A DNA stretch of 64,000 nt from Adhaeribacter swui. Lineage in GTDB: Bacteria > Bacteroidota > Bacteroidia > Cytophagales > Hymenobacteraceae. Location of the stretch: the NCBI RefSeq assembly GCF_014217805.1, contig NZ_CP055156.1, positions 4,718,585 through 4,782,584 of the forward strand, given 5' to 3'. Positions 1 to 64,000 of this stretch are shown one piece after another. The first letter of the stretch is position 1, and each line of letters opens with the position of its first letter. The translations under genes were made by a program, and so were the position numbers. The notes under the pieces are model-generated. The model did not search any database and was not told the DNA's origin. It was given only the letters and a program-made list of their open reading frames with translations.

Positions 1-2
1 AT

Positions 3-293
3 GATGTGGCGGCGGCGGCCTCACCGGTTGAGCTAACTATTGATGGCGTTGCTAAAGACAAGGTGTTCGTCCATCATTACCGCGTTGACCAGCAATTTAG
101 TAATTCCTTTGAAAAATGGAAGGCCATGGGCAAACCTCATAATGTTTCAAAAGTCCAATACCAGGAACTAGAAAAAGCCGGCCAATTGCAATTGCTTACC
201 TCACCAACCTGGCAGAAAGTAGATAAGGGTAAAACCGTTTTAAAGTTTGATTTACCTCGGCAGGGCGTATCGTTTATCCAGCTTAGTTGGTAA
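3..293 (+). CDS. GH39-like glycosidase (beta-xylosidase type), C-terminal end only
   Basis: This is the last ~96 codons of a gene that begins before the window; the reading frame is open to the left edge, so the GTG at position 6 is not a real start. The visible part has the C-terminal beta-sandwich pattern of GH39 xylosidase/iduronidase-like enzymes, with the stretch VHHYRVDQQFSNSF followed by a WK-MG-P motif and the closing 'GVSFIQLSW'. The catalytic glutamates of GH39 would lie outside the window, so activity cannot be checked here. The four esterase genes that follow on the same strand support a role in breaking down decorated plant polysaccharides. Family assignment comes from recalled motif similarity; confidence is moderate. 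Confidence 0.7.
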   Translation, partial: DVAAAASPVELTIDGVAKDKVFVHHYRVDQQFSNSFEKWKAMGKPHNVSKVQYQELEKAGQLQLLTSPTWQKVDKGKTVLKFDLPRQGVSFIQLSW

Positions 294-385
294 CTGCGGG
301 CTTTATTTAATTAAGTAATTACTGTTTTAGCTGTTTCAGAAATTGAAATTTTAAAAAAAATCTATTTTGTAAACCGTGCCTCGAT

Positions 386-1513
386 ATGCATAAAAACTTA
401 CTCTATTACTTAATGATTTGGGTAACGCTTTGGGGTTTGCCCCAATTGGGTTTGAGTCAGGGAAACAACGCTCCCGTGGTGGTATCGCCCGAGGTGCACC
501 CGGATAATACAGTTACTTTTCGGTTTTTGGCGCCGTCGGCCAAAGAAGTGAAACTGAACGCCCAGTTTGAAAAAGCACCGCTTACCATTACGAAAGACGC
601 TTCCGGAATTTGGAGTGTAACGGTTGGTCCGGTGAAGCCCGATATGTACCCGTATAGCTTTGTGGTAGATGGTATTCCCGTAGCCGACCCTAAAAATTCT
701 GCCATATTCCCCAACGAAGGATTTCAAAATAGTGTGGTGGAAATTACCGGTAACACGCCCTTGGTACACACCTTGCAGAATGTGCCGCACGGTACCCTGG
801 CTTATCGCTATTATACTTCCAAAGAATTAGGAACCCGATCGGTAGTAATTTATACCCCGCCGGGGTACGAGAAAGAGCAAGCCAAAAAATACCCGGTACT
901 TTACCTCTTGCACGGCACTACCGATACCGAAGAAACCTGGAGCAAAGTAGGACGTGCCAACATTATTCTGGATAACCTGATTTCCCAAAGCAAGGCGCAA
1001 CCCATGATCATTGTAATGCCCTACGGCCGGGCCTATCCGGTAATTAGTAAATCGTCGGGGAGCCTGCGGAACTGGGAGAATCTGCAGGAATTTAAAAAAG
1101 ATTTTCTGAATAACCTGCTGCCGTTTGTGGAGCAAAATTACCGCGTAAAGAAAGACAAGAACAGCCGCGCCATAGCCGGGTTTTCGGGCGGCGGGGGCGA
1201 AACCTTGTACCTGGGCTTGAATAATCCGGATTTGTTTGGCTGGGTTTGCGGCTTTGCGCCTGGTATGCTCAAAGAAGAATTCGACCGCAACAACGCCGTG
1301 GCTTTTGCAAATCCCACGCAGACGAACCAACAGTTAAAGTTATTCTGGATAGGAGTAGGCAAAGAAGATTTTTTGTACCCGGTGGTTCAGGATTACCTGA
1401 AAGTGCTGGACGAAAAAAAAATTAAGCACGAAACTTTTATTTCGGAAGGCGGCCATACCTGGATGAATTGCAAACTTTATCTCTCCACCATTGCCCAAAA
1501 GCTTTTTAAATAA
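386..1513 (+). CDS. Secreted CE1/enterochelin-esterase-like esterase (copy 1)
   Basis: A 375-residue alpha/beta-hydrolase of the esterase D/Fes group, which includes acetyl-xylan and feruloyl esterases. Residues 1-24 form a signal peptide ending near LSQG. Residues ~28-125 are an E-set/CBM48-like beta-sandwich (HPDNTVTFRFLAPSAKEV) and ~130-375 the hydrolase domain. The nucleophile is Ser267 in GFSGGGG, and the C-terminal catalytic histidine is His357 in GGHTWMN. The next gene is a close paralogue 98 bp downstream, so this is one unit of a tandem array that probably removes ester groups from hemicellulose in the periplasm or at the cell surface. The exact ester substrate cannot be read from sequence. 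A siderophore esterase is less likely because no siderophore genes are near. Confidence 0.9.
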   Translation: MHKNLLYYLMIWVTLWGLPQLGLSQGNNAPVVVSPEVHPDNTVTFRFLAPSAKEVKLNAQFEKAPLTITKDASGIWSVTVGPVKPDMYPYSFVVDGIPVADPKNSAIFPNEGFQNSVVEITGNTPLVHTLQNVPHGTLAYRYYTSKELGTRSVVIYTPPGYEKEQAKKYPVLYLLHGTTDTEETWSKVGRANIILDNLISQSKAQPMIIVMPYGRAYPVISKSSGSLRNWENLQEFKKDFLNNLLPFVEQNYRVKKDKNSRAIAGFSGGGGETLYLGLNNPDLFGWVCGFAPGMLKEEFDRNNAVAFANPTQTNQQLKLFWIGVGKEDFLYPVVQDYLKVLDEKKIKHETFISEGGHTWMNCKLYLSTIAQKLFK

Positions 1514-1611
1514 TCAGAATTTTTAAAAAAATCACCTGTAATTAAGCAAAAAGCCACCGCTTTTAGAAAAAAATACCACCGAATAAGTAATTCTTTACCA
1601 ACAATATACCT

Positions 1612-6194
<4,583 letters not shown>

Positions 6195-6416
6195 GCAATC
6201 AAAGGTCCGTTTGCCAAATCCAACGATTGTTGGAGACTAAAAATTTTAAAAACTAAAAGTGCTAATGTTCCAAATACTGCTTTAAAATTCATTAAATTAT
6301 AGCTGGTGTATTATGCATGAAAATAATTAGCCTGGCCCTGGGAAATTCTGGCTTGTTTAAATTAACTATAGGTTAATTCTTTCCTGTTCACCACAACAAA
6401 TTTTAAATAATACAAA

Positions 6417-8666
6417 ATGAAACAAAAGCTTACCGGTGTTTTTATTGCCCTCTTATGTTTATTTGCTTATTTCAGCTTTACCCCGGATTCCTCGCTATCT
6501 GATGATTATGCCAAATGGCAACATTACGGCGGCGGACCAGATCAATCGCGGTATTTTAAAGGTTCTCAGATTACTAAAAAGAATGTCAGTAAGTTGCAGG
6601 TAGCCTGGGTTTATCCCACCGCCGATTCTGTACCTAATTTTTTTAGCCCGATTGTGGTGGATACCGTTATGTATGTAATGGCTAAAAATTATTCTTTAGT
6701 CGCCATCAATGCCCTGACGGGTAAAGAAATCTGGATCCATGCCAACTTACAGGGATTAACCCGCCGGGGCATTAACTACTGGGAAAGCAAAGACCGGAAA
6801 GACCGTCGGTTATTATTTACCCTGAATAATTCCTTGCAGGCCATTGATGCCCTAACCGGAAAATCTATCCTGACCTTCGGCAACAACGGCTATGTGGATA
6901 TGCGGGAAGGCCTGGACCGGGAAGTATCCAGCATCCGCCGAATTCAATCCATGATGCCCGGGGTAATATTTGATAATTTAATCATTATGGGATCTGCTCC
7001 CGGCGAAGCGTATTTCTCACCGCCTGGGCACGTAAGAGCTTATAATGTAATTACCGGTAAACAAGAATGGATATTCCATACCATTCCGCATCCAGGGGAA
7101 TTTGGTTACGAAACCTGGCCGAAAGATGCGTATAAGTATGTGGGTGCCGTAAATGTGTGGAGCGAAATATCCGTGGATGTAAAAAGGGGAATTGCTTACT
7201 TGCCTTTGGGCTCACCAACTTATGATTACTACGGAGCCGACCGCATCGGAAGCAACTTATTTGGCAATAGCCTGGTAGCTTTAGATGCCCGCACCGGCAA
7301 ACGCTTGTGGCATTTCCAGACGGTACATCACGATTTGTGGGATTATGACCTGGCTTCAGCGCCCCAATTAATAACTGTAAAACATAAAGGCAAACGCATT
7401 GATGCGGTGGCGGCGGCTACCAAGCACGGCTTTATGTTTGTATTTGATCGGGTTACGGGTGAACCCATCTTTCCGATTGAAGAAAAACCGTTTCCGGCCA
7501 GCGAAATGCCCGGCGAACAGGCCTGGCCCACGCAACCCATTCCGACGGTGGTACCCAGCTTTACCCGGCACGAGGTTACCCAGGAAACGCTTAACCCTTA
7601 TTATTCAAAAACCGAAAGAGAAAAGTGGCAGAAGCGTATTGCCGAAGCTAAATCGGGTTTGTACATTCCACCATCCGATAAATACGAAACCATTGCCGTG
7701 CCGGGGGCTCTGGGCGGGGTAAATTTTGGGAATACGGCCGCCGATCCGAAAAACGGAATGGTGTACATTTTAGCGCAGGAATACCCATCGGTTTACAAGC
7801 TTGAAAAAATTAAAGCACCTACCGAATTAATGTCACAGGATGATGTAGAAAAAGCAAAGAAACTGTATGCGAGTACCTGCCGGTCTTGCCATGGCGAAAA
7901 TATGACTGGGGCGGGCATTGCGCCTTCTATTGTTAACGCCGGACAACGCATAGGCATTGATGATTTTAAAGGTTTGTTGGCCGCCGGCCGCGGACAAATG
8001 CCAGGTTTTGCGCATATCCAGGAAGAACAGGTAACCGCTATTTACCGTTTCTTAGGTGGAAACCCCGCCATGCGCATGGGTTTTGGCCGCAAAAATGATT
8101 CTTCGAAAATGCCGGAGGGCCCGGTAGTGGCGTCCGGTGGGGCCAAGGTTAAACCAGATGCTAAAGTTGTGGCGCCTATGTCGGAATACCCCGAAGATGT
8201 AGATCATCCGCAAGATCGCTATACCACTGATTATGGTACCTTCTGGCCGGGTTTATTAAATCCGAAGTGGTCCAGGGTGATGGCTTATGATTTGAATACC
8301 GGTAAAGTTAAATGGGAACACACCATTGGGGAGGATACCCTCTCGCTAAATAAAGAAACTCAAAATTTAGGTACACCGGGCGGAGCGCAAAGAAAAGGCA
8401 TGGTGGTCACCTCCAATGGTCTGCTATTTTGTACAGCGAAGGGCGGAAAATTATATGCTTTTGATTCGGAGAAGGGCAAGCTGTTATGGGAAACAACCCT
8501 GAGCCACGAATCGAACGCGCAGCCAATCATGTATGAAATAGCGGGGAAACAATACCTGGTAGTGAATGCTACGTCAAACTTTACCCGCGATGGGATTAAC
8601 CACGCCAAAAAGCCGGGTGCTTTACCCAGAGGCTATGTGGTATACGCGCTTCCGGGTAAAAAATAA
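6417..8666 (+). CDS. PQQ-dependent dehydrogenase with fused cytochrome c domain (quinoprotein glucose dehydrogenase type)
   Basis: A 749-residue periplasmic quinoprotein. Residues 1-23 are a signal peptide. The mature N-terminus has the family pattern WQHYGGGPDQSRY followed by NVSKLQVAW, and repeated propeller blades follow with the tryptophan-docking pattern (ALTGKEIW, ALDARTGKRLWHFQ, AYDLNTGKVKWEH, AFDSEKGKLLWET). A cytochrome c domain is inserted at ~475-555 with the haem motif Cys488-R-S-C491-H492 and a possible distal Met in GRGQMPGF. After it the last propeller blades resume. It should oxidise a sugar or alcohol and pass electrons through haem c to the respiratory chain. The gluconolactonase-like gene at 11088-12083 would hydrolyse the lactone product if the substrate is an aldose. 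No pqq biosynthesis genes are in the window. Confidence 0.9.
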   Translation: MKQKLTGVFIALLCLFAYFSFTPDSSLSDDYAKWQHYGGGPDQSRYFKGSQITKKNVSKLQVAWVYPTADSVPNFFSPIVVDTVMYVMAKNYSLVAINALTGKEIWIHANLQGLTRRGINYWESKDRKDRRLLFTLNNSLQAIDALTGKSILTFGNNGYVDMREGLDREVSSIRRIQSMMPGVIFDNLIIMGSAPGEAYFSPPGHVRAYNVITGKQEWIFHTIPHPGEFGYETWPKDAYKYVGAVNVWSEISVDVKRGIAYLPLGSPTYDYYGADRIGSNLFGNSLVALDARTGKRLWHFQTVHHDLWDYDLASAPQLITVKHKGKRIDAVAAATKHGFMFVFDRVTGEPIFPIEEKPFPASEMPGEQAWPTQPIPTVVPSFTRHEVTQETLNPYYSKTEREKWQKRIAEAKSGLYIPPSDKYETIAVPGALGGVNFGNTAADPKNGMVYILAQEYPSVYKLEKIKAPTELMSQDDVEKAKKLYASTCRSCHGENMTGAGIAPSIVNAGQRIGIDDFKGLLAAGRGQMPGFAHIQEEQVTAIYRFLGGNPAMRMGFGRKNDSSKMPEGPVVASGGAKVKPDAKVVAPMSEYPEDVDHPQDRYTTDYGTFWPGLLNPKWSRVMAYDLNTGKVKWEHTIGEDTLSLNKETQNLGTPGGAQRKGMVVTSNGLLFCTAKGGKLYAFDSEKGKLLWETTLSHESNAQPIMYEIAGKQYLVVNATSNFTRDGINHAKKPGALPRGYVVYALPGKK

Positions 8667-8705
8667 ATAATCGGGTGCTTTTTTAATTTAATATGTAGAA
8701 TGATT

Positions 8706-8745
8706 ATTAGGCTTTAGGATATCATACAGTTCCTTTAGGCCTAAT
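8706..8745 (+). terminator. Weak hairpin after the PQQ dehydrogenase
   Basis: Arms ATTAGGC (8706-8712) and GCCTAAT (8739-8745) enclose a second partly paired segment (GGA/TCC) and are followed by a T/A-rich stretch without a clean T-run. It lies 40 bp after the stop codon. A termination role is plausible but unproven. Confidence 0.35.
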
Positions 8746-8886
8746 TTCTAATTCATAATTTCTAATTTTTAATTTGGCGTAGCACTAGGCTTGCTGATAG
8801 ACTCTATTGAGAAAACCTGTATCAATTTTTTAAAATTTTAACTTACTACTTACTACTTATTTAGTTAACTAAACCTCTTGCGAATC

Positions 8887-10101
8887 ATGAACCATTTGCT
8901 TGCCTTATTATTTACTTTTATGATGGTTCCGGCTACCGGCCAGCCTACTAAAAATCGCGTTGTGCCTAACGACCCGGCTAAATACCGGCAATTATCGGCG
9001 GTACATGCCGGAGCCGGGAAAATGGGATTTACCCAGTTAATCGGGCGCACCGAATTATCAACTAACTTTCTTTACTTGCATTCCGGGGTTATAGATCCTA
9101 AATCTGGCATTGGGCATCATTTTCACCACAACATCGAGGAAATGTATGTACTGCTAACCGGCGAAGCTGAATTTACCGTAAACGGCCGCACTTCTAAAAT
9201 TAAAGCGCCGGCAGTAGTGCCTTGTAAAATGGGCGATGCACATGCCATTTATAACCCCACTAACGAAAAGTTAAAATGGCTGAATTTTGCGGTAAGTAAA
9301 GTAAAAGGTCAGGCCGATAATTTTGACTTAGCCGATGCCCGGGTGGGTGTTAATCTGGATCCAATACCGGTATTTGTGTCCGGTCGCATGGAGCGGAGCA
9401 CGCTTAAAACCAACAATGCGGCTTTCCCGGGTAATGGGGTACTGTACCGCCGAGTGTTGAACGCCGATATTTTCCGGACGAACTGGAACCACGTAGATCA
9501 TGTAGTCATTCCGGCCGGCAGTACCGCCGGACCCCGCGAACTGGATGGGATCGAAGAAGTTTACTACGTGATAAAAGGCTCGGGATCAGTAGCGTTAAAC
9601 AATGAGAAAGCTGCTATTAAAGCAGATGATTCTTTTTATGGGTTATTAGGCGAAAAGTCTACCATTACCAATGATGGCAAGGAAGACCTGGAATTGCTGG
9701 TGATCGGGGTAGCGGCTGCTAAACCAAATGCTGCAACCTTGCAAACGTCACCGGGAAAAGCAAAAGCCATAGCGTTGCAGATGGATTTTAAAGTTCCGAA
9801 AGCCGAAAGCGAAGCATTTGAAAAAATATATCACACCGTTTATGTACCTGCCATGAAAGTGCAGACCGGCTATTTAGAATCTAAACTGCTGCGCCTGTAT
9901 CCGGAAAATCTGGCTAAAGAAATCCAGGCCGAAGCGACTACTTATAATTATCAGATCCAGATCTCGTTTGACACGGAAGAAAACCGGCGCAAGTGGGTGG
10001 CCAGCAGCCAACACCAGATTGCCTGGCCGGCAGCCTCCAAAATTGGCAAAGAGTACAAATGGCGTGGTTATGATGTAATGGGGGAGGATAATAATCGATA
10101 A
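8887..10101 (+). CDS. Secreted bicupin protein with C-terminal ferredoxin-like (ABM/NIPSNAP-type) domain
   Basis: The start is taken as the ATG at 8887, because it gives a clean signal peptide (MNHLLALLFTF...PATGQ); the TTG three codons earlier adds nothing. The protein is then 404 residues. The first cupin (~60-150) carries the metal-binding pattern HHFHHNIEEMY. The second cupin (~185-270) has degenerate ligands (PRELDGIEEVYYVIKGSG). A C-terminal ~110-residue segment (ALQMDFKVPKAESEAF...RRKW) resembles a ferredoxin-like alpha+beta monooxygenase domain. It follows the PQQ dehydrogenase on the same strand, but a 220-bp gap with a hairpin leaves co-transcription uncertain. The reaction is unknown; a dioxygenase or isomerase acting on a sugar or aromatic is possible. 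Confidence 0.75.
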   Translation: MNHLLALLFTFMMVPATGQPTKNRVVPNDPAKYRQLSAVHAGAGKMGFTQLIGRTELSTNFLYLHSGVIDPKSGIGHHFHHNIEEMYVLLTGEAEFTVNGRTSKIKAPAVVPCKMGDAHAIYNPTNEKLKWLNFAVSKVKGQADNFDLADARVGVNLDPIPVFVSGRMERSTLKTNNAAFPGNGVLYRRVLNADIFRTNWNHVDHVVIPAGSTAGPRELDGIEEVYYVIKGSGSVALNNEKAAIKADDSFYGLLGEKSTITNDGKEDLELLVIGVAAAKPNAATLQTSPGKAKAIALQMDFKVPKAESEAFEKIYHTVYVPAMKVQTGYLESKLLRLYPENLAKEIQAEATTYNYQIQISFDTEENRRKWVASSQHQIAWPAASKIGKEYKWRGYDVMGEDNNR

Positions 10102-10225
10102 ATATCTCAGAAGTAGTTTATAATAGTGCTATGTGTGAAAAATATGTAAATTGAAATAGTTTAGCTTTTTAATTTGAAATAAGAACCAGGAGGTAATCCC
10201 TATAAAATAGTAATAACTTCACTAA

Positions 10226-10268
10226 AAAATAAGAAGTCTCCTTAATATTCAAGGAGACTTCTTATTTT
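10226..10268. terminator. Strong bidirectional terminator-like hairpin
   Basis: A perfect 18-bp stem (10226-10243 with 10251-10268) and a 7-nt loop. The core arm is AAGAAGTCTCCTT, flanked by A-runs on the left and T-runs on the right, so it can end transcription from either side. It closes the bicupin transcription unit and borders the inverted-repeat element that starts just after it. Confidence 0.75.
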
Positions 10269-10280
10269 AATTACTACTTC

Positions 10281-10992
10281 GATTTGTGTAGTAATACCAC
10301 ATAGTAAATAGCAGCTTTCTTTGCAGATGCAAAAGCTGACCTTTGGAGCCGGTTCCCGGCTCCATGCTCGGGTGCTATCTAACTTGCAGCCTACAGGTTT
10401 TGCCTCATTGCCGGCTGGCCTCGTTTGGCTCTTCCGCACTCGCTAGACTCTCTTTCCTCGACTCCGTCTGCGGAATGCCTCCGGCACCGGAACCCTAGCA
10501 GGTGCTCCACAGCCAAACTGGTGTCAGTTGCTCTTAGCTTCCGCTTTTCATTCGCACTCAGTAGTTATAAGGAGTAGTAATATTCTTTAGGTGCAACCAA
10601 CCACCAGAATCAGCGGAAATAAGTTTAATTTCTTTACTTTCTTCCCGCACCTAGTTGGTTGTTAGATCATGCCATTGGATAATACTATTCTGTCATTTTG
10701 CCCATTCACTAACTCTAAACAGGGTAGTAGACGCAGCTAAGGGCAGTTGACATCAGTTTGGCTGTGAAGGGCCTTCTAAGGTTCCGGTGCGCAGCATTGC
10801 CAGGCACGAGCAAAGGAAGCTTAGACCAGCCCGTAAGAGCCAAACGGGGCCCGCCGGCCATGAGGCAATACTTGTAGGCTGCAAGTTAGATAGCACCCGA
10901 GCATGGGGACTTGTAAAGGCTCCAAAGATCAGCTTTAGTAAATGTTCTTTCCCCTTTTTGGACGCTATTTTTTGCTATTCGGTATAACTACT
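10281..10992. repeat. ~710-bp imperfect inverted-repeat element (MITE-like), no coding capacity
   Basis: Two arms of roughly 260-280 bp face each other around a ~180-bp centre. The best block is a perfect 33-bp inverted match, 10363-10395 against 10873-10905. Other matching blocks are 10508-10520 with 10754-10766 (13 bp perfect) and 10485-10494 with 10780-10789 (10 bp perfect). The outer ends also match loosely (GTAGTAATACC near 10288 against the complement of 10981-10990). The centre holds a smaller inverted pair (CAACCAAC near 10597 and GTTGGTTG near 10654). Base composition is richer in GC than the flanking spacer. No credible gene is inside: the one open frame (10787-10987) lies within the repeat arm. 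This fills the 986-bp gap between 10102 and 11087. Confidence 0.7.
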
Positions 10993-11087
10993 CTTTACCA
11001 AAATATTTTAAAAAATCAGGTAATAGGAATTTATAAATGATTACGCATTTCTAATACTAGGCTTGTTGACTTAGTAGTAAAAAAGAA

Positions 11088-12083
11088 TTACTGCATTTTC
11101 ACGCGGAGCAGGTAATTAGAGGCAGTGATATAAATGGTTTTACCATCGGGAGTTAAAGCGCAGTTAGCCGCCACTATTCCGTTTAGCTTTATCTTACCGA
11201 GCAACTTGCCGGTTTTATTAAATATCCAAAGCCCGCCCGGTCCGGTAGCAAACACATTGCCCGCTTTGTCTATTTTTAAACCATCGCAACCGCCCGGTTC
11301 TTTTTCCTGTTTTGCATTATAAAATACTTTGCCGTTGGTTAAAAACCCGTTCGCCGCAATATCATACGTGTACCAGCCATTGTTATTTTCAGCCGAATTA
11401 GATACGAGTAAAGTTTTGCCGCCCGGGAAAATACCAATTCCGTTTGGCTGGGCAATAGTATCGGTTAAAAGAGTTACAGCTCCTGCCTTATTCATTTTAT
11501 ATACGCCTTGGTAGGAAAGTTCTTTTTTGGGGTCACTATCACCACCTTCAAAACCATAAGAAGGATCGGTGAAATACAGATCGCCGGCAGCCGTAAGGAA
11601 AAGGTCATTGGGGCTGTTTAGTTTCTTGCCTTTATATTCCCCTGCTACGGTAACATAGTTCGTCTTTGGCGCATTCAGTGGAGCGTCCATTTGGGCTATT
11701 CTTCGGTCACCGTGCTGGCAAAGCAACAATTTTCCATCCTTACCAAGAAGCAGCCCATTTGACCCCAGAAAACCACCCCGGGATTCCTGGCCGGTATAAC
11801 CCGAAGGCTTCAAATAAACTTCTTTCCCTTTTGCCTCGGTCCACTTGTAAATGGTATTAGCCGGCACATCCGAAAACAACAGCATTTTTTCTTTCTCTAT
11901 CCAAACGGGCCCTTCGGTAAAGGTAAAACCTTCGGCTAGTACTTCAATTTTTGCGTCTTTCTTAATCACCCTGGAAAGTTCATTTGAGCTGAATTCAATA
12001 GTACCAACAGAGGGTTTATTTTCCTGGGCGAATCCCGAAAAATAGCTAGCAACTAAAAATAAAAAAAGCGTACACTTCGTCAT
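11088..12083 (-). CDS. SMP-30/gluconolactonase-family protein, secreted
   Basis: A 331-residue six-bladed beta-propeller of the SMP-30/gluconolactonase/LRE family with signal peptide ~1-19 (ends GFAQ). The divalent-metal ligands expected for the family are visible: Glu in FTEGPVW, Asn in SPNDL, Asn in QPNGI and Asp in GCDGLKID. The enzyme would hydrolyse aldonolactones such as glucono-1,5-lactone to the acid. It is on the opposite strand from the PQQ dehydrogenase and 2.4 kb away, but the functional link (dehydrogenase makes the lactone, lactonase opens it) is plausible. Other members of the family act on other lactones, so the substrate is not fixed. Confidence 0.88.
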   Translation of the reverse strand: MTKCTLFLFLVASYFSGFAQENKPSVGTIEFSSNELSRVIKKDAKIEVLAEGFTFTEGPVWIEKEKMLLFSDVPANTIYKWTEAKGKEVYLKPSGYTGQESRGGFLGSNGLLLGKDGKLLLCQHGDRRIAQMDAPLNAPKTNYVTVAGEYKGKKLNSPNDLFLTAAGDLYFTDPSYGFEGGDSDPKKELSYQGVYKMNKAGAVTLLTDTIAQPNGIGIFPGGKTLLVSNSAENNNGWYTYDIAANGFLTNGKVFYNAKQEKEPGGCDGLKIDKAGNVFATGPGGLWIFNKTGKLLGKIKLNGIVAANCALTPDGKTIYITASNYLLRVKMQ

Positions 12084-12734
12084 ATAAATTGTTTAAATAG
12101 ATAGATGAACCCCTATAATCGCACAAGTAAGATTTAAAATGCTGCCTGTTGTAGTTTTTTGATTTTGGCGGAATTTTAAAAAATTTAAAAAATGCCTCGA
12201 ACCTTACCAATACAGCCCCTATAAGCGCTTCTGTAGATTATAACCAGCACGAAAAATAGTTATTTCGCATCAAGTATCAAACTTCTTTTTCTTTACTATC
12301 CATTCTTTCACATTATTCCCAAGCTTAAGATTAATTGGTTACTACATTTTATGATTTACATCAATTAAAGCCCGCAATAGAGCTTTTAAAAATGAAACAT
12401 TTTAAATACAGATTGGTCTTGCTTAACGATATTTCGGAATGAGTAATAGGAATACCGGGCCCGGCCACTCATTTTTTAAATTTTTAAAATTCCAGGGGAT
12501 AATCAGAAGAATAAAACAATTGAAGCGGTTGCAAAAAAGAATCACAGATTAGTTGTTCTAACTTTCCGGTGCGAAGAGCGTTTAAATAATTAGTACCTTG
12601 AAAAAGCAAGCAGAAAACAAAATACTCGATAGTGGTTCCTGATTGGGAATTTAATCCAATTTGGTTTTCAACTATTCCAACTATTTTATGCTTTTCCTGC
12701 CGAATTTGCTTATTCTATTTACAAACTTATTGGT
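12084..12734. other. 651-bp gene-free spacer
   Basis: AT-rich intergenic sequence between the divergent SMP-30 gene and the kelch/malectin gene. It contains the recurring TTTTAAAAAATTTAAA-type AT palindromes (around 12170 and 12470). No RNA gene, strong hairpin or open frame could be supported. It must hold promoters for both flanking genes, but no clear TAnnTTTG box with a correctly placed upstream TTG was recognised. Confidence 0.5.
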
Positions 12735-14903
12735 ATGTCCACTTTTATTGCACTTTATTTTACTATTCGAAAACCTACTTTGGGGAAGTGGCTTTTTAGC
12801 TTCGTTTTCAGTTTTTTAGCCCAAAGTGTTGTATTAGCCAACGAAGTTATTTACCGGATTAACTCCGGTGGCGGCGATCTTCAGACTACTACTGGCTTAT
12901 TCACGGCGGATAATTATTTTTTGCCAGATCCTGGTTATATTTCCACCTCTTCCAATGCGATTGCCAATACTACCAATGCTGATTTTTATCAGAAACAGCG
13001 GGGGGCCACCACCAATAATGGAACGTTCCGCTATAATTTACCGGTCGAGAATGGGGCATACCAGGTAACGCTTCATCTGGCCGAAACTTACTGGACCCGG
13101 GCTGGGCAACGGGTTTTCGATGTTACGGCTGAAGACACCAAGGTGCTGGATAATTTTGATATTTTTAAAAAAACCGGCGCGAACACCGCTACCACCGAAA
13201 CATTTACCATTAACGTGGCCGACGGCACGCTGAGCTTGTATTTTAGTGCGCTGGTTAGCGATGGCGGCGTAAACCGTCCCCAGATTGCCGGATTAGAAGT
13301 AGTAAAAGTAACGAATTCGTCTAATCAGCCTCCGGTATTTTCGACTAAAACCTTGGCTTATACACTTTCGGAAACCACTAAAGTGGGTACAGCATTGGGC
13401 ACCTTGCAAGCCACCGACCCAGATGCCGCCGATGCGCTTGCGTACACCTTAACGGCGGGCAACACCAACCAAACTTTTACGCTTAATGCCACTACCGGCG
13501 AACTAACTTTAACTAAACCATTAAACCACCATGCCCAAAGTAAATTTACGTTAAAAGCACGGGTTACTGACCGGGCCGGTGGTTTCGACGAAGCAATTAT
13601 CACCATTCAGGTTAATCCGGCTCCTTTGGTGCCTGCCTTTACCAATTTAACCTGGAGCACCAAAACCAATCAGCCTTATGTGGTGAACGAAGCTCAGGGA
13701 AAAAGCGTGAACAATAAACTGTATACCTTCGGGGGGTTTGATAGTCAGAAATCCGGCTTTACGCCTACCAGCCGCGCGTACGTGTTTGATCCGGCCGCAA
13801 ATACCTGGACGGCCATGGCGCCCATGCCTCCCATGAATAACACCAAATACGGCGGCGCTACCCATACCGCCATGGCCACCGACGGCACTGATATTTACTT
13901 TGCAGGCGGTTACACTTCTAGTTCTGACGGAAAGGGGCAAATATTCGGCACGAAAGAAGTGTACAAATACCTGGTAGCCGAAAACCGCTACGTGCGTTTG
14001 CCCGATTTACCCATTATTGTAGCCGCCGGCCAAATGGAATACGTGAATGGCCGGCTCCACCACATTGGCGGTACCAATAAAGCCCGAACCATAGACTTAA
14101 GTGACCATTATGTGCTGGACCTGGATAATTTAGATGCTGGTTGGCAAAAATTGGCGCCTTTACCGGAACCCCGGCAACATGCCGGCTCGGCCGTTTTTAA
14201 AGAAAAAATTTATTACATCGGCGGCCAAACCGGCCACGATGCCAAGTTAATAGCCAAAAAAGCCGTGCACGTGTATGATTACAGCACCAACACCTGGACC
14301 AAGAAAGCTGATTTACCTGTGCCAGACGGGCGTACGGGCCGGGGGCATATTAGTTCTTCGGTGGTAGTATTGGGCGACCGGATATTTGTGTTGGGGGGCC
14401 AGGTAGTGCACGGCAACAGCGGCCATACCAACCTGGTTTCGGCGTATACCCCGGCTACCGATACGTGGCAAAATGTAAGCGCTTTGCCCCAGGGCCGGTA
14501 TTCCGGCGTGGCCGGGGTACTAAATGGGCTGCTGTATTATACCGGCGGTTCCCGCACCAGCACCACTTTTCAGGGTACTCCGGAAATTTCTACTGGTCCG
14601 GTTACGGCTATACCGCAGCCCGAAAATAATCCGGAAAACAGGCAAATCTTAGTTTTTCCAAACCCCATTGTAAAAGACAAACCGTTTTCGATGGAAGTGC
14701 GTGGGTTTAGCCAAAACGAAAAAGTAACCGTTACATTATACAGTTTGCTCGGCCAAACAATGTATACAACTACCGTGCTTACTAACCAATCGGGCAAGGC
14801 GCTGGTGAAGCTGCCCAATGCTACCAAATTACAAGCAGGTACTTATGTTTTAAAAGCGCGCGCGTTGTCTGGTGAAGTGCAAACCAAGTTGGTGCAGCAT
14901 TAA
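12735..14903 (+). CDS. Secreted malectin/cadherin/kelch protein with T9SS sorting tail
   Basis: A 722-residue extracellular protein. Residues ~1-36 form a signal peptide with a long positively charged front (RKPTLGKWLFSF...VLAN). Residues ~37-195 are a malectin-like carbohydrate-binding domain (VIYRINSGGGDLQTT, TLHLAETYW). Residues ~197-297 are a cadherin-like domain (ATDPDAADALAYTL, NATTGELTL, VTDRAGG). Residues ~305-610 hold kelch repeats (KLYTFGGF, DIYFAGGY, RLHHIGGT, KIYYIGGQ, RIFVLGGQ, LLYYTGGS). Residues ~636-722 are a type A T9SS C-terminal domain (VFPNPI ... LQAGTYVLKA), which directs export through the type IX system and surface attachment. It probably binds a glycan on the cell surface; an enzymatic role such as galactose-oxidase-like chemistry is not supported. 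Confidence 0.9.
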   Translation: MSTFIALYFTIRKPTLGKWLFSFVFSFLAQSVVLANEVIYRINSGGGDLQTTTGLFTADNYFLPDPGYISTSSNAIANTTNADFYQKQRGATTNNGTFRYNLPVENGAYQVTLHLAETYWTRAGQRVFDVTAEDTKVLDNFDIFKKTGANTATTETFTINVADGTLSLYFSALVSDGGVNRPQIAGLEVVKVTNSSNQPPVFSTKTLAYTLSETTKVGTALGTLQATDPDAADALAYTLTAGNTNQTFTLNATTGELTLTKPLNHHAQSKFTLKARVTDRAGGFDEAIITIQVNPAPLVPAFTNLTWSTKTNQPYVVNEAQGKSVNNKLYTFGGFDSQKSGFTPTSRAYVFDPAANTWTAMAPMPPMNNTKYGGATHTAMATDGTDIYFAGGYTSSSDGKGQIFGTKEVYKYLVAENRYVRLPDLPIIVAAGQMEYVNGRLHHIGGTNKARTIDLSDHYVLDLDNLDAGWQKLAPLPEPRQHAGSAVFKEKIYYIGGQTGHDAKLIAKKAVHVYDYSTNTWTKKADLPVPDGRTGRGHISSSVVVLGDRIFVLGGQVVHGNSGHTNLVSAYTPATDTWQNVSALPQGRYSGVAGVLNGLLYYTGGSRTSTTFQGTPEISTGPVTAIPQPENNPENRQILVFPNPIVKDKPFSMEVRGFSQNEKVTVTLYSLLGQTMYTTTVLTNQSGKALVKLPNATKLQAGTYVLKARALSGEVQTKLVQH

Positions 14904-15230
14904 GGGAAATTTTCAGGGTTATGGGAATCAGGTTCTATATGGAATAGTTCATATAAAAAACTAATCAGTGTTTTCTAGCTCACAAACAACATATGGACTA
15001 GTCTCGGAAAAAAACGGAGTAAAATTCTTTTAAAGTAAAATCAATATAAAGTTTTGCGAGAGGAAGAGACTATAAAGCTTGCGTAAGCAGATGGCGAAAA
15101 TCGTGAAATTTTAAAAATTTACTGTTGTTACAACAAGTATTTTATGTAAGCAAAAAAGAGCTTTTTTACAAAAGGTGCAGGTAAATTCAGGAAAGGTGGC
15201 AACGAAAAAGTACCGGAAAATAAATAACTC
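14904..15230. other. 327-bp gene-free spacer
   Basis: Convergent spacer between the kelch protein and the small STAS-like gene. It is AT-rich with an AT palindrome near 15105-15120. No convincing terminator hairpin or RNA gene was recognised. Confidence 0.45.
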
Positions 15231-15635
15231 TTAAACTTCTTTTAACCAGGCGGCTGCAGTTTCCAAATCTTCAAATACCAGAATCGTCATGTTGGGCAGC
15301 TCGTGGCTTAAGGATTGCTGCAAAGATTTCTGACTCTCCGGACAAGGAGATTGCACCCAGGCCATATAAAAATACCCCAAACGCATAAAGCGGGGAAGCC
15401 AGGAGCGGATTACCCAGGAAATACCTTTATCCCAACTACCTGCCACATTCCGGTTGTCGTTTATAATTTTAAAAACAGGGTATTTGGCTAAAGTCCGGAG
15501 AATATCTTCACATCCGGCCATGCTTGATTCATGGCTGGGGGTACCTATCCAATTAACGTAAAGCCATTCGTTTTCAGAATTATAATTAATTTCTATATAA
15601 TCTTTTTTAATCACAGAGAGAGAAGGTTCTGCCAT
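15231..15635 (-). CDS. Small cytosolic protein, possibly SpoIIAA/STAS-like
   Basis: A 134-residue protein with no signal peptide or membrane segment. The pattern of an N-terminal strand (EWLYVNWIGTPS), a helix with GCEDILRTLAKYP, a central strand (FKIINDNRNVAGSW) and a C-terminal helix (LETAAAWLKEV) is reminiscent of STAS/SpoIIAA-like folds common in this phylum. This is inferred from pattern only. It is transcribed divergently from the CheB-like gene, 206 bp away, so a role as a partner of these signalling proteins is possible but unproven. Confidence 0.65.
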   Translation of the reverse strand: MAEPSLSVIKKDYIEINYNSENEWLYVNWIGTPSHESSMAGCEDILRTLAKYPVFKIINDNRNVAGSWDKGISWVIRSWLPRFMRLGYFYMAWVQSPCPESQKSLQQSLSHELPNMTILVFEDLETAAAWLKEV

Positions 15636-15841
15636 TGCCGGTAACGTGAGTTAAGAAATATAAAGCAGATGACTGGTAATTCAAAGGTAAAAACCTAAAA
15701 ATTAGTATTCCGAAAAGGAATTCGGCAAAATAATCCGCATTTCTTCTTTGTTCCGCAAAATATACTTTTACTTCTTCGCTTGGTAGTTAAAAAAAGCGTA
15801 AGTAGATAAACTTATAAGAAGAAAACCGGATATTGTAAATT

Positions 15842-16888
15842 ATGGCAAAAAGAGACATCGTAGTTATTGGGGCTTCGGCGGGTGGTTTCGAGGCAATCCG
15901 GCAATTAATGGCGGCGCTACCGGCCGATTTAGAAGCCGCTATTTTTATCGTTTGGCACATGTCGCCGGATGTAACAGGCGTATTACCACAAGTAATTAAC
16001 CGGCAGAAAACCTTAATGGCTACCAACGCCCTAGATAACGAACCCATTGTAATGAACCGCGTTTACGTGGCCCCGCCCGACCGGCATTTAATGCTCGACA
16101 AAGGCGTGGTACGGGTAATCCGCGGCCCTAAAGAAAACCGGTTCCGGCCGGCGGTAGACCCTTTGTTCCGGTCGGCGGCTTATATGTACGGTTCCCGGGT
16201 AATTGGCATTGTGCTGTCGGGAGCCCTCGACGATGGCACTTCCGGGTTATGGACTATTAAACACCGCGGCGGCCTGGCCATTGTGCAGCAACCCGAAGAA
16301 GCCGAAGTACCTTCGATGCCCCAAAGCGCCTTAGAGGCAGTACAAATAGATTATTGTTTACCAGTGCAGGAAATAGCATCTTTGTTAGTAAAATTAACTT
16401 CCGAAATCGCTCCGAAAGAAAAGCAAGTACCCATGGAAGAGCAAAACAAAATTAAAACCGAAGTACGGATTGCGCTGCAGGATAAAGCCCTGGAACAAGG
16501 GGTGCAGGATTTAGGCCAGCTTACACCTTATGCGTGTCCGGAGTGCCACGGGGTTTTGTCGGCCATTAAAGAAGGGAACATTATCCGCTACCGTTGCCAC
16601 ACGGGGCACGCCTATTCTGCGGATAGTTTGTTAACTTCTATTACCGAAAACATTGAAGATAGCTTATGGGGAACCATCCGGGGAATAGAAGAAAGCGTTA
16701 TTTTACTCAATAACCTGGGCGACCATTACGCTGAAAAAAACCAGCCCAAACTAGCGGCTATGTATTTTAAAAAAGCCAAAGAAGCTGGTGACCGGGCTAA
16801 CATCGTGCGACAAGCAGTTTTAAACCACGAACAACTAACCAACGAAAGCATAAGCCGGCAAGCTGCCGAAGAAGACGATAATGCTTAA
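15842..16888 (+). CDS. cheB: CheB-type protein-glutamate methylesterase without receiver domain
   Basis: 348 residues. Residues ~1-185 are a CheB catalytic domain with the triad visible: Ser12 in GASAGG, His39 in VWHMSPD and Asp131 in SGALDDGTSG. There is no N-terminal receiver domain. The C-terminal part carries a CxxC...CxxxH-like zinc-ribbon pattern (CPECHG, then RYRCHTGHAY) and a helical tail. CheB of this stand-alone type is usually found with CheB-CheR-PAS hybrid sensors rather than with a chemotaxis operon, and such a hybrid follows 221 bp downstream. No flagellar or chemotaxis genes are in the window, so a role in stress signalling or gliding-related sensing is more likely than classical chemotaxis. 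Confidence 0.9.
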   Translation: MAKRDIVVIGASAGGFEAIRQLMAALPADLEAAIFIVWHMSPDVTGVLPQVINRQKTLMATNALDNEPIVMNRVYVAPPDRHLMLDKGVVRVIRGPKENRFRPAVDPLFRSAAYMYGSRVIGIVLSGALDDGTSGLWTIKHRGGLAIVQQPEEAEVPSMPQSALEAVQIDYCLPVQEIASLLVKLTSEIAPKEKQVPMEEQNKIKTEVRIALQDKALEQGVQDLGQLTPYACPECHGVLSAIKEGNIIRYRCHTGHAYSADSLLTSITENIEDSLWGTIRGIEESVILLNNLGDHYAEKNQPKLAAMYFKKAKEAGDRANIVRQAVLNHEQLTNESISRQAAEEDDNA

Positions 16889-17109
16889 TCAGAATTTTAG
16901 TAAATCCCTGCTTGCAGCGTTTATTCTTGCTAATAAACGACTTTAAACCAGTTTTTTACGGACTTATAATTTTACCACTTTTTTAAAAGCCTTGAAGCCC
17001 GATGATGTTGGTAAAAAGCAGTTTTTTAAAATTTTGACTTTGGTGGCGGGTTCACAATAGATAAAAGAGAAAATTTAAAAATTTAAAATAGTAAAGCGGT
17101 TAGGGAATA

Positions 17110-20100
17110 ATGGATAAGGAAAGGAACGAAATGGAGTCCAGTAAAGCTTCTGAGTTTATAACGGAGAAGCCGCAAGGATTCCTAATAACGGGCATTGGGG
17201 CCTCCGCGGGCGGTATTCAGGCGCTGCAGGAATTTTTCCAGCATGTACCCGCCGGTTCCGGAGTAGCCTACGTGGTTATCCTGCACCTTTCGCCGGATCA
17301 CGACAGCAAGTTAGCCCAGGTTATTCAATCGGTAACTACCATTCCGGTAACGCAGGTAAAAGAAAAAACCAAGATTCAACCGGATCATATTTTCGTGGTG
17401 CCGCCCAATCAGCATTTAATTCTGGAAGATGGCTTTATTGCCCCTTCGGTTAATTTGTTTGTGGAAGAACGGCGGGCCCCGGTAGATATTTTTTTCCGGT
17501 CCTTAGCCGATACCCATGGCCCACGGGCTATTTCGGTGGTTTTATCGGGTACCGGGGCCAATGGTTCTATGGGCTTAAAACGGGTAAAAGAACGAGGCGG
17601 CGCCGTTTACGTGCAAAATCCCCGCGAAGCCGAGTTTAACGAAATGCCCCGCAACGCCATTGCCACCGAGTTGGTAGATGAAGTGTTGCCCGTAGCCGAA
17701 ATTCCGGCCCGGATCATGGCCTATCGCGAGAGCATTGGCACCGTCGAAATTGTAGCGGAATCGGCCACGCGCCCAGAGCAGCAACAACAAGCCTTGCGCG
17801 AAATTTTTACGCAATTGCGCGTGCGTACCGGCCACGATTTCTCGAACTACAAGCGCCCCACCTTGCTGCGCCGCATCGAGCGCCGCATAAACATTCATAA
17901 CCTTCCCGATTTGCCCAGCTACGCTGCTTTTGTGCACCAACACCTGGACGAAGCCAATGCCTTACTCAAAGACCTATTAATTTCGGTAACCAACTTTTTC
18001 CGGGATAAAAAATCGTTTGAGGCGCTGGAACGGGAAATTTTACCGGCAATTTTAAAAAACCGGTCGGCCAAAGATGAAATAAGAGTGTGGGTGGCGGGTT
18101 GCGCCACCGGCGAAGAAGCCTACACCCTGGCAATGTTACTAGCCGAACGCACTCAGAGTGTAATTGATGCGCCAAAAGTACAAATATTTGGTACCGACAT
18201 CGACGAAGCCGCTTTGGCCGTGGCCCGCGAAGGCCTGTACACGCTCAACGATGCCGCCGATGTTTCCCCGGACCGCTTGCGGCAGTTTTTTAATAAAGAA
18301 GGCGATAATTACCGCATCAAGCGCGAAATCCGGGAAATGGTTTTATTCGCCAATCATAATTTTTTAAAAGACCCGCCTTTTTCGCGCCTCGATTTGGTAA
18401 CCTGCCGCAATGTGCTTATTTACCTGAACGAAACTGCGAAGGAGCGGGTGATGGAAACGTTTCACTTTGCTTTGCGGCCGGGCGGGGTGTTATTTCTGGG
18501 CTCTTCCGAATCGGTAGAAGGGGCCAGTGATTTGTACGCCATTATTAGCCGGGAACACCATATTTACCAGAAACGGGAAGTAAGCATGCGCAATTTTCCG
18601 GTACCCGAATCAGTGCCTAATTTTCAGTTACGCGAACAGCCCCTGGGTAAATTAAACGATCCGGATAACCGGTCGGTAAACCGCATATCCTTCGGGGAGT
18701 TGCACCAGAAAATGCTGGAGCAATACGCGCCCCCCTCTTTAGTGGTAAACGAGGATTATGAAATTATGCACCTGTCGGAGAAGGTGGGCAGTTATTTAGA
18801 GTTTTCGGGCGGCGAACCCACCAAGAATTTACTAAAATTAATCAAACCCGAATTACGGTTGGAGCTGCGCTCCGCTTTGTACCAGGCAGTGCAGCGGCAA
18901 ACGCCCATCGAAGCCCGCAACATACCCTTTAGTAACAATGGCGAGCGCCAGTTTATTAATTTGCTGGTAAGGCCAGTAACCAAAGAAGGCGAAAGCGTAA
19001 AAGGTTTTATCCTGATTATTTTTGAACCCAGCCAACACACTCCCTCCGACGAAAGTATCATTATTTCGGCCGATGAGCCGGTTGCCCGCCACCTGGAAGA
19101 AGAGCTGATTCAGGTGAAAGCGCAGTTAAGAAGTGCTGCCGAGCAGTACGAATACCAGGCCGAAGAATTAAAGGCTTCGAACGAGGAGTTGCAGGCCATG
19201 AACGAAGAATTGCGTTCGGCGGCCGAAGAACTGGAAACCAGCAAAGAAGAACTGCAATCTATAAACGAGGAGCTGCGCACGGTTAATCAGGAATTAAAAG
19301 TAAAAATTGAGGAAACCTCCGTTACCAGCAATAATCTGCAAAACCTGATTAACTCGGCCGATGTAGCCACCATTTTCCTGGACCGGGCCTTTTGCATCCG
19401 GCTATACACCCCGGCGGCCCGGCAAATTTTTAATTTAATACCTTCGGATTACGGCCGGCCACTCTCAGATATTACCCACCGCCTGGAGTACGGCAATTTA
19501 CTAACGGATACCGAAACCGTGCTGGATAAATTAACGGTATTGGAACGGGAAGTAACTACCACCGACCACCGCACTTTTATGATGCGGGTATTGCCCTACC
19601 GCACCACCGAAGACCGCATAAACGGGGTAGTAATTACTTTTTATGATATTACCCAGCGGCAACACGCCGAAAAAGCCTTACAGCAATCCGAAGAACGCCT
19701 GCGCCTGTTAATTGAAAGTGCCAAAGATTACGCCATTTATACCCTGGATGCCGACCGGAAAGTAATTAGTTGGAGCAGCGGAGCGCAGTTAATTTTTGGT
19801 TACACCGAAGCCGAAATTTTAGGCCAATCGGGGGATATTGTTTTTGTACCCGAAGACCGCGAAAACAAAGCTCCCGAAAAGGAAGCGGAGAAGGCCCAAA
19901 AAGAAGGCCGCGCCGAAAACGAGCGGTGGCACCTGCGCAAAAATAACTCCCGCTTTTGGGGTTCCGGATTAACGCATCCGCTGCGCGACGACCAGGGAAA
20001 TACCATTGGTTTCGTAAAAATTATGCGCGATTTAACGGAGCAGCGGCAAATGGAAGAAGCTTTGCGGCAAGCCGAAGAAAAATACCGGACCCAACTGGAG

Positions 20101-23100
20101 CAAGAGGTAGAAGCCCGCACCGCCGAATTAAGCGAAAGTAAAGACTTGCTCCAGGCCACCATGGATGCCACCTTAAACATGATCCAGGTGTTTGAGGCCG
20201 TCCGTAATGCGGAAGGAGAAATAATTGACTTCCGGTATGTACTGCTTAACAACGAAGCGGAACGCTATATGCCCGATGCATTAGGCAAAAGCTTGTTGCA
20301 AATACAGCCCGGGGTGGTAGAAGAAGGAATTTTTGCCGCCTTTAAAGAAGTAACCGAAACCGGTATACCGCAGCAGTACGAAAAACACTATGTGCACGAG
20401 CAATTTAATGGCTGGTTTCATCAATCGGCCGTGAAGCTGGGCGACGGTGTGGCCACTACCACCGCCGATATTACCCAACGCAAAATAGCCGAGCAAGAAA
20501 TTATTCGGCTGAAAGATGAATTAGCCCGGAAAGCAACCGATAAATACCAGGCACTTTTTAATTCAATTGACGAGGGATTCACTATCATTGAACTGTTATA
20601 TGATGAAGAAGGCAAACTGGTAGACTTCATCTATCAGGAAACTAATCCTGCTTTACCCATGCATGTAGGTATGGATGTGCAGGGGAAGCGGAGATCAGAA
20701 CTTTTCCTGGATAAGAAAGATTTTCTTCTCGAAAAATATGAGCACCTAGCCAAGACAGGTGAACCGCTGCATTTTGAATATAGCATTGACGGTTTAGGTG
20801 GTCAGTGGTTCCAGGTAACTGCTGCAAGAATTGGTGGTGAAGGAAGTAAGAATCTGGGTGTTCTTTTTAGAAACATTACCGAACGCAAACAACGGGAGCA
20901 ACAGCAATCTTACCTGATAAAATTGGGCGATGCCCTGCGCCCACTGTCGGGTGCACTGGAAATACAAGACGCGGCGATGCGCGTGCTCGGCGAACAGTTG
21001 CAGGTAGACCGGGTGCTGTATGCCGAAGTGGACGATGACGGGGAGACATATAGTATTTCAGCCAATTACGTGCGCGGAGCGTATCCCAAACTCCTTGGTC
21101 GTTTTCCGACCAGCAATTTCGGCGCAGCGAGCAAGGGGTTACGCTCGGGCGAAGCGTTCGCCATCGAGAACATGACTTCGGAGGAGCGGTTGAGCGAAAA
21201 GGAACGGGCAGCGTTTATCGCCCACGATGTATACGCGAGCATTGGCGTCCCGCTCATCAAAGCGGGTCGCTGGGTCGCCAATTTAGGTATTCAGCACGGA
21301 CAAGCGCGCCAGTGGACAGCGGAAGACATTGCGCTCGTCAAGGAAACAGCCGAACGTACCTGGGCGGCAGTCGAAAGGGCAAAAGCAGAAAATGCATTAC
21401 GGAAAAGCGAAGAGAAATACCGTACGTTATTTGAAACCATTGAAGAAGGCTTTTGCATCATGGAAATGGTACGGGATGAGCAGGGCGATGTGGTAGATGT
21501 TATTTTCAGGGAAGTAAACAAGGCTTTCGAACGTCACACGGGTCTTGCCAATGTCGTCGGAAAAAGATCAACCGAGCTCATTCCAAACCAAGACCCAAAC
21601 CGCTTTAAAGATTACCAACAGCTTAGCGAAACAGGTGAAACAACACTGTCGGAAATATATATCCATGACGTCAACCGGTGGTTGCGTCTTTATCGCTTTC
21701 GTATGGGAGAGCCCGGCAGCAATCTTCTTGCAGCTGTGTTTGAAGATATCACTGAACGCAAACAGCGGGAGCAACACCAGCAATTTCTACTTAATCTCAG
21801 CGATAAATTACGCGATGCCAATAGTCTTAAAGATGTTCAGACTACGGTAACAGATTCGCTGCGCAAACATTACGATGCAGGTTGGTGCTATTATGTGGAA
21901 TGGGATGAAGAAAAAAACTCCAGTTTTGTGCAGTATGATTCTAAAAGGGATGATCTTTTGTCTCTTGCGGGTACACATGATGTTTCAGACATTCCGGAGT
22001 TTTTGGATCTTTTAAAATCCGGGCACATCTTAAATGTAAGCGACTACGAAAATTACGAATTATTAAGTCCAACCATCCGTGAACGATATACAGCCGCGGG
22101 GTTCCGATCTATGCTGGTAGCATCGCTGGTTAGGCAAGGCAGCTTGATCTCGTCATTGATCATTGGCGATACAAAAATTCGTAATTGGTCAACTTATGAT
22201 GAAGCCTTATTAGCTGAAGTGGCTGAACGCACCTGGGCAGCAATAGAGAGAGCAAAAGCCGAAGATGCTTTGCGCCGCGCTGACGAACGGTATCGCACCA
22301 TGACAGATAATGCGCCGGTTCTGATTTGGGAAACCGACGAAAGCGGCGGGACGTTTGCCAACCGATATTATACAGATTTCTTTGGCGTTTCTTTAGAAGA
22401 AATCCTCGCAATGGGCTGGACGAAATTTCTGCACCCGGAAGATGCCGAAGGGTATTTCGCGGCCTACCAAAAAGCGTTCGAGGAGCGCGAGCCGTATTCT
22501 TACGAATGTCGTTTTCTCCGCGCTGATGGCGAATACCGTTGGCTGCTCAACACGGGACATCCGCTCGGCGAAAACCGCTTCGTTGGATTTTCAGTCGACA
22601 TTACGGAACGCAATCGCGCTGAACAAGCCTTGCGTAATAGCGAAGAACGTTTGCAACTTGCCGTTGATACAGCAAGAACGGTCGTGTGGGAATGGGATGT
22701 GGCAGAAAACAGGATTGAAACCACACCAAACTTTTCGGAGGTTTATGGTCTTTCGGTCATCGAGTTTACACAGCAGGGTTTTGCACTTCTACATCCCGAT
22801 GACCAAGAAGCACATTTGCAAAAAGTTCAAAAAGCATCTAAGGAAGGCGGAGGTTATTACTCCATGTTCCGGATCGTTCGTCCGGATACTAAAGAAACTA
22901 TCTGGTTTGAGGAAAGAGCTGATTCACTCACTGGTGAAGATGGGCAAGTAATAAAGCTGGTGGGTGCTTCTATTGATATTACCGATATTAAAAAAGCAGA
23001 AAAAGCATTACAAAAAAGCGAAGAAAAATACCGAACGCTTTTCAATTCGATGGATGAAGGCTACTGCATTATCCAAATGTTGTACAATGAAGAAAACGAA

Positions 23101-25227
23101 CCCTACAATTGGATATTTTTAGAAGTAAACCCAGCCTTCGAGAAAAACAATGGTTTAAGCAATGCTACCGGTAAAACCATTTTGGAATTAACGCCCAATA
23201 TTGAGCCAAAATGGTTTGAAATTTACGGCCGCGTAGCCACCACCGGCCAACCTAACCGTTTTGAAGAAGATTCCCCGGCCTTAAACCGCTGGTTTAGTTT
23301 GTACGCCTTCCGGGTAGGAATACCTGAAGAACGTAAAGTTGCCGTACTTTTTAACGATATCACCCAGCGCAAAAATGCCGAAGCAGCCTTAATAAAATCG
23401 GAAGAACAATTCCGGCGGGCCATTCAGGATGCACCAATCCCAATTATAATGCACGCCGAAGACGGGAAAGTGCTGCAAATTAGCCGTACCTGGACGGAAC
23501 TGACCGGTTACCAACCGGAAGAAGTACCCACCTTCGACCATTGGCTTACCCATGCCTACGGCGAAGGCGCGAATATGGTGCGCCAGCACATGCAGCAATT
23601 GTTTAAAAACGATAAAGAAAGCTTAAATATTGATTTTCCGATAAAAACGCGCGTCAAAGGCCTCCGGTACTGGAGTTTCAGCGCATCCTCACCGGGCCGG
23701 TTAGCCGATGGGCGTCGTTTTATTGTAGGCATGGCCCTGGATATTACCGAACGCATAGCCTCCGAAGAAAAGCTTCAGGATTTTAATAAAATGCTGGAGA
23801 AACAAGTAACTGACCGCACGCAAGCTTTACGCGAAAGCCGCGACATGCTGCAATCTGTTTTTGATACTACCTTATTAAGCTTGTCTATTCTGAAAGCCGT
23901 ACGGGATGAAAATGGTGAGATTATAGATTTTGAAATTCGGCTAATCAACAAAGAACTGGAACGGGAAACCGGCCGTACGGATTTGGTTGGTAAATTATAT
24001 TCCGTAGAATACCCCGGTATTAAACAAGCGGGTTTATTTGACCTGATGCTTCGCGTAGTAGAAACCGGGGAACCCGGCCAGGTAGAATATTATTACCCGC
24101 ACGAAAATTTTAATAAATGGTACGCGGCCATGTTCGTAAAAATGGATGATGGCCTGGTGGCCAGCAACCTAGATATTACCGAACGCAAGCTGGCCGAGGC
24201 CGAACTAAGCCGCAACTTTACTATTTTAAAACAAGCGGAAGAAGTAGCTGGTATAGGCAGTTGGGAGTACGACTATAATACGCACAACTTCTACTGGTCC
24301 GAAGGCATGTACCATTTGTTTGGCCTGCCGGTGGGTAGTAAAAAAAGCCTGGATACTTACCTAGAGTACGTTATTGAGGAGGACCGGCATATTGCGGAAA
24401 AGTTGGTAAATTCTATAAAGCAGGAACCACAGCCTTTAGAGGAAATTATCCGGGTTCGGGTAAATGGTCAGCTTGTTTCTTTAAAAATTAAAGCTATTGT
24501 ATTGCACGACGACTTAAACCGGCCATACAAAATGCTGGGCGTAGATCTGGATGTTTCGGTGATAAAACATTTGGAACAGGAAAATCTGGAAATGAGGTTA
24601 GAACAGCAAAAAGCCCTTTTGTTGGCTATCCTGGATGCGCAACAAGAAGAAAGAAGAAGAATATCGGAATCGTTGCACAACGGGGTAGGGCAACTGTTGT
24701 ACGCTACTAAATTAAATCTGAACCAGTTAGCCGACCAGATACCAAAAGAGGTATTATCGCCGACTGCCAAACTTTTAACCGAAGCCATTCAGGAAACCCG
24801 CCGGGTATCGCATGAGTTGGTACCTATGGTATTGCAGGATTTTGGTTTAACCCGCGCCCTGCAGGAATTATGCCGCTCCTACGAACAAAGCTCCATTGAG
24901 GTAAACTGCGATGTAGATCTGGAGGGGCGTTTAGAATCGTACCTGGAGCTCGCCATTTACCGCATCGCTCAGGAACTATTAACCAACGTGGCTAAGCATG
25001 CCCAAGCCACCCGGGCAGATTTATTGTTAGAGCAAGAAGAAGGAAACATTATGTTAAAGGTTCGGGATAACGGCAAAGGCATTAATCTGAAAAACGGCAA
25101 ACCCAAAGGAATTGGTTTACGCACCATTGGCGACCGGGTAAATCTGCTAAATGGCACCTTTACAGTTTCCACCCCTGCTAGCGGGAAAGGTACTTTAGTG
25201 GTAATTCAACTTCCTAACGCAGGTTAA
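17110..25227 (+). CDS. Giant CheB-CheR-PAS/GAF sensor histidine kinase (2705 aa)
   Basis: A cytoplasmic multi-domain sensor without evident membrane segments. Order: CheB methylesterase (~24-205, Ser32 in GASAGG); CheR methyltransferase (~229-490, SAM motif VAGCATGEEAY near 330); a PAS-like linker (~530-640); a heptad coiled coil (~662-737, repeated NEEL/EELE); then about 11 PAS domains interleaved with two GAF domains (GAF ~1271-1427 and ~1559-1719; PAS at about 743, 865, 1013, 1145, 1436, 1727, 1847, 1973, 2100, 2247 and 2370). The C-terminus is a HisKA_3 dimerisation domain with phospho-acceptor His2523 (SESLHNGVGQ) and a HATPase_c domain (N box NVAKHA, G boxes DNGKGI and GIGLRTIGDR). No receiver domain is fused, so a LuxR-type response regulator encoded elsewhere is expected. 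Codon use changes noticeably between ~20900 and ~22640, suggesting imported modules. Confidence 0.92.
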   Translation: MDKERNEMESSKASEFITEKPQGFLITGIGASAGGIQALQEFFQHVPAGSGVAYVVILHLSPDHDSKLAQVIQSVTTIPVTQVKEKTKIQPDHIFVVPPNQHLILEDGFIAPSVNLFVEERRAPVDIFFRSLADTHGPRAISVVLSGTGANGSMGLKRVKERGGAVYVQNPREAEFNEMPRNAIATELVDEVLPVAEIPARIMAYRESIGTVEIVAESATRPEQQQQALREIFTQLRVRTGHDFSNYKRPTLLRRIERRINIHNLPDLPSYAAFVHQHLDEANALLKDLLISVTNFFRDKKSFEALEREILPAILKNRSAKDEIRVWVAGCATGEEAYTLAMLLAERTQSVIDAPKVQIFGTDIDEAALAVAREGLYTLNDAADVSPDRLRQFFNKEGDNYRIKREIREMVLFANHNFLKDPPFSRLDLVTCRNVLIYLNETAKERVMETFHFALRPGGVLFLGSSESVEGASDLYAIISREHHIYQKREVSMRNFPVPESVPNFQLREQPLGKLNDPDNRSVNRISFGELHQKMLEQYAPPSLVVNEDYEIMHLSEKVGSYLEFSGGEPTKNLLKLIKPELRLELRSALYQAVQRQTPIEARNIPFSNNGERQFINLLVRPVTKEGESVKGFILIIFEPSQHTPSDESIIISADEPVARHLEEELIQVKAQLRSAAEQYEYQAEELKASNEELQAMNEELRSAAEELETSKEELQSINEELRTVNQELKVKIEETSVTSNNLQNLINSADVATIFLDRAFCIRLYTPAARQIFNLIPSDYGRPLSDITHRLEYGNLLTDTETVLDKLTVLEREVTTTDHRTFMMRVLPYRTTEDRINGVVITFYDITQRQHAEKALQQSEERLRLLIESAKDYAIYTLDADRKVISWSSGAQLIFGYTEAEILGQSGDIVFVPEDRENKAPEKEAEKAQKEGRAENERWHLRKNNSRFWGSGLTHPLRDDQGNTIGFVKIMRDLTEQRQMEEALRQAEEKYRTQLEQEVEARTAELSESKDLLQATMDATLNMIQVFEAVRNAEGEIIDFRYVLLNNEAERYMPDALGKSLLQIQPGVVEEGIFAAFKEVTETGIPQQYEKHYVHEQFNGWFHQSAVKLGDGVATTTADITQRKIAEQEIIRLKDELARKATDKYQALFNSIDEGFTIIELLYDEEGKLVDFIYQETNPALPMHVGMDVQGKRRSELFLDKKDFLLEKYEHLAKTGEPLHFEYSIDGLGGQWFQVTAARIGGEGSKNLGVLFRNITERKQREQQQSYLIKLGDALRPLSGALEIQDAAMRVLGEQLQVDRVLYAEVDDDGETYSISANYVRGAYPKLLGRFPTSNFGAASKGLRSGEAFAIENMTSEERLSEKERAAFIAHDVYASIGVPLIKAGRWVANLGIQHGQARQWTAEDIALVKETAERTWAAVERAKAENALRKSEEKYRTLFETIEEGFCIMEMVRDEQGDVVDVIFREVNKAFERHTGLANVVGKRSTELIPNQDPNRFKDYQQLSETGETTLSEIYIHDVNRWLRLYRFRMGEPGSNLLAAVFEDITERKQREQHQQFLLNLSDKLRDANSLKDVQTTVTDSLRKHYDAGWCYYVEWDEEKNSSFVQYDSKRDDLLSLAGTHDVSDIPEFLDLLKSGHILNVSDYENYELLSPTIRERYTAAGFRSMLVASLVRQGSLISSLIIGDTKIRNWSTYDEALLAEVAERTWAAIERAKAEDALRRADERYRTMTDNAPVLIWETDESGGTFANRYYTDFFGVSLEEILAMGWTKFLHPEDAEGYFAAYQKAFEEREPYSYECRFLRADGEYRWLLNTGHPLGENRFVGFSVDITERNRAEQALRNSEERLQLAVDTARTVVWEWDVAENRIETTPNFSEVYGLSVIEFTQQGFALLHPDDQEAHLQKVQKASKEGGGYYSMFRIVRPDTKETIWFEERADSLTGEDGQVIKLVGASIDITDIKKAEKALQKSEEKYRTLFNSMDEGYCIIQMLYNEENEPYNWIFLEVNPAFEKNNGLSNATGKTILELTPNIEPKWFEIYGRVATTGQPNRFEEDSPALNRWFSLYAFRVGIPEERKVAVLFNDITQRKNAEAALIKSEEQFRRAIQDAPIPIIMHAEDGKVLQISRTWTELTGYQPEEVPTFDHWLTHAYGEGANMVRQHMQQLFKNDKESLNIDFPIKTRVKGLRYWSFSASSPGRLADGRRFIVGMALDITERIASEEKLQDFNKMLEKQVTDRTQALRESRDMLQSVFDTTLLSLSILKAVRDENGEIIDFEIRLINKELERETGRTDLVGKLYSVEYPGIKQAGLFDLMLRVVETGEPGQVEYYYPHENFNKWYAAMFVKMDDGLVASNLDITERKLAEAELSRNFTILKQAEEVAGIGSWEYDYNTHNFYWSEGMYHLFGLPVGSKKSLDTYLEYVIEEDRHIAEKLVNSIKQEPQPLEEIIRVRVNGQLVSLKIKAIVLHDDLNRPYKMLGVDLDVSVIKHLEQENLEMRLEQQKALLLAILDAQQEERRRISESLHNGVGQLLYATKLNLNQLADQIPKEVLSPTAKLLTEAIQETRRVSHELVPMVLQDFGLTRALQELCRSYEQSSIEVNCDVDLEGRLESYLELAIYRIAQELLTNVAKHAQATRADLLLEQEEGNIMLKVRDNGKGINLKNGKPKGIGLRTIGDRVNLLNGTFTVSTPASGKGTLVVIQLPNAG

Positions 25228-25673
25228 CTCCTCTACATTAGAAAATTTTTAAAAATTGGCATTTAAGTAAGTATACCAAATAGTTAGAAGTAGTTGCTGA
25301 ACCGGACTTTGCTGTTTTTCTTTGGAGCCTTTGCAAGGCTCCAGAGAAAAGCCCTCTATCAAACAGAATAAATAAGTATTTGTACTGATACCTAAGCGGC
25401 TTAAAATCAACACTTAATTTTTAAGCCAAATGTAAAACTTGTTTCTATATTTGCCGGCATAATCCTAAATAATTGCATTATACTAATAAAGGCTTATTAT
25501 TAATTTGAGTAGTAAATGCTAAAAAGATACGTTCAGTTAAAATTATTTATTTTTAAAAAAATCCATTATTAGGTTACTTAACAACTTTGTTTAGGCACTT
25601 TTTTCGTTAATCAAAAAAAAAACAGAGTAGTTCCTGAACCAAGTTATTTTAAGCCGAACTAAAATAAATTTGC
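25228..25673. other. 446-bp spacer with a GGAGCC hairpin
   Basis: No gene is seen. A perfect 8-bp hairpin lies at 25324-25342 (GGAGCCTT/AAGGCTCC, 3-nt loop) preceded by CTTT. The same CTTTGGAGCC motif occurs in the inverted-repeat element near 10340, which suggests a fragment of the same repeat family. It has no T-run, so it is not an obvious terminator. A TAAATTTG box at 25665-25672 abuts the next start codon and is too close to serve as its promoter. Confidence 0.4.
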
Positions 25674-27356
25674 ATGCAGCGGGAAGCAGTTAGTCAATCA
25701 TCCTTACATCATCAGTTAGAGGAAACAAAAAAACGGTTAGAAGAAAGAAACCAACAACTGGAGCTAATCAATCAGATTGGCATTATGTTAACTTCGGAAC
25801 TGGAGCTGGATAAACTCGTTCAGAAAGTTACCGATATTGCTACCCAAATAAGCAAAGCCCAGTTCGGCGCTTTATTTTACAAAAAAGTAAACGAACAAGG
25901 AGAGGAGCACACGCTTTACACGCTTTCGGGGGCTGATAAAAAAGATTTTACCGGCATGCATACGCTCCGGGATACCCCGTTGCTGGCACCCACCTTTAAC
26001 GGCGAAGGTATTATCCGCTCCGATGACATCACCCAGGATCCCCGCTACGGTCAAAACAAACCACACAACGGCATGCCCAAGGGGCATTTACCCCTGAAAA
26101 GTTATCTGGCGGTGCCGGTAATATCAAAAAACGGAACCGTATTGGGCGGTTTATTTTTCGGCCATAGGTTACCGGGCATATTTACCCAGTACGAAGAAGA
26201 TCTGGTACAAGGGATAGCCGCGCAGGCGGCCATTGCCATGGATAATGCACGGTTGTTTCAGTCTAATTTAGAAGCCGAGCAGCGCACCAAATTGGTATTA
26301 GAATCTATTCCGCTGCTGGCCTGGACGGCTTTACCCAATGGGTTAATCAATTATTTTAATAAAAGGTGGTATGAATACAGTGGACTGCCCCAGGAACCAA
26401 TAAGTGGTCAGGAATGGCAAAGCATTGTACATCCGGATGATTTAATCAGTACGGGTACTATCTGGCAGCAATCCATGGCTACCGGCGAAACTTTTGAACT
26501 CGATATGCGGTTGCGCCGGGCTTCCGATAATAGTTACCGGTGGCATTTAACCCGCGCTACGGTTGTAAAGGATCCGGCTGGTAAAATATTAATGTGGGTA
26601 GGTACATGTACCGACGTAGACGAGGTAAAGCAAGCGCAGCAAAGTTTGCTCAAGAAAAATGAAGAGTTGGTACGGATTAACCAGGACCTCGATAATTTTG
26701 TTTATACCGCCTCGCACGACCTGAAAACCCCGGTTATTCATATTCAACAATTAATTGAAGTTTTGCACGAGGGCGCCCAATTTCAAACAGAAGATGCCGA
26801 ATTATTGCAAGAGCTACTGAATAAATCTTTAAAGCAATTACAGCATACGATTCAGGATTTGTCTGAAATCGTGAAAGTGCAAAAAGACCAGGAAACCACC
26901 ATTGAAAACTTAGAAATAGCCCCGCTCATCGAGGAGGTAAAGATTAGTCTGCAAGTGGCTCTTTTCGAAACCGGGGGCAGCATAATAACGCACCTGGATC
27001 AAGCGCCGGTATTGGCATTTAATCGGGTAAACTTAAAAAGCATTCTGTATAATCTGATCAGCAACGGATTAAAGTACCGCTCCCCTAAACGAACTCCGGA
27101 GATTACGGTTACCAGCAGTCTGGTGCCCGGTTTTTTAAAAATTTCCGTTTCTGACAACGGGCTCGGGATTGATTTGGCCCAGCGGGGACATAAATTATTT
27201 CAGATGTTTTCCCGGTTTCACGATCATGTACCCGGTTCCGGAATAGGTTTATACATTGTTAATCGGATCATTAAAAACAATGGAGGCTACATTGAGGTAG
27301 ATAGCCAACTCGATGTGGGTACCACGTTTAACTTATACTTTAAACGGAATGCGTAA
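25674..27356 (+). CDS. GAF-PAS sensor histidine kinase
   Basis: 560 residues, cytoplasmic. A short coiled coil (~8-35) leads into a GAF domain (~35-200), followed by a PAS domain (~203-325, WHLTRATVVKDPAGKI), a HisKA domain with phospho-acceptor His348 (YTASHDLKTP) and a HATPase_c domain (N box NLISNGLKYRSP, G1 SDNGLGID, G2 GSGIGLYIV). The HisKA subtype differs from the HisKA_3 of the upstream giant kinase, so the two probably use different response regulators. No response regulator gene is adjacent. Confidence 0.9.
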   Translation: MQREAVSQSSLHHQLEETKKRLEERNQQLELINQIGIMLTSELELDKLVQKVTDIATQISKAQFGALFYKKVNEQGEEHTLYTLSGADKKDFTGMHTLRDTPLLAPTFNGEGIIRSDDITQDPRYGQNKPHNGMPKGHLPLKSYLAVPVISKNGTVLGGLFFGHRLPGIFTQYEEDLVQGIAAQAAIAMDNARLFQSNLEAEQRTKLVLESIPLLAWTALPNGLINYFNKRWYEYSGLPQEPISGQEWQSIVHPDDLISTGTIWQQSMATGETFELDMRLRRASDNSYRWHLTRATVVKDPAGKILMWVGTCTDVDEVKQAQQSLLKKNEELVRINQDLDNFVYTASHDLKTPVIHIQQLIEVLHEGAQFQTEDAELLQELLNKSLKQLQHTIQDLSEIVKVQKDQETTIENLEIAPLIEEVKISLQVALFETGGSIITHLDQAPVLAFNRVNLKSILYNLISNGLKYRSPKRTPEITVTSSLVPGFLKISVSDNGLGIDLAQRGHKLFQMFSRFHDHVPGSGIGLYIVNRIIKNNGGYIEVDSQLDVGTTFNLYFKRNA

Positions 27357-27423
27357 CCTGCAGTCTTTCTGAAGGATTATAACCCGTAAACTTACCGGCC
27401 TGTTACGTATGGCGGTAGGATTT

Positions 27424-28281
27424 TTAAAAAGAAAGCCATTTTACAATAGCCGGGCCCCAGTAGTAAATAGTGAAATAGTAAGTACCAATTACTAAAAACC
27501 CAGCAGCCCCTAACAAGATAAAGCATGTAAGTAATTTTAAGCCAGCCGGTGCTTTATAACGCCGCGCCCGGATAAAAGCCTCTACTACTACCAGGTTAGG
27601 TAAATAGAAAAAGAAGAACATTACCTGGTCAAAAAGGCCGGTAAACTGACGGGTATGGCCCAGCCCATCGGTTAAGAGCAACCAGAAACCATAATCCATG
27701 CGGTATAACCACGACCCAATAGCTAAAGCATACAAGCGTAAAGCCCAGGCCCGGTGTTTTTCGAAGCTTTTGGTTACAGCATGCCGGTAGGTTGCCAGTG
27801 CCGCTACAAACATCAGCACCCCATACAGGCCAAAGCCCAGGTCCATTATAAAGCCCCCAATGGTACCTTTCAGCAAAATAAATATTAAACCCCCCACGGC
27901 CGCCAGAATAGAAGCGCTTACGTATATCAGGCCAATCCACCGGTGCCAAACCGGAAAACGAACCCGTACTTTATCTATTAACTGTATACTGCCCAATACC
28001 AGAATAATTCCGCCCGCCGCAAAATGCAAACCAATCCCCGAGGTAGTAGCCACCGAATTTTTCTCGTACAAACCCGGCAAAACTTCGTTCCACCGGTTTG
28101 TATTGCCCTCGTAAAGCGCAGCCGCGTAAAAAGCCAGAATGTATAAGCCAAACAAGGCAGCACTTAGCCAAACGGTAGCCACCAATAACCGGGCAGACCA
28201 GCGTAGCGCTACCGCACTAAAGTTATGAAAGAGCGTGTAGTTGGTGGTAGCCGGCGGTAGCTTCTGGGTGGCTTGGTTCAT
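27424..28281 (-). CDS. DUF2306-family integral membrane protein
   Basis: 285 residues with about seven hydrophobic segments (e.g. LLVATVWLSAALFGLYILAF, GIILVLGSIQLI, GGLIFILL, VLMFVAALATY, FFFFYLPNLVVV, CFILLGAAGFLVIG). Conserved polar features typical of the family are HRWIGLIY after the third helix and KHRAWALRLYALAIG. Function is unknown. It is convergent with the kinase upstream and divergent from the metal-efflux cluster; nothing links it clearly to either. Confidence 0.8.
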   Translation of the reverse strand: MNQATQKLPPATTNYTLFHNFSAVALRWSARLLVATVWLSAALFGLYILAFYAAALYEGNTNRWNEVLPGLYEKNSVATTSGIGLHFAAGGIILVLGSIQLIDKVRVRFPVWHRWIGLIYVSASILAAVGGLIFILLKGTIGGFIMDLGFGLYGVLMFVAALATYRHAVTKSFEKHRAWALRLYALAIGSWLYRMDYGFWLLLTDGLGHTRQFTGLFDQVMFFFFYLPNLVVVEAFIRARRYKAPAGLKLLTCFILLGAAGFLVIGTYYFTIYYWGPAIVKWLSF

Positions 28282-28530
28282 AGTTGCTTATTATACAATG
28301 ATTTAGCAACTTTAAAATACACAATTTTCTTTATACCACAAAGAGAATGACCTCAGTAGAGCAATACCGTAAAATAAAATAGGAAAAAGAACGACGTAGT
28401 ATAAATACAAACGGGTAATTAAACCAACGTACCGGTTATTTTAACCTTGGCAATGTTCCGGCTGGTATATGTTTTCTGGATTATTACCACATACCAAGAA
28501 TGTAGCCGTAGTTGTCCAAATTAAAGCGTA

Positions 28531-28566
28531 ATGCATTTTTAAAATTTTAAATTTTTAAAAATGCAT
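28531..28566. repeat. AT-rich palindrome with ATGCAT ends
   Basis: Perfect 14-bp arms (28531-28544 and 28553-28566) beginning and ending with ATGCAT around an 8-bp AT centre. It lies about 105 bp before the DUF6660 start. It could be a protein-binding site, or one of the AT palindromes that recur in spacers across the window; the ATGCAT ends make it more regular than most of those. Confidence 0.45.
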
Positions 28567-28628
28567 TTAAAAGGGGGAATTGTAAACAGCTAATCTCTGA
28601 ATATCCTTATTGTTAAGCTTTGTAGTTT

Positions 28629-28643
28629 TGCAATCCTATTGCA
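28629..28643. promoter_or_regulatory. Candidate metal-regulator operator 1 (TGCAA-N5-TTGCA)
   Basis: Inverted repeat TGCAA-TCCTA-TTGCA, extending to 6-bp arms around CCT. It sits just upstream of the TATCTTTG box, where a repressor would block polymerase. A second site with the same half-sites is at 35193-35207, after the Fur-family gene. The inferred ligand is that Fur-family protein. Confidence 0.5.
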
Positions 28644-28656
28644 TCTATTTTATTGT

Positions 28657-28664
28657 TATCTTTG
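28657..28664 (+). promoter_or_regulatory. Bacteroidota-type -7 box (TATCTTTG)
   Basis: Matches TAnnTTTG exactly and lies 6 nt before the ATG at 28671, so the transcript would be leaderless or nearly so. A well-spaced upstream TTG is not clear: candidates at 28628 and 28639 are too far and too close. That region is covered by the palindrome at 28629-28643. Confidence 0.45.
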
Positions 28665-28670
28665 CACTTC

Positions 28671-28985
28671 ATGAAATGGGTGGCAATACTATTTAGCTTT
28701 TACCTGTTGGTGCTATCCTGCATACCTTGCGCGGATGCTGCACCACAGGATCATGCTGCTCAAACCATTATTTCGGCAGTACACAATAAAGGAGGATCTC
28801 CCTCTTCCGATGTGGATCTATGTTCTCCCTTGTGTCTTTGTAGGTGCTGTACCGGAGCTACTTTGGTTTACCCGGCTAGTAAGGTCGAGTTTACGCCCGT
28901 TCTAGTAACTATTCCGGTTCCCGTTTACCAATCGGTTAGCATTCCCCATCCTGTTTTTTCGATCTGGCAACCGCCGCAACTTTAA
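28671..28985 (+). CDS. DUF6660-like small Cys-rich exported protein
   Basis: The ATG at 28671 gives a 104-residue protein with a typical signal peptide (MKWVAILFSFYLLVLSC); the earlier TTG at 28653 would run through the promoter box. After the signal comes CADAAPQDHAA and then a dense cysteine cluster, CSPLCLCRCC, around residues 48-57. In this phylum such proteins precede CusA/CzcA efflux genes, as here. The clustered cysteines suggest periplasmic binding of a soft metal such as Cu, Zn or Cd. The biochemical role is not established. Confidence 0.75.
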   Translation: MKWVAILFSFYLLVLSCIPCADAAPQDHAAQTIISAVHNKGGSPSSDVDLCSPLCLCRCCTGATLVYPASKVEFTPVLVTIPVPVYQSVSIPHPVFSIWQPPQL

Positions 28986-29132
28986 TCATTTTAGGCTTAT
29001 CTGCTTGGTAAAGTTCCGCAAGGAAGCTTTAGACCATGCCTTGTATTTTATGTTCAGCCTCGCCGCTGTATAAAGGGATTGGTTTACCCTAGCAGCATAA
29101 TTTCTGTTTTTTGATTTTTAAAAGTTTCGATT

Positions 29133-32100
29133 ATGCTCGATCGCATTATTCATTTTTCTATTCATAATAAGTTAATTATCGGCCTGTTTACCATGGCCTT
29201 GATTATTTGGGGTAGTTATTCGGTAACCCAGTTGACGGTGGATGCCGTGCCGGATATTACCAATAACCAGGTACAAATTATTACGGTAAGTCCTTCCCTG
29301 GCAGCGCAGGAAGTAGAAAGACTTATTTCATTTCCGGTAGAAGTGACCATGTCCACCATTCCGGATATGGAAGAAATCCGTTCATTTTCCCGATTTGGTT
29401 TGTCGGTGGTAACCATTGTTTTTAAAGACCAGGTAGATATTTACTGGGCCCGGCAGCAGGTTTCCGAACGTTTAAAGGAAGCGGAAAACCAAATTCCGGC
29501 GGGGGTAGGTTCGCCCGAATTAGCTCCTCTTTCCACCGGCTTAGGAGAAATTTATCAATATGTACTTCACACCAAGGAAGGTTATAAAAACAAATTTACG
29601 GATACGGACTTACGCACCATTCAGGATTGGATGGTGCGCCGGCAGCTCTTAGGAACGCCTGGCGTAGCGGATGTAAGTAGCTTTGGCGGCCATGTGAAGC
29701 AATACGAAATAGCCATTGATCCGGAAAGGCTTCGTAGTACGAATATCAACATCAGTGATATTTTTACCGCCTTGGAGAAAAACAACCAAAATACGGGCGG
29801 AGCTTACATTGACCGAAAGCCAAATGCTTATTTCATCCGGAGCGAAGGTTTAGCCGGTAGTCTCGAAGACATTCAAAAGATAGTAGTTAAGTCCAATGAA
29901 AACGGGGTGCCCGTGCTCATTCGCGATGTGGCCACCGTTCAATTTGGCAGCGCGGTTCGTTACGGTGCCATGACCCGGAATACCGAAGGGGAAGTAGTAG
30001 GAGGCTTAGTATTGATGTTGAAGGGAGCGAATGCCTCCCGGGTAATTAAAGCGGTTAAACAAAAGGTAGCTACCATTGAAAAGACCTTACCGGAAGGCGT
30101 AGTCATTGAACCATTTCTGGACCGGTCAAAACTGGTTAATAATGCCATTAGTACGGTAACCCGCAATCTGGCAGAAGGAGCCCTTATTGTTATTTTTGTA
30201 CTGGTATTATTGCTGGGTAATTGGCGAGCCGGATTAATTGTGGCCTCGGTTATTCCTTTGGCCATGCTCTTTGCTATTTCCTTAATGAATCTGTTTGGCG
30301 TATCCGGTAATCTCATGAGCCTGGGCGCCATTGATTTTGGCTTAATTGTAGATGGCGCGGTGATTATTGTGGAAGCTACCCTGCATCACTTAGGCCTTCG
30401 AAAAGTTTTGCGGCCTTTAACCCAGGAAGAAATGGACCAGGAAGTTTACGAATCGGCTTCCAAAATCCGGAGTTCGGCAGCTTTTGGCGAAATCATTATT
30501 TTAATAGTTTACTTACCTATTTTGGCCTTGGTGGGCGTGGAAGGAAAAATGTTCCGGCCCATGGCGCAAACGGTAGCTTTTGCCATTCTAGGGGCCTTTA
30601 TTCTTTCCTTGACCTATGTGCCGATGGTTTCTGCTTTGTTTTTAAGCAAGAAATTGGACCCTAAGCAAACTATTGCGGACCGCATTATGGGTTTCTTTCA
30701 CCGATTATACGAGCCACTGATAGCTTTTTCTCTGAGACGTAAAGCGGTGGTTTTAATTAGTGCATTTATTCTTTTAGTGGGAAGCTTATTTCTGTTTTTA
30801 CGGATGGGAGGGGAGTTTATTCCTTCGTTAGATGAGGGGGATTATGCCGTAGAAACCCGGGTAATGAGTGGCAGTTCTATTTCCCAAACGATTGAAGCCG
30901 CTACACAAGCTTCCGAAATAATTCTTAAAAATTTCCCGAACGAAGTAAAACAAGTTGTAGCAAAAATTGGTTCAGCCGAGATTCCAACAGATCCTATGCC
31001 CTTAGAAGCATGTGATTTAATGATTATTTTAAAAAATAAAGATAACTGGAAAAAAGCGGCTAATTCTGAAGAATTAGCTACTGAAATGGCAAAAGCATTG
31101 GAAGCCATACCAGGAGTTACTTTTGGGTTCCAACAGCCCATTCAGATGCGGTTTAATGAGTTGATGAGCGGGGCACGGCAGGATGTGGTAACAAAAATTT
31201 ACGGGGAAGATTTAGAGGTACTTAGTGCGCAAGCCGCAAAATTGGGAAAAATTGTATCTACGGTAACAGGAGCCGAAGATTTATACGTGGAGCAAATTAC
31301 CGGCTTACCTCAAATTGTGATTACCTTCGACCGGGATAAAATTTCTCAGTTTGGCCTTAACATCGAAGACGTAAACCAAACTATCCAAACGGGTTTTGCC
31401 GGACAAGCCGCAGGAGTAGTTTACGAAGGAGAAAAACGCTTTGAAGTAGTCGTGCGGTTAGCCTCTGCCAATCGCCAAAGCCTGGAGGATGTGCGCGGAT
31501 TGTATGTTACTACGCCGCACGGGGACCAGGTACCACTGGAGCAAGTTGCCCAAATCAACTTTCAAACCGGACCCAGCCAGATCCAGCGCGATGCTGCCAA
31601 GCGCCGGATTACCATTGGTTTTAACGTTCGCGGTAGGGATGTAGAAAGCATTGTGGCGGAACTGCAAGAGAAAGTAAACAGTCAGCTAAAACTACCGCCC
31701 GGTTATTACGTTACCTACGGCGGACAGTTTGAAAATCTACAAAAAGCCAAAGAACGCCTATCCATTGCCGTACCCATAGCTTTATTTTTAATCTTTTTGT
31801 TACTGTTTTTCACGTTCCGTTCGGTAGCGCAAAGCTTGCTAATTTTTACAGCTATTCCTTTATCGGCTATTGGGGGTATATTAGCTTTATGGCTGCGCGG
31901 CATGCCTTTTAGTATTTCGGCCGGAGTAGGTTTTATTGCCCTATTTGGCGTAGCGGTATTAAACGGTATCGTGCTGATTAGCTATTTTAACCAACTTAAG
32001 GCCGAAGGTATTACTAATATCACCGAACGGGTTTTAAAAGGAGTGGAAGTCCGCCTACGGCCGGTGATTATGACGGCTCTGGTAGCTTCCTTAGGTTTCT

Positions 32101-33527
32101 TACCCATGGCTTTGTCTAATACCGCGGGAGCCGAAGTACAAAAGCCCTTGGCTACCGTGGTAATTGGGGGGCTGGTATCAGCCACTTTACTAACGTTAGT
32201 GGTTTTGCCCATCCTGTATATTTTATTAGAGCGTTTCCTGGAGAGCAGAATGTCTAGTGGTCAGCCTAATGCTTCTCGCCTGGGTACGGCATCTTTCATT
32301 CTTTTACTGTTAGGTACGGGCATCTTTTTGCCTATTCACACCAAAGGTCAGGCAACAGAACCCGGATTAACCTTATCACAAACTATAGACCTGGCATTAA
32401 CCCAAAACAAAAGCATCCAGGCGGCTAATATTCAAATTTCAATGCATAAAAGCTTGCGTGGGGCCGCCGTAGATATTAGCAAAACGAACATCGAAGCAGT
32501 ATACGGCCAGCTAAATTCCGTCAATCAGGATAATAATTTTACGATTACGCAATCATTTGCTTTTCCATCGGTTTACGCTAACCAGGTGCGCTTAGCCAAA
32601 GCCAATATCCGGGGTAGTGAGCTCAATTTATCGGTTCGGCAGCGGGAACTGGTACGGGAAGTTAAAAGTGCTTACTACAGCTTGGTCTATCAGCAAGCCA
32701 GATTGCGACTCTTGCAATACCAGGATAGCTTGTATACCAATTTCTTACGGGCTAGTTCCATTCGCTTACGTACCGGTGAAACTAATTTACTGGAGCAAGC
32801 TACCGCCCAGGCAGAGCAGGTAGAAGTAAAAAATGCGATGGAGCAAACTCAGGCAGATCAGGAATTGTCTCGCACCCAATTACAGCATTTACTACACAAC
32901 CAGGTACCCCTTACTATTGCTACTACGGTGTTTACGCGGCTACACGTAGCGGTGCCGGATACCAGCATACTGTTTGGTCAACCCCAAGTGGCGCTGTTCC
33001 AGCAGCAAAAGGAAGTAGCTCGCATCCAAACAAAGTTAGAAAGAGCCCGGTTACTGCCGGAATTTAACCTGGGCTATTTTAATCAATCCCTGATCGGACC
33101 GCAAAATGTAAATGGGGTGGAACAAATCTTTACCAGCGGCGACCGGTTTACCGGTATTCAGGTAGGAATCTCTTTTCCCTTATGGTTTCGGGCTGGTGCA
33201 GCTCGTATCCAAGCGGCCCAATACCAGGAAAAACTAGCGGAAGCTACTTATCAGTTTCAGCAGGCCCAGCTCGCCACACAACTAAAATTAGCGATTCAGC
33301 GCCTCGGCAAACAAGAAGCAAACCTGGACTATTACGAAAAAACAGGGTTGCCGCTGGCAGAGTTATTAATTAAACACGCGGAAAAAGGTTTTCAGAATGG
33401 CGTGATCGATTATCAGGAATACGTGCAAAGTATCCGTCGGGCCTTAGCCATTAAAGCGAATCATTTAGAAGCCTTACAAAAATATAACGAAGAAGTCGTG
33501 GAACTAGAATTTATCTCGGGCCAGTAA
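29133..33527 (+). CDS. czcA: CzcA-family heavy-metal RND pump fused to a TolC-type outer-membrane channel
   Basis: A 1464-residue fusion. Residues ~1-1045 are an HME-RND proton/metal antiporter; the TM4 signature IDFGLIVDGAVIIVEA keeps the Asp-Asp-Glu set associated with divalent-cation (Zn/Co/Cd/Ni) export. Residues ~1049-1072 form an extra hydrophobic segment (ILLLLGTGIFLP) ending in KGQA, which resembles a signal peptide with a cleavage site. Residues ~1073-1464 are a TolC/CzcC-like outer-membrane factor with long helices (LTLSQTIDLALTQNKSI). Such fusions occur elsewhere in Bacteroidota. The internal hydrophobic segment would place the channel part in the periplasm, and cleavage there could free it. 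Together with the adaptor gene 25 bp downstream this would form a complete tripartite efflux system. Confidence 0.93.
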   Translation: MLDRIIHFSIHNKLIIGLFTMALIIWGSYSVTQLTVDAVPDITNNQVQIITVSPSLAAQEVERLISFPVEVTMSTIPDMEEIRSFSRFGLSVVTIVFKDQVDIYWARQQVSERLKEAENQIPAGVGSPELAPLSTGLGEIYQYVLHTKEGYKNKFTDTDLRTIQDWMVRRQLLGTPGVADVSSFGGHVKQYEIAIDPERLRSTNINISDIFTALEKNNQNTGGAYIDRKPNAYFIRSEGLAGSLEDIQKIVVKSNENGVPVLIRDVATVQFGSAVRYGAMTRNTEGEVVGGLVLMLKGANASRVIKAVKQKVATIEKTLPEGVVIEPFLDRSKLVNNAISTVTRNLAEGALIVIFVLVLLLGNWRAGLIVASVIPLAMLFAISLMNLFGVSGNLMSLGAIDFGLIVDGAVIIVEATLHHLGLRKVLRPLTQEEMDQEVYESASKIRSSAAFGEIIILIVYLPILALVGVEGKMFRPMAQTVAFAILGAFILSLTYVPMVSALFLSKKLDPKQTIADRIMGFFHRLYEPLIAFSLRRKAVVLISAFILLVGSLFLFLRMGGEFIPSLDEGDYAVETRVMSGSSISQTIEAATQASEIILKNFPNEVKQVVAKIGSAEIPTDPMPLEACDLMIILKNKDNWKKAANSEELATEMAKALEAIPGVTFGFQQPIQMRFNELMSGARQDVVTKIYGEDLEVLSAQAAKLGKIVSTVTGAEDLYVEQITGLPQIVITFDRDKISQFGLNIEDVNQTIQTGFAGQAAGVVYEGEKRFEVVVRLASANRQSLEDVRGLYVTTPHGDQVPLEQVAQINFQTGPSQIQRDAAKRRITIGFNVRGRDVESIVAELQEKVNSQLKLPPGYYVTYGGQFENLQKAKERLSIAVPIALFLIFLLLFFTFRSVAQSLLIFTAIPLSAIGGILALWLRGMPFSISAGVGFIALFGVAVLNGIVLISYFNQLKAEGITNITERVLKGVEVRLRPVIMTALVASLGFLPMALSNTAGAEVQKPLATVVIGGLVSATLLTLVVLPILYILLERFLESRMSSGQPNASRLGTASFILLLLGTGIFLPIHTKGQATEPGLTLSQTIDLALTQNKSIQAANIQISMHKSLRGAAVDISKTNIEAVYGQLNSVNQDNNFTITQSFAFPSVYANQVRLAKANIRGSELNLSVRQRELVREVKSAYYSLVYQQARLRLLQYQDSLYTNFLRASSIRLRTGETNLLEQATAQAEQVEVKNAMEQTQADQELSRTQLQHLLHNQVPLTIATTVFTRLHVAVPDTSILFGQPQVALFQQQKEVARIQTKLERARLLPEFNLGYFNQSLIGPQNVNGVEQIFTSGDRFTGIQVGISFPLWFRAGAARIQAAQYQEKLAEATYQFQQAQLATQLKLAIQRLGKQEANLDYYEKTGLPLAELLIKHAEKGFQNGVIDYQEYVQSIRRALAIKANHLEALQKYNEEVVELEFISGQ

Positions 33528-33552
33528 TTTTAATGTATCATATCGCAAGAAA

Positions 33553-34761
33553 ATGAAATTTAGTTTATATATAGTTATTAGCAGCCTTTTTCTGTTAAGC
33601 GCCTGCGCGCAGGAAAATACGGGAGCAGAAAAAGAAAAATCCGAGGTGGTGGAAACAACCAAAAAAGGAGACACGCACGAAGAAAGCCAAACTTTGGTTG
33701 AACTTACCCCGGAGCAATTTATCATTGGGAAAGTAGAGCTTGGAAAAATAACCCCTAAAAACTTAAGCAATGTTATAGCGGTAAACGGTCTCCTGGATGT
33801 GCCGCCCCAAAATTTAGTATCGGTGAGTGTTCCTTTGGGTGGGTTTGTGCAAAGTACAGATTTACTGCAAGGTATGCGCATTAAAAAAGGGCGGCTAGTA
33901 GCCATTATTGAAAACCCGGAATTTGTAACGATACAGCAGGACTACCTGGAAAGTACCAGTCAGTTGGAGTATTTAACGCTGGAGTACGAACGGCAAAAAG
34001 AATTAGCCTCCGAAAAAGTAGGTCCGGTTAAAAACTTGCAACAAGTAACGGCGCAATATAAAGCCATGCAAAGCCGGGTAAACGGGTTAAAACAACAATT
34101 AGCGCATTTGGGTATTTCGGCCAGTCAGCTCCAACCTGGCAATATTACCCGGACCTTACCCATTCATTCCCCGATCAACGGCTACGTTACGGAGGTAAAT
34201 ACCAACCGCGGCAGCTACGTAACGCCCACGGATGTTCTTTTTAAAATTGTTGATACCGAGCACTTACACGTGGAATTAACCGTGTTTGAAAAAGATATTA
34301 CCAAGCTGAAAGTTGGTCAGAAAGTGCGGTTTTACCTTCCTAATGAATCGGGAAAAGAACGCACCGCAACCGTACACCTGATTGGCCGGGAGATTAGTAC
34401 CGAGCGCACTGTTCGCGTGCACGCGCACTTAGATAAAGAAGAGCCGCAGTTCATACCCGGCATGTACGTAAAGGCTTTTATTGAACTAAATAAGAACACG
34501 GTGCCTGCCTTGCCACAGGAAGCCCTGGTGCAATCGGAAGGAAAGGATTACATCTTTGTTTATAAAGGCGAACGCCAGGAAGCCGGAAATAAAATGCGCA
34601 ATTTTGAGATGGTAGAAGTACGAAAAGGGGTAACGGAAAGCGGCTTTACGGAAATAGTAGAGCCCGCTACTATTAAAGCCCCAATTGCGGTAAAAGGAGC
34701 TTATTCCTTACTGGCTAAAATGAAAAATACCGAAGAAGAAGGCGAAGAACACGGCCACTAA
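33553..34761 (+). CDS. czcB: RND periplasmic adaptor lipoprotein (CzcB/CusB type)
   Basis: 402 residues with a lipoprotein signal peptide and lipobox LLSAC (Cys18). A Glu/Lys/His-rich linker (EKEKSEVVE, GDTHEES) is followed by a barrel-sandwich hybrid split by an alpha-helical hairpin (~120-200, with EYERQKELAS and QQVTAQYKAM) and a beta-barrel domain. The C-terminus ends in EEEGEEHGH, a possible metal-binding tail. It bridges the inner-membrane pump and the outer-membrane channel. It begins 25 bp after czcA and ends 11 bp before the Fur-type regulator, so the three are one operon. Confidence 0.92.
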   Translation: MKFSLYIVISSLFLLSACAQENTGAEKEKSEVVETTKKGDTHEESQTLVELTPEQFIIGKVELGKITPKNLSNVIAVNGLLDVPPQNLVSVSVPLGGFVQSTDLLQGMRIKKGRLVAIIENPEFVTIQQDYLESTSQLEYLTLEYERQKELASEKVGPVKNLQQVTAQYKAMQSRVNGLKQQLAHLGISASQLQPGNITRTLPIHSPINGYVTEVNTNRGSYVTPTDVLFKIVDTEHLHVELTVFEKDITKLKVGQKVRFYLPNESGKERTATVHLIGREISTERTVRVHAHLDKEEPQFIPGMYVKAFIELNKNTVPALPQEALVQSEGKDYIFVYKGERQEAGNKMRNFEMVEVRKGVTESGFTEIVEPATIKAPIAVKGAYSLLAKMKNTEEEGEEHGH

Positions 34762-34772
34762 TTTTTATAGCT

Positions 34773-35192
34773 ATGTTACCAGAATTAGATAAAACGTTGT
34801 TGCAAAAAGGAATCCGGCCAACAGCCATGCGCTTATTAGTGCTGGATTATTTGCTTCAGCAAACCGTAGCCGTTTCTTTAAGTAATTTAGAATCATATTT
34901 TCTACGTTCCGACCGGATTACAATGTACCGGACCTTAAAAACTTTTGAGGAAAAAGGCTTGGTGCATCACATTGATGACGGTAGCGGCTCGGTGAAGTAT
35001 GCCTTATGTCCGGAGGATTGTTCTACCCAGGAGCATCACGACTTACACGTGCATTTTGTTTGTAATCAATGCCGGGAAACCTTTTGCTTACCTAAATCTC
35101 ATATTCCGGAAATTGCCTTACCTAGCCAGTTTAAAACCGAAGAAATTAACCTGGTAGTAAAAGGTACGTGCGGTAGTTGTAGTGGTAAATAA
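34773..35192 (+). CDS. Fur-family metal-responsive regulator
   Basis: 139 residues with an N-terminal winged helix (GIRPTAMRLLVLDYLLQQ, SDRITMYRTLKTFEEKGLVH) and a C-terminal dimerisation domain rich in ligands: CPEDC, HHDLHVHFVCNQC and CGSC. The His/Cys set resembles Zur/Fur-type zinc-binding sites. It lies inside a metal-efflux operon, so it more likely senses excess of the exported metal than iron starvation. Two TGCAA-N5-TTGCA palindromes, one at the operon promoter and one just after its own stop codon, are candidate binding sites. Confidence 0.9.
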   Translation: MLPELDKTLLQKGIRPTAMRLLVLDYLLQQTVAVSLSNLESYFLRSDRITMYRTLKTFEEKGLVHHIDDGSGSVKYALCPEDCSTQEHHDLHVHFVCNQCRETFCLPKSHIPEIALPSQFKTEEINLVVKGTCGSCSGK

Positions 35193-35207
35193 TGCAATGC
35201 AGTTGCA
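35193..35207. promoter_or_regulatory. Candidate metal-regulator operator 2 (TGCAA-N5-TTGCA)
   Basis: Inverted repeat TGCAA-TGCAG-TTGCA directly after the Fur-type stop codon, 43 bp before the DUF3703 start. It shares half-sites and spacing with the site at 28629-28643. It could control an internal promoter for DUF3703 and the P-type ATPase. Confidence 0.45.
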
Positions 35208-35249
35208 GACCACCCCGTGCTACTTTTGTTCTGTTAAAAAAGTAAAACG

Positions 35250-35636
35250 ATGTGGTTTAATTGGAAAATGCCCCGTACGCTTCGGCCTTATTACGAACAG
35301 GAATTAAAGGAATATCAGCAAAATGAGCAAAAGCAGCAACTGGTAAAGGCCTGGTACCATTTGGAACGAGCTCATATTTTAGGGCAGCCTTACCCAGTAG
35401 AACATACCGTTGTACACGGCAAGATGCTGGCTTTTGGCATTAAATCCCGTAATACCAAAGAAGTAGTAGGGCAGTTACCCCGGCTGCTGGTGGGCGGGAT
35501 AAAATCCTGGGCGGGTACCATACCCGTCGGGAATACCGGTGGGGCGAATGTAGCGGCCTGGAAACCGATGCCCATTCCGGACGACTTGCAGGAGATTATT
35601 CGGCAAGCAAATTCTAAAGTTAGATCGATACAATGA
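35250..35636 (+). CDS. DUF3703 protein
   Basis: 128 residues. Family features visible: KAWYHLERAHILGQPYP near residue 35, HGKMLAFGIKSRNTKEVVGQ, and the C-terminal GNTGGANVAAWKPMPIPDDL. The histidines in ERAH and VVHGKM could bind metal. No signal peptide. DUF3703 genes commonly accompany heavy-metal resistance determinants; the molecular role is unknown. The stop codon overlaps the ATG of the next gene by 4 bp (ATGA), indicating translational coupling with the P-type ATPase. Confidence 0.85.
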   Translation: MWFNWKMPRTLRPYYEQELKEYQQNEQKQQLVKAWYHLERAHILGQPYPVEHTVVHGKMLAFGIKSRNTKEVVGQLPRLLVGGIKSWAGTIPVGNTGGANVAAWKPMPIPDDLQEIIRQANSKVRSIQ

Positions 35637-37642
35637 AAACAAACGAAGATAGTAACCCGAGTGCTCCCTTAAAGCCCATGGAGATTACTTCTCCCCGTAC
35701 CGCGGAGCAACCAGGTCCGACGAAAACGGATGCGAAAGGCTGTTGTGACGTAACACCAGATGCAGATACGGTTGAACACGAAGAACACGAAGAAACTTCT
35801 TACTTACCCACGATCATCAGCCTGGTTCTATTACTAGCCGGTATTGCTTTCGATTATTTTAAAGGGAGCTGGTTTACGGATTATACCCGGTTAGCTTTCT
35901 ATAGCTTTGCCTATATCCTTGTAGGGGGTAAAGTATTACTGCACGCAGCTAAAAACATGGCAAAAGGCAGTATTTTTAATGAATTTCTGCTGATGGGTAT
36001 GGCTACGCTTGGCGCTTTTTACATTGGCGAATATGCGGAAGGCGTAGCAGTAATGTTATTTTACGTAATTGGCGAGCACTTCCAGGAAGCAGCCGTGGCG
36101 CGATCCCGCAAATCAATTAAGGCTTTAATTGATAACCGGCCGGAAATCGTGAACCTGGTACAACCAGGGCATATAAGCCCCGTTAATCCGCAACAGGTTA
36201 CAGTAGGAGATACCATTCAGGTTAAACCTGGCGAGAAAGTAGCTTTAGATGGAATACTGCTCACCGAACGGTCTTCTTTTAATACCGCCGCCCTGACCGG
36301 GGAATCTAAACCGGATACTAAAACCAAGGGGGAAAAAGTATTAGCGGGCATGATTAATCTGGACCAGGTAATTCAGTTGGAAGTAACTTCCACTTACGAA
36401 AACAGTGCCCTTTCTAAGATCTTGCAATTAGTAGAACAAGCGAGTAGCCGCAAAGCAAAAACGCAGCAATTTATTACTCGTTTCGCAAGTATTTACACGC
36501 CGGTAGTCGTGTTTTTAGCTATTGCCCTCACGCTGTTACCTTACTTTTTTGTCGCGGAATACGTGTTTAATGATTGGCTTTACCGGGCTTTAATTTTCTT
36601 GGTGATTTCGTGCCCCTGCGCACTGGTAATTTCTATTCCTTTGGGGTACTTTGGTGGTATTGGGGCCGCTTCTAAAAACGGAATTCTTTTTAAAGGATCT
36701 AATTACCTGGACTTAATGACCAAGGTAGATACCGTGGTAATGGATAAAACGGGCACCTTAACCGAAGGTGTTTTTCAGGTGCAGGAAGTGCAAGTAAATG
36801 GTTTAGATAAAGCAGAGTTTTTATCCTTAACCGCCGCCCTGGAAAGCAAATCGACGCACCCTATGGCCTTAGCCGTAGTCGCATATGCGGGCGAAAGCTA
36901 CCAGCAGAGGCAGGTAACCCACGTGGAAGAAATATCCGGACATGGTTTAAAAGGCACGGTAGATGACAAAATGCTGTTAGTCGGAAATGGTAAACTTTTA
37001 AAAAAATTTAAAGTTGCTTATCCTGTTAAAATTGATTCTATTTTAGAAAGCATTGTTTTGGTAGCTATTAATAATCAATACGCCGGTTACATTACCATTG
37101 CCGATAAAATTAAAGCTGATGCCCAAGCAGCAATAGCGAAGCTGCACCAGTTAGGCATTAAAACGATTGTAATGCTATCGGGTGATAAGGATAGCATCGT
37201 GCAAAAAGTGGCAGCTTTCTTGCAAATAGATCAGGCTTTTGGCGGCTTGTTGCCGGAAGATAAAGTAAACCAAGTAGAAGCTTTAAAGAAACAGGGTAAA
37301 ACTGTAGCGTTTGTGGGTGATGGTATCAACGATGCTCCGGTTATTGCCTTAGCCGATGTAGGATTGGCGATGGGTGGTTTAGGATCGGATGCAGCTATTG
37401 AAACAGCCGATGTCGTGATCCAAAACGATCAACCATCTAAAATTGCGACGGCTATTAACCTAGGGAAGAAAACCAATCAAATTGTTTGGCAAAATATCGG
37501 TTTAGCTTTTGGCGTAAAAGCTATTGTATTGGGGTTAGGTGCCTTTGGAGTGGCATCCATGTGGGAAGCAGTTTTTGCCGATGTAGGAGTTGCCTTTCTA
37601 GCTATTCTCAACGCCATTCGCATTCAGCGGATGAAGTTTTAA
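35633..37642 (+). CDS. P1B-type heavy-metal-translocating ATPase (Zn/Cd/Pb type)
   Basis: 669 residues. The metal-selective CPC motif is at 327-329 (SCPCALVIS), the phosphorylated Asp is D371 in DKTGTLTEG, and the hinge GDGINDAPVIALADVG and the STHPMA histidine-proline dipeptide are present. There is no N-terminal HMA domain; instead a ~55-residue tail carries a CC pair and a His/Glu cluster (GCCDVTPD, EHEEHEE), a likely substitute metal sensor. CPC together with the TM8 region GLAFGVKAIVLGLG fits Zn2+/Cd2+/Pb2+ export (ZntA/CadA group). It would move metal from cytosol to periplasm, from which the CzcA system could export it. Confidence 0.93.
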   Translation: MKTNEDSNPSAPLKPMEITSPRTAEQPGPTKTDAKGCCDVTPDADTVEHEEHEETSYLPTIISLVLLLAGIAFDYFKGSWFTDYTRLAFYSFAYILVGGKVLLHAAKNMAKGSIFNEFLLMGMATLGAFYIGEYAEGVAVMLFYVIGEHFQEAAVARSRKSIKALIDNRPEIVNLVQPGHISPVNPQQVTVGDTIQVKPGEKVALDGILLTERSSFNTAALTGESKPDTKTKGEKVLAGMINLDQVIQLEVTSTYENSALSKILQLVEQASSRKAKTQQFITRFASIYTPVVVFLAIALTLLPYFFVAEYVFNDWLYRALIFLVISCPCALVISIPLGYFGGIGAASKNGILFKGSNYLDLMTKVDTVVMDKTGTLTEGVFQVQEVQVNGLDKAEFLSLTAALESKSTHPMALAVVAYAGESYQQRQVTHVEEISGHGLKGTVDDKMLLVGNGKLLKKFKVAYPVKIDSILESIVLVAINNQYAGYITIADKIKADAQAAIAKLHQLGIKTIVMLSGDKDSIVQKVAAFLQIDQAFGGLLPEDKVNQVEALKKQGKTVAFVGDGINDAPVIALADVGLAMGGLGSDAAIETADVVIQNDQPSKIATAINLGKKTNQIVWQNIGLAFGVKAIVLGLGAFGVASMWEAVFADVGVAFLAILNAIRIQRMKF

Positions 37643-38237
37643 GCAAGGTAAAGGCGGCCAGTAATGGTAGCCTTTGGTTTTATATTTTCTGATTATAACT
37701 CTAGTATTGCGGATTTCTCTTTCCATTGTGCTTCTTCTTAGATATATCAATGCTAATTAGAGAAAATGCTTGGCCCGAAAATATATTTATCCATAGCCTA
37801 CTAAAACGACCAATTTCGTAGGGTGTGTTGTTAGCGGCAGCTACATAGACGAAGGCTAAATAACAGAAGTTCGTGATAAGTACTCATTTAACATTTTTAC
37901 TATCGCGCGGATTTACTTCCGTGACTTGTATTTAGGTAAGTGTCAGGTTTTTCTTTCCATTAGATTCTGCAGGATGACGTACAAAAGGCTAAATGGCCTA
38001 TCTCGAACTCACGTAAAACAAGTATCGTATCCTGAATTTTAAAAATTTAAAAATTTCCCAATACTGGTAACAAAATTCATTCGGGTGGTATCTTGTTATA
38101 TTATTCTTTTCTTATATTTCAGAAAAGTTAATCTACTATTTACTACCAGAGGTTACTATTTGCTAACTTCTGCTTATACTTAACGTGCCGAAGTACTCCT
38201 TACCCAAAGCACCGCTTAAAAAACACCCAAGAACCGA
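37643..38237. other. 595-bp gene-free spacer before the type I R-M locus
   Basis: AT-rich, with no supported ORF, RNA gene or terminator. An AT palindrome lies near 38035-38055. A TATATTTC element (~38114) with a TTG 17 bp upstream is a weak promoter candidate for hsdM. The lack of any coding remnant means the left border of the R-M locus cannot be defined from sequence alone. Confidence 0.4.
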
Positions 38238-39787
38238 ATGGCCAAAAAGAATACCGCTACTACTACCAAACCCAAAGCCGATATAGATTTTGAAAACGAG
38301 TTATGGAATGCCGCTAACGAATTGCGCGGTGCTGTAGCTGAAAACCAGTATAAAGATTACGTGCTTTCGTTGCTGTTCCTGAAGCATTTGTCGGAGCGCT
38401 ACGAAATCCGGAAGCAGGAAATCCAATTATCTTTCCAGGACCCCGAAAGCGATTATTATAACATAGACGCCAGAGAGCAAAGCTACGTGCTGGACGATGA
38501 ACTGGAATACCAGGTTAAAAACGTGTACCGCTTGCCCCGGGAAGCTACCTGGACCTACCTGCGCGTAAACGCCGAACAAGACGATATAAAAGTAAAGGTT
38601 GATAAAGCCTTTGTAGCCATAAACGACATTCTGAGTGTTCGTAACCCCGATTACACCGGCGTGCTGGAACCCATTTTTGTAAAAAGCCAGTTATCGCCTA
38701 CCCAGGTGGCGGGCCTGATTAATTTATTTTCACAGGAAAAGTTCTCGGAGGTAAATAATCCCGAAAGCGATATTTACGGCCGGGTGTACGAATATTACAT
38801 TGGCAAATTCGCCATGGCCGAAGGCTCCAGTGCCGGGCAGTTTTTTACGCCGGGCTCGGTGGTGCGCCTGCTCGTAGAAATGATAGAACCCCTGCGCGGC
38901 CGCATCCTGGATTTGGCCTGCGGTAGCGGCGGCATGTTTGTGCAAAGCTTAAAATTTGGGCTGGCCCACGGCGGCAACAAAAACGATATTTCTATTTACG
39001 GCCAGGAACGCTACGAAGGCACCCTGCGCCTCTGCAATATGAACTTGCTTTTGCGCAACCTCTCCTTTGAGGTAAAGCTCGGCGACTCGCTCCTGAACGA
39101 TAGGTTCCCCGACCTGAAGGCCGATTACGCCCTCATGAACCCGCCGTTTAATATTTCGAACTGGCATCCTGAACTGTTGCCCGAAAACGACCCGCGCTTG
39201 TTTGGGGCCAAAGACCTGTTTACCACCCCCGGCAACGCCAACTACATGTGGTTCCTGACCATCTGGCACCATTTAAGTTCGCGCGGCACGGGTGGGGTGG
39301 TAATGGCCAACGGTGCCATGACCTCCGGGAGGGCTGGCGAAAAAAACGTGCGCGAATACATGCTCCGCCACCAAATGGTAGATTGCATTGTACAAATGCC
39401 CGATAAATTATTCCTGACCACCGGCATACCCGCCTGCTTGTTTATCTTAAGTAAAAACCGCGACGGCCGCGACGGCGAACACCGCCAGCGCCAGCAGGAA
39501 GTTTTGTTTATTGATGCCCGCAAACTGGGCCAGTTGGCCAGCCGCCGCCTGCGCGTATTCCACGACGAAGATATTGCCAAAGTATAGCCGATACCTACCA
39601 CCAGTGGCGTAACCTGAACGGCAACTATACCGATATTGATGGATTCTGCAAAGCCGCTACCCTCCCGGAAATAGAAGCCAATAATTTTGTGCTTTCGCCG
39701 GGCCGTTACGTGGGTTCCGAAGCCAAAGAAACCAATGGCGTTCCTTTGAGGGTTCAATCAAATGTTATTTTTAATGCTGCAGCATAG
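38238..39787 (+). pseudogene. hsdM: hsdM, type I restriction-modification methyltransferase subunit, frameshifted and truncated
   Basis: The first 449 codons encode the N-terminal HsdM domain (ENELWNAANELRG) and the N6-adenine methyltransferase domain, with SAM motif LDLACGSGG (224-232) and catalytic NPPF (301-304). At 39585 the frame meets TAG. Deleting the TA at 39583-39586 restores the expected continuation (ADTYHQWRNLNG...FVLSPGRYVGSE) for a further ~65 codons to a stop at 39785-39787, so a 2-bp insertion is the simplest cause. Even the restored frame loses HsdM similarity after GVP (about 39745), where the inserted NACHT segment begins. The usual helical C-terminus that contacts HsdS is therefore gone. 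The catalytic core could still fold, but without HsdS no specific methylation is expected. Confidence 0.85.
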
Positions 39788-39823
39788 TTTTTAATTATTT
39801 TCCTAATATAAATCTAAAATTAT

Positions 39824-42800
39824 ATGTCTATATCCAAACGTCTCCCAGAGGTAAAAACCTTAGCTTCTATTCTTCCTAAGGGAACTGCAGGAGGAAAAGA
39901 GTTTGCTCGTATTGTTGATTTATTACTTTTTCATGATAGTAGAAGAAGTAATAAAAAATTTACAATATTTAGTGATGCAGCTGGAGATTACATGGGATTA
40001 GATAGTTTCGAAGGAGACGGTTTTAGAAAAGAAGGTCATACAGGTTATCAATATAAATATTTCCCTTCTCCGTTAAGTGCTTCCCACCGTAAGGAAATAG
40101 CCAATAGTCTAAGGAAGGCTGCAGAAAAACATAAAGAAAGTAAAATAAAAAAATGGATTTTAGTTACACCTGAAAATTTAACAGAATCAAGTACAAGAAA
40201 AGATTTTGGAGACGTTACTTGGTTTGAAAATTTAAGAACTGAGTTGAATATTAACTTTGAAATTGAACATTGGGGACATCAGCAATTACTAGCTTTATTT
40301 CTTGAAACACCATCTATTTGCTTGTTTTATTATCCTGAATTAATAAATGAAGGATTCAAGTTAAAAAATACTATTAATGAAACAAGGGCTAGATATAATG
40401 ATAATCTACTCTCATTATATAAAAACATTGAATTTGTAGGAATGTCAATTTATAAACAGGAAGCAACAAAAGGTATTCCAATGGAGAATATTTATATCCC
40501 TGTTAAATTAATACCTGAAGCTGCGGATGATCACAGTGGTAATAATATTTTTATGGATCCTGTTTATTTGCTAAATCCAGGAGCTAAATCAGTAATTCTT
40601 GGAGATCCAGGCTCTGGAAAATCTACATTATTAAGGTTCCTATCATTGTGTGGCATTTCTAAACCCGTTCAAAAGAGATATAATACTAAACAAGATGTAA
40701 GGTTACCAATCTTTGTTGTATTACGAAGCTATGCAGATGAACTTAAGTCTAAACTTAATTTATCCTTAATCGATTATATTCTTGAAACAGTACAGGCTGA
40801 TTTTAATCTTAGGGGTGCTGATTCTGATTTTTTTGAGTATTATTTAGAAAGTGGTCAAGCTATTTTACTTTTTGATGGTTTAGATGAATTACCAGATTCA
40901 AACTTTAAACATATTGTTAGAGATAGAATTAGGTCATTAATTACTACATTTCCGGGTAATACTGTTATTGTAACTTCAAGAGTTGTTGGTTATGATAATC
41001 CTTTCCGTTTTGATGATAAAGAATTTAATCATACAAAAGTATCTAAACTACAACTTCCTGAGATTGAACAATTCGTAAAAGATTGGTATTCCGTACGAAT
41101 TGAAAGTGATAAAGAACGAAATGCAAATATCAATGACTTGATTCGAATTGTAAGGGATGAAAATCATACAGCTATAAAAGAATTAGCTGAAAACCCTTTA
41201 CTATTAACTATAGTGACTTTAGTCCATAGAATAGATGCAGTTTTACCTGATGAAAGAGTAGTATTGTATCAAAAATGTACCGAAACTTTATTAAATACTT
41301 GGCAAACTTGGAAATTTAAAGATTCTGAAATTAAAAATAAAGGAAAAATTGAGAGGCGAAACCGACTACGAATGGAAGTTATTGCAAATTGGATGCATAA
41401 CCAAAGTACAGGTACGGGTAGAACCCAAAGATCAATAGTCCCATATAATGAACTTCTAAAATTTTTAACAGAACATATAAGCGAAGTAGAAAAACCTAGT
41501 GAATCGGAAGATGATCCTCAAGACCTTGCGAATAATTTTATTGATTTCATTAAAAAGCGAGCAGGATTATTAATTGAGGTTGGGGATCAGAAATACAGTT
41601 TTGTCCATTTAACATTCCAAGAATATCTTACTTCAACTTACATTATTACGAGCAGTGAAAAGGAAGGATTAGTTAATATTTGGAAAACTTTAGAAGCATA
41701 CGCACGAGATCCTAGATGGTATGAAGTAATTAGATTATTAATTGCAGGTTTAAAATCAAACGAAAGCCAAGAATTTCTAATAGATAAAATATTAGTAGAA
41801 AGAGACAAAAAGAGATATGTAAAAAGTCCAATATTGTTAGGAGGGTTATTACTTGATGGAGTATTATCCGCTGAAGATCGTAAAGAGGAAATTCTTTCTA
41901 ATATTATTTTATGTAGTACAAAAGCCTCCCGACCTAATGAACTAAGGCCCCTAATTTCAATAATAAGAAGTTATGTAGCCAAGGAAAAATCAAATGCTGA
42001 GATTATTAGCCAAGTATTTCTTGAATTATGGGAAAATGAAAAGAATAATGAGCAAATATTACGATTAATTCTATTTTTCATTTCTACGGGATTGGAAAAT
42101 GACATAATTACAGAAAAAATAGTTTCTTATATTAAAAATGATTCTAACGAGTATTTAAAGTTATTTTTCCTAAATCACAATGAACACAAAGGTGGATTTT
42201 CCAATATTGTTAAGTCTCAAATGAATTTACTCAGCAAAGTTCAATCTTATTATTCCATAACCTCTCCTTATTCAAACTTTATTGCTGCCACCTTGCATTC
42301 AATATTTTTTTATTTTAATAAAGAATTTGGTTACAAAAACGCTTTTAACCAATTCTTATCACCCTTGCGAACAGGTGCAGCATATGGGCCTTTTGAGGAT
42401 TTTACCTACAATTCTTTGATTATTTCAAACCAGAATAAAAATTTAGATGGTAAAACAAAATTAAAATTTATAACGGATCAGAGGCTATTATCTCGGACAA
42501 ATAAAAACAAATTAAGACCAAACTTATTTTCAAAAATAGATAAGACTTTGCAATCTGCCTTTGATCACATGAAAGGCGAAAATAGTGAAGGTAAAAAGAA
42601 AACAAATAGGGTACATCCTTCTGATTCAAGTTATTTTAGAAAGATTTTACATAATGAGATTTTAAATTCTGGTTTAAAAAAAGACAACTTATTAGGACTA
42701 GGTAACTCGTCAAGACTATTTGATAGAGAAATTGCAATTATCCGTGATTCAAATATGGATGATACTTGGAAGCTTTTCCAATCAAATATTAAATTAATCA

Positions 42801-43303
42801 CCCCGTTGTTAAATATTCTATGTGATGGTTTTGAATTAGAACCTAGGGCATTATGGTTTGAAGCTTTAAGGGTTGGATTTTTGCCTAAAATTCCTGAAAC
42901 AAACTTGTTCTCAAATGATTATATTTTAGAAGACAAGATACTATATTCAAATACTGCATCTTCTTTTTCAAATAACGGATATCATGAGGCATTATTAATA
43001 TTGGTTAATTTATGGATTAGCATTTTTGGAAACCCTTCAGTAATTGAAAATTCTAATTTTCTTGATTTGGTAGAAAATGCAAGGAAATCTGATTTAGCAC
43101 CTGTTAAATTGGTCGTAAATATTTTTGATTTAATTTATAGTAGTGATTCTAAATCAGATGAAATAATTTCAATGATAATTTCTGATAACCCTGAATTCGT
43201 TGCAATGTTTAGAGAAATTAATTGGCATTGGATTAAACCTTCAGAAATCAATGATGACATAAACACGATTAGTCATGATAAGAGATTAATAAAAAAAATG
43301 TAA
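39824..43303 (+). CDS. NACHT-domain NTPase with putative PD-(D/E)xK-like N-terminus (bacterial NLR-like, candidate defence protein)
   Basis: 1159 residues. N-terminal ~1-165: Glu26 (GGKEFARIVDLLL), Asp60 (MGLDSFEG) and Gln76-x-Lys78 (GYQYKYF) match the spacing of a restriction-endonuclease-like fold. Residues ~250-420 are the NACHT core with Walker A GDPGSGKST (260-268) and Walker B LLFDGLDE (348-355), followed by sensor-like VTSRVVGYD. A winged-helix segment (~590-606) carries SFVHLTFQEYL, typical of NACHT proteins. The remaining ~500 residues are helical-repeat-like and unlike any family I recognise; by analogy they would sense the trigger. The gene is visibly AT-rich and codon-biased compared with both flanks and replaces hsdS and the 5' end of hsdR. 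Related bacterial NACHT proteins protect against phage by abortive mechanisms. Start ATG chosen as the first in frame, 36 bp after the hsdM remnant. Confidence 0.9.
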   Translation: MSISKRLPEVKTLASILPKGTAGGKEFARIVDLLLFHDSRRSNKKFTIFSDAAGDYMGLDSFEGDGFRKEGHTGYQYKYFPSPLSASHRKEIANSLRKAAEKHKESKIKKWILVTPENLTESSTRKDFGDVTWFENLRTELNINFEIEHWGHQQLLALFLETPSICLFYYPELINEGFKLKNTINETRARYNDNLLSLYKNIEFVGMSIYKQEATKGIPMENIYIPVKLIPEAADDHSGNNIFMDPVYLLNPGAKSVILGDPGSGKSTLLRFLSLCGISKPVQKRYNTKQDVRLPIFVVLRSYADELKSKLNLSLIDYILETVQADFNLRGADSDFFEYYLESGQAILLFDGLDELPDSNFKHIVRDRIRSLITTFPGNTVIVTSRVVGYDNPFRFDDKEFNHTKVSKLQLPEIEQFVKDWYSVRIESDKERNANINDLIRIVRDENHTAIKELAENPLLLTIVTLVHRIDAVLPDERVVLYQKCTETLLNTWQTWKFKDSEIKNKGKIERRNRLRMEVIANWMHNQSTGTGRTQRSIVPYNELLKFLTEHISEVEKPSESEDDPQDLANNFIDFIKKRAGLLIEVGDQKYSFVHLTFQEYLTSTYIITSSEKEGLVNIWKTLEAYARDPRWYEVIRLLIAGLKSNESQEFLIDKILVERDKKRYVKSPILLGGLLLDGVLSAEDRKEEILSNIILCSTKASRPNELRPLISIIRSYVAKEKSNAEIISQVFLELWENEKNNEQILRLILFFISTGLENDIITEKIVSYIKNDSNEYLKLFFLNHNEHKGGFSNIVKSQMNLLSKVQSYYSITSPYSNFIAATLHSIFFYFNKEFGYKNAFNQFLSPLRTGAAYGPFEDFTYNSLIISNQNKNLDGKTKLKFITDQRLLSRTNKNKLRPNLFSKIDKTLQSAFDHMKGENSEGKKKTNRVHPSDSSYFRKILHNEILNSGLKKDNLLGLGNSSRLFDREIAIIRDSNMDDTWKLFQSNIKLITPLLNILCDGFELEPRALWFEALRVGFLPKIPETNLFSNDYILEDKILYSNTASSFSNNGYHEALLILVNLWISIFGNPSVIENSNFLDLVENARKSDLAPVKLVVNIFDLIYSSDSKSDEIISMIISDNPEFVAMFREINWHWIKPSEINDDINTISHDKRLIKKM

Positions 43304-43314
43304 TAAGAAATTTG

Positions 43315-43350
43315 AAAAGACCTTCTTTGATCAAAAAAGAAGGTCTTTTT
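43315..43350 (+). terminator. Rho-independent terminator of the NACHT gene
   Basis: A perfect 14-bp stem (43315-43328 with 43336-43349), loop GATCAAA, closing in a T-run. It begins 11 bp after the NACHT stop codon, so the gene brought or evolved its own end. It would stop read-through from hsdM into hsdR, separating the two former operon members. Confidence 0.85.
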
Positions 43351-43360
43351 AAAAAATTAA

Positions 43361-46345
43361 TTAGAAAACGAGCAAGGCCAACCGCAGTTCGAGCATTTCT
43401 ACGCCCTCAACTACGAAGACGTCGCGCAAAACAGCTTCCTGGTCGTAAACCAGTTTACCGTACAAGGCAAAAATAACCGCCGTCCCGATTTAATTATTTT
43501 CATCAACGGTTTGCCCCTGGTGCTGTTCGAGTTTAAAAACCCTTTCGACCAGGATACCACCGTAGAAGCCGCTTTTAACCAGGTGCAGCATTACATCCAG
43601 GATATTCCGCGGGTATTCGAAACCAATGCCCTGTGTATTATCAGCGATGGCTTTACCACCCTGCACGGCATGTTCAGCAGCGGCCTGGAGTGGTTTGCTG
43701 CCTGGAAAAGCACCGACGGGGGCGAAGTTGTTACAGACGATTTTGCCCTCGAAACCCTCATAAAAGGTTTACTGGTGCCGGAGCGCCTGCTGGCCTACAT
43801 CCGGTTTTATATTTTCCACGAGCTGGATAACGGCCGGCTTATAAAAAAGGGCGCCAAATACCACCAGTTTTTCGGCATCCAATACGCGCTCGCCGAAACC
43901 AAAAAATCCATTCGTCCGCTCGGCGATGGCCGCATTGGTGTTATCTGGCATACCACCCGTTCGGGCAAAAGCATTACCATGGCCATTTATGCCGGTATTC
44001 TGCGCCAGCTACCCGAGCTAAAAAACCCCACCATTGTGGTGCAGGTAGACCGCTTTGATTTAAACAAGCAGCTCTACGATGATTTTGTGGCCGCCAAAGA
44101 CTTGGTCGGGGATGTAGCCCTGGCCCAAACCACCGACGAGTTACGCCAGCTCCTGGGCGGCGAAGGTGGCGGCGTGGTGTTCAGTACCATCGAGAAATTC
44201 CGGTTAAAAGATACCACTGATGGGCTACGGGAAGCCGAACACCCTATCCTGAGTCAGCGCGAAAATATTATTGTGATTGCCGATGAGTGCCACCGCACCC
44301 AGTACGGCCTGATAACCGGCTTTGCCAACAACCTACGCAAAGCTTTGCCCAACGCCTCCTTTATTGGTTTCACCGGCACCCCCGTCGATAGCAAAGACGC
44401 CGATACGGTAGCCGTTTTCGGGGAAATTATTCATACCTATGATATTAAACAAGCCACCGCCGATAAAGCCGTGGTGCCGATTTACTACGAGCCCCGCCTG
44501 GCCAAACTGCACCTGGGCAACGAGCAGATAGAAGAAGAAGCCGAAGAAATTACTACCGGCCTGGAAGAAAGCGATAAAAACCAAATTATGTGGGCGGCCA
44601 TGGAAGATGCCGCCGGGGCCAAAGAACGCGTAGAAGCCATTGCCCGCGATATCCTCAGCCACTACCTGAACCGCACCGCTAACCTGCCCGGTAAAGCCAT
44701 GGTAGTGTGCATGAGCCGCCGCAACTGCGTGAAAATGTACGATGCACTTACGGCCCTGCCCAATTGCCCCGAAGTTGCCGTGATTATGACCACCAACATT
44801 GCCAAAGACCCGAAGGAGTGGAACCCGCACGTGCGCACCAAGGAGGCCATGGAAGAAGTAAAAACCCGCTTCAAAAACCCCGATGATGAACTGCAAATAG
44901 TAATTGTGCGGGATATGTGGCTCACCGGCTTCGATAATCCGGCCCTTCACACGCTGTACGTCGATAAAGTCATGAGCGGCCACAACCTCATCCAGGCCGT
45001 AAACCGCGTCGCCACCGTTTTCCGCGACAAACCTAGCGGCCTGATTGTAGACTACATCGGCATCGGCGACAAACTCCGCGATGCCACCAAAAAATACACC
45101 GGCTCCGGTGGTCAGAGTGCCGTAACCATCGACGTAGAAGAAGCATTTGAGCTAACTAAAGAAGTTATCCAGGCCTTAAAAGTCCATTTGCCCTGATATT
45201 TTTACAAATCACTCGAAATGTCCCCCTTCGGAGGGGGTAGGGGGAGGACAATCACCCCCGAAGAACTAACTACCCTGTCATCGGCAGCAGAATCGCTGGC
45301 GAATTATACTTCTTCTTCGGAATTTGCGAACACAGGTACTGAAAGGAAAAATCCTCCTCCAACCCCCTCCGAAGGGGGACAATCGGCAACCCCGGCCTAT
45401 GTGGTTCTAAATGGTGCATCATTACTGGAACAGTTTGGGTGGAGTTATTACAGCTGGCCTTATTTAAAGGAAGGCGATAAGTTTAAGCTGGTAACGCGGG
45501 CGGTAAACATTATTGTGGCCGATGAGGAAGACTCCAAAGCGTTCATGCAAAATGAAAAGAAGCTAAGCGCCTTAGTACCCATTATCAAAAACCATCAAGC
45601 CGTTAGCGACATTGCCGTGGATATTTTGTTTTTTCAGCACGTAGGAGCAGCGGTACGCAAAGTAAAATACCCGCAAAACAACATCAAGAAAAAAGAAAGC
45701 CAGATAAAAGACCTGATCCACCGCAGCATCGAAAGCGAAGAGGTGGTAGATGTGTTCCAGATGGCCGGTATCGACCGCTTCGATATTTCCATCATCAACG
45801 ACGATTTCCTGGCCACCGCCAAAGAACAGAAAAGCGGTAATGAGCTTAAACTCGAGCTCTTGCGCCAAATCCTGAACGATGAAATTAAAGTGCGCTCCAG
45901 CAAGAACCTGGTAAAGTACCGCAAACTAAAAGAAGAACTAGAAAAGATTATCCGGGATTACCACGACCACTTCTTCGATAGCTTAATTGCCCTGCAAAAA
46001 GTACGCGATGTAGCCCGCGACATGCAGGAAGAAGACCTTCGCCGGAAGCAACTTGGCCTTACAGAAGACGAAGAAGCATTTTACGAAATCCTGGCCAAAC
46101 ACCCAAACGCCGTTCAAGATTTTGAGTTGATAAAAGAAGTGGTTAAGGATGTTACTAAAGTTATCCGGAAAAACGCTCAACAACCCGATTGGTACAAAAA
46201 AACCGATACCAAAGCGCAAATTATGCTTTCTGTAAAAAGTATCCTGCGCCGCAAAGGTATCACCGAGGAACTTCAGGAAATCTTAGCGGAGATTATGGAA
46301 CAAGCCGAGTCGCGGTACCGGGAGTGGTCATTTTCGGTGGCGTAG
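43361..46345 (+). pseudogene. hsdR: hsdR, type I restriction subunit, 5'-truncated and interrupted by an in-frame stop
   Basis: The frame opens after a stop at 43358, and HsdR similarity starts at once (ENEQGQPQFEHFY), with the first ~100 or more residues missing. The nuclease motifs RRPDLIIF and VLFEFKNP remain. Helicase motif I reads HTTRSGKS (43949-43972) where relatives have HTTGSGKT, a Gly-to-Arg change (codon 43958-43960). The DEAD-like DECHRTQYG and later motor motifs (TGFDNP, QAVNR) are present. An in-frame TGA at 45194-45196 ends the first part. The same frame resumes and from ~45430 encodes the HsdR C-terminal helical region to 46345. Between them lies a ~235-bp insertion with a palindromic element. 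The NACHT segment removed its start, so it is almost certainly non-functional. Confidence 0.85.
45220..45380. repeat. 161-bp element with 29-bp terminal inverted repeats inside hsdR
   Basis: The ends 45220-45248 and 45352-45380 are inverted repeats matching at 27 of 29 positions; the conserved part is GTCCCCCTTCGGAGGGGG and its complement. AAT flanks both sides and may be a 3-bp target duplication. The internal ~100 bp has no recognisable gene. The C/G-run ends resemble a class of small palindromic repeats seen across Bacteroidota genomes (recalled, not checked). Its insertion lies next to the premature TGA in hsdR. Confidence 0.65.
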
Positions 46346-46513
46346 GAATTTTAATTAAAGTAGTAGAAAGTACTAATTACAATGAAGATACCACTGTTAC
46401 CTAATAATAAGTATCTCATAGAATGCCAATGGATTAAGGTACAACCTAGGTACATAAACAACAAAATAAACCAATAGTGACAATAAATATATATTATTAA
46501 AAATGCACAAAAA

Positions 46514-46538
46514 AGCCTTTAACAATATGCTAAAGGCT
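46514..46538 (-). terminator. Terminator of mnmE (minus strand)
   Basis: An 8-bp stem AGCCTTTA/TAAAGGCT around a 9-nt loop. On the minus strand it is followed by a run of T (the A-run at 46508-46513 on the plus strand). It is 38 bp past the mnmE stop codon. Confidence 0.6.
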
Positions 46539-46575
46539 AATTATTACTAGTTTGGTATTCGTTTATTTATCGGGG

Positions 46576-47961
46576 TTACTTGCCAATGCAAAACTTGCTA
46601 AAAATATTATCCAGCAAATCATCCGTCGTGATGTCGCCGGTTATTTCGCCCAGAGCGTACAAAGCGCGGCGGATATCGGCGGCTAAAAAATCGCCGGTAA
46701 TGCCGGACGAGAGGCCCACTAAGACTGAGTCGAGGGCCTGGTAGGTTTGCTCTAAGCTGGCATAATGGCGCAGGTTGGTTACAATGGTGCCGGAACCGGT
46801 ATTCAGGTTACCTTGGTTTACCGTTTTTAATAATTCTTGTTTTAGCTCGTTTATTCCGGTTTTATCTGTTGCGGCAATAAACAACACCGGCGCTACGGCC
46901 TCATAAGCCGTTCTATCGATAGTGGCGGCTAAGTCTACTTTGTTGGCTACGGCCAGCACGGGTTTATAGCCGGCTTTTAAGCTTTGAATTTCCAGGGCTA
47001 ATGCCTCCGGGCTCAATTCGTTTACGTCGAATAAATACAGAATCAGGGCGGCTTCTTCTATTTTTTGGCGCGAGCGTTCCACCCCAATGGCTTCTACCTT
47101 ATCCTGAGTTTCGCGTAAACCGGCGGTGTCAATAAACCGGAATAAAATGCCTTCAATGGAAATTTCGTCTTCAATAAAATCGCGGGTAGTACCCGGAATA
47201 TCCGACACAATGGCTTTTTCTTCGTTTAGTAAAACGTTGAGTAAAGTAGATTTTCCGGCGTTGGGTTTGCCCGCAATAACGGTTGGTACCCCATTTTTAA
47301 TCACGTTACCCAAAGCAAACGACTGCAATAAATTACGGATGAGTCTTTGCAATTCCAGTATCAAATTTTCGAGGGCCAAACGATCGGCAAACTCCACATC
47401 TTCTTCGCCAAAATCCAGTTCCAGTTCAATCAGCGAAGCAAAATGAATGAGTTGCGTACGTAAGGCTTTAATTTCCGCTGAAAAACCGCCCCGCATCTGG
47501 TTCATGGCTACTTCGTGCGCTTTAGATGAATCCGCGGCAATCAAGTCGGCCACGGCTTCGGCTTGAGCCAGGTCAAACTTGCCGTTTAAGAAAGCCCGCT
47601 TGGTAAATTCGCCGGCTGAAGCTAACCGGGCACCTTTTTGAAGTAATAATTTAATAATCTCCTGAACAATAAAATCGGAACCATGGCAGGAAATCTCCAC
47701 CACGTTTTCTTTGGTGTAGGAGTGGGGCGCCACAAACAACGAAACCAATACCTCGTCTACTACCCGCGAGCCGTCGCGGATGGTACCAAAATGAATGGTA
47801 TGCGATGCTTGCTCTAATAAGTTTTTACCATGAAAAACCGATTGGCAAATGTGGATGGCCCGCGGACCAGATAACCGGATGACCGAAATAGCACCTTTAC
47901 CCGCGGCAGTAGCTAAAGCCACAATGGTATCGGTAGAATGAAGTAAGGATGAATGAACCAA
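46576..47961 (-). CDS. mnmE: tRNA modification GTPase MnmE (TrmE)
   Basis: 461 residues. The N-terminal folate-binding domain (~1-120) is followed by a helical domain interrupted by a G domain: G1 GKPNAGKST (231-239), G2 TT (258-259), G3 DTAG (278-281) and G4 NKVD. The protein ends in FCIGK, with the catalytic cysteine that is diagnostic of MnmE. With MnmG it installs the carboxymethylaminomethyl group on the wobble uridine of certain tRNAs. Full length and intact. The thioredoxin-like gene begins just upstream with a 15-bp gap, so the two are probably co-transcribed. Confidence 0.97.
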   Translation of the reverse strand: MVHSSLLHSTDTIVALATAAGKGAISVIRLSGPRAIHICQSVFHGKNLLEQASHTIHFGTIRDGSRVVDEVLVSLFVAPHSYTKENVVEISCHGSDFIVQEIIKLLLQKGARLASAGEFTKRAFLNGKFDLAQAEAVADLIAADSSKAHEVAMNQMRGGFSAEIKALRTQLIHFASLIELELDFGEEDVEFADRLALENLILELQRLIRNLLQSFALGNVIKNGVPTVIAGKPNAGKSTLLNVLLNEEKAIVSDIPGTTRDFIEDEISIEGILFRFIDTAGLRETQDKVEAIGVERSRQKIEEAALILYLFDVNELSPEALALEIQSLKAGYKPVLAVANKVDLAATIDRTAYEAVAPVLFIAATDKTGINELKQELLKTVNQGNLNTGSGTIVTNLRHYASLEQTYQALDSVLVGLSSGITGDFLAADIRRALYALGEITGDITTDDLLDNIFSKFCIGK

Positions 47962-47976
47962 GAGAGAGAAAAAGTT

Positions 47977-48567
47977 TTATTTTGCTTTTTTAGCAGGTTT
48001 TAAGCTAGCCGTATACTGCGGGAAAGTTAATTTTTTATAATGGTTGTCGCCGAAAAAGGTAATTATTTCCCGGAAAGCGGGTACGTCGAGGTAGCCGGGT
48101 ACGGGAGCCAGCATTTTTAAATTTTCGTCGAGGTACACTGTAGTGGGGAAGCTAAGCTGGCCTTGCAGTAAAACAAATGCTAACTCGTGGGCTCTTTTCT
48201 GCGCATTATAGGTAAACGTTTTTCCCTCGTAGGTAATGGGCTCTTTGCCTTCGGCATTTAAACGTACGGCATAAAAATTTTTGTTCACGTACTCGGCCAA
48301 AGCCGGGTCGGTAAAAGTACCTTTCTCCATTTTCCGGCACCAACCGCACCAATCGGTGTACACATCGATAAAAATTTTGCGAGGTTCTTTTTTAGATTGG
48401 GCAATAGCCTGTTCAAAAGTCAACCACTTAATGGCACCTTTCTTGGCTTTTACGGGTGGATTATAAGCAGTGGTATTTGCCGCCATAGATTGGCCGCCGG
48501 CGCACATAAGCGCTAAAAACAAAATAACAGCAAAACGAAAAAGGCGCATCCGTAACAATGATTTCAA
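47977..48567 (-). CDS. Exported thioredoxin-like protein (thioredoxin_7 type)
   Basis: 196 residues with a signal peptide (~1-29, ends QSMA) and a thioredoxin fold: active site WCGWC in DVYTDWCGWCRKM and cis-proline in FPTTVYLDE. Between them lies a family-typical insertion (GKEPITYEGKTFTYNAQK). It is likely a periplasmic thiol reductase or oxidase. The ATG at 48567 is used, but a second ATG six codons later (MRLFRFAV) gives an equally good signal peptide. Located immediately upstream of mnmE. Confidence 0.87.
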   Translation of the reverse strand: MKSLLRMRLFRFAVILFLALMCAGGQSMAANTTAYNPPVKAKKGAIKWLTFEQAIAQSKKEPRKIFIDVYTDWCGWCRKMEKGTFTDPALAEYVNKNFYAVRLNAEGKEPITYEGKTFTYNAQKRAHELAFVLLQGQLSFPTTVYLDENLKMLAPVPGYLDVPAFREIITFFGDNHYKKLTFPQYTASLKPAKKAK

Positions 48568-48707
48568 ATTTTAAGCTTTACAGCAAAAATAAGATATTAA
48601 TTTTTAACAGAACATCGGACTAAACGGTATTCGTTCCGGCTTTAAAAAGCTGGTTAAAAGATAAATTTTTAAAAAATTTGATTTTCGGAAGCCCTCGGAA
48701 CAAAACC

Positions 48708-50594
48708 CTAAACAATCAGAACCGGAATTTTAACGGAATGCCGTACCGAATCGATGGTAGTACCCAGAATTAAATCTTTCATGAGCTGGTGGCCATGCGA
48801 ACCCATTACCAAAAGCTCGGCATTAAATTCTTTTACGATTTTAGGGATGCACTTTTTAGGATTACCATAGCCTAATTTCACAGTGACTTTATATCCTTTT
48901 CCCCGTAAATCTTTGGCGTACCGGTCCAGGTTTAGCTGATCTGAGCTGGTTTCGTAATCTTTAATGTCGGGCCCCATCACCAAAGCGCCGGCCGTTTCCA
49001 CGATATGAATAATTACGTACTCGGCGGCCTGGTTACCAATGGCCAAGGCATTATTGATAACGTGTTTATCTACTTCGCTAAAATCCAGGGCAATGGCCAC
49101 CCGCGTGTAAATGGGTTTTGCCAGCGGTTGGTATTCTACCGGCTGAAAATGGGAACCTACCGGATGGTGCTGCAGGGCTTTTACCACCAACGGTTGAAAG
49201 GTGATATACAAAAGTAAAAACAAACAAGCTACCGCTACCGGAACCGCGGTTAACCAGATTACCGTAGGGTAGGAGGAGGAAGCCAGCCAACCGGATAATT
49301 CTTCGTAAACCAGTTTTATATTGAGGATAACAATGGTACTGGCCACCAACCACGCGGATACTTTAAGCCATTTGCCAATGACAAAATCGCCCATCCGGGT
49401 TTTACTACTCACAAAATGAATTAAAGGAATAATGGCAAAACCTAGTTGCATACTAAGTACTACCTGACTAAATACCAATAACTTACCGGTATATTCTTCG
49501 CCGAAGTAAATAATCACGAACAAGGCCGGGCCTACCGCCAGTAAACGGGTAATCATGCGCCGGAGCCAGGGTTGTATCCGGAAATTTAAATAACCTTCCA
49601 TTACAATTTGCCCGGCCAGGGTGCCGGTAAGGGTAGAACTTTGGCCTGCCGCAATTAAAGCTACGGCAAACAAAATGGGCGCCCATTTACTACCGAGTAA
49701 GGGCGCTAAAAACTTATGCGCATCTTTAATTTCGGCCACGTGGTGCATGCCATTTTTATAAAACGTAGCCGCCGCTAAAATTAAAATGGCCGCGTTTACA
49801 AAAAAAGCCAGGTTTAAAGCTACCGCCGAATCGATAAAATTAAACTTAATGGCCCGCCGGATGCCTGCTACGCTACGCTCAAATTTACGGGTTTGCACCA
49901 GCGATGAATGCAAGTATAAGTTATGCGGCATTACCGTTGCCCCAATTATCCCGATGGCAATGTACAAGGCTTCGTTATTGGGGATAGAAGGTACCAGGCC
50001 CGAAGCAACTTCGTTTAAACCTGGTTTCGCAAAAAACATTTCGAGCACAAAAGCCCCCCCGATAATGCTTACTAATACCAGAATAAAGGCTTCCATTTTA
50101 CGCATGCCCTGGTTTATCAAAAATAACAGCAAAAAGGTATCGAGTACCGTAATGCTTACGCCCCAGATCAGCGGTATGTCAAACAATAATTGCAAACCAA
50201 TCGCCATCCCCAATACTTCGGCTAAATCGCAGGCCGCAATGGCAATTTCGGCTAAAATGTACAAAGGCACGTTTATCGCCCGGGGATAGGTTTCGCGGGA
50301 GGCCTGGGCCAAATCTTTGCCGCGCACTACTCCCAGGCGGGCGCTTAAGCTTTGCAGCAACAAAGCCATTAAGTTGGACATTAACAAAACCCACAGCAGT
50401 TTATAGCCAAACTGACTACCTCCGGCCAGGTCGGTGGCCCAGTTGCCGGGGTCCATGTACCCGACGCTTACCAGATAAGCGGGACCCATAAAAGAAAGTA
50501 ACTTGCGCCAGAAACCCGTTTGCTGGGTAGTGTCTACGGAGGCATTTACTTCTTCTAAAGATTTACCCATAGGCATGGAGTCTTGTTTTATCAT
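48708..50594 (-). CDS. mntH: Nramp (MntH-type) divalent metal transporter fused to a universal stress protein domain
   Basis: 628 residues. Residues ~25-480 are an 11-TM Nramp transporter with the TM1 metal site DPGN (48-51) and the TM6 motif MPH (ATVMPHNLYLHS). Residues 496-628 are a UspA domain with an intact ATP-binding motif G-2x-G-9x-G-T (MGSHGHQLM...LGTT). Mn2+ (or Fe2+) import with proton symport is expected; the cytosolic UspA domain may gate transport by nucleotide or stress state. The start lies 26 bp after the stop of the DtxR/MntR-type regulator, indicating a regulated operon. Confidence 0.92.
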   Translation of the reverse strand: MIKQDSMPMGKSLEEVNASVDTTQQTGFWRKLLSFMGPAYLVSVGYMDPGNWATDLAGGSQFGYKLLWVLLMSNLMALLLQSLSARLGVVRGKDLAQASRETYPRAINVPLYILAEIAIAACDLAEVLGMAIGLQLLFDIPLIWGVSITVLDTFLLLFLINQGMRKMEAFILVLVSIIGGAFVLEMFFAKPGLNEVASGLVPSIPNNEALYIAIGIIGATVMPHNLYLHSSLVQTRKFERSVAGIRRAIKFNFIDSAVALNLAFFVNAAILILAAATFYKNGMHHVAEIKDAHKFLAPLLGSKWAPILFAVALIAAGQSSTLTGTLAGQIVMEGYLNFRIQPWLRRMITRLLAVGPALFVIIYFGEEYTGKLLVFSQVVLSMQLGFAIIPLIHFVSSKTRMGDFVIGKWLKVSAWLVASTIVILNIKLVYEELSGWLASSSYPTVIWLTAVPVAVACLFLLLYITFQPLVVKALQHHPVGSHFQPVEYQPLAKPIYTRVAIALDFSEVDKHVINNALAIGNQAAEYVIIHIVETAGALVMGPDIKDYETSSDQLNLDRYAKDLRGKGYKVTVKLGYGNPKKCIPKIVKEFNAELLVMGSHGHQLMKDLILGTTIDSVRHSVKIPVLIV

Positions 50595-50620
50595 ACGCCG
50601 AACTTGATTTTTTTAAAATT

Positions 50621-51277
50621 TTAAACCGAAACAAGTAAATTGCGGGCTACTTCGTGCGAAATAATCAGCGTTTTGTTATTCTCTAATTTTATTTCCAGGG
50701 ATTTGTCGTAAGCGATCTGCTCCAGTACGGTGATTTTCATGCCCAGACGTAAGCCAATTTTATCTAAATGCTGCAGAAACAAAGGCTGCGTGTCATTTAC
50801 CCCACTCACTACGCCGGAGGCATTTACCGCTAAGTCGGCGGCCAGTACTTTTTCAGGATTGGGCATGATGCCATCAGCCGAAGGGATAGGGTCGCCGTGC
50901 GGATCGGTTTGCGGATAGCCCAGAAATTCATCCAGGCGTTGCACTAATAACGGCGAACTAATGTGTTCCAACTCTTCGGCTACTTCGTGTACTTCGTCCC
51001 AGTTAAAACGTAATTTCTCCACTAAAAAAACTTCCCAAAGCCGGTGCTTGCGGATAATCTGCAAGGCCATTTGCTTGCCTTCCGGCGACAACGAAACACC
51101 CCGGTATTTAACATAAGAGATAATATTTTTACTGCTTAATTTCCGGAGCATATCACTCACCGATGCCGCTTTGGTCTGAAGGGTTTCGGCAATAGCGTTG
51201 GTATTTACTTCTTTCGTCCCATTTTGCGATAGCTTGTAAATAGTTTTGATATAATTTTCTTCGGTGTAACTAAGCAC
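50621..51277 (-). CDS. mntR: DtxR/MntR-family metal-dependent regulator
   Basis: 218 residues: N-terminal winged helix (YTEENYIKTIYKL, ASVSDMLRKLSSK), the dimerisation/metal-binding helices (HRLWEVFLVEKL, HEVAEELEHISSP) and a C-terminal FeoA/SH3-like domain (GLRLGMKITVLEQ). The metal ligands typical of the family (Glu/His in EVAEELEH) are present. It should repress or tune the Nramp-UspA gene immediately downstream in response to Mn2+ or Fe2+. Confidence 0.92.
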   Translation of the reverse strand: MLSYTEENYIKTIYKLSQNGTKEVNTNAIAETLQTKAASVSDMLRKLSSKNIISYVKYRGVSLSPEGKQMALQIIRKHRLWEVFLVEKLRFNWDEVHEVAEELEHISSPLLVQRLDEFLGYPQTDPHGDPIPSADGIMPNPEKVLAADLAVNASGVVSGVNDTQPLFLQHLDKIGLRLGMKITVLEQIAYDKSLEIKLENNKTLIISHEVARNLLVSV

Positions 51278-51283
51278 TGTTTT

Positions 51284-51331
51284 GGTTGGAAAGTTAGAGA
51301 GTTGAAAAGTTGAAAAGTTATAAAGTTTAGG
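51284..51331. repeat. Short-period GTTGAAAA repeat tract
   Basis: Spacer sequence built from ~7-10-bp variants of GTTGAAA/GTTAGAG. It shares the 14-mer GTTGAAAAGTTATA (51309-51322) with the spacer after dapD (54569-54582). It lies between mntR and fabH. Confidence 0.45.
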
Positions 51332-51443
51332 ATTATGAAAAGTGTGTAGCCCTAAACTTCTTTTTCCCTACCATAATTTTAAATTTGACTACGAACTAAT
51401 GACAATGGTCTGTAGACTATCGACCATCTACCATCAACTAAAC

Positions 51444-52445
51444 CTAACTCCACCGGATTAAGGCCGATGCCCAGGTGAAACCGCTACCAAAGGCGGCTAA
51501 ACATACCAGATCATCCGCTTTTATCTTGCCTTGTTCCACGGCTTCGCTTAAAGCAATAGGCACCGAGGCGGCCGTAGTGTTGCCGTAGCGCTGAATGTTA
51601 CTGAAAACTTTTTCGGCGGGTAAGCCTATCTTTTGCTGAATAAATGTGGTAATCCGTAAGTTGGCCTGGTGCGGAATAAGCATGTCCAGATCTTCGGGTT
51701 TATAATTATTCCGGGCTAATGCTTCCATAATCACCTCCGGAAAACGGACAACGGCATTTTTAAATACGGTTTGACCGTTCATAACGGGGTAAATAGACCC
51801 ATCATCAATCATGGCGTGCGTCAGGCGTTCGGGCTGGTTGCTGGTAGGAGTAAGGCAAGCCAGCTCTTCGGCCAGTTCGCCATCGGCGTGTAAATGCGTC
51901 GACAAAATACCGGTCTCCGGGCTTTCGGCTGGAGTAAGGACCACGGCCCCGGCACCATCGCCAAAAATTACCGAAACCGCCCGCCCCCGGTTACTCATAT
52001 CTAAACCCGATGAATGGATTTCGGAACCAACCACCAGTACGTTGTTGTACATGCCCGTTTTAATAAACTGATCGGCTACCGATAAGGCGTAAATAAACCC
52101 CGAACATTGGTTACGTACATCTAAAGCCGGAATTTCTTTTATGTTTAACTCGCGTTGCAGCAACACCCCCGAACCCGGAAACACGTAATCCGGACTAAGG
52201 GTGGCAAATACAATTAAATCTACATCCGAGGCTTGCAAACCCGCCATGGCTAAAGCTTTTAAACTGGCTTTAGCGCCCATGTTGGCGGTAGTATCTTTGC
52301 CGGGTTCAAAATAACGCCTTTCTTCAATTCCGGTTCGCTCCAGGATCCATTCGTTGGAGGTATCCATCAGCTTTTCCAAATCAAAGTTGGTAACTACTTT
52401 CTCGGGTACGTAGTGGCCCACACCGGCAATTTTCGAGTTTCTCAT
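51444..52445 (-). CDS. fabH: 3-oxoacyl-ACP synthase III (FabH)
   Basis: 333 residues, full length. Catalytic triad of the thiolase-fold initiating synthase: Cys114 (RNQCSGFIYAL), His259 (LIPHQANLRI) and Asn289 (RYGNTTAASVP). It condenses acetyl-CoA or a branched acyl-CoA with malonyl-ACP to start fatty-acid synthesis. The rest of the fab genes are not adjacent, so a paralogue with a special primer preference is possible. Confidence 0.93.
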   Translation of the reverse strand: MRNSKIAGVGHYVPEKVVTNFDLEKLMDTSNEWILERTGIEERRYFEPGKDTTANMGAKASLKALAMAGLQASDVDLIVFATLSPDYVFPGSGVLLQRELNIKEIPALDVRNQCSGFIYALSVADQFIKTGMYNNVLVVGSEIHSSGLDMSNRGRAVSVIFGDGAGAVVLTPAESPETGILSTHLHADGELAEELACLTPTSNQPERLTHAMIDDGSIYPVMNGQTVFKNAVVRFPEVIMEALARNNYKPEDLDMLIPHQANLRITTFIQQKIGLPAEKVFSNIQRYGNTTAASVPIALSEAVEQGKIKADDLVCLAAFGSGFTWASALIRWS

Positions 52446-52535
52446 AGCATTATGGTAGCCTTAGCAAATATAATAATTTAAAAATAAAAATTTAGATTAG
52501 TCTAAAAATAGTTTGTAGTATACGGGTTTAATAGA

Positions 52536-53672
52536 TTAAAGATGTTTAAATTCTTGCCGAAATAAGCTGATTAGCTTAATTTCTTCGGTTTTCCAGAAAG
52601 CTTCTTCGGGTGGACCGGCTGGGTAGAACTCCTGGCTTTTTAATTTTTTTAAAATTTCGGCAGCGTTAAAATTTTTAAAATGTAACATAATACCGGCCTG
52701 ATTGGAATTAACCCGTTCCACCCAATACGGATTTTCTTGCACCAGTACGGGTAATCCATTGGCCAGGTATTCAAACAATTTCGTGGGGATGCACCTAAAA
52801 GTGCTCGGATGCGGCTGGTAAGGCAACAGTCCGACCTGACTGGTACTAATTTCGTTTACAATCTGCGAGTGCGGTACTAATTTGTCGCCACCGATTAAGG
52901 TTATGTAGGGTTTTGATTTTATTTGATCGCGTATTTGGACTAGTGTTTCGGGAATAGCACAGTACCCCATAATGGTTAAAGTTACGCTGGCATGCTCCTG
53001 GTGCAGTTGGCGGCAAAGCTCGATGGCCTCAAAAATGCCGTGCATTTCCGAAATGGTGCCGGAGTACAACAACTTTATCGGGTTATTATTAATTTTTACG
53101 GGGTAAGTTTTTCTGGCTGCAAAGTTATTTGCCGGAGGAATAAATTTATTTTCCAGAATAACAAACCGGTGCTGTACAAAAGAAAGCTCTTGGGCATACG
53201 ATTGCTCGGCCAGTAAAAACTGCGAAATAAATGGCGCGCTTAATCTTTCTATCAGGCGGATGGTGTAAGCTAAAATGCGTTTGCTTAGGCCGCCGTAAAA
53301 CTGCTGGGTAGTTAAATTTAAAAAATAATTTTCCCGGACATCGTACCAGATCTTTTTTTTAAAAAAAAGCTTAAATACTAAAGCTACAAGCAACAATTCG
53401 TGGGTACTCACAATAAGTAAGTCGGGTTTGATCCGGCGCAGCAGTTGCCACATTTCCCATTGCGTTTTTACCCGTCCCCAACTTAAGCGCTTAAATTCTT
53501 TAAAAGGGTGAAAAGTAATGGGTAAGTTGGTTTTGGGCAGAACTCCCGCATAACCAGCAATATGCACATCGGTATAGGGTAAATGAGCCAATGACGATCC
53601 GATTTTTTCGAACATGCGGGTATCGTTTACGGGCTTTAGAACCGAGGCAATTAAAATTCGGGTTTTCTTCAT
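52536..53672 (-). CDS. GT-B glycosyltransferase, family 4-like
   Basis: 378 residues with the two-Rossmann organisation of GT-B enzymes. The C-terminal donor site shows the pattern KLFEYLANGLPVLVQE with a glutamate pair spaced as in family GT4, preceded by LLYSGTISEMHG and ISTSQVGLLPYQPHPSTF. N-terminal domain starts KKTRILIASVLKPVNDTRM. Donor and acceptor sugars are unknown; surface polysaccharide or glycolipid synthesis is likely. Divergent from dapD with 53 bp between starts. Confidence 0.87.
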   Translation of the reverse strand: MKKTRILIASVLKPVNDTRMFEKIGSSLAHLPYTDVHIAGYAGVLPKTNLPITFHPFKEFKRLSWGRVKTQWEMWQLLRRIKPDLLIVSTHELLLVALVFKLFFKKKIWYDVRENYFLNLTTQQFYGGLSKRILAYTIRLIERLSAPFISQFLLAEQSYAQELSFVQHRFVILENKFIPPANNFAARKTYPVKINNNPIKLLYSGTISEMHGIFEAIELCRQLHQEHASVTLTIMGYCAIPETLVQIRDQIKSKPYITLIGGDKLVPHSQIVNEISTSQVGLLPYQPHPSTFRCIPTKLFEYLANGLPVLVQENPYWVERVNSNQAGIMLHFKNFNAAEILKKLKSQEFYPAGPPEEAFWKTEEIKLISLFRQEFKHL

Positions 53673-53725
53673 TAGGTATATTCTGCTACTTTTACGCTAC
53701 GAATATACTTTTATATACGACTAAC

Positions 53726-54541
53726 ATGATGTTGCAAGAACTAATTGAACAAGCTTGGGAAGACCGGGCAAAATTGCATGAAAACGCTACCACCGATGCC
53801 ATACGGGAAGTAATAGAACAGCTCGAAAAAGGCAAACTGCGGGTGGCCGAACCGCTTGCTGATGGCAAATGGCAGGTAAACCAGTGGATAAAAAAAGCGG
53901 TTTTAATGTATTTTCCAATACAAAAAATGGAAACCATTAAAGTGGGTCCCTTTGAGTTCCATGATAAAATGGCTTTAAAACAAAACTACGAACAATTAGG
54001 AGTACGGGTGGTGCCGCACGCGATTGCGCGTTATGGCGCCTACGTAGCTAAAGGCGTTATTATGATGCCATCGTACATTAACATTGGCGCTTACGTAGAC
54101 GAAGGAACCATGGTGGATACCTGGGCTACCGTAGGTTCTTGCGCGCAGGTTGGTAAAAATGTGCATTTAAGTGGGGGAGTAGGTTTAGGGGGCGTATTGG
54201 AACCAGTGCAGGCTTCGCCGGTTATTGTGGAAGACGGCGCTTTTATTGGTTCGCGTTGTATATTGGTAGAAGGTTGCCACATTGGTAAAGAGGCCGTTAT
54301 TGGCGCGAACGTGTGTATTACCGGTTCATCTAAAATTATTGACGTAACGCAACCCGAGCCGGTTATTTACAACGGCTACGTACCGCCTCGTTCGGTGGTA
54401 ATACCGGGTTCTTATACCAAAAACTTCCCGGCCGGCGATTACCAGGTGCCCTGCGCCTTAATCATCGGTCAGCGCAAAGAAAGCACCGATCTAAAAACTT
54501 CCCTCAACGAAGCCCTCCGCGACAACGGCGTGGCGGTGTAA
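53726..54541 (+). CDS. dapD: 2,3,4,5-tetrahydropyridine-2,6-dicarboxylate N-succinyltransferase
   Basis: The ATG at 53726 (or the adjacent one at 53729) is chosen: homologues begin MxLQELIEQAWEDR, and upstream extension to 53591 overlaps the divergent glycosyltransferase. 271 residues: N-terminal helical domain, left-handed beta-helix made of hexapeptides (VVPHAIARYGAYV, GAYVDEGTMVDTWATVG, IGSRCILVEG) and a C-terminal sheet (VPCALIIGQR). It catalyses the succinylation step of the diaminopimelate/lysine pathway in the cytosol. Confidence 0.96.
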   Translation: MMLQELIEQAWEDRAKLHENATTDAIREVIEQLEKGKLRVAEPLADGKWQVNQWIKKAVLMYFPIQKMETIKVGPFEFHDKMALKQNYEQLGVRVVPHAIARYGAYVAKGVIMMPSYINIGAYVDEGTMVDTWATVGSCAQVGKNVHLSGGVGLGGVLEPVQASPVIVEDGAFIGSRCILVEGCHIGKEAVIGANVCITGSSKIIDVTQPEPVIYNGYVPPRSVVIPGSYTKNFPAGDYQVPCALIIGQRKESTDLKTSLNEALRDNGVAV

Positions 54542-54544
54542 TCT

Positions 54545-54732
54545 AGTTGAAAGTTAGAAGGTTGGAAGGTTGAAAAGTTATATTTAAATAGCTATAATAT
54601 AAATCTTACATTAAGCTAATAATTGAAAAAGTGCTTTAAAAGATGTATCCCTTAAAGCACTTATAAATTTAAAAATTATCAACCTTCCAACTTTCCAATC
54701 TTCCAACTTTTAAACCTTCCAACCTTCCAACC
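54545..54732. repeat. Convergent spacer with GTTGGAAG-type repeats around a hairpin
   Basis: Between the converging dapD and hbd-like genes. At 54545-54582 the plus strand has short-period repeats of GTTGAAAG/GTTGGAAG. At 54677-54732 the minus strand has the same repeats (GGTTGGAAGGTTGGAAGG). Each gene is thus followed by the same repeat in its own direction, with a terminator between them. Confidence 0.6.
54629..54662. terminator. Bidirectional terminator between dapD and the hbd-like gene
   Basis: Perfect 11-bp stem AAGTGCTTTAA/TTAAAGCACTT with a 12-nt loop. An A-run lies on its left side (a T-run for the minus strand) and T/A-rich sequence on its right. Confidence 0.7.
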
Positions 54733-54734
54733 AA

Positions 54735-55625
54735 CTACCTAAACCGCTCGGCTACTACTAAATCTTTGCTGCCGGGGGTGTAAACATAAAAGCCGGTGCC
54801 GGATTTTACGCCTTTGTGGCCAGCTTGTACCATGTTTACTAATAAAGGGCAGGGAGCATATTTGGGGTTGCCAAAACCTTCGTGCAATACTCTTAAAATA
54901 GACAGGCACACATCTAAGCCTATAAAATCGGCGAGTTGTAAAGGGCCCATCGGGTGCGCCATGCCCAACTTCATTACCGTATCAATTTCTGCTACACCAG
55001 CTACTCCTTCGTATAAGCTGTAGATGGCTTCGTTGATCATGGGCATTAAAATGCGGTTAGCCACAAAGCCCGGATAATCGTTTACTGCGGTGGGCGTTTT
55101 TTTTAAATTTCGGGCTATTTCCAAGATCGTTTGGGTAACCGCGGCGGCTGTATTGTAGCCATTTATAATTTCTACTAATGGCATTATGGGAACCGGGTTC
55201 ATAAAGTGCATGCCAATCACTTTGTCCGGCCGGTTGGTAACCGCGGCTATTTCGGTGATGGAAATAGAGGAAGTATTCGTAGCCAGAATAGCTTCGGGAG
55301 CACAATGCTGATCTAATTCCCGGAACAGTTGCAGTTTTACTGCTTTATTCTCCGTGGCCGCTTCTACTACCAGGTCAACGGCACTTACTCCTTCCGCTAA
55401 TGCAGTAAAGGGGGTAATATTTTTAATGGTCGCGTTTTTTTGTTCTTCGGTAATTTGTTGTTTCGCCAACATCCGATCCAGGTTTTTCGTAATGGTTTGC
55501 TGAGCTTTCTGTAAAGCTTCTGGCGATATATCAATTAAGTTTACTTGGTAGTTGTGTTGAGCAAACACATGAGCAATGCCATTGCCCATGGTACCTGATC
55601 CGATAACGGCTACTTTTTTTATCAT
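54735..55625 (-). CDS. hbd: 3-hydroxybutyryl-CoA / 3-hydroxyacyl-CoA dehydrogenase
   Basis: 296 residues: N-terminal NAD-binding domain with GSGTMGNGIAHVFA, the family block MHFMNPVPIMPLVEI carrying the catalytic His, the Glu-containing NDYPGFVANRI segment and the C-terminal dimerisation domain (KLGMAHPMGPLQLADFIG). It oxidises (S)-3-hydroxyacyl-CoA to 3-oxoacyl-CoA with NAD+ in fatty-acid or butyryl-CoA metabolism. The single-domain length fits Hbd/PaaH rather than the bifunctional FadB. Confidence 0.93.
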   Translation of the reverse strand: MIKKVAVIGSGTMGNGIAHVFAQHNYQVNLIDISPEALQKAQQTITKNLDRMLAKQQITEEQKNATIKNITPFTALAEGVSAVDLVVEAATENKAVKLQLFRELDQHCAPEAILATNTSSISITEIAAVTNRPDKVIGMHFMNPVPIMPLVEIINGYNTAAAVTQTILEIARNLKKTPTAVNDYPGFVANRILMPMINEAIYSLYEGVAGVAEIDTVMKLGMAHPMGPLQLADFIGLDVCLSILRVLHEGFGNPKYAPCPLLVNMVQAGHKGVKSGTGFYVYTPGSKDLVVAERFR

Positions 55626-56020
55626 ACCACTATATTTTTTGTAAATATAAGCAGCATTGCTTTAATCGTTTTCCGGATTATTGCGCTAAATTTTAAATGC
55701 TGGTTTTTACCAGATTATTAAAATTGTGAAAAAGTAGTTTTACAATAAGAAAAATAATATTTTAAAAAATTTTCAATAAAATAAGTTTATCAATGGTTTA
55801 TTCTTCCTATATAATTTAAATTAAGAAAATATTTGTTCAAAATTTTGCAAGAATACCATTTTTGTATATTGTATTGAGTTTGAAATAAATTTTAATTAAG
55901 AAAATAGTCCTATATAAATCTTTTCTGATGCTTGTACGTACTTACCATTATACAAGGAAAGTAGCTGTTTAATAAACCAGCTACTTTCATAAAAACCAAC
56001 CAATCTAACAAAATAAAACT
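55626..56020. other. 395-bp AT-rich spacer with a 10-bp-stem hairpin
   Basis: No gene recognised. A hairpin at 55958-55987 has perfect arms AAAGTAGCTG/CAGCTACTTT and lies 33 bp before the first lmo0937-like gene; without a T-run it may be a 5'-UTR structure rather than a terminator. The remainder is very AT-rich promoter-type sequence for the two divergent neighbours. Confidence 0.45.
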
Positions 56021-56173
56021 ATGGGAAATTTGCTTTATATTATTGCTGTGGTATTAGTCATTTTGTGGCTAATCGGCTTTTTAGGTTTCCCTGACGCTGT
56101 CGGGGGATTTATTCATATTCTTTTAGTTATTGCCATTATTGCGGTTCTACTACGGCTTATCCGAGGAGCCTAA
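56021..56173 (+). CDS. lmo0937-family small membrane protein (copy 1)
   Basis: 50 residues: MGNLLYIIAVVLVILWLIGF, then LGFPDAVGG and a second hydrophobic segment IHILLVIAIIAVLLRLIRG. Two membrane helices separated by a short Gly/Pro turn are the mark of the lmo0937 family. Function unknown; members are often stress-induced. Followed 41 bp later by a near-identical copy. Confidence 0.85.
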   Translation: MGNLLYIIAVVLVILWLIGFLGFPDAVGGFIHILLVIAIIAVLLRLIRGA

Positions 56174-56214
56174 TTTATTCATCAACATCACCTTAATCAA
56201 AAATCAATAAAACT

Positions 56215-56367
56215 ATGGGAAATACCTTGTATCTTATCGCCGTTGTACTAATAATTTTGTGGTTAATTGGTTTTCTGGGCTTTCCGGATGCGGTAGGTGG
56301 ATTAATTCATATTCTGCTGGTAATTGCCGTTATAGCCATTTTGCTTCGTTTAATTAGAGGCGCCTGA
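56215..56367 (+). CDS. lmo0937-family small membrane protein (copy 2)
   Basis: 50 residues, about 90% identical to copy 1 (differences: L4T, I7L, V13I, F30L, I39V and V42I). Nucleotide divergence is clearly larger than protein divergence, so selection keeps both. Same turn LGFPDAVGG. A strong terminator 27 bp later ends the two-gene unit. Confidence 0.85.
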   Translation: MGNTLYLIAVVLIILWLIGFLGFPDAVGGLIHILLVIAVIAILLRLIRGA

Positions 56368-56393
56368 TTTAATTAAAAAACTATTTTGCATAA

Positions 56394-56423
56394 AAAAACC
56401 ACCTGTTAGCGCAGGTGGTTTTT
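56394..56423. terminator. Bidirectional terminator after the lmo0937-like pair
   Basis: Perfect 12-bp stem AAAAACCACCTG/CAGGTGGTTTTT with a 6-nt loop. A-run and T-run flanks allow it to serve the plus-strand pair and the minus-strand gene ending at 56440. Confidence 0.85.
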
Positions 56424-56439
56424 CATTTTTTAAAATTTT

Positions 56440-57276
56440 TTATTTTCTACGGGAGTGCAGGTTATAAATAAAACCTACCCGTACTACCGGGTTAGACCGG
56501 TATTGGTACAAGCCGGTATTTAAATTAAATAATATGTACAAGTCCATGCCGAAATTACCGCTCATTTGCCGGTAACCGCCACCTGCCAAAGTAGAACTGA
56601 TGCCGCGCCGTACTTCTACAATCTGGTTACTCGGGTTTATTTCCAGGTCGGCTACACTTAAAATTTCGTGTTCGGCGTGCAACAAAATGCCTTTAAATAA
56701 ATCTATCTGGGTAAATATTTTGCCACCGTAAGTACTTAAATGGTAGCCGTTACTGCCCACGTATTCGTAAGTAACACCCGGGCCTACCGCCCAGCGGTTT
56801 AAAATACGATACCCAATAAACGGCGATAAGCTCACGTTAAAATACGTGCCCGAATAAGAATTAGAACCAAAACCTAAACCGCCGGTGCTACCAATAAAGG
56901 TGCGATCCAGAAAAGTTTGCGGGCCATCTTCCCCGGCTTGGTTTAATTCGGAGGCAGGTTTCCGATGCAACGGTTCCAAGTTAGGATCGGTTTGGTACAC
57001 GGGCGCTCCCTGGTCATCTTGCTGCGGCTGGGTAGTTCTGGGAGTTGGTTGTTTCTGCGGTGCGGGTTGTTGCACCGGAGGTGCCGGCTGCGTAGCCGGT
57101 GCGGTTTGGCGCGGCTGGGTAGGCATGGGCACCGGGGCACCGGGCAACTCATTGTTTAGCGCTGGTTTTTGGTTCGTAGAATCCGTTACCTGCGCTTGCA
57201 CCCCGGTTGCCGAGTAAAAAAAGAAAGCTCCCAGTAAAATACCGAAAGCTTTTTTATTTATATAAAGGAAATTCAT
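56440..57276 (-). CDS. Exported Pro/Gln-rich protein with outer-membrane beta-barrel-like C-terminus
   Basis: 278 residues. Signal peptide ~1-28 (ends VQAQ). Residues ~35-95 are a low-complexity linker rich in Pro, Gln and Thr (PAPPVQQPAPQKQPTPRT). The C-terminal ~160 residues alternate polar and hydrophobic positions with repeated aromatic ends (YFNVSLSPFIGYRI, WAVGPGVTYEYVG, GMDLYILFNL, NPVVRVGFIYNL), as in small outer-membrane barrels. The linker may span the periplasm or contact peptidoglycan. No specific function recognised. Confidence 0.75.
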   Translation of the reverse strand: MNFLYINKKAFGILLGAFFFYSATGVQAQVTDSTNQKPALNNELPGAPVPMPTQPRQTAPATQPAPPVQQPAPQKQPTPRTTQPQQDDQGAPVYQTDPNLEPLHRKPASELNQAGEDGPQTFLDRTFIGSTGGLGFGSNSYSGTYFNVSLSPFIGYRILNRWAVGPGVTYEYVGSNGYHLSTYGGKIFTQIDLFKGILLHAEHEILSVADLEINPSNQIVEVRRGISSTLAGGGYRQMSGNFGMDLYILFNLNTGLYQYRSNPVVRVGFIYNLHSRRK

Positions 57277-57355
57277 TTTATAGTTTTTGTATTATGTTAC
57301 AATGATTTAGTAAAGATGCCATTTTAAACAAAATGGTTGCATTAACCACAAGCCA

Positions 57356-59318
<1,963 letters not shown>

Positions 59319-59786
59319 ATGAACGCTATTAATCCTTCAGTTGAAAAAACCGGGCTCCGTTATGGTATTTACGGAGGTATTGCCATGGTTATTTACTTTA
59401 TAATTTTAAAAATAATAGGCTTAGATAAAAACGATACCGTGCGCTTTTTATCCATGATTTTTGTGGTTATTGCTTCGGCTATGGCTATCTTTTATTTCTC
59501 GAAACATAAAACCAAGGGCATGTTTTACCTCAACGGCTTAGGTATTGGCTTTTTGGTAGGGCTGGTTGGGTCCGTGTTTTTCGGGATATTCTTATTTGTA
59601 TATTCTTACTTCATCGACCAAAGCTTTTTGTCTTCTTTGCGATTAATGGACTTTTTTGGCTCTAACTATTCGCCTTTAATGATTTTTGGTGCTAACTCTT
59701 TATTGGGTATTATAATAGGTACCTTTACCGGTTATATTACCATGATGTATTTCGACCGGAGCCGCCACGAATCTAAAGATTTTTAA
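59319..59786 (+). CDS. DUF4199-like membrane protein
   Basis: 155 residues with four predicted membrane helices (GIYGGIAMVIYFIIL, FLSMIFVVIASAMAIFYF, GLGIGFLVGLVGSVFFGIF, IFGANSLLGIIIGTFTGYI). The order and the short charged N-terminus fit the DUF4199 family of this phylum. Function unknown. A strong terminator follows. Confidence 0.75.
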   Translation: MNAINPSVEKTGLRYGIYGGIAMVIYFIILKIIGLDKNDTVRFLSMIFVVIASAMAIFYFSKHKTKGMFYLNGLGIGFLVGLVGSVFFGIFLFVYSYFIDQSFLSSLRLMDFFGSNYSPLMIFGANSLLGIIIGTFTGYITMMYFDRSRHESKDF

Positions 59787-59811
59787 AAATTACAGTTGCT
59801 ACTAATTTCTG

Positions 59812-59840
59812 GGCCAAAACTGCAAAGTTTTGGCCTTTTT
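59812..59840. terminator. Terminator between DUF4199 and the BamE-like lipoprotein genes
   Basis: Perfect 10-bp stem GGCCAAAACT/AGTTTTGGCC with a 4-nt loop and a T5 tail. It lies between the two convergent genes. Confidence 0.85.
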
Positions 59841-59843
59841 GTT

Positions 59844-60242
59844 TTAGGGCAATGGTTGTTCAAAAAGCACTTCGCTTACTTGTTCTAAGGCATTAAAGCG
59901 CACCGTTAACTTATTAGCCGATGACATTTTTCGTTTATTCTGGCATTGATCGCCCGGAAATAAATAATAATGGTAAATCCGTTGATTGCCCGCCAGCAAA
60001 GTTTCCAGATCTGGTTTACCCAGCACATCCATCAACTCCCGTATCGTTAATCCCCGTAAATCGCGCCGGATAATTTTTAACTTCGGCACCATTTTACTCC
60101 GGATATCCTGGCAGGCAAACGCATCGTTTTTCCAGGCTTGGGAATCAAAATCCGGAATGGTTTTCTTTGTCCGGCAACTAATCGTAATAACCTGACTTAA
60201 AAGGAAAATCAAAAAAATGATTATTTTAAATTTATAAAACAT
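59844..60242 (-). CDS. Small lipoprotein, BamE/SmpA-like
   Basis: 132 residues with a hydrophobic leader and a probable lipobox ITISC (Cys23). The core LRGLTIRELMDVLGKPD followed by NQRIYHYYL has the two-helix/strand pattern of BamE/SmpA-like lipoproteins, in which a GxT-xxxV-xxxLGxP motif recurs. Similarity is by pattern only. Faces the L,D-transpeptidase gene across a 127-bp divergent spacer, in keeping with a cell-envelope role. Confidence 0.7.
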   Translation of the reverse strand: MFYKFKIIIFLIFLLSQVITISCRTKKTIPDFDSQAWKNDAFACQDIRSKMVPKLKIIRRDLRGLTIRELMDVLGKPDLETLLAGNQRIYHYYLFPGDQCQNKRKMSSANKLTVRFNALEQVSEVLFEQPLP

Positions 60243-60369
60243 GCGCGGTCCGGACCTGGATAAAAATTTGTTTTAAAGCGGTTTTATGTACTGCCCGCTT
60301 TTATTTACTGGAACAAATTAAATAAAAAAGACTGTTGGTCGTTCATAATTTACCATTTTATAAAGGGGT

Positions 60370-61161
60370 ATGCATAAAAAATTAGGTTGGGCGGCTTTTT
60401 TCTTTTGTATTTTAGGTGCCTATATGGCCACTAGCTATGCGGCTGTTTCTTCTGGTAACAAACTTAAATCGGGCTCCGGCGCAATATCAACGGCGGTTAA
60501 AACCCAGGCTTTCGAAACGCATTTATGGCAGGTATACCAAAAAGCCGGGCTAGCTAAAACCAGTTTAAATTTAGCGGTTTACCGCAAAGCCCTGGTGGGT
60601 TATTATAACTTGCGAGCCAAAGCCGGAACTGCTATTAAGCCCATTGTCACTATTGTGGATTTCAGCCGGTCGAGCCGGCAGAAACGCTTGTGGGTACTGG
60701 ATTTAAAAAATCAGAAATTATTGTATTACACCTATGTAGCGCACGGCAAAGGCACCGGCGATGAATATGCCCGCTTTTTTTCGAATAAGCCTAATTCTTT
60801 TAAAAGCAGCCTGGGATTTTACTTAACCGCCCAAACTTACCAGGGCAAACACGGTTTGTCATTAAAATTAAACGGCCTCGATAAAAATTTTAATACCAAT
60901 GCGCTTTCGCGGGCCGTAGTTATTCACGGAGCCGATTACGTGAGCGAGCGATTTATTAAACAATACGGTAGGTTGGGCCGCAGTTTAGGCTGCCCGGCTT
61001 TGCCGGTAAAAGAAACCCAGGCCATTATAGGTGCCATAAAAAATAATTCGTGTTTGTACATTTACGGTGCCGATAAAAATTACGCTTCCCCGTACCTCAC
61101 CGAAGCATTAGCCATAGATACTTTTGCCGCCCAGTTTTTTCCGATGAAAGCTACATCCTGA
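60370..61161 (+). CDS. Murein L,D-transpeptidase catalytic-domain protein
   Basis: 263 residues with a signal peptide (~1-27). The catalytic domain shows the YkuD-variant signature: His in VVIHGADYVSERF and Cys in GRLGRSLGCPAL, with upstream RLWVLDLKNQKLLYY and AHGKGTG. The Cys/His pair forms a 3-3 or lipoprotein cross-link in peptidoglycan in canonical members. This periplasmic variant is widespread in Bacteroidota. It may remodel the wall; the exact cross-link type is not known. Confidence 0.88.
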   Translation: MHKKLGWAAFFFCILGAYMATSYAAVSSGNKLKSGSGAISTAVKTQAFETHLWQVYQKAGLAKTSLNLAVYRKALVGYYNLRAKAGTAIKPIVTIVDFSRSSRQKRLWVLDLKNQKLLYYTYVAHGKGTGDEYARFFSNKPNSFKSSLGFYLTAQTYQGKHGLSLKLNGLDKNFNTNALSRAVVIHGADYVSERFIKQYGRLGRSLGCPALPVKETQAIIGAIKNNSCLYIYGADKNYASPYLTEALAIDTFAAQFFPMKATS

Positions 61162-61183
61162 ATTAGAAATAAAATTTATTTTG

Positions 61184-61217
61184 AAGCCGCTCCTGCACCG
61201 CCTGGAACGGCTTTTTT
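61184..61217 (+). terminator. Weak terminator after the L,D-transpeptidase gene
   Basis: Arms GCCGCTCC and GGAACGGC (one mismatch) around a 10-nt loop, directly followed by T7. Confidence 0.6.
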
Positions 61218-61431
61218 TATTTACCATATTTTTTTGAAGATAATCTTGTTGCTGGAAAAGAAATTTTTTAAAAAATCCATTTTAAGGCGGCTTATTGGCT
61301 TTACTCTTACTCAAAACAACAGCAACTGGGGCGGTACAAGCATTGATAAAATATCTAAAGTATTTTTGTTGTGTAGCTATATAAATCATTGAAAGTAAAC
61401 TACCAACTTAAAATTAAAAACCCTTTTCATA

Positions 61432-61577
61432 AGCCGGATTACGCAGCATAAATTCTCTGAAGGTGCGGTGTAACTATCCGGCATTTTTAGCCGTTGATGT
61501 AGGAAGATAGGCGAGAAGCCACTTCCTCATGTCTGTATTGGTTGTACCGGGAGTACCCACCTCTCTGCCTTAAATCT
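61432..61577 (+). ncRNA. Candidate structured RNA or leader upstream of the M48 gene
   Basis: The segment is GC-richer than its flanks and full of complementary parts: CCGGAT (near 61434) with ATCCGG (near 61477); GGAAG with CTTCC around a GGCGAGAAGCC inner hairpin (near 61502-61528); GTAC-CGGGA-GTAC (near 61547); and AGGTG (near 61461) able to pair with CACCT (near 61559). It could be a small RNA such as a 6S-like molecule, or a cis-acting leader of the protease gene. I could not match it to a known riboswitch, SRP, tmRNA or RNase P. Confidence 0.3.
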
Positions 61578-61650
61578 TTTCAATCTGTGGTTACAATTCT
61601 TGCGTACAAGGTTGGTTTAACCAATAATTTATTCTGATTACAGCACTATT

Positions 61651-62463
61651 ATGGGAAATGCTTTAAAATACATTATTGCCTTGCTGATTGCGGGCTTTTC
61701 GCTGGTTACGTATTGGTGTAAGCGGGAAGAAAACACCATTACCGGCGAGGTGCAACACATTGATATGACCGTAGACCAGGAAATTGCCCTGGGCTTGCAA
61801 GCGGCTCCACAAATGGCCGCGCAATACGGCGGATTACATCCTGATCAACAAAAAGCATCTATGGTAAAAGAAGTAGGCCAGCGTATTGTGCAACAAACCG
61901 ATGCCGGTAAAACCCCGTACCAGTTTGATTTTCATTTACTCGCCGACGAAGAAACTATAAATGCTTTTGCGTTGCCGGGCGGTCAGGTATTTATTACGGC
62001 TGGCCTTTTAAACAAACTAAAAACTGAAGGGCAATTAGCGGGAGTTTTGGGCCACGAAATTGGCCACGTAGTTGCCCGCCACTCCGCACAGCAATTAGCC
62101 AAAGCTAAACTAACTCAAGGATTAGCGGGAGCCGCCGGTGTTGCCACCTACGACCCTGATAACCCACGCAGCGTAGCCGGTCCTATTGCGGCGGCGGCCA
62201 TTGCAAAACTAATGACCTTAAAATACGGCCGCGACGATGAATTGCAGTCGGATAATCTGGCGGTAAGATTTACCACGGCAGCGGGTTACGACCCTCGGGC
62301 CATGGTGCAGGTAATGGAAATTCTGGCGGCCTCGCGGGGCGGGGCTTCCAGCACGCCCGAATTTTTCCAAACGCACCCTAACCCGGAAAACCGGATTACC
62401 AAAATCGAACAAGCCATTAACCAGGAATTTCCGCAGGGTTTACCGGGTGGTTTAACGCCGTAG
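61651..62463 (+). CDS. M48-family zinc metalloprotease
   Basis: 270 residues. An N-terminal hydrophobic segment (YIIALLIAGFSLVTYWC) anchors or exports it; the Cys could be lipidated but the lipobox is poor. The zinc site is HEIGH in LGHEIGHVVARH, with the third ligand Glu in the downstream DDELQSDNLAVRF segment. The substrate-strand region FALPGGQVFITAGLLN is typical of BepA/LoiP/HtpX relatives. It probably degrades misfolded envelope proteins. Convergent with the cysteine desulfurase (25 bp between stops). Confidence 0.9.
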   Translation: MGNALKYIIALLIAGFSLVTYWCKREENTITGEVQHIDMTVDQEIALGLQAAPQMAAQYGGLHPDQQKASMVKEVGQRIVQQTDAGKTPYQFDFHLLADEETINAFALPGGQVFITAGLLNKLKTEGQLAGVLGHEIGHVVARHSAQQLAKAKLTQGLAGAAGVATYDPDNPRSVAGPIAAAAIAKLMTLKYGRDDELQSDNLAVRFTTAAGYDPRAMVQVMEILAASRGGASSTPEFFQTHPNPENRITKIEQAINQEFPQGLPGGLTP

Positions 62464-62488
62464 AATTTAAAATTTTTAAAAAATAGGT

Positions 62489-63652
62489 TTAATGCGCCGC
62501 TATTTGCCGCAATTTATCTACTACGTTGCGCACGTGCGTAATGGCATATTCTATTTCTTCAGCCGTTGTAAAACGGCTTAAACCAAATCGCAAAGAAGAA
62601 TAAGCAAAATCATCGCTTAAACCCAAGGCTTTTAGCACATAAGAGGGCTCGATGGCCGCCGAAGTACACGCTGATCCTGAAGATACTGCCAAATCTTTTA
62701 AGCCCAGCATTAAACTTTCGCCTTCCAGGTGTTTAAATGTAAGGTTGGTTACGTGGGGTAAGCGGTACATCTTAGAGCCATTGAGTTGGGTATCAGTAAT
62801 CTGTAGTAGTTCGGATTCCAGGTGGTCGCGGAGGGTTTTTAAACGGGTGTGGTCGTTGGGCATCTCCAGCAGGCACAATTCGCAGGCTTTGCCCAGACCC
62901 ACAATGCCCGGTACATTTAAGGTGCCCGAGCGCAGGCCGCGTTCGTGGCCGCCCCCGTCCATTTGCGCGGTAATTTTAACCAGCTGATTTTTTCGCCGCA
63001 CGTACAAAGCGCCCACGCCTTTTGGTCCGTAAATTTTATGCCCGGTAAAAGCCAATAAATCAATTTGATCAGCTTCTACATCCACCGGAATTTTACCTAC
63101 AGCCTGGGTAGCATCGGTCATAAACAAAATGCCGTGTTGATGGGCAATAGTAGAAATTTCACGGATCGGCTGGATAACACCTGTTTCGTTGTTCGCATAC
63201 ATTACCGCTATTAAAATGGTTTTCGGGGTAATGGCGGTTTCCAGTTCTTGTAAATCAATTAACCCTTCGGAATTTACTGGTAAATAGGTAACCTGAGCGC
63301 CCAGTTTTTCAAGGTGTTTGCAAGTATCCAGCACGGCTTTATGCTCCGTTACTGCCGTTATAATATGATTCCCTTTAGAGGCGTAGGTTTCAAATACGCC
63401 CTTTAGGGCCAGGTTCACCGATTCGGTAGCTCCCGAGGTAAAAACAATATCTTTGGGTTTACAATTAATTAAAGCGGCTACTTGTTCCCGGGCGAAATCC
63501 ACAGCTTCTTCGGCGGCCCAGCCAAATGCATGATTCCGAGAAGCGGCATTACCAAAGTGTTCCGTAAAATAAGGCAACAACGCATCCAGCACCCGGGGAT
63601 CTACCGGCGTAGTCGCGTTATTATCTAAATAAATTGGAAATTTTAACATCAA
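62489..63652 (-). CDS. iscS: Cysteine desulfurase (IscS/NifS family)
   Basis: 387 residues, PLP fold type I. The Schiff-base lysine is Lys206 (FTGHKIYGPKG), the stacking histidine is His104 (VTEHKAVLD) and the persulfide cysteine is Cys329 (SSGSACTSA) on the long mobile loop seen in IscS/NifS. It releases sulfur from cysteine for Fe-S cluster or tRNA thiolation. No iscU or other cluster genes are adjacent; a tRNA-thiolation role fits the mnmE found elsewhere in the window but is not required. Either of two adjacent ATGs could be the start. Confidence 0.93.
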   Translation of the reverse strand: MMLKFPIYLDNNATTPVDPRVLDALLPYFTEHFGNAASRNHAFGWAAEEAVDFAREQVAALINCKPKDIVFTSGATESVNLALKGVFETYASKGNHIITAVTEHKAVLDTCKHLEKLGAQVTYLPVNSEGLIDLQELETAITPKTILIAVMYANNETGVIQPIREISTIAHQHGILFMTDATQAVGKIPVDVEADQIDLLAFTGHKIYGPKGVGALYVRRKNQLVKITAQMDGGGHERGLRSGTLNVPGIVGLGKACELCLLEMPNDHTRLKTLRDHLESELLQITDTQLNGSKMYRLPHVTNLTFKHLEGESLMLGLKDLAVSSGSACTSAAIEPSYVLKALGLSDDFAYSSLRFGLSRFTTAEEIEYAITHVRNVVDKLRQIAAH

Positions 63653-63733
63653 AGTGTATTCTAGAATTTACTGGCCGCTAAAAAAACACCATTAGCCGGT
63701 TTTAGTTTTAACTTGCTTTAAAATTAAGTAAAA

Positions 63734-64000
63734 ATGGAAAAAGTAGAACATATTGGTATTGCGGTTAAGGATTTGGCCCGGGCTAACGAATTGTACGCGC
63801 AACTGCTGAACACCCAACCTTACAAAACCGAGGAAGTACCATCGGAAAAAGTAATTACTTCTTTTTTTAAAACCGGAGAAACCAAAATCGAGCTATTGGC
63901 GGCTACCGACGAAACCAGCGTTATTGCTAAGTTTCTTCAAAAAAAAGGCGAAGGGCTCCACCACATTGCTTTTGCTGTAGACGATATACAATCCGAAATG
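63734..64000 (+). CDS. mce: Methylmalonyl-CoA epimerase, 5' part (runs off the window)
   Basis: The first 89 codons of a VOC-fold protein: MEKVEHIGIAVKDLARANEL with the first metal-ligand His, and GEGLHHIAFAVDDIQSEM with the second His pair. This is the diagnostic start and middle of methylmalonyl-CoA epimerase, which interconverts the R and S isomers in propionate metabolism. It is divergent from the cysteine desulfurase with 81 bp between starts. Confidence 0.9.
   Translation, partial: MEKVEHIGIAVKDLARANELYAQLLNTQPYKTEEVPSEKVITSFFKTGETKIELLAATDETSVIAKFLQKKGEGLHHIAFAVDDIQSEM

Follow-up and report, generated by a model that had tools for sequence, protein, structure and literature searches.

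A NACHT gene lodged between broken hsd genes in Adhaeribacter swui, and a recurrent slot for defence-type genes in type I restriction-modification loci of Bacteroidota

Introduction

In this article, I describe a NACHT (STAND) NTPase gene of Adhaeribacter swui that has precisely replaced part of a type I restriction-modification (R-M) locus, and a slot in the same kind of locus that recurs across Bacteroidota with changing, often defence-type, contents. The window is the whole stretch of DNA analysed, 64,000 nucleotides of contig NZ_CP055156.1 (positions 4,718,585 to 4,782,584). The best reading of the sequences is that the encoded protein is a bNACHT/Avs-like sensor armed with a nuclease, its gene sitting in a recurrent slot within R-M loci, and I hold it reasonably probable that the gene is the present cargo of the slot between hsdM and hsdS-hsdR and that its product is an NLR-like sensor with a PD-(D/E)xK-like N-terminus. 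Neither embedded defence genes nor nuclease bNACHTs are new in themselves, and embedding within R-M loci is a recognized clue to new defence genes; what is new is the breadth of the slot, its dead arms and its copies of the hsdM end. Among the matches listed in a literature search, titles and abstract openings mentioned neither a NACHT gene within an hsd locus nor this Bacteroidota hsdM-hsdS slot, and the published embedded cases met so far concern, in the excerpts of those papers, single loci or a few genomes.

The locus and its junctions

The features of the locus are as follows, L039 being the nearest intact locus, from the same genus, and the reference for DNA alignment.

38238..39747, + strand: hsdM remnant; ORF 38238-39587 (449 aa), homology continuing to 39747; Pfam HsdM_N and N6_Mtase
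39748..39823, no strand: left junction and AT-rich 5' leader of the NACHT gene; no L039 match past 39747
39824..43303, + strand: NACHT (STAND) NTPase gene, 1159 aa; ORF, Pfam, structure and profile matches
39824..40423, + strand: proposed N-terminal PD-(D/E)xK nuclease domain, residues 1-200; hhalign to Avs2-like N-termini
43311..43353, + strand: rho-independent-terminator-like hairpin 3' of the NACHT gene; -21.9 kcal/mol, z -6.4
43365..46345, + strand: hsdR remnant in pieces 43511-45196 and 45218-46345; Pfam HSDR_N end, SWI2_SNF2 and T1RH-like_C

Window positions 38234-39747 align with the hsdM of L039 at 92% DNA identity and positions 43365-46344 with its hsdR at 88%, so that the ends of similarity placed near 39745 and 43361 by an earlier, sequence-only reading fall at 39747 and 43365. 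Between these points L039 has 3,669 bp comprising the hsdM 3' end, one cargo gene, hsdS and the hsdR 5' end, and the window has 3,617 bp of AT-rich DNA in which a single NACHT gene of 1,159 codons is followed by a strong hairpin. That reading had also described the gene as AT-rich, followed by a terminator and lacking a neighbouring hsdS, and each point holds: the ORF has a GC content of 0.30 and GC3 of 0.19 versus 0.51-0.53 and 0.64 in the hsd remnants, and matches Pfam NACHT at residues 256-423 (E 1.3e-12); none of 200 shuffles folds as well as the hairpin, which a terminator consensus scan reports on the minus strand only; and tblastn with 12 HsdS queries (E 1e-4) found no hsdS at the locus. 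An assembly chimera is unlikely, both junctions lying within one 5.97-Mb contig and hsdS-less loci occurring in nine other genomes.

A recurrent slot across Bacteroidota

In 68 usable Bacteroidota loci of the window's HsdM family, the stretch following hsdM was lower in GC than hsdM itself in every case (mean 0.31 versus 0.47; Wilcoxon p 7.5e-13). The hsdS gene is present after the slot in 58 of these loci and absent from 10, all of them in Hymenobacteraceae and the window included, and in this hsdS-less group hsdR is shortened in all ten and hsdM in five. The cargo of eight of the nine other hsdS-less loci has no match to the window NACHT gene, and in L046 (Pontibacter ummariensis) hsdM and hsdS are both intact with a NACHT gene unlike the window's lying between them. 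Of 20 Hymenobacteraceae cargo proteins, 17 match Pfam at E 1e-3 and 12 score above the curated cut-off, many being of defence type, and the 47 cargo proteins of other loci include KAP (8), AAA_15 (7) and Schlafen-like (6) by Pfam, and AriA (7) and PifA (6) by PADLOC, each of the latter two scoring 0/43 in genes upstream of hsdM. The gap is thus filled in relatives by other, mostly defence-type genes and looks like a slot for swapping immunity genes; the view of hsd loci as hotspots for defence genes is borne out for this locus type, and in the window, too, a defence-type gene has hsd genes of a single system on both sides.

Cargo and hsdS are not always inherited as a unit: in one pair of loci (L127 and L137) the cargo shares 94% identity and hsdS 22%, and in another (L043 and L054) the values are 61% and 35%, whereas in L126 and L152 the two travel together. 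There are also traces of how the slot may be filled. Of 87 loci, 7 have an additional hsdM 3' end on the far side of the first cargo gene, while six other HsdM stretches used as a control gave an additional copy in none of the 87. Because some relatives bear this second copy, the hsdM 3' end looks, from sequence comparison, like the usual entry point for cargo. The additional ends vary in length and begin at residues 478-506, in the region (471-507) where hsdM stops in four of the five loci that have it shortened, the window locus among them; at the window locus itself no additional hsdM end was found. The hsdS-less loci show ten different end-point pairs (the tblastn ends being approximate), on which strict site-specific insertion was rejected for them; the window and L062 have in common an hsdR start at 96.

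It is tempting, though I put it at slightly under an even chance, to see in this type I R-M lineage a landing platform for immunity genes that has outlived its enzyme in Hymenobacteraceae. AT-rich cassettes holding a single gene or a few would enter at the hsdM 3' end, each bringing a fresh hsdM end and leaving the displaced one beyond the cargo; the conserved, GC-richer hsdM and hsdR would serve as arms, with recombination in these flanks as the presumed route of swapping and the cargo changing independently of hsdS; and after the loss of hsdS the broken arms would still flank cassettes in Hymenobacteraceae, that of the window encoding an NLR-like protein with a putative sensor of undescribed type. 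A Bacteroidota-wide slot with conserved flanks offers a direct route to candidate defence genes in the phylum and suggests that an R-M system can die with its shell still serving as an address, and the additional hsdM ends make the mechanism of slot filling testable.

The NACHT protein

The 1159-residue protein consists of an Avs2-type N-terminus (about 1-195), a NACHT core (about 180-660) and a helical C-terminal region (about 660-1159). This fits an effector-NACHT-sensor order, the model of the N-terminus being of low confidence and that of the C-terminal part showing low-confidence helices only. The Walker A and DGLDE motifs of the NACHT domain (G265, K266, D351-E355) are invariant across seven sequences. 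Structure prediction, proposed in the earlier reading, gave a core model that matches NLRP3, NOD2 and NLRC4 (E about 1e-10) and Avs4 (3e-4) at low TM-scores, 0.2-0.3 of the query, and points to an NLR-like core fold.

By profile comparison the N-terminus is related to those of Avs2-like proteins: hhalign aligns residues 71-195 with them, QxK included (97.7%, E 1.9e-12), and a separate profile search gave E 6.7e-10. I take Q76/K78 to be the QxK and residues 54-60 a GDxxGxD motif, and since the profile match begins at residue 71, the proposed acid at 54-60 falls outside it. The N-terminus of a Rhodothermus protein scores E 1.2e-8 with the Avs4 'nuclease' model, falling far short of the cut-off set for that model; among plasmids the match to Avs2 was just E 0.06, with two Streptomyces kinases ranking higher. 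Pfam reports no nuclease in the N-terminus, its profile matched no solved structure, the viral contigs searched held no relatives of it, and its single-sequence model is uninformative (mean pLDDT 38.6). A PD-(D/E)xK-like domain with nuclease activity is named here as a proposal.

The last 500 residues or so had been described as belonging to no recognized family, and Pfam indeed gives none above cut-off, with one match below it (Tox-PL-2, E 0.053). No match appeared in the plasmids or viral contigs searched, and 395 genomes of the phylum gave just two short ones (E 3.5e-5 and 2.6e-4), leaving the C-terminus without a convincing relative in these samples and its sensing role therefore assumed. 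Searches for the same gene elsewhere, as had been suggested, found a full-length copy in only 1 of 200 family genomes, its own; four others match the NACHT region only, at 26-29%, and so do the plasmids and phages searched. Exact peptide patterns, which detect close relatives only, found none of the whole protein in genome contigs or viral contigs. The protein would be one more probable nuclease-type NLR relative, with a predicted sensor that has no family assignment. In operation, the C-terminal helical region or a partner would detect phage infection, the core would oligomerize with ATP, and the N-terminal domain would cut DNA, killing or arresting the cell and so stopping the infection.

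Fate of the enzyme and origin of the arrangement

The window does not hold an intact hsdMSR: hsdS is absent, hsdM lacks about 36 C-terminal codons and hsdR its first 95, and each remnant bears an additional lesion absent from the earlier reading, a frameshift upstream of the junction that ends the hsdM ORF early at 39587 and an in-frame stop in hsdR at 45194-45196, which makes the R-M system almost certainly dead. The break had been called recent and looks so, because amino-acid changes in the remnants hardly exceed those in the intact sister; some decay of HsdM is possible, as outgroup L041 assigns 12 replacement changes to the window and 6 to the sister. Protein identity to the sister is 95% for the HsdM piece and 96% and 84% for the first and second HsdR pieces, which might suggest that NACHT protein and remnants function together as a hybrid system, for instance with the HsdR helicase piece as partner, but that is very improbable given both lesions, the missing HsdS, the strong hairpin separating the NACHT gene from hsdR and the different cargo kept in other hsdS-less loci. 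An enzyme kept active by an HsdS encoded elsewhere is scarcely conceivable: a second hsdS is present (C3:1136279-1137472), but it lies in another type I locus that has an hsdR of its own and an hsdM whose product is only 27% identical; the rescue was rejected on this account, and the window's own hsdM and hsdR are broken.

Comparison with relatives, another step proposed earlier, yielded an intact locus free of the NACHT gene, and the claim that this gene replaced part of the hsd locus stands; L039, however, holds a cargo gene and is no bare hsdMSR, so the predecessor was probably hsdM-cargo-hsdS-hsdR and the former cargo gene was probably lost as well. The NACHT gene and hsdS loss are not bound to each other, to judge by L046 and by eight of the nine other hsdS-less loci; NACHT arrival and hsdS loss may be two events. 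The mnmE-thioredoxin-NRAMP side is conserved, without hsd genes, in three genomes (G003, G024, G009), but their opposite flank differs and there is no clean empty site. One could suppose that the NACHT gene entered an intact hsdM-hsdS-hsdR and that later flanking deletions took hsdS and the facing ends, as the NACHT gene of L046 and the general decay evident from the further lesions would allow; I consider this unlikely, though a serious contender, for both hsd ends are gone around one gene, the new stretch nearly equals the lost one in length, and since one deletion cannot clear both flanks of a gene yet spare the gene itself, this course needs two or more. A role for the gene outside defence, such as signalling or development, seems improbable: its C-terminus is an orphan and its defence function a prediction, but the slot holds many defence-type genes in relatives, the N-terminus, related by profile to those of Avs2-like proteins, is putatively nuclease-type and the distribution is patchy. 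I return to the slot-cargo reading, in which the gene would occupy the space between hsdM and hsdS-hsdR, its arrival or adjacent deletions having cost the locus its earlier cargo, hsdS and the hsdM and hsdR ends that faced each other, and would have been left alone between the remnants of a dead enzyme with a hairpin terminator of its own.

Comparison with known systems

Certain integrative elements insert at a gene's 3' end in such a way that the gene is restored while its original end stays behind, displaced. Seven loci here likewise show, past the first cargo gene, an hsdM 3' end that looks displaced, but their copies vary in start and length. The same slot in L055 carries HEC-01A (PADLOC, E 5e-238), a gene family different from the window NACHT, and HEC presumably stands for embedded candidate. 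Two Avs2-like proteins (L066, L067) and the Rhodothermus Avs2 have N-terminal domains related to the window's, and the Avs4 structure 8dgf matches its core, but the protein falls outside the NCBIfam Avs models (none among 12 matches at E 0.1, the top one being EruA with 17.7 bits against a cut-off of 1000), its ATPase is a NACHT and its C-terminus is unrelated.

The excerpted report on bNACHT25 and bNACHT32 assigns them to clade 6 with an N-terminal DNase, describes DNA degradation on infection and finds the PD-(D/E)XK active site required for defence (PMC12169576). As described there, clade 6 proteins resemble the window's in proposed domain order: a single protein with a PD-(D/E)XK-type N-terminus (proposed in the window), NACHT and a C-terminal sensor, although clade 6 is described with NCH1 and the window C-terminus has no Pfam domain above cut-off, in a Pfam set that may omit NCH1. 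For the locus itself, the nearest parallels in the excerpts are TgvAB in Vibrio cholerae VPI-2 (PMC11411939) and DarTG2 in E. coli RRDM, the latter site already termed a potential recombination hotspot (PMC12255303). Both are embedded in type I R-M loci as separate defence genes between hsd genes, as in the window; but these accounts present all three hsd genes (active in Vibrio), whereas the window locus lacks hsdS and has shortened arms, and the DarTG2 site lies between hsdS and hsdR, whereas the window-type slot lies between hsdM and hsdS.

A NACHT gene in place of part of a type I locus

The genome that carries the window is 6.2 Mb long in three contigs (window at C3:4718585-4782584), and the nearest intact locus of the same genus, L039 in genome G009, reads hsdM (539 aa), a 686-aa gene, hsdS (403 aa) and hsdR (1088 aa); the same-genus genome G019 is Adhaeribacter aerolatus, Hymenobacteraceae. 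Aligned as DNA, the window and L039 are 92% identical over 38234-39747 and 88% identical over 43365-46344, with zero match between these arms; therefore window 39748-43364 (3,617 bp) stands in place of L039 4964-8632 (3,669 bp), and the sequence-only reading, in which a NACHT gene had replaced part of an hsd locus, is borne out by a relative that is intact there.

Open reading frames of the window locus
38238-39587, HsdM
39824-43303, NACHT protein
43511-45196, HsdR piece 1
45218-46345, HsdR piece 2

The flanking remnants are broken, hsdM by a frameshift just upstream of 39587 and hsdR by an in-frame stop at 45194-45196, and their GC is 0.51-0.53 (GC3 0.64) vs 0.30 (GC3 0.19) in the NACHT gene, whose end hairpin and AT-rich leader suggest an autonomous unit; a promoter scan of sigma-70 type only gave no standout (16 found vs 18.7 expected). 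Within the hsdR remnant, a perfect 15-bp inverted repeat pair surrounds 125 bp (45223-45377), and the hsdR of L039, otherwise open, carries a similar insert that is read in frame, so the element seemingly codes for a linker. Left of the remnants lies a P-type ATPase gene (35633-37642), of which a second copy, 91% identical, is found on contig C1, and at 17110-25227 there is an unusually long ORF of 2705 aa, the start of which resembles a CheB-type methylesterase.

The same reading had suggested a recent event. Codon changes, given as silent:replacement for the window branch and then the G009 branch, were, for HsdM, 34:12 and 30:6 when L041 served as outgroup and 29:4 and 16:5 when L051 did; for HsdR, over the initial 550 codons that the two share, they were 35:6 and 30:5. 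These counts hold no clear sign of long decay in the remnants, which makes a break that is recent, compared with the window/G009 split, probable, although HsdM with outgroup L041 leans the other way.

An AT-rich slot after hsdM

From relatives, 27 and 77 loci of this HsdM family were gathered and, with the window, made 105, or 87 after the removal of 18 repeats; 68 had a usable hsdM and hsdR together on a single stretch, and the other 19 were dropped because of contig ends, a fragmentary hsdM, or an hsdR that was missing or far shortened. GC after hsdM was lower than GC of hsdM in 68/68 loci (means 0.31 vs 0.47, Wilcoxon p 7.5e-13), by just 0.01 in L101 and L103; two of the dropped loci show no contrast (L161, 0.44 and 0.44; L159, 0.46 and 0.49), and in the dropped hsdM fragment L156 it is reversed. 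The slot, meaning the stretch after hsdM and before hsdS-hsdR, holds an ORF of at least 100 aa, its cargo, in 79 of the 83 loci examined. Outside both arms the window matches L039 and L041 only in 95 bp that duplicate the hsdR end, so the locus is not at one fixed genomic address.

A search with 12 HsdS queries found hsdS in 58/68 loci, and the ten without it are all in the window's family. By tblastn, between 16 and 169 N-terminal residues are absent from their hsdR. Five of them (L057, L061, L062, L065 and the window) also have a shortened hsdM; in the remaining five it extends to residue 532-537, and all ten pairs of end points differ. As drawn on a 32-row HsdM tree with many weak nodes, these loci occupy about seven places, and the window adjoins intact L039.

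In 7/87 loci the hsdM 3' end occurs twice, the extra copy lying 0.7-1.5 kb beyond hsdM, past the first cargo gene, and inside the slot wherever the slot's end is known; six other HsdM stretches, searched in the same way, gave an extra copy in 0/87.

Extra hsdM 3' ends (loci turned to put hsdM on the + strand)
L045, 4573-4737
L047, 7347-7490
L051, 4882-4980
L091, 12378-12500
L092, 5719-5904
L098, 6343-6447
L144, 4919-5062

The copies start at HsdM residues 478-506 of 539 and reach the end or nearly so, with 98% identity to their own hsdM in L045 and 55-86% in the other six. A cassette that enters at the 3' end of hsdM, bringing a replacement for that end, would leave the displaced end behind; the extra ends are possibly the footprint of such entry, an idea formed post hoc, or may be later duplications. 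In four of the five shortened hsdM genes, the window's among them, the end falls in the region where the copies start (471, 475, 503, 507), and the fifth ends at residue 294; the window itself has no extra hsdM end. In L039 and L051 hsdR is followed by a further hsdR 3' end.

Cargo of the slot

Twenty cargo proteins from 16 Hymenobacteraceae loci were scanned with Pfam, and 17 had a match at E 1e-3, 12 of them above the curated cut-off (GmrSD_N, KAP, four AAA_15/AAA_21, NACHT in L046 and L057, SMEK, Piwi, protein kinase and DndB); among those that fell short of it are nSTAND5 (L065), AAA/SMC (L053) and a weak RVT_1 (L052), and the cargo of L039 and L041 and one L063 gene had none at E 1e-3. 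Ten of the 20, picked by hand, gave eight PADLOC matches at E 1e-3, one of them HEC-01A at E 5e-238. In L048, a short-Argonaute pair, a SMEK/REase-type partner with Piwi, lies between hsdM and hsdS (12777-15718, minus strand).

For the other loci, the largest cargo ORF was taken from 47 of the 51 having one of at least 150 aa (L102, L114, L139 and L159 were left out by hand), with Pfam giving KAP 8, AAA_15 7, SLFN_AlbA_2 6, YhcG 3, AbiEi_2 3 and RVT_1 2, and PADLOC (E 1e-10) AriA 7 and PifA 6. Compared by per-family counts rather than by members with any match, the nearest upstream genes in 43 of these loci include no AriA or PifA; they do match 20 PADLOC families with one member each, including type I HsdR, DpdF and pAgo. 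Defence genes thus sometimes stand on the upstream side as well.

The 686-aa gene of L039 (5102-7162) matches no Pfam, PADLOC or NCBIfam family, and its N-terminus resembles a GHKL ATPase. A gene of 502/574 aa is common to L041 and L063, hsdS-less loci from different genera, at 76% identity; it has no Pfam match, nor the L063 copy a PADLOC match. It is a candidate new defence family, and its sharing fits, though does not prove, exchange between broken loci. Cargo and hsdS can separate, as in L127/L137 (cargo 94% alike, hsdS just 22%), L043/L054 (61% and 35%) and L043/L046 (hsdS 60% alike, cargo different), but L126/L152, sharing both cargo (50-62%) and hsdS (56%), speaks against this.

The NACHT protein

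In an AlphaFold2 model built from 14 sequences (mean pLDDT 56.2, pTM 0.52), the NACHT core is good (residues 180-660, mostly at 70-92), the C-terminus is helical with low confidence and the N-terminus is poor; the top Foldseek matches were NLRP3, NOD2 and NLRC4 (E about 1e-10, TM about 0.2 of query), with portal-bound Avs4 at 3e-4. Among 395 genomes of the phylum, the N-terminus matches two proteins, 1426 and 1422 aa long (E 6.7e-10 and 4.4e-7), which in their middle parts hit NCBIfam Avs2 with scores under that model's cut-off. A profile of the N-terminus matches both, together with Rhodothermus Avs2, at 97.7% (residues 71-195); in plasmids alone its weak Avs2 match (E 0.06) is outscored by Streptomyces proteins that carry a kinase annotation (E 0.004-0.01). 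An aligned QxK (Q76, K78) with GDYMGLD nearby (54-60) forms a putative Mrr-type PD-(D/E)xK site; Pfam finds no nuclease in the N-terminus, PADLOC gives a weak LmuA match (residues 24-121, E 0.0056), and L057, the other slot NACHT, matches Mrr_cat at 6.7e-5. By analogy with bNACHT25/32 (PMC12169576), the C-terminus would sense infection, the protein would then assemble in an ATP-dependent manner, and DNA cleavage would lead to abortive infection.

Relation to known systems

The same genome has a second, unrelated type I locus (L195, G000:C3:1127500-1146500), with hsdR (999 aa), hsdS (435 aa) and hsdM (542 aa) and likewise extra genes between them, GxxExxY-like, DUF1016-like and ATPase-like. No paper on the Bacteroidota slot was found among the open-access search results listed; the embedding of defence genes in type I loci is already known (PMC11411939, PMC12255303), and in Staphylococcus aureus islands of hsdM/hsdS have been shown to be mobilised by phage-driven transfer (PMC12829572).
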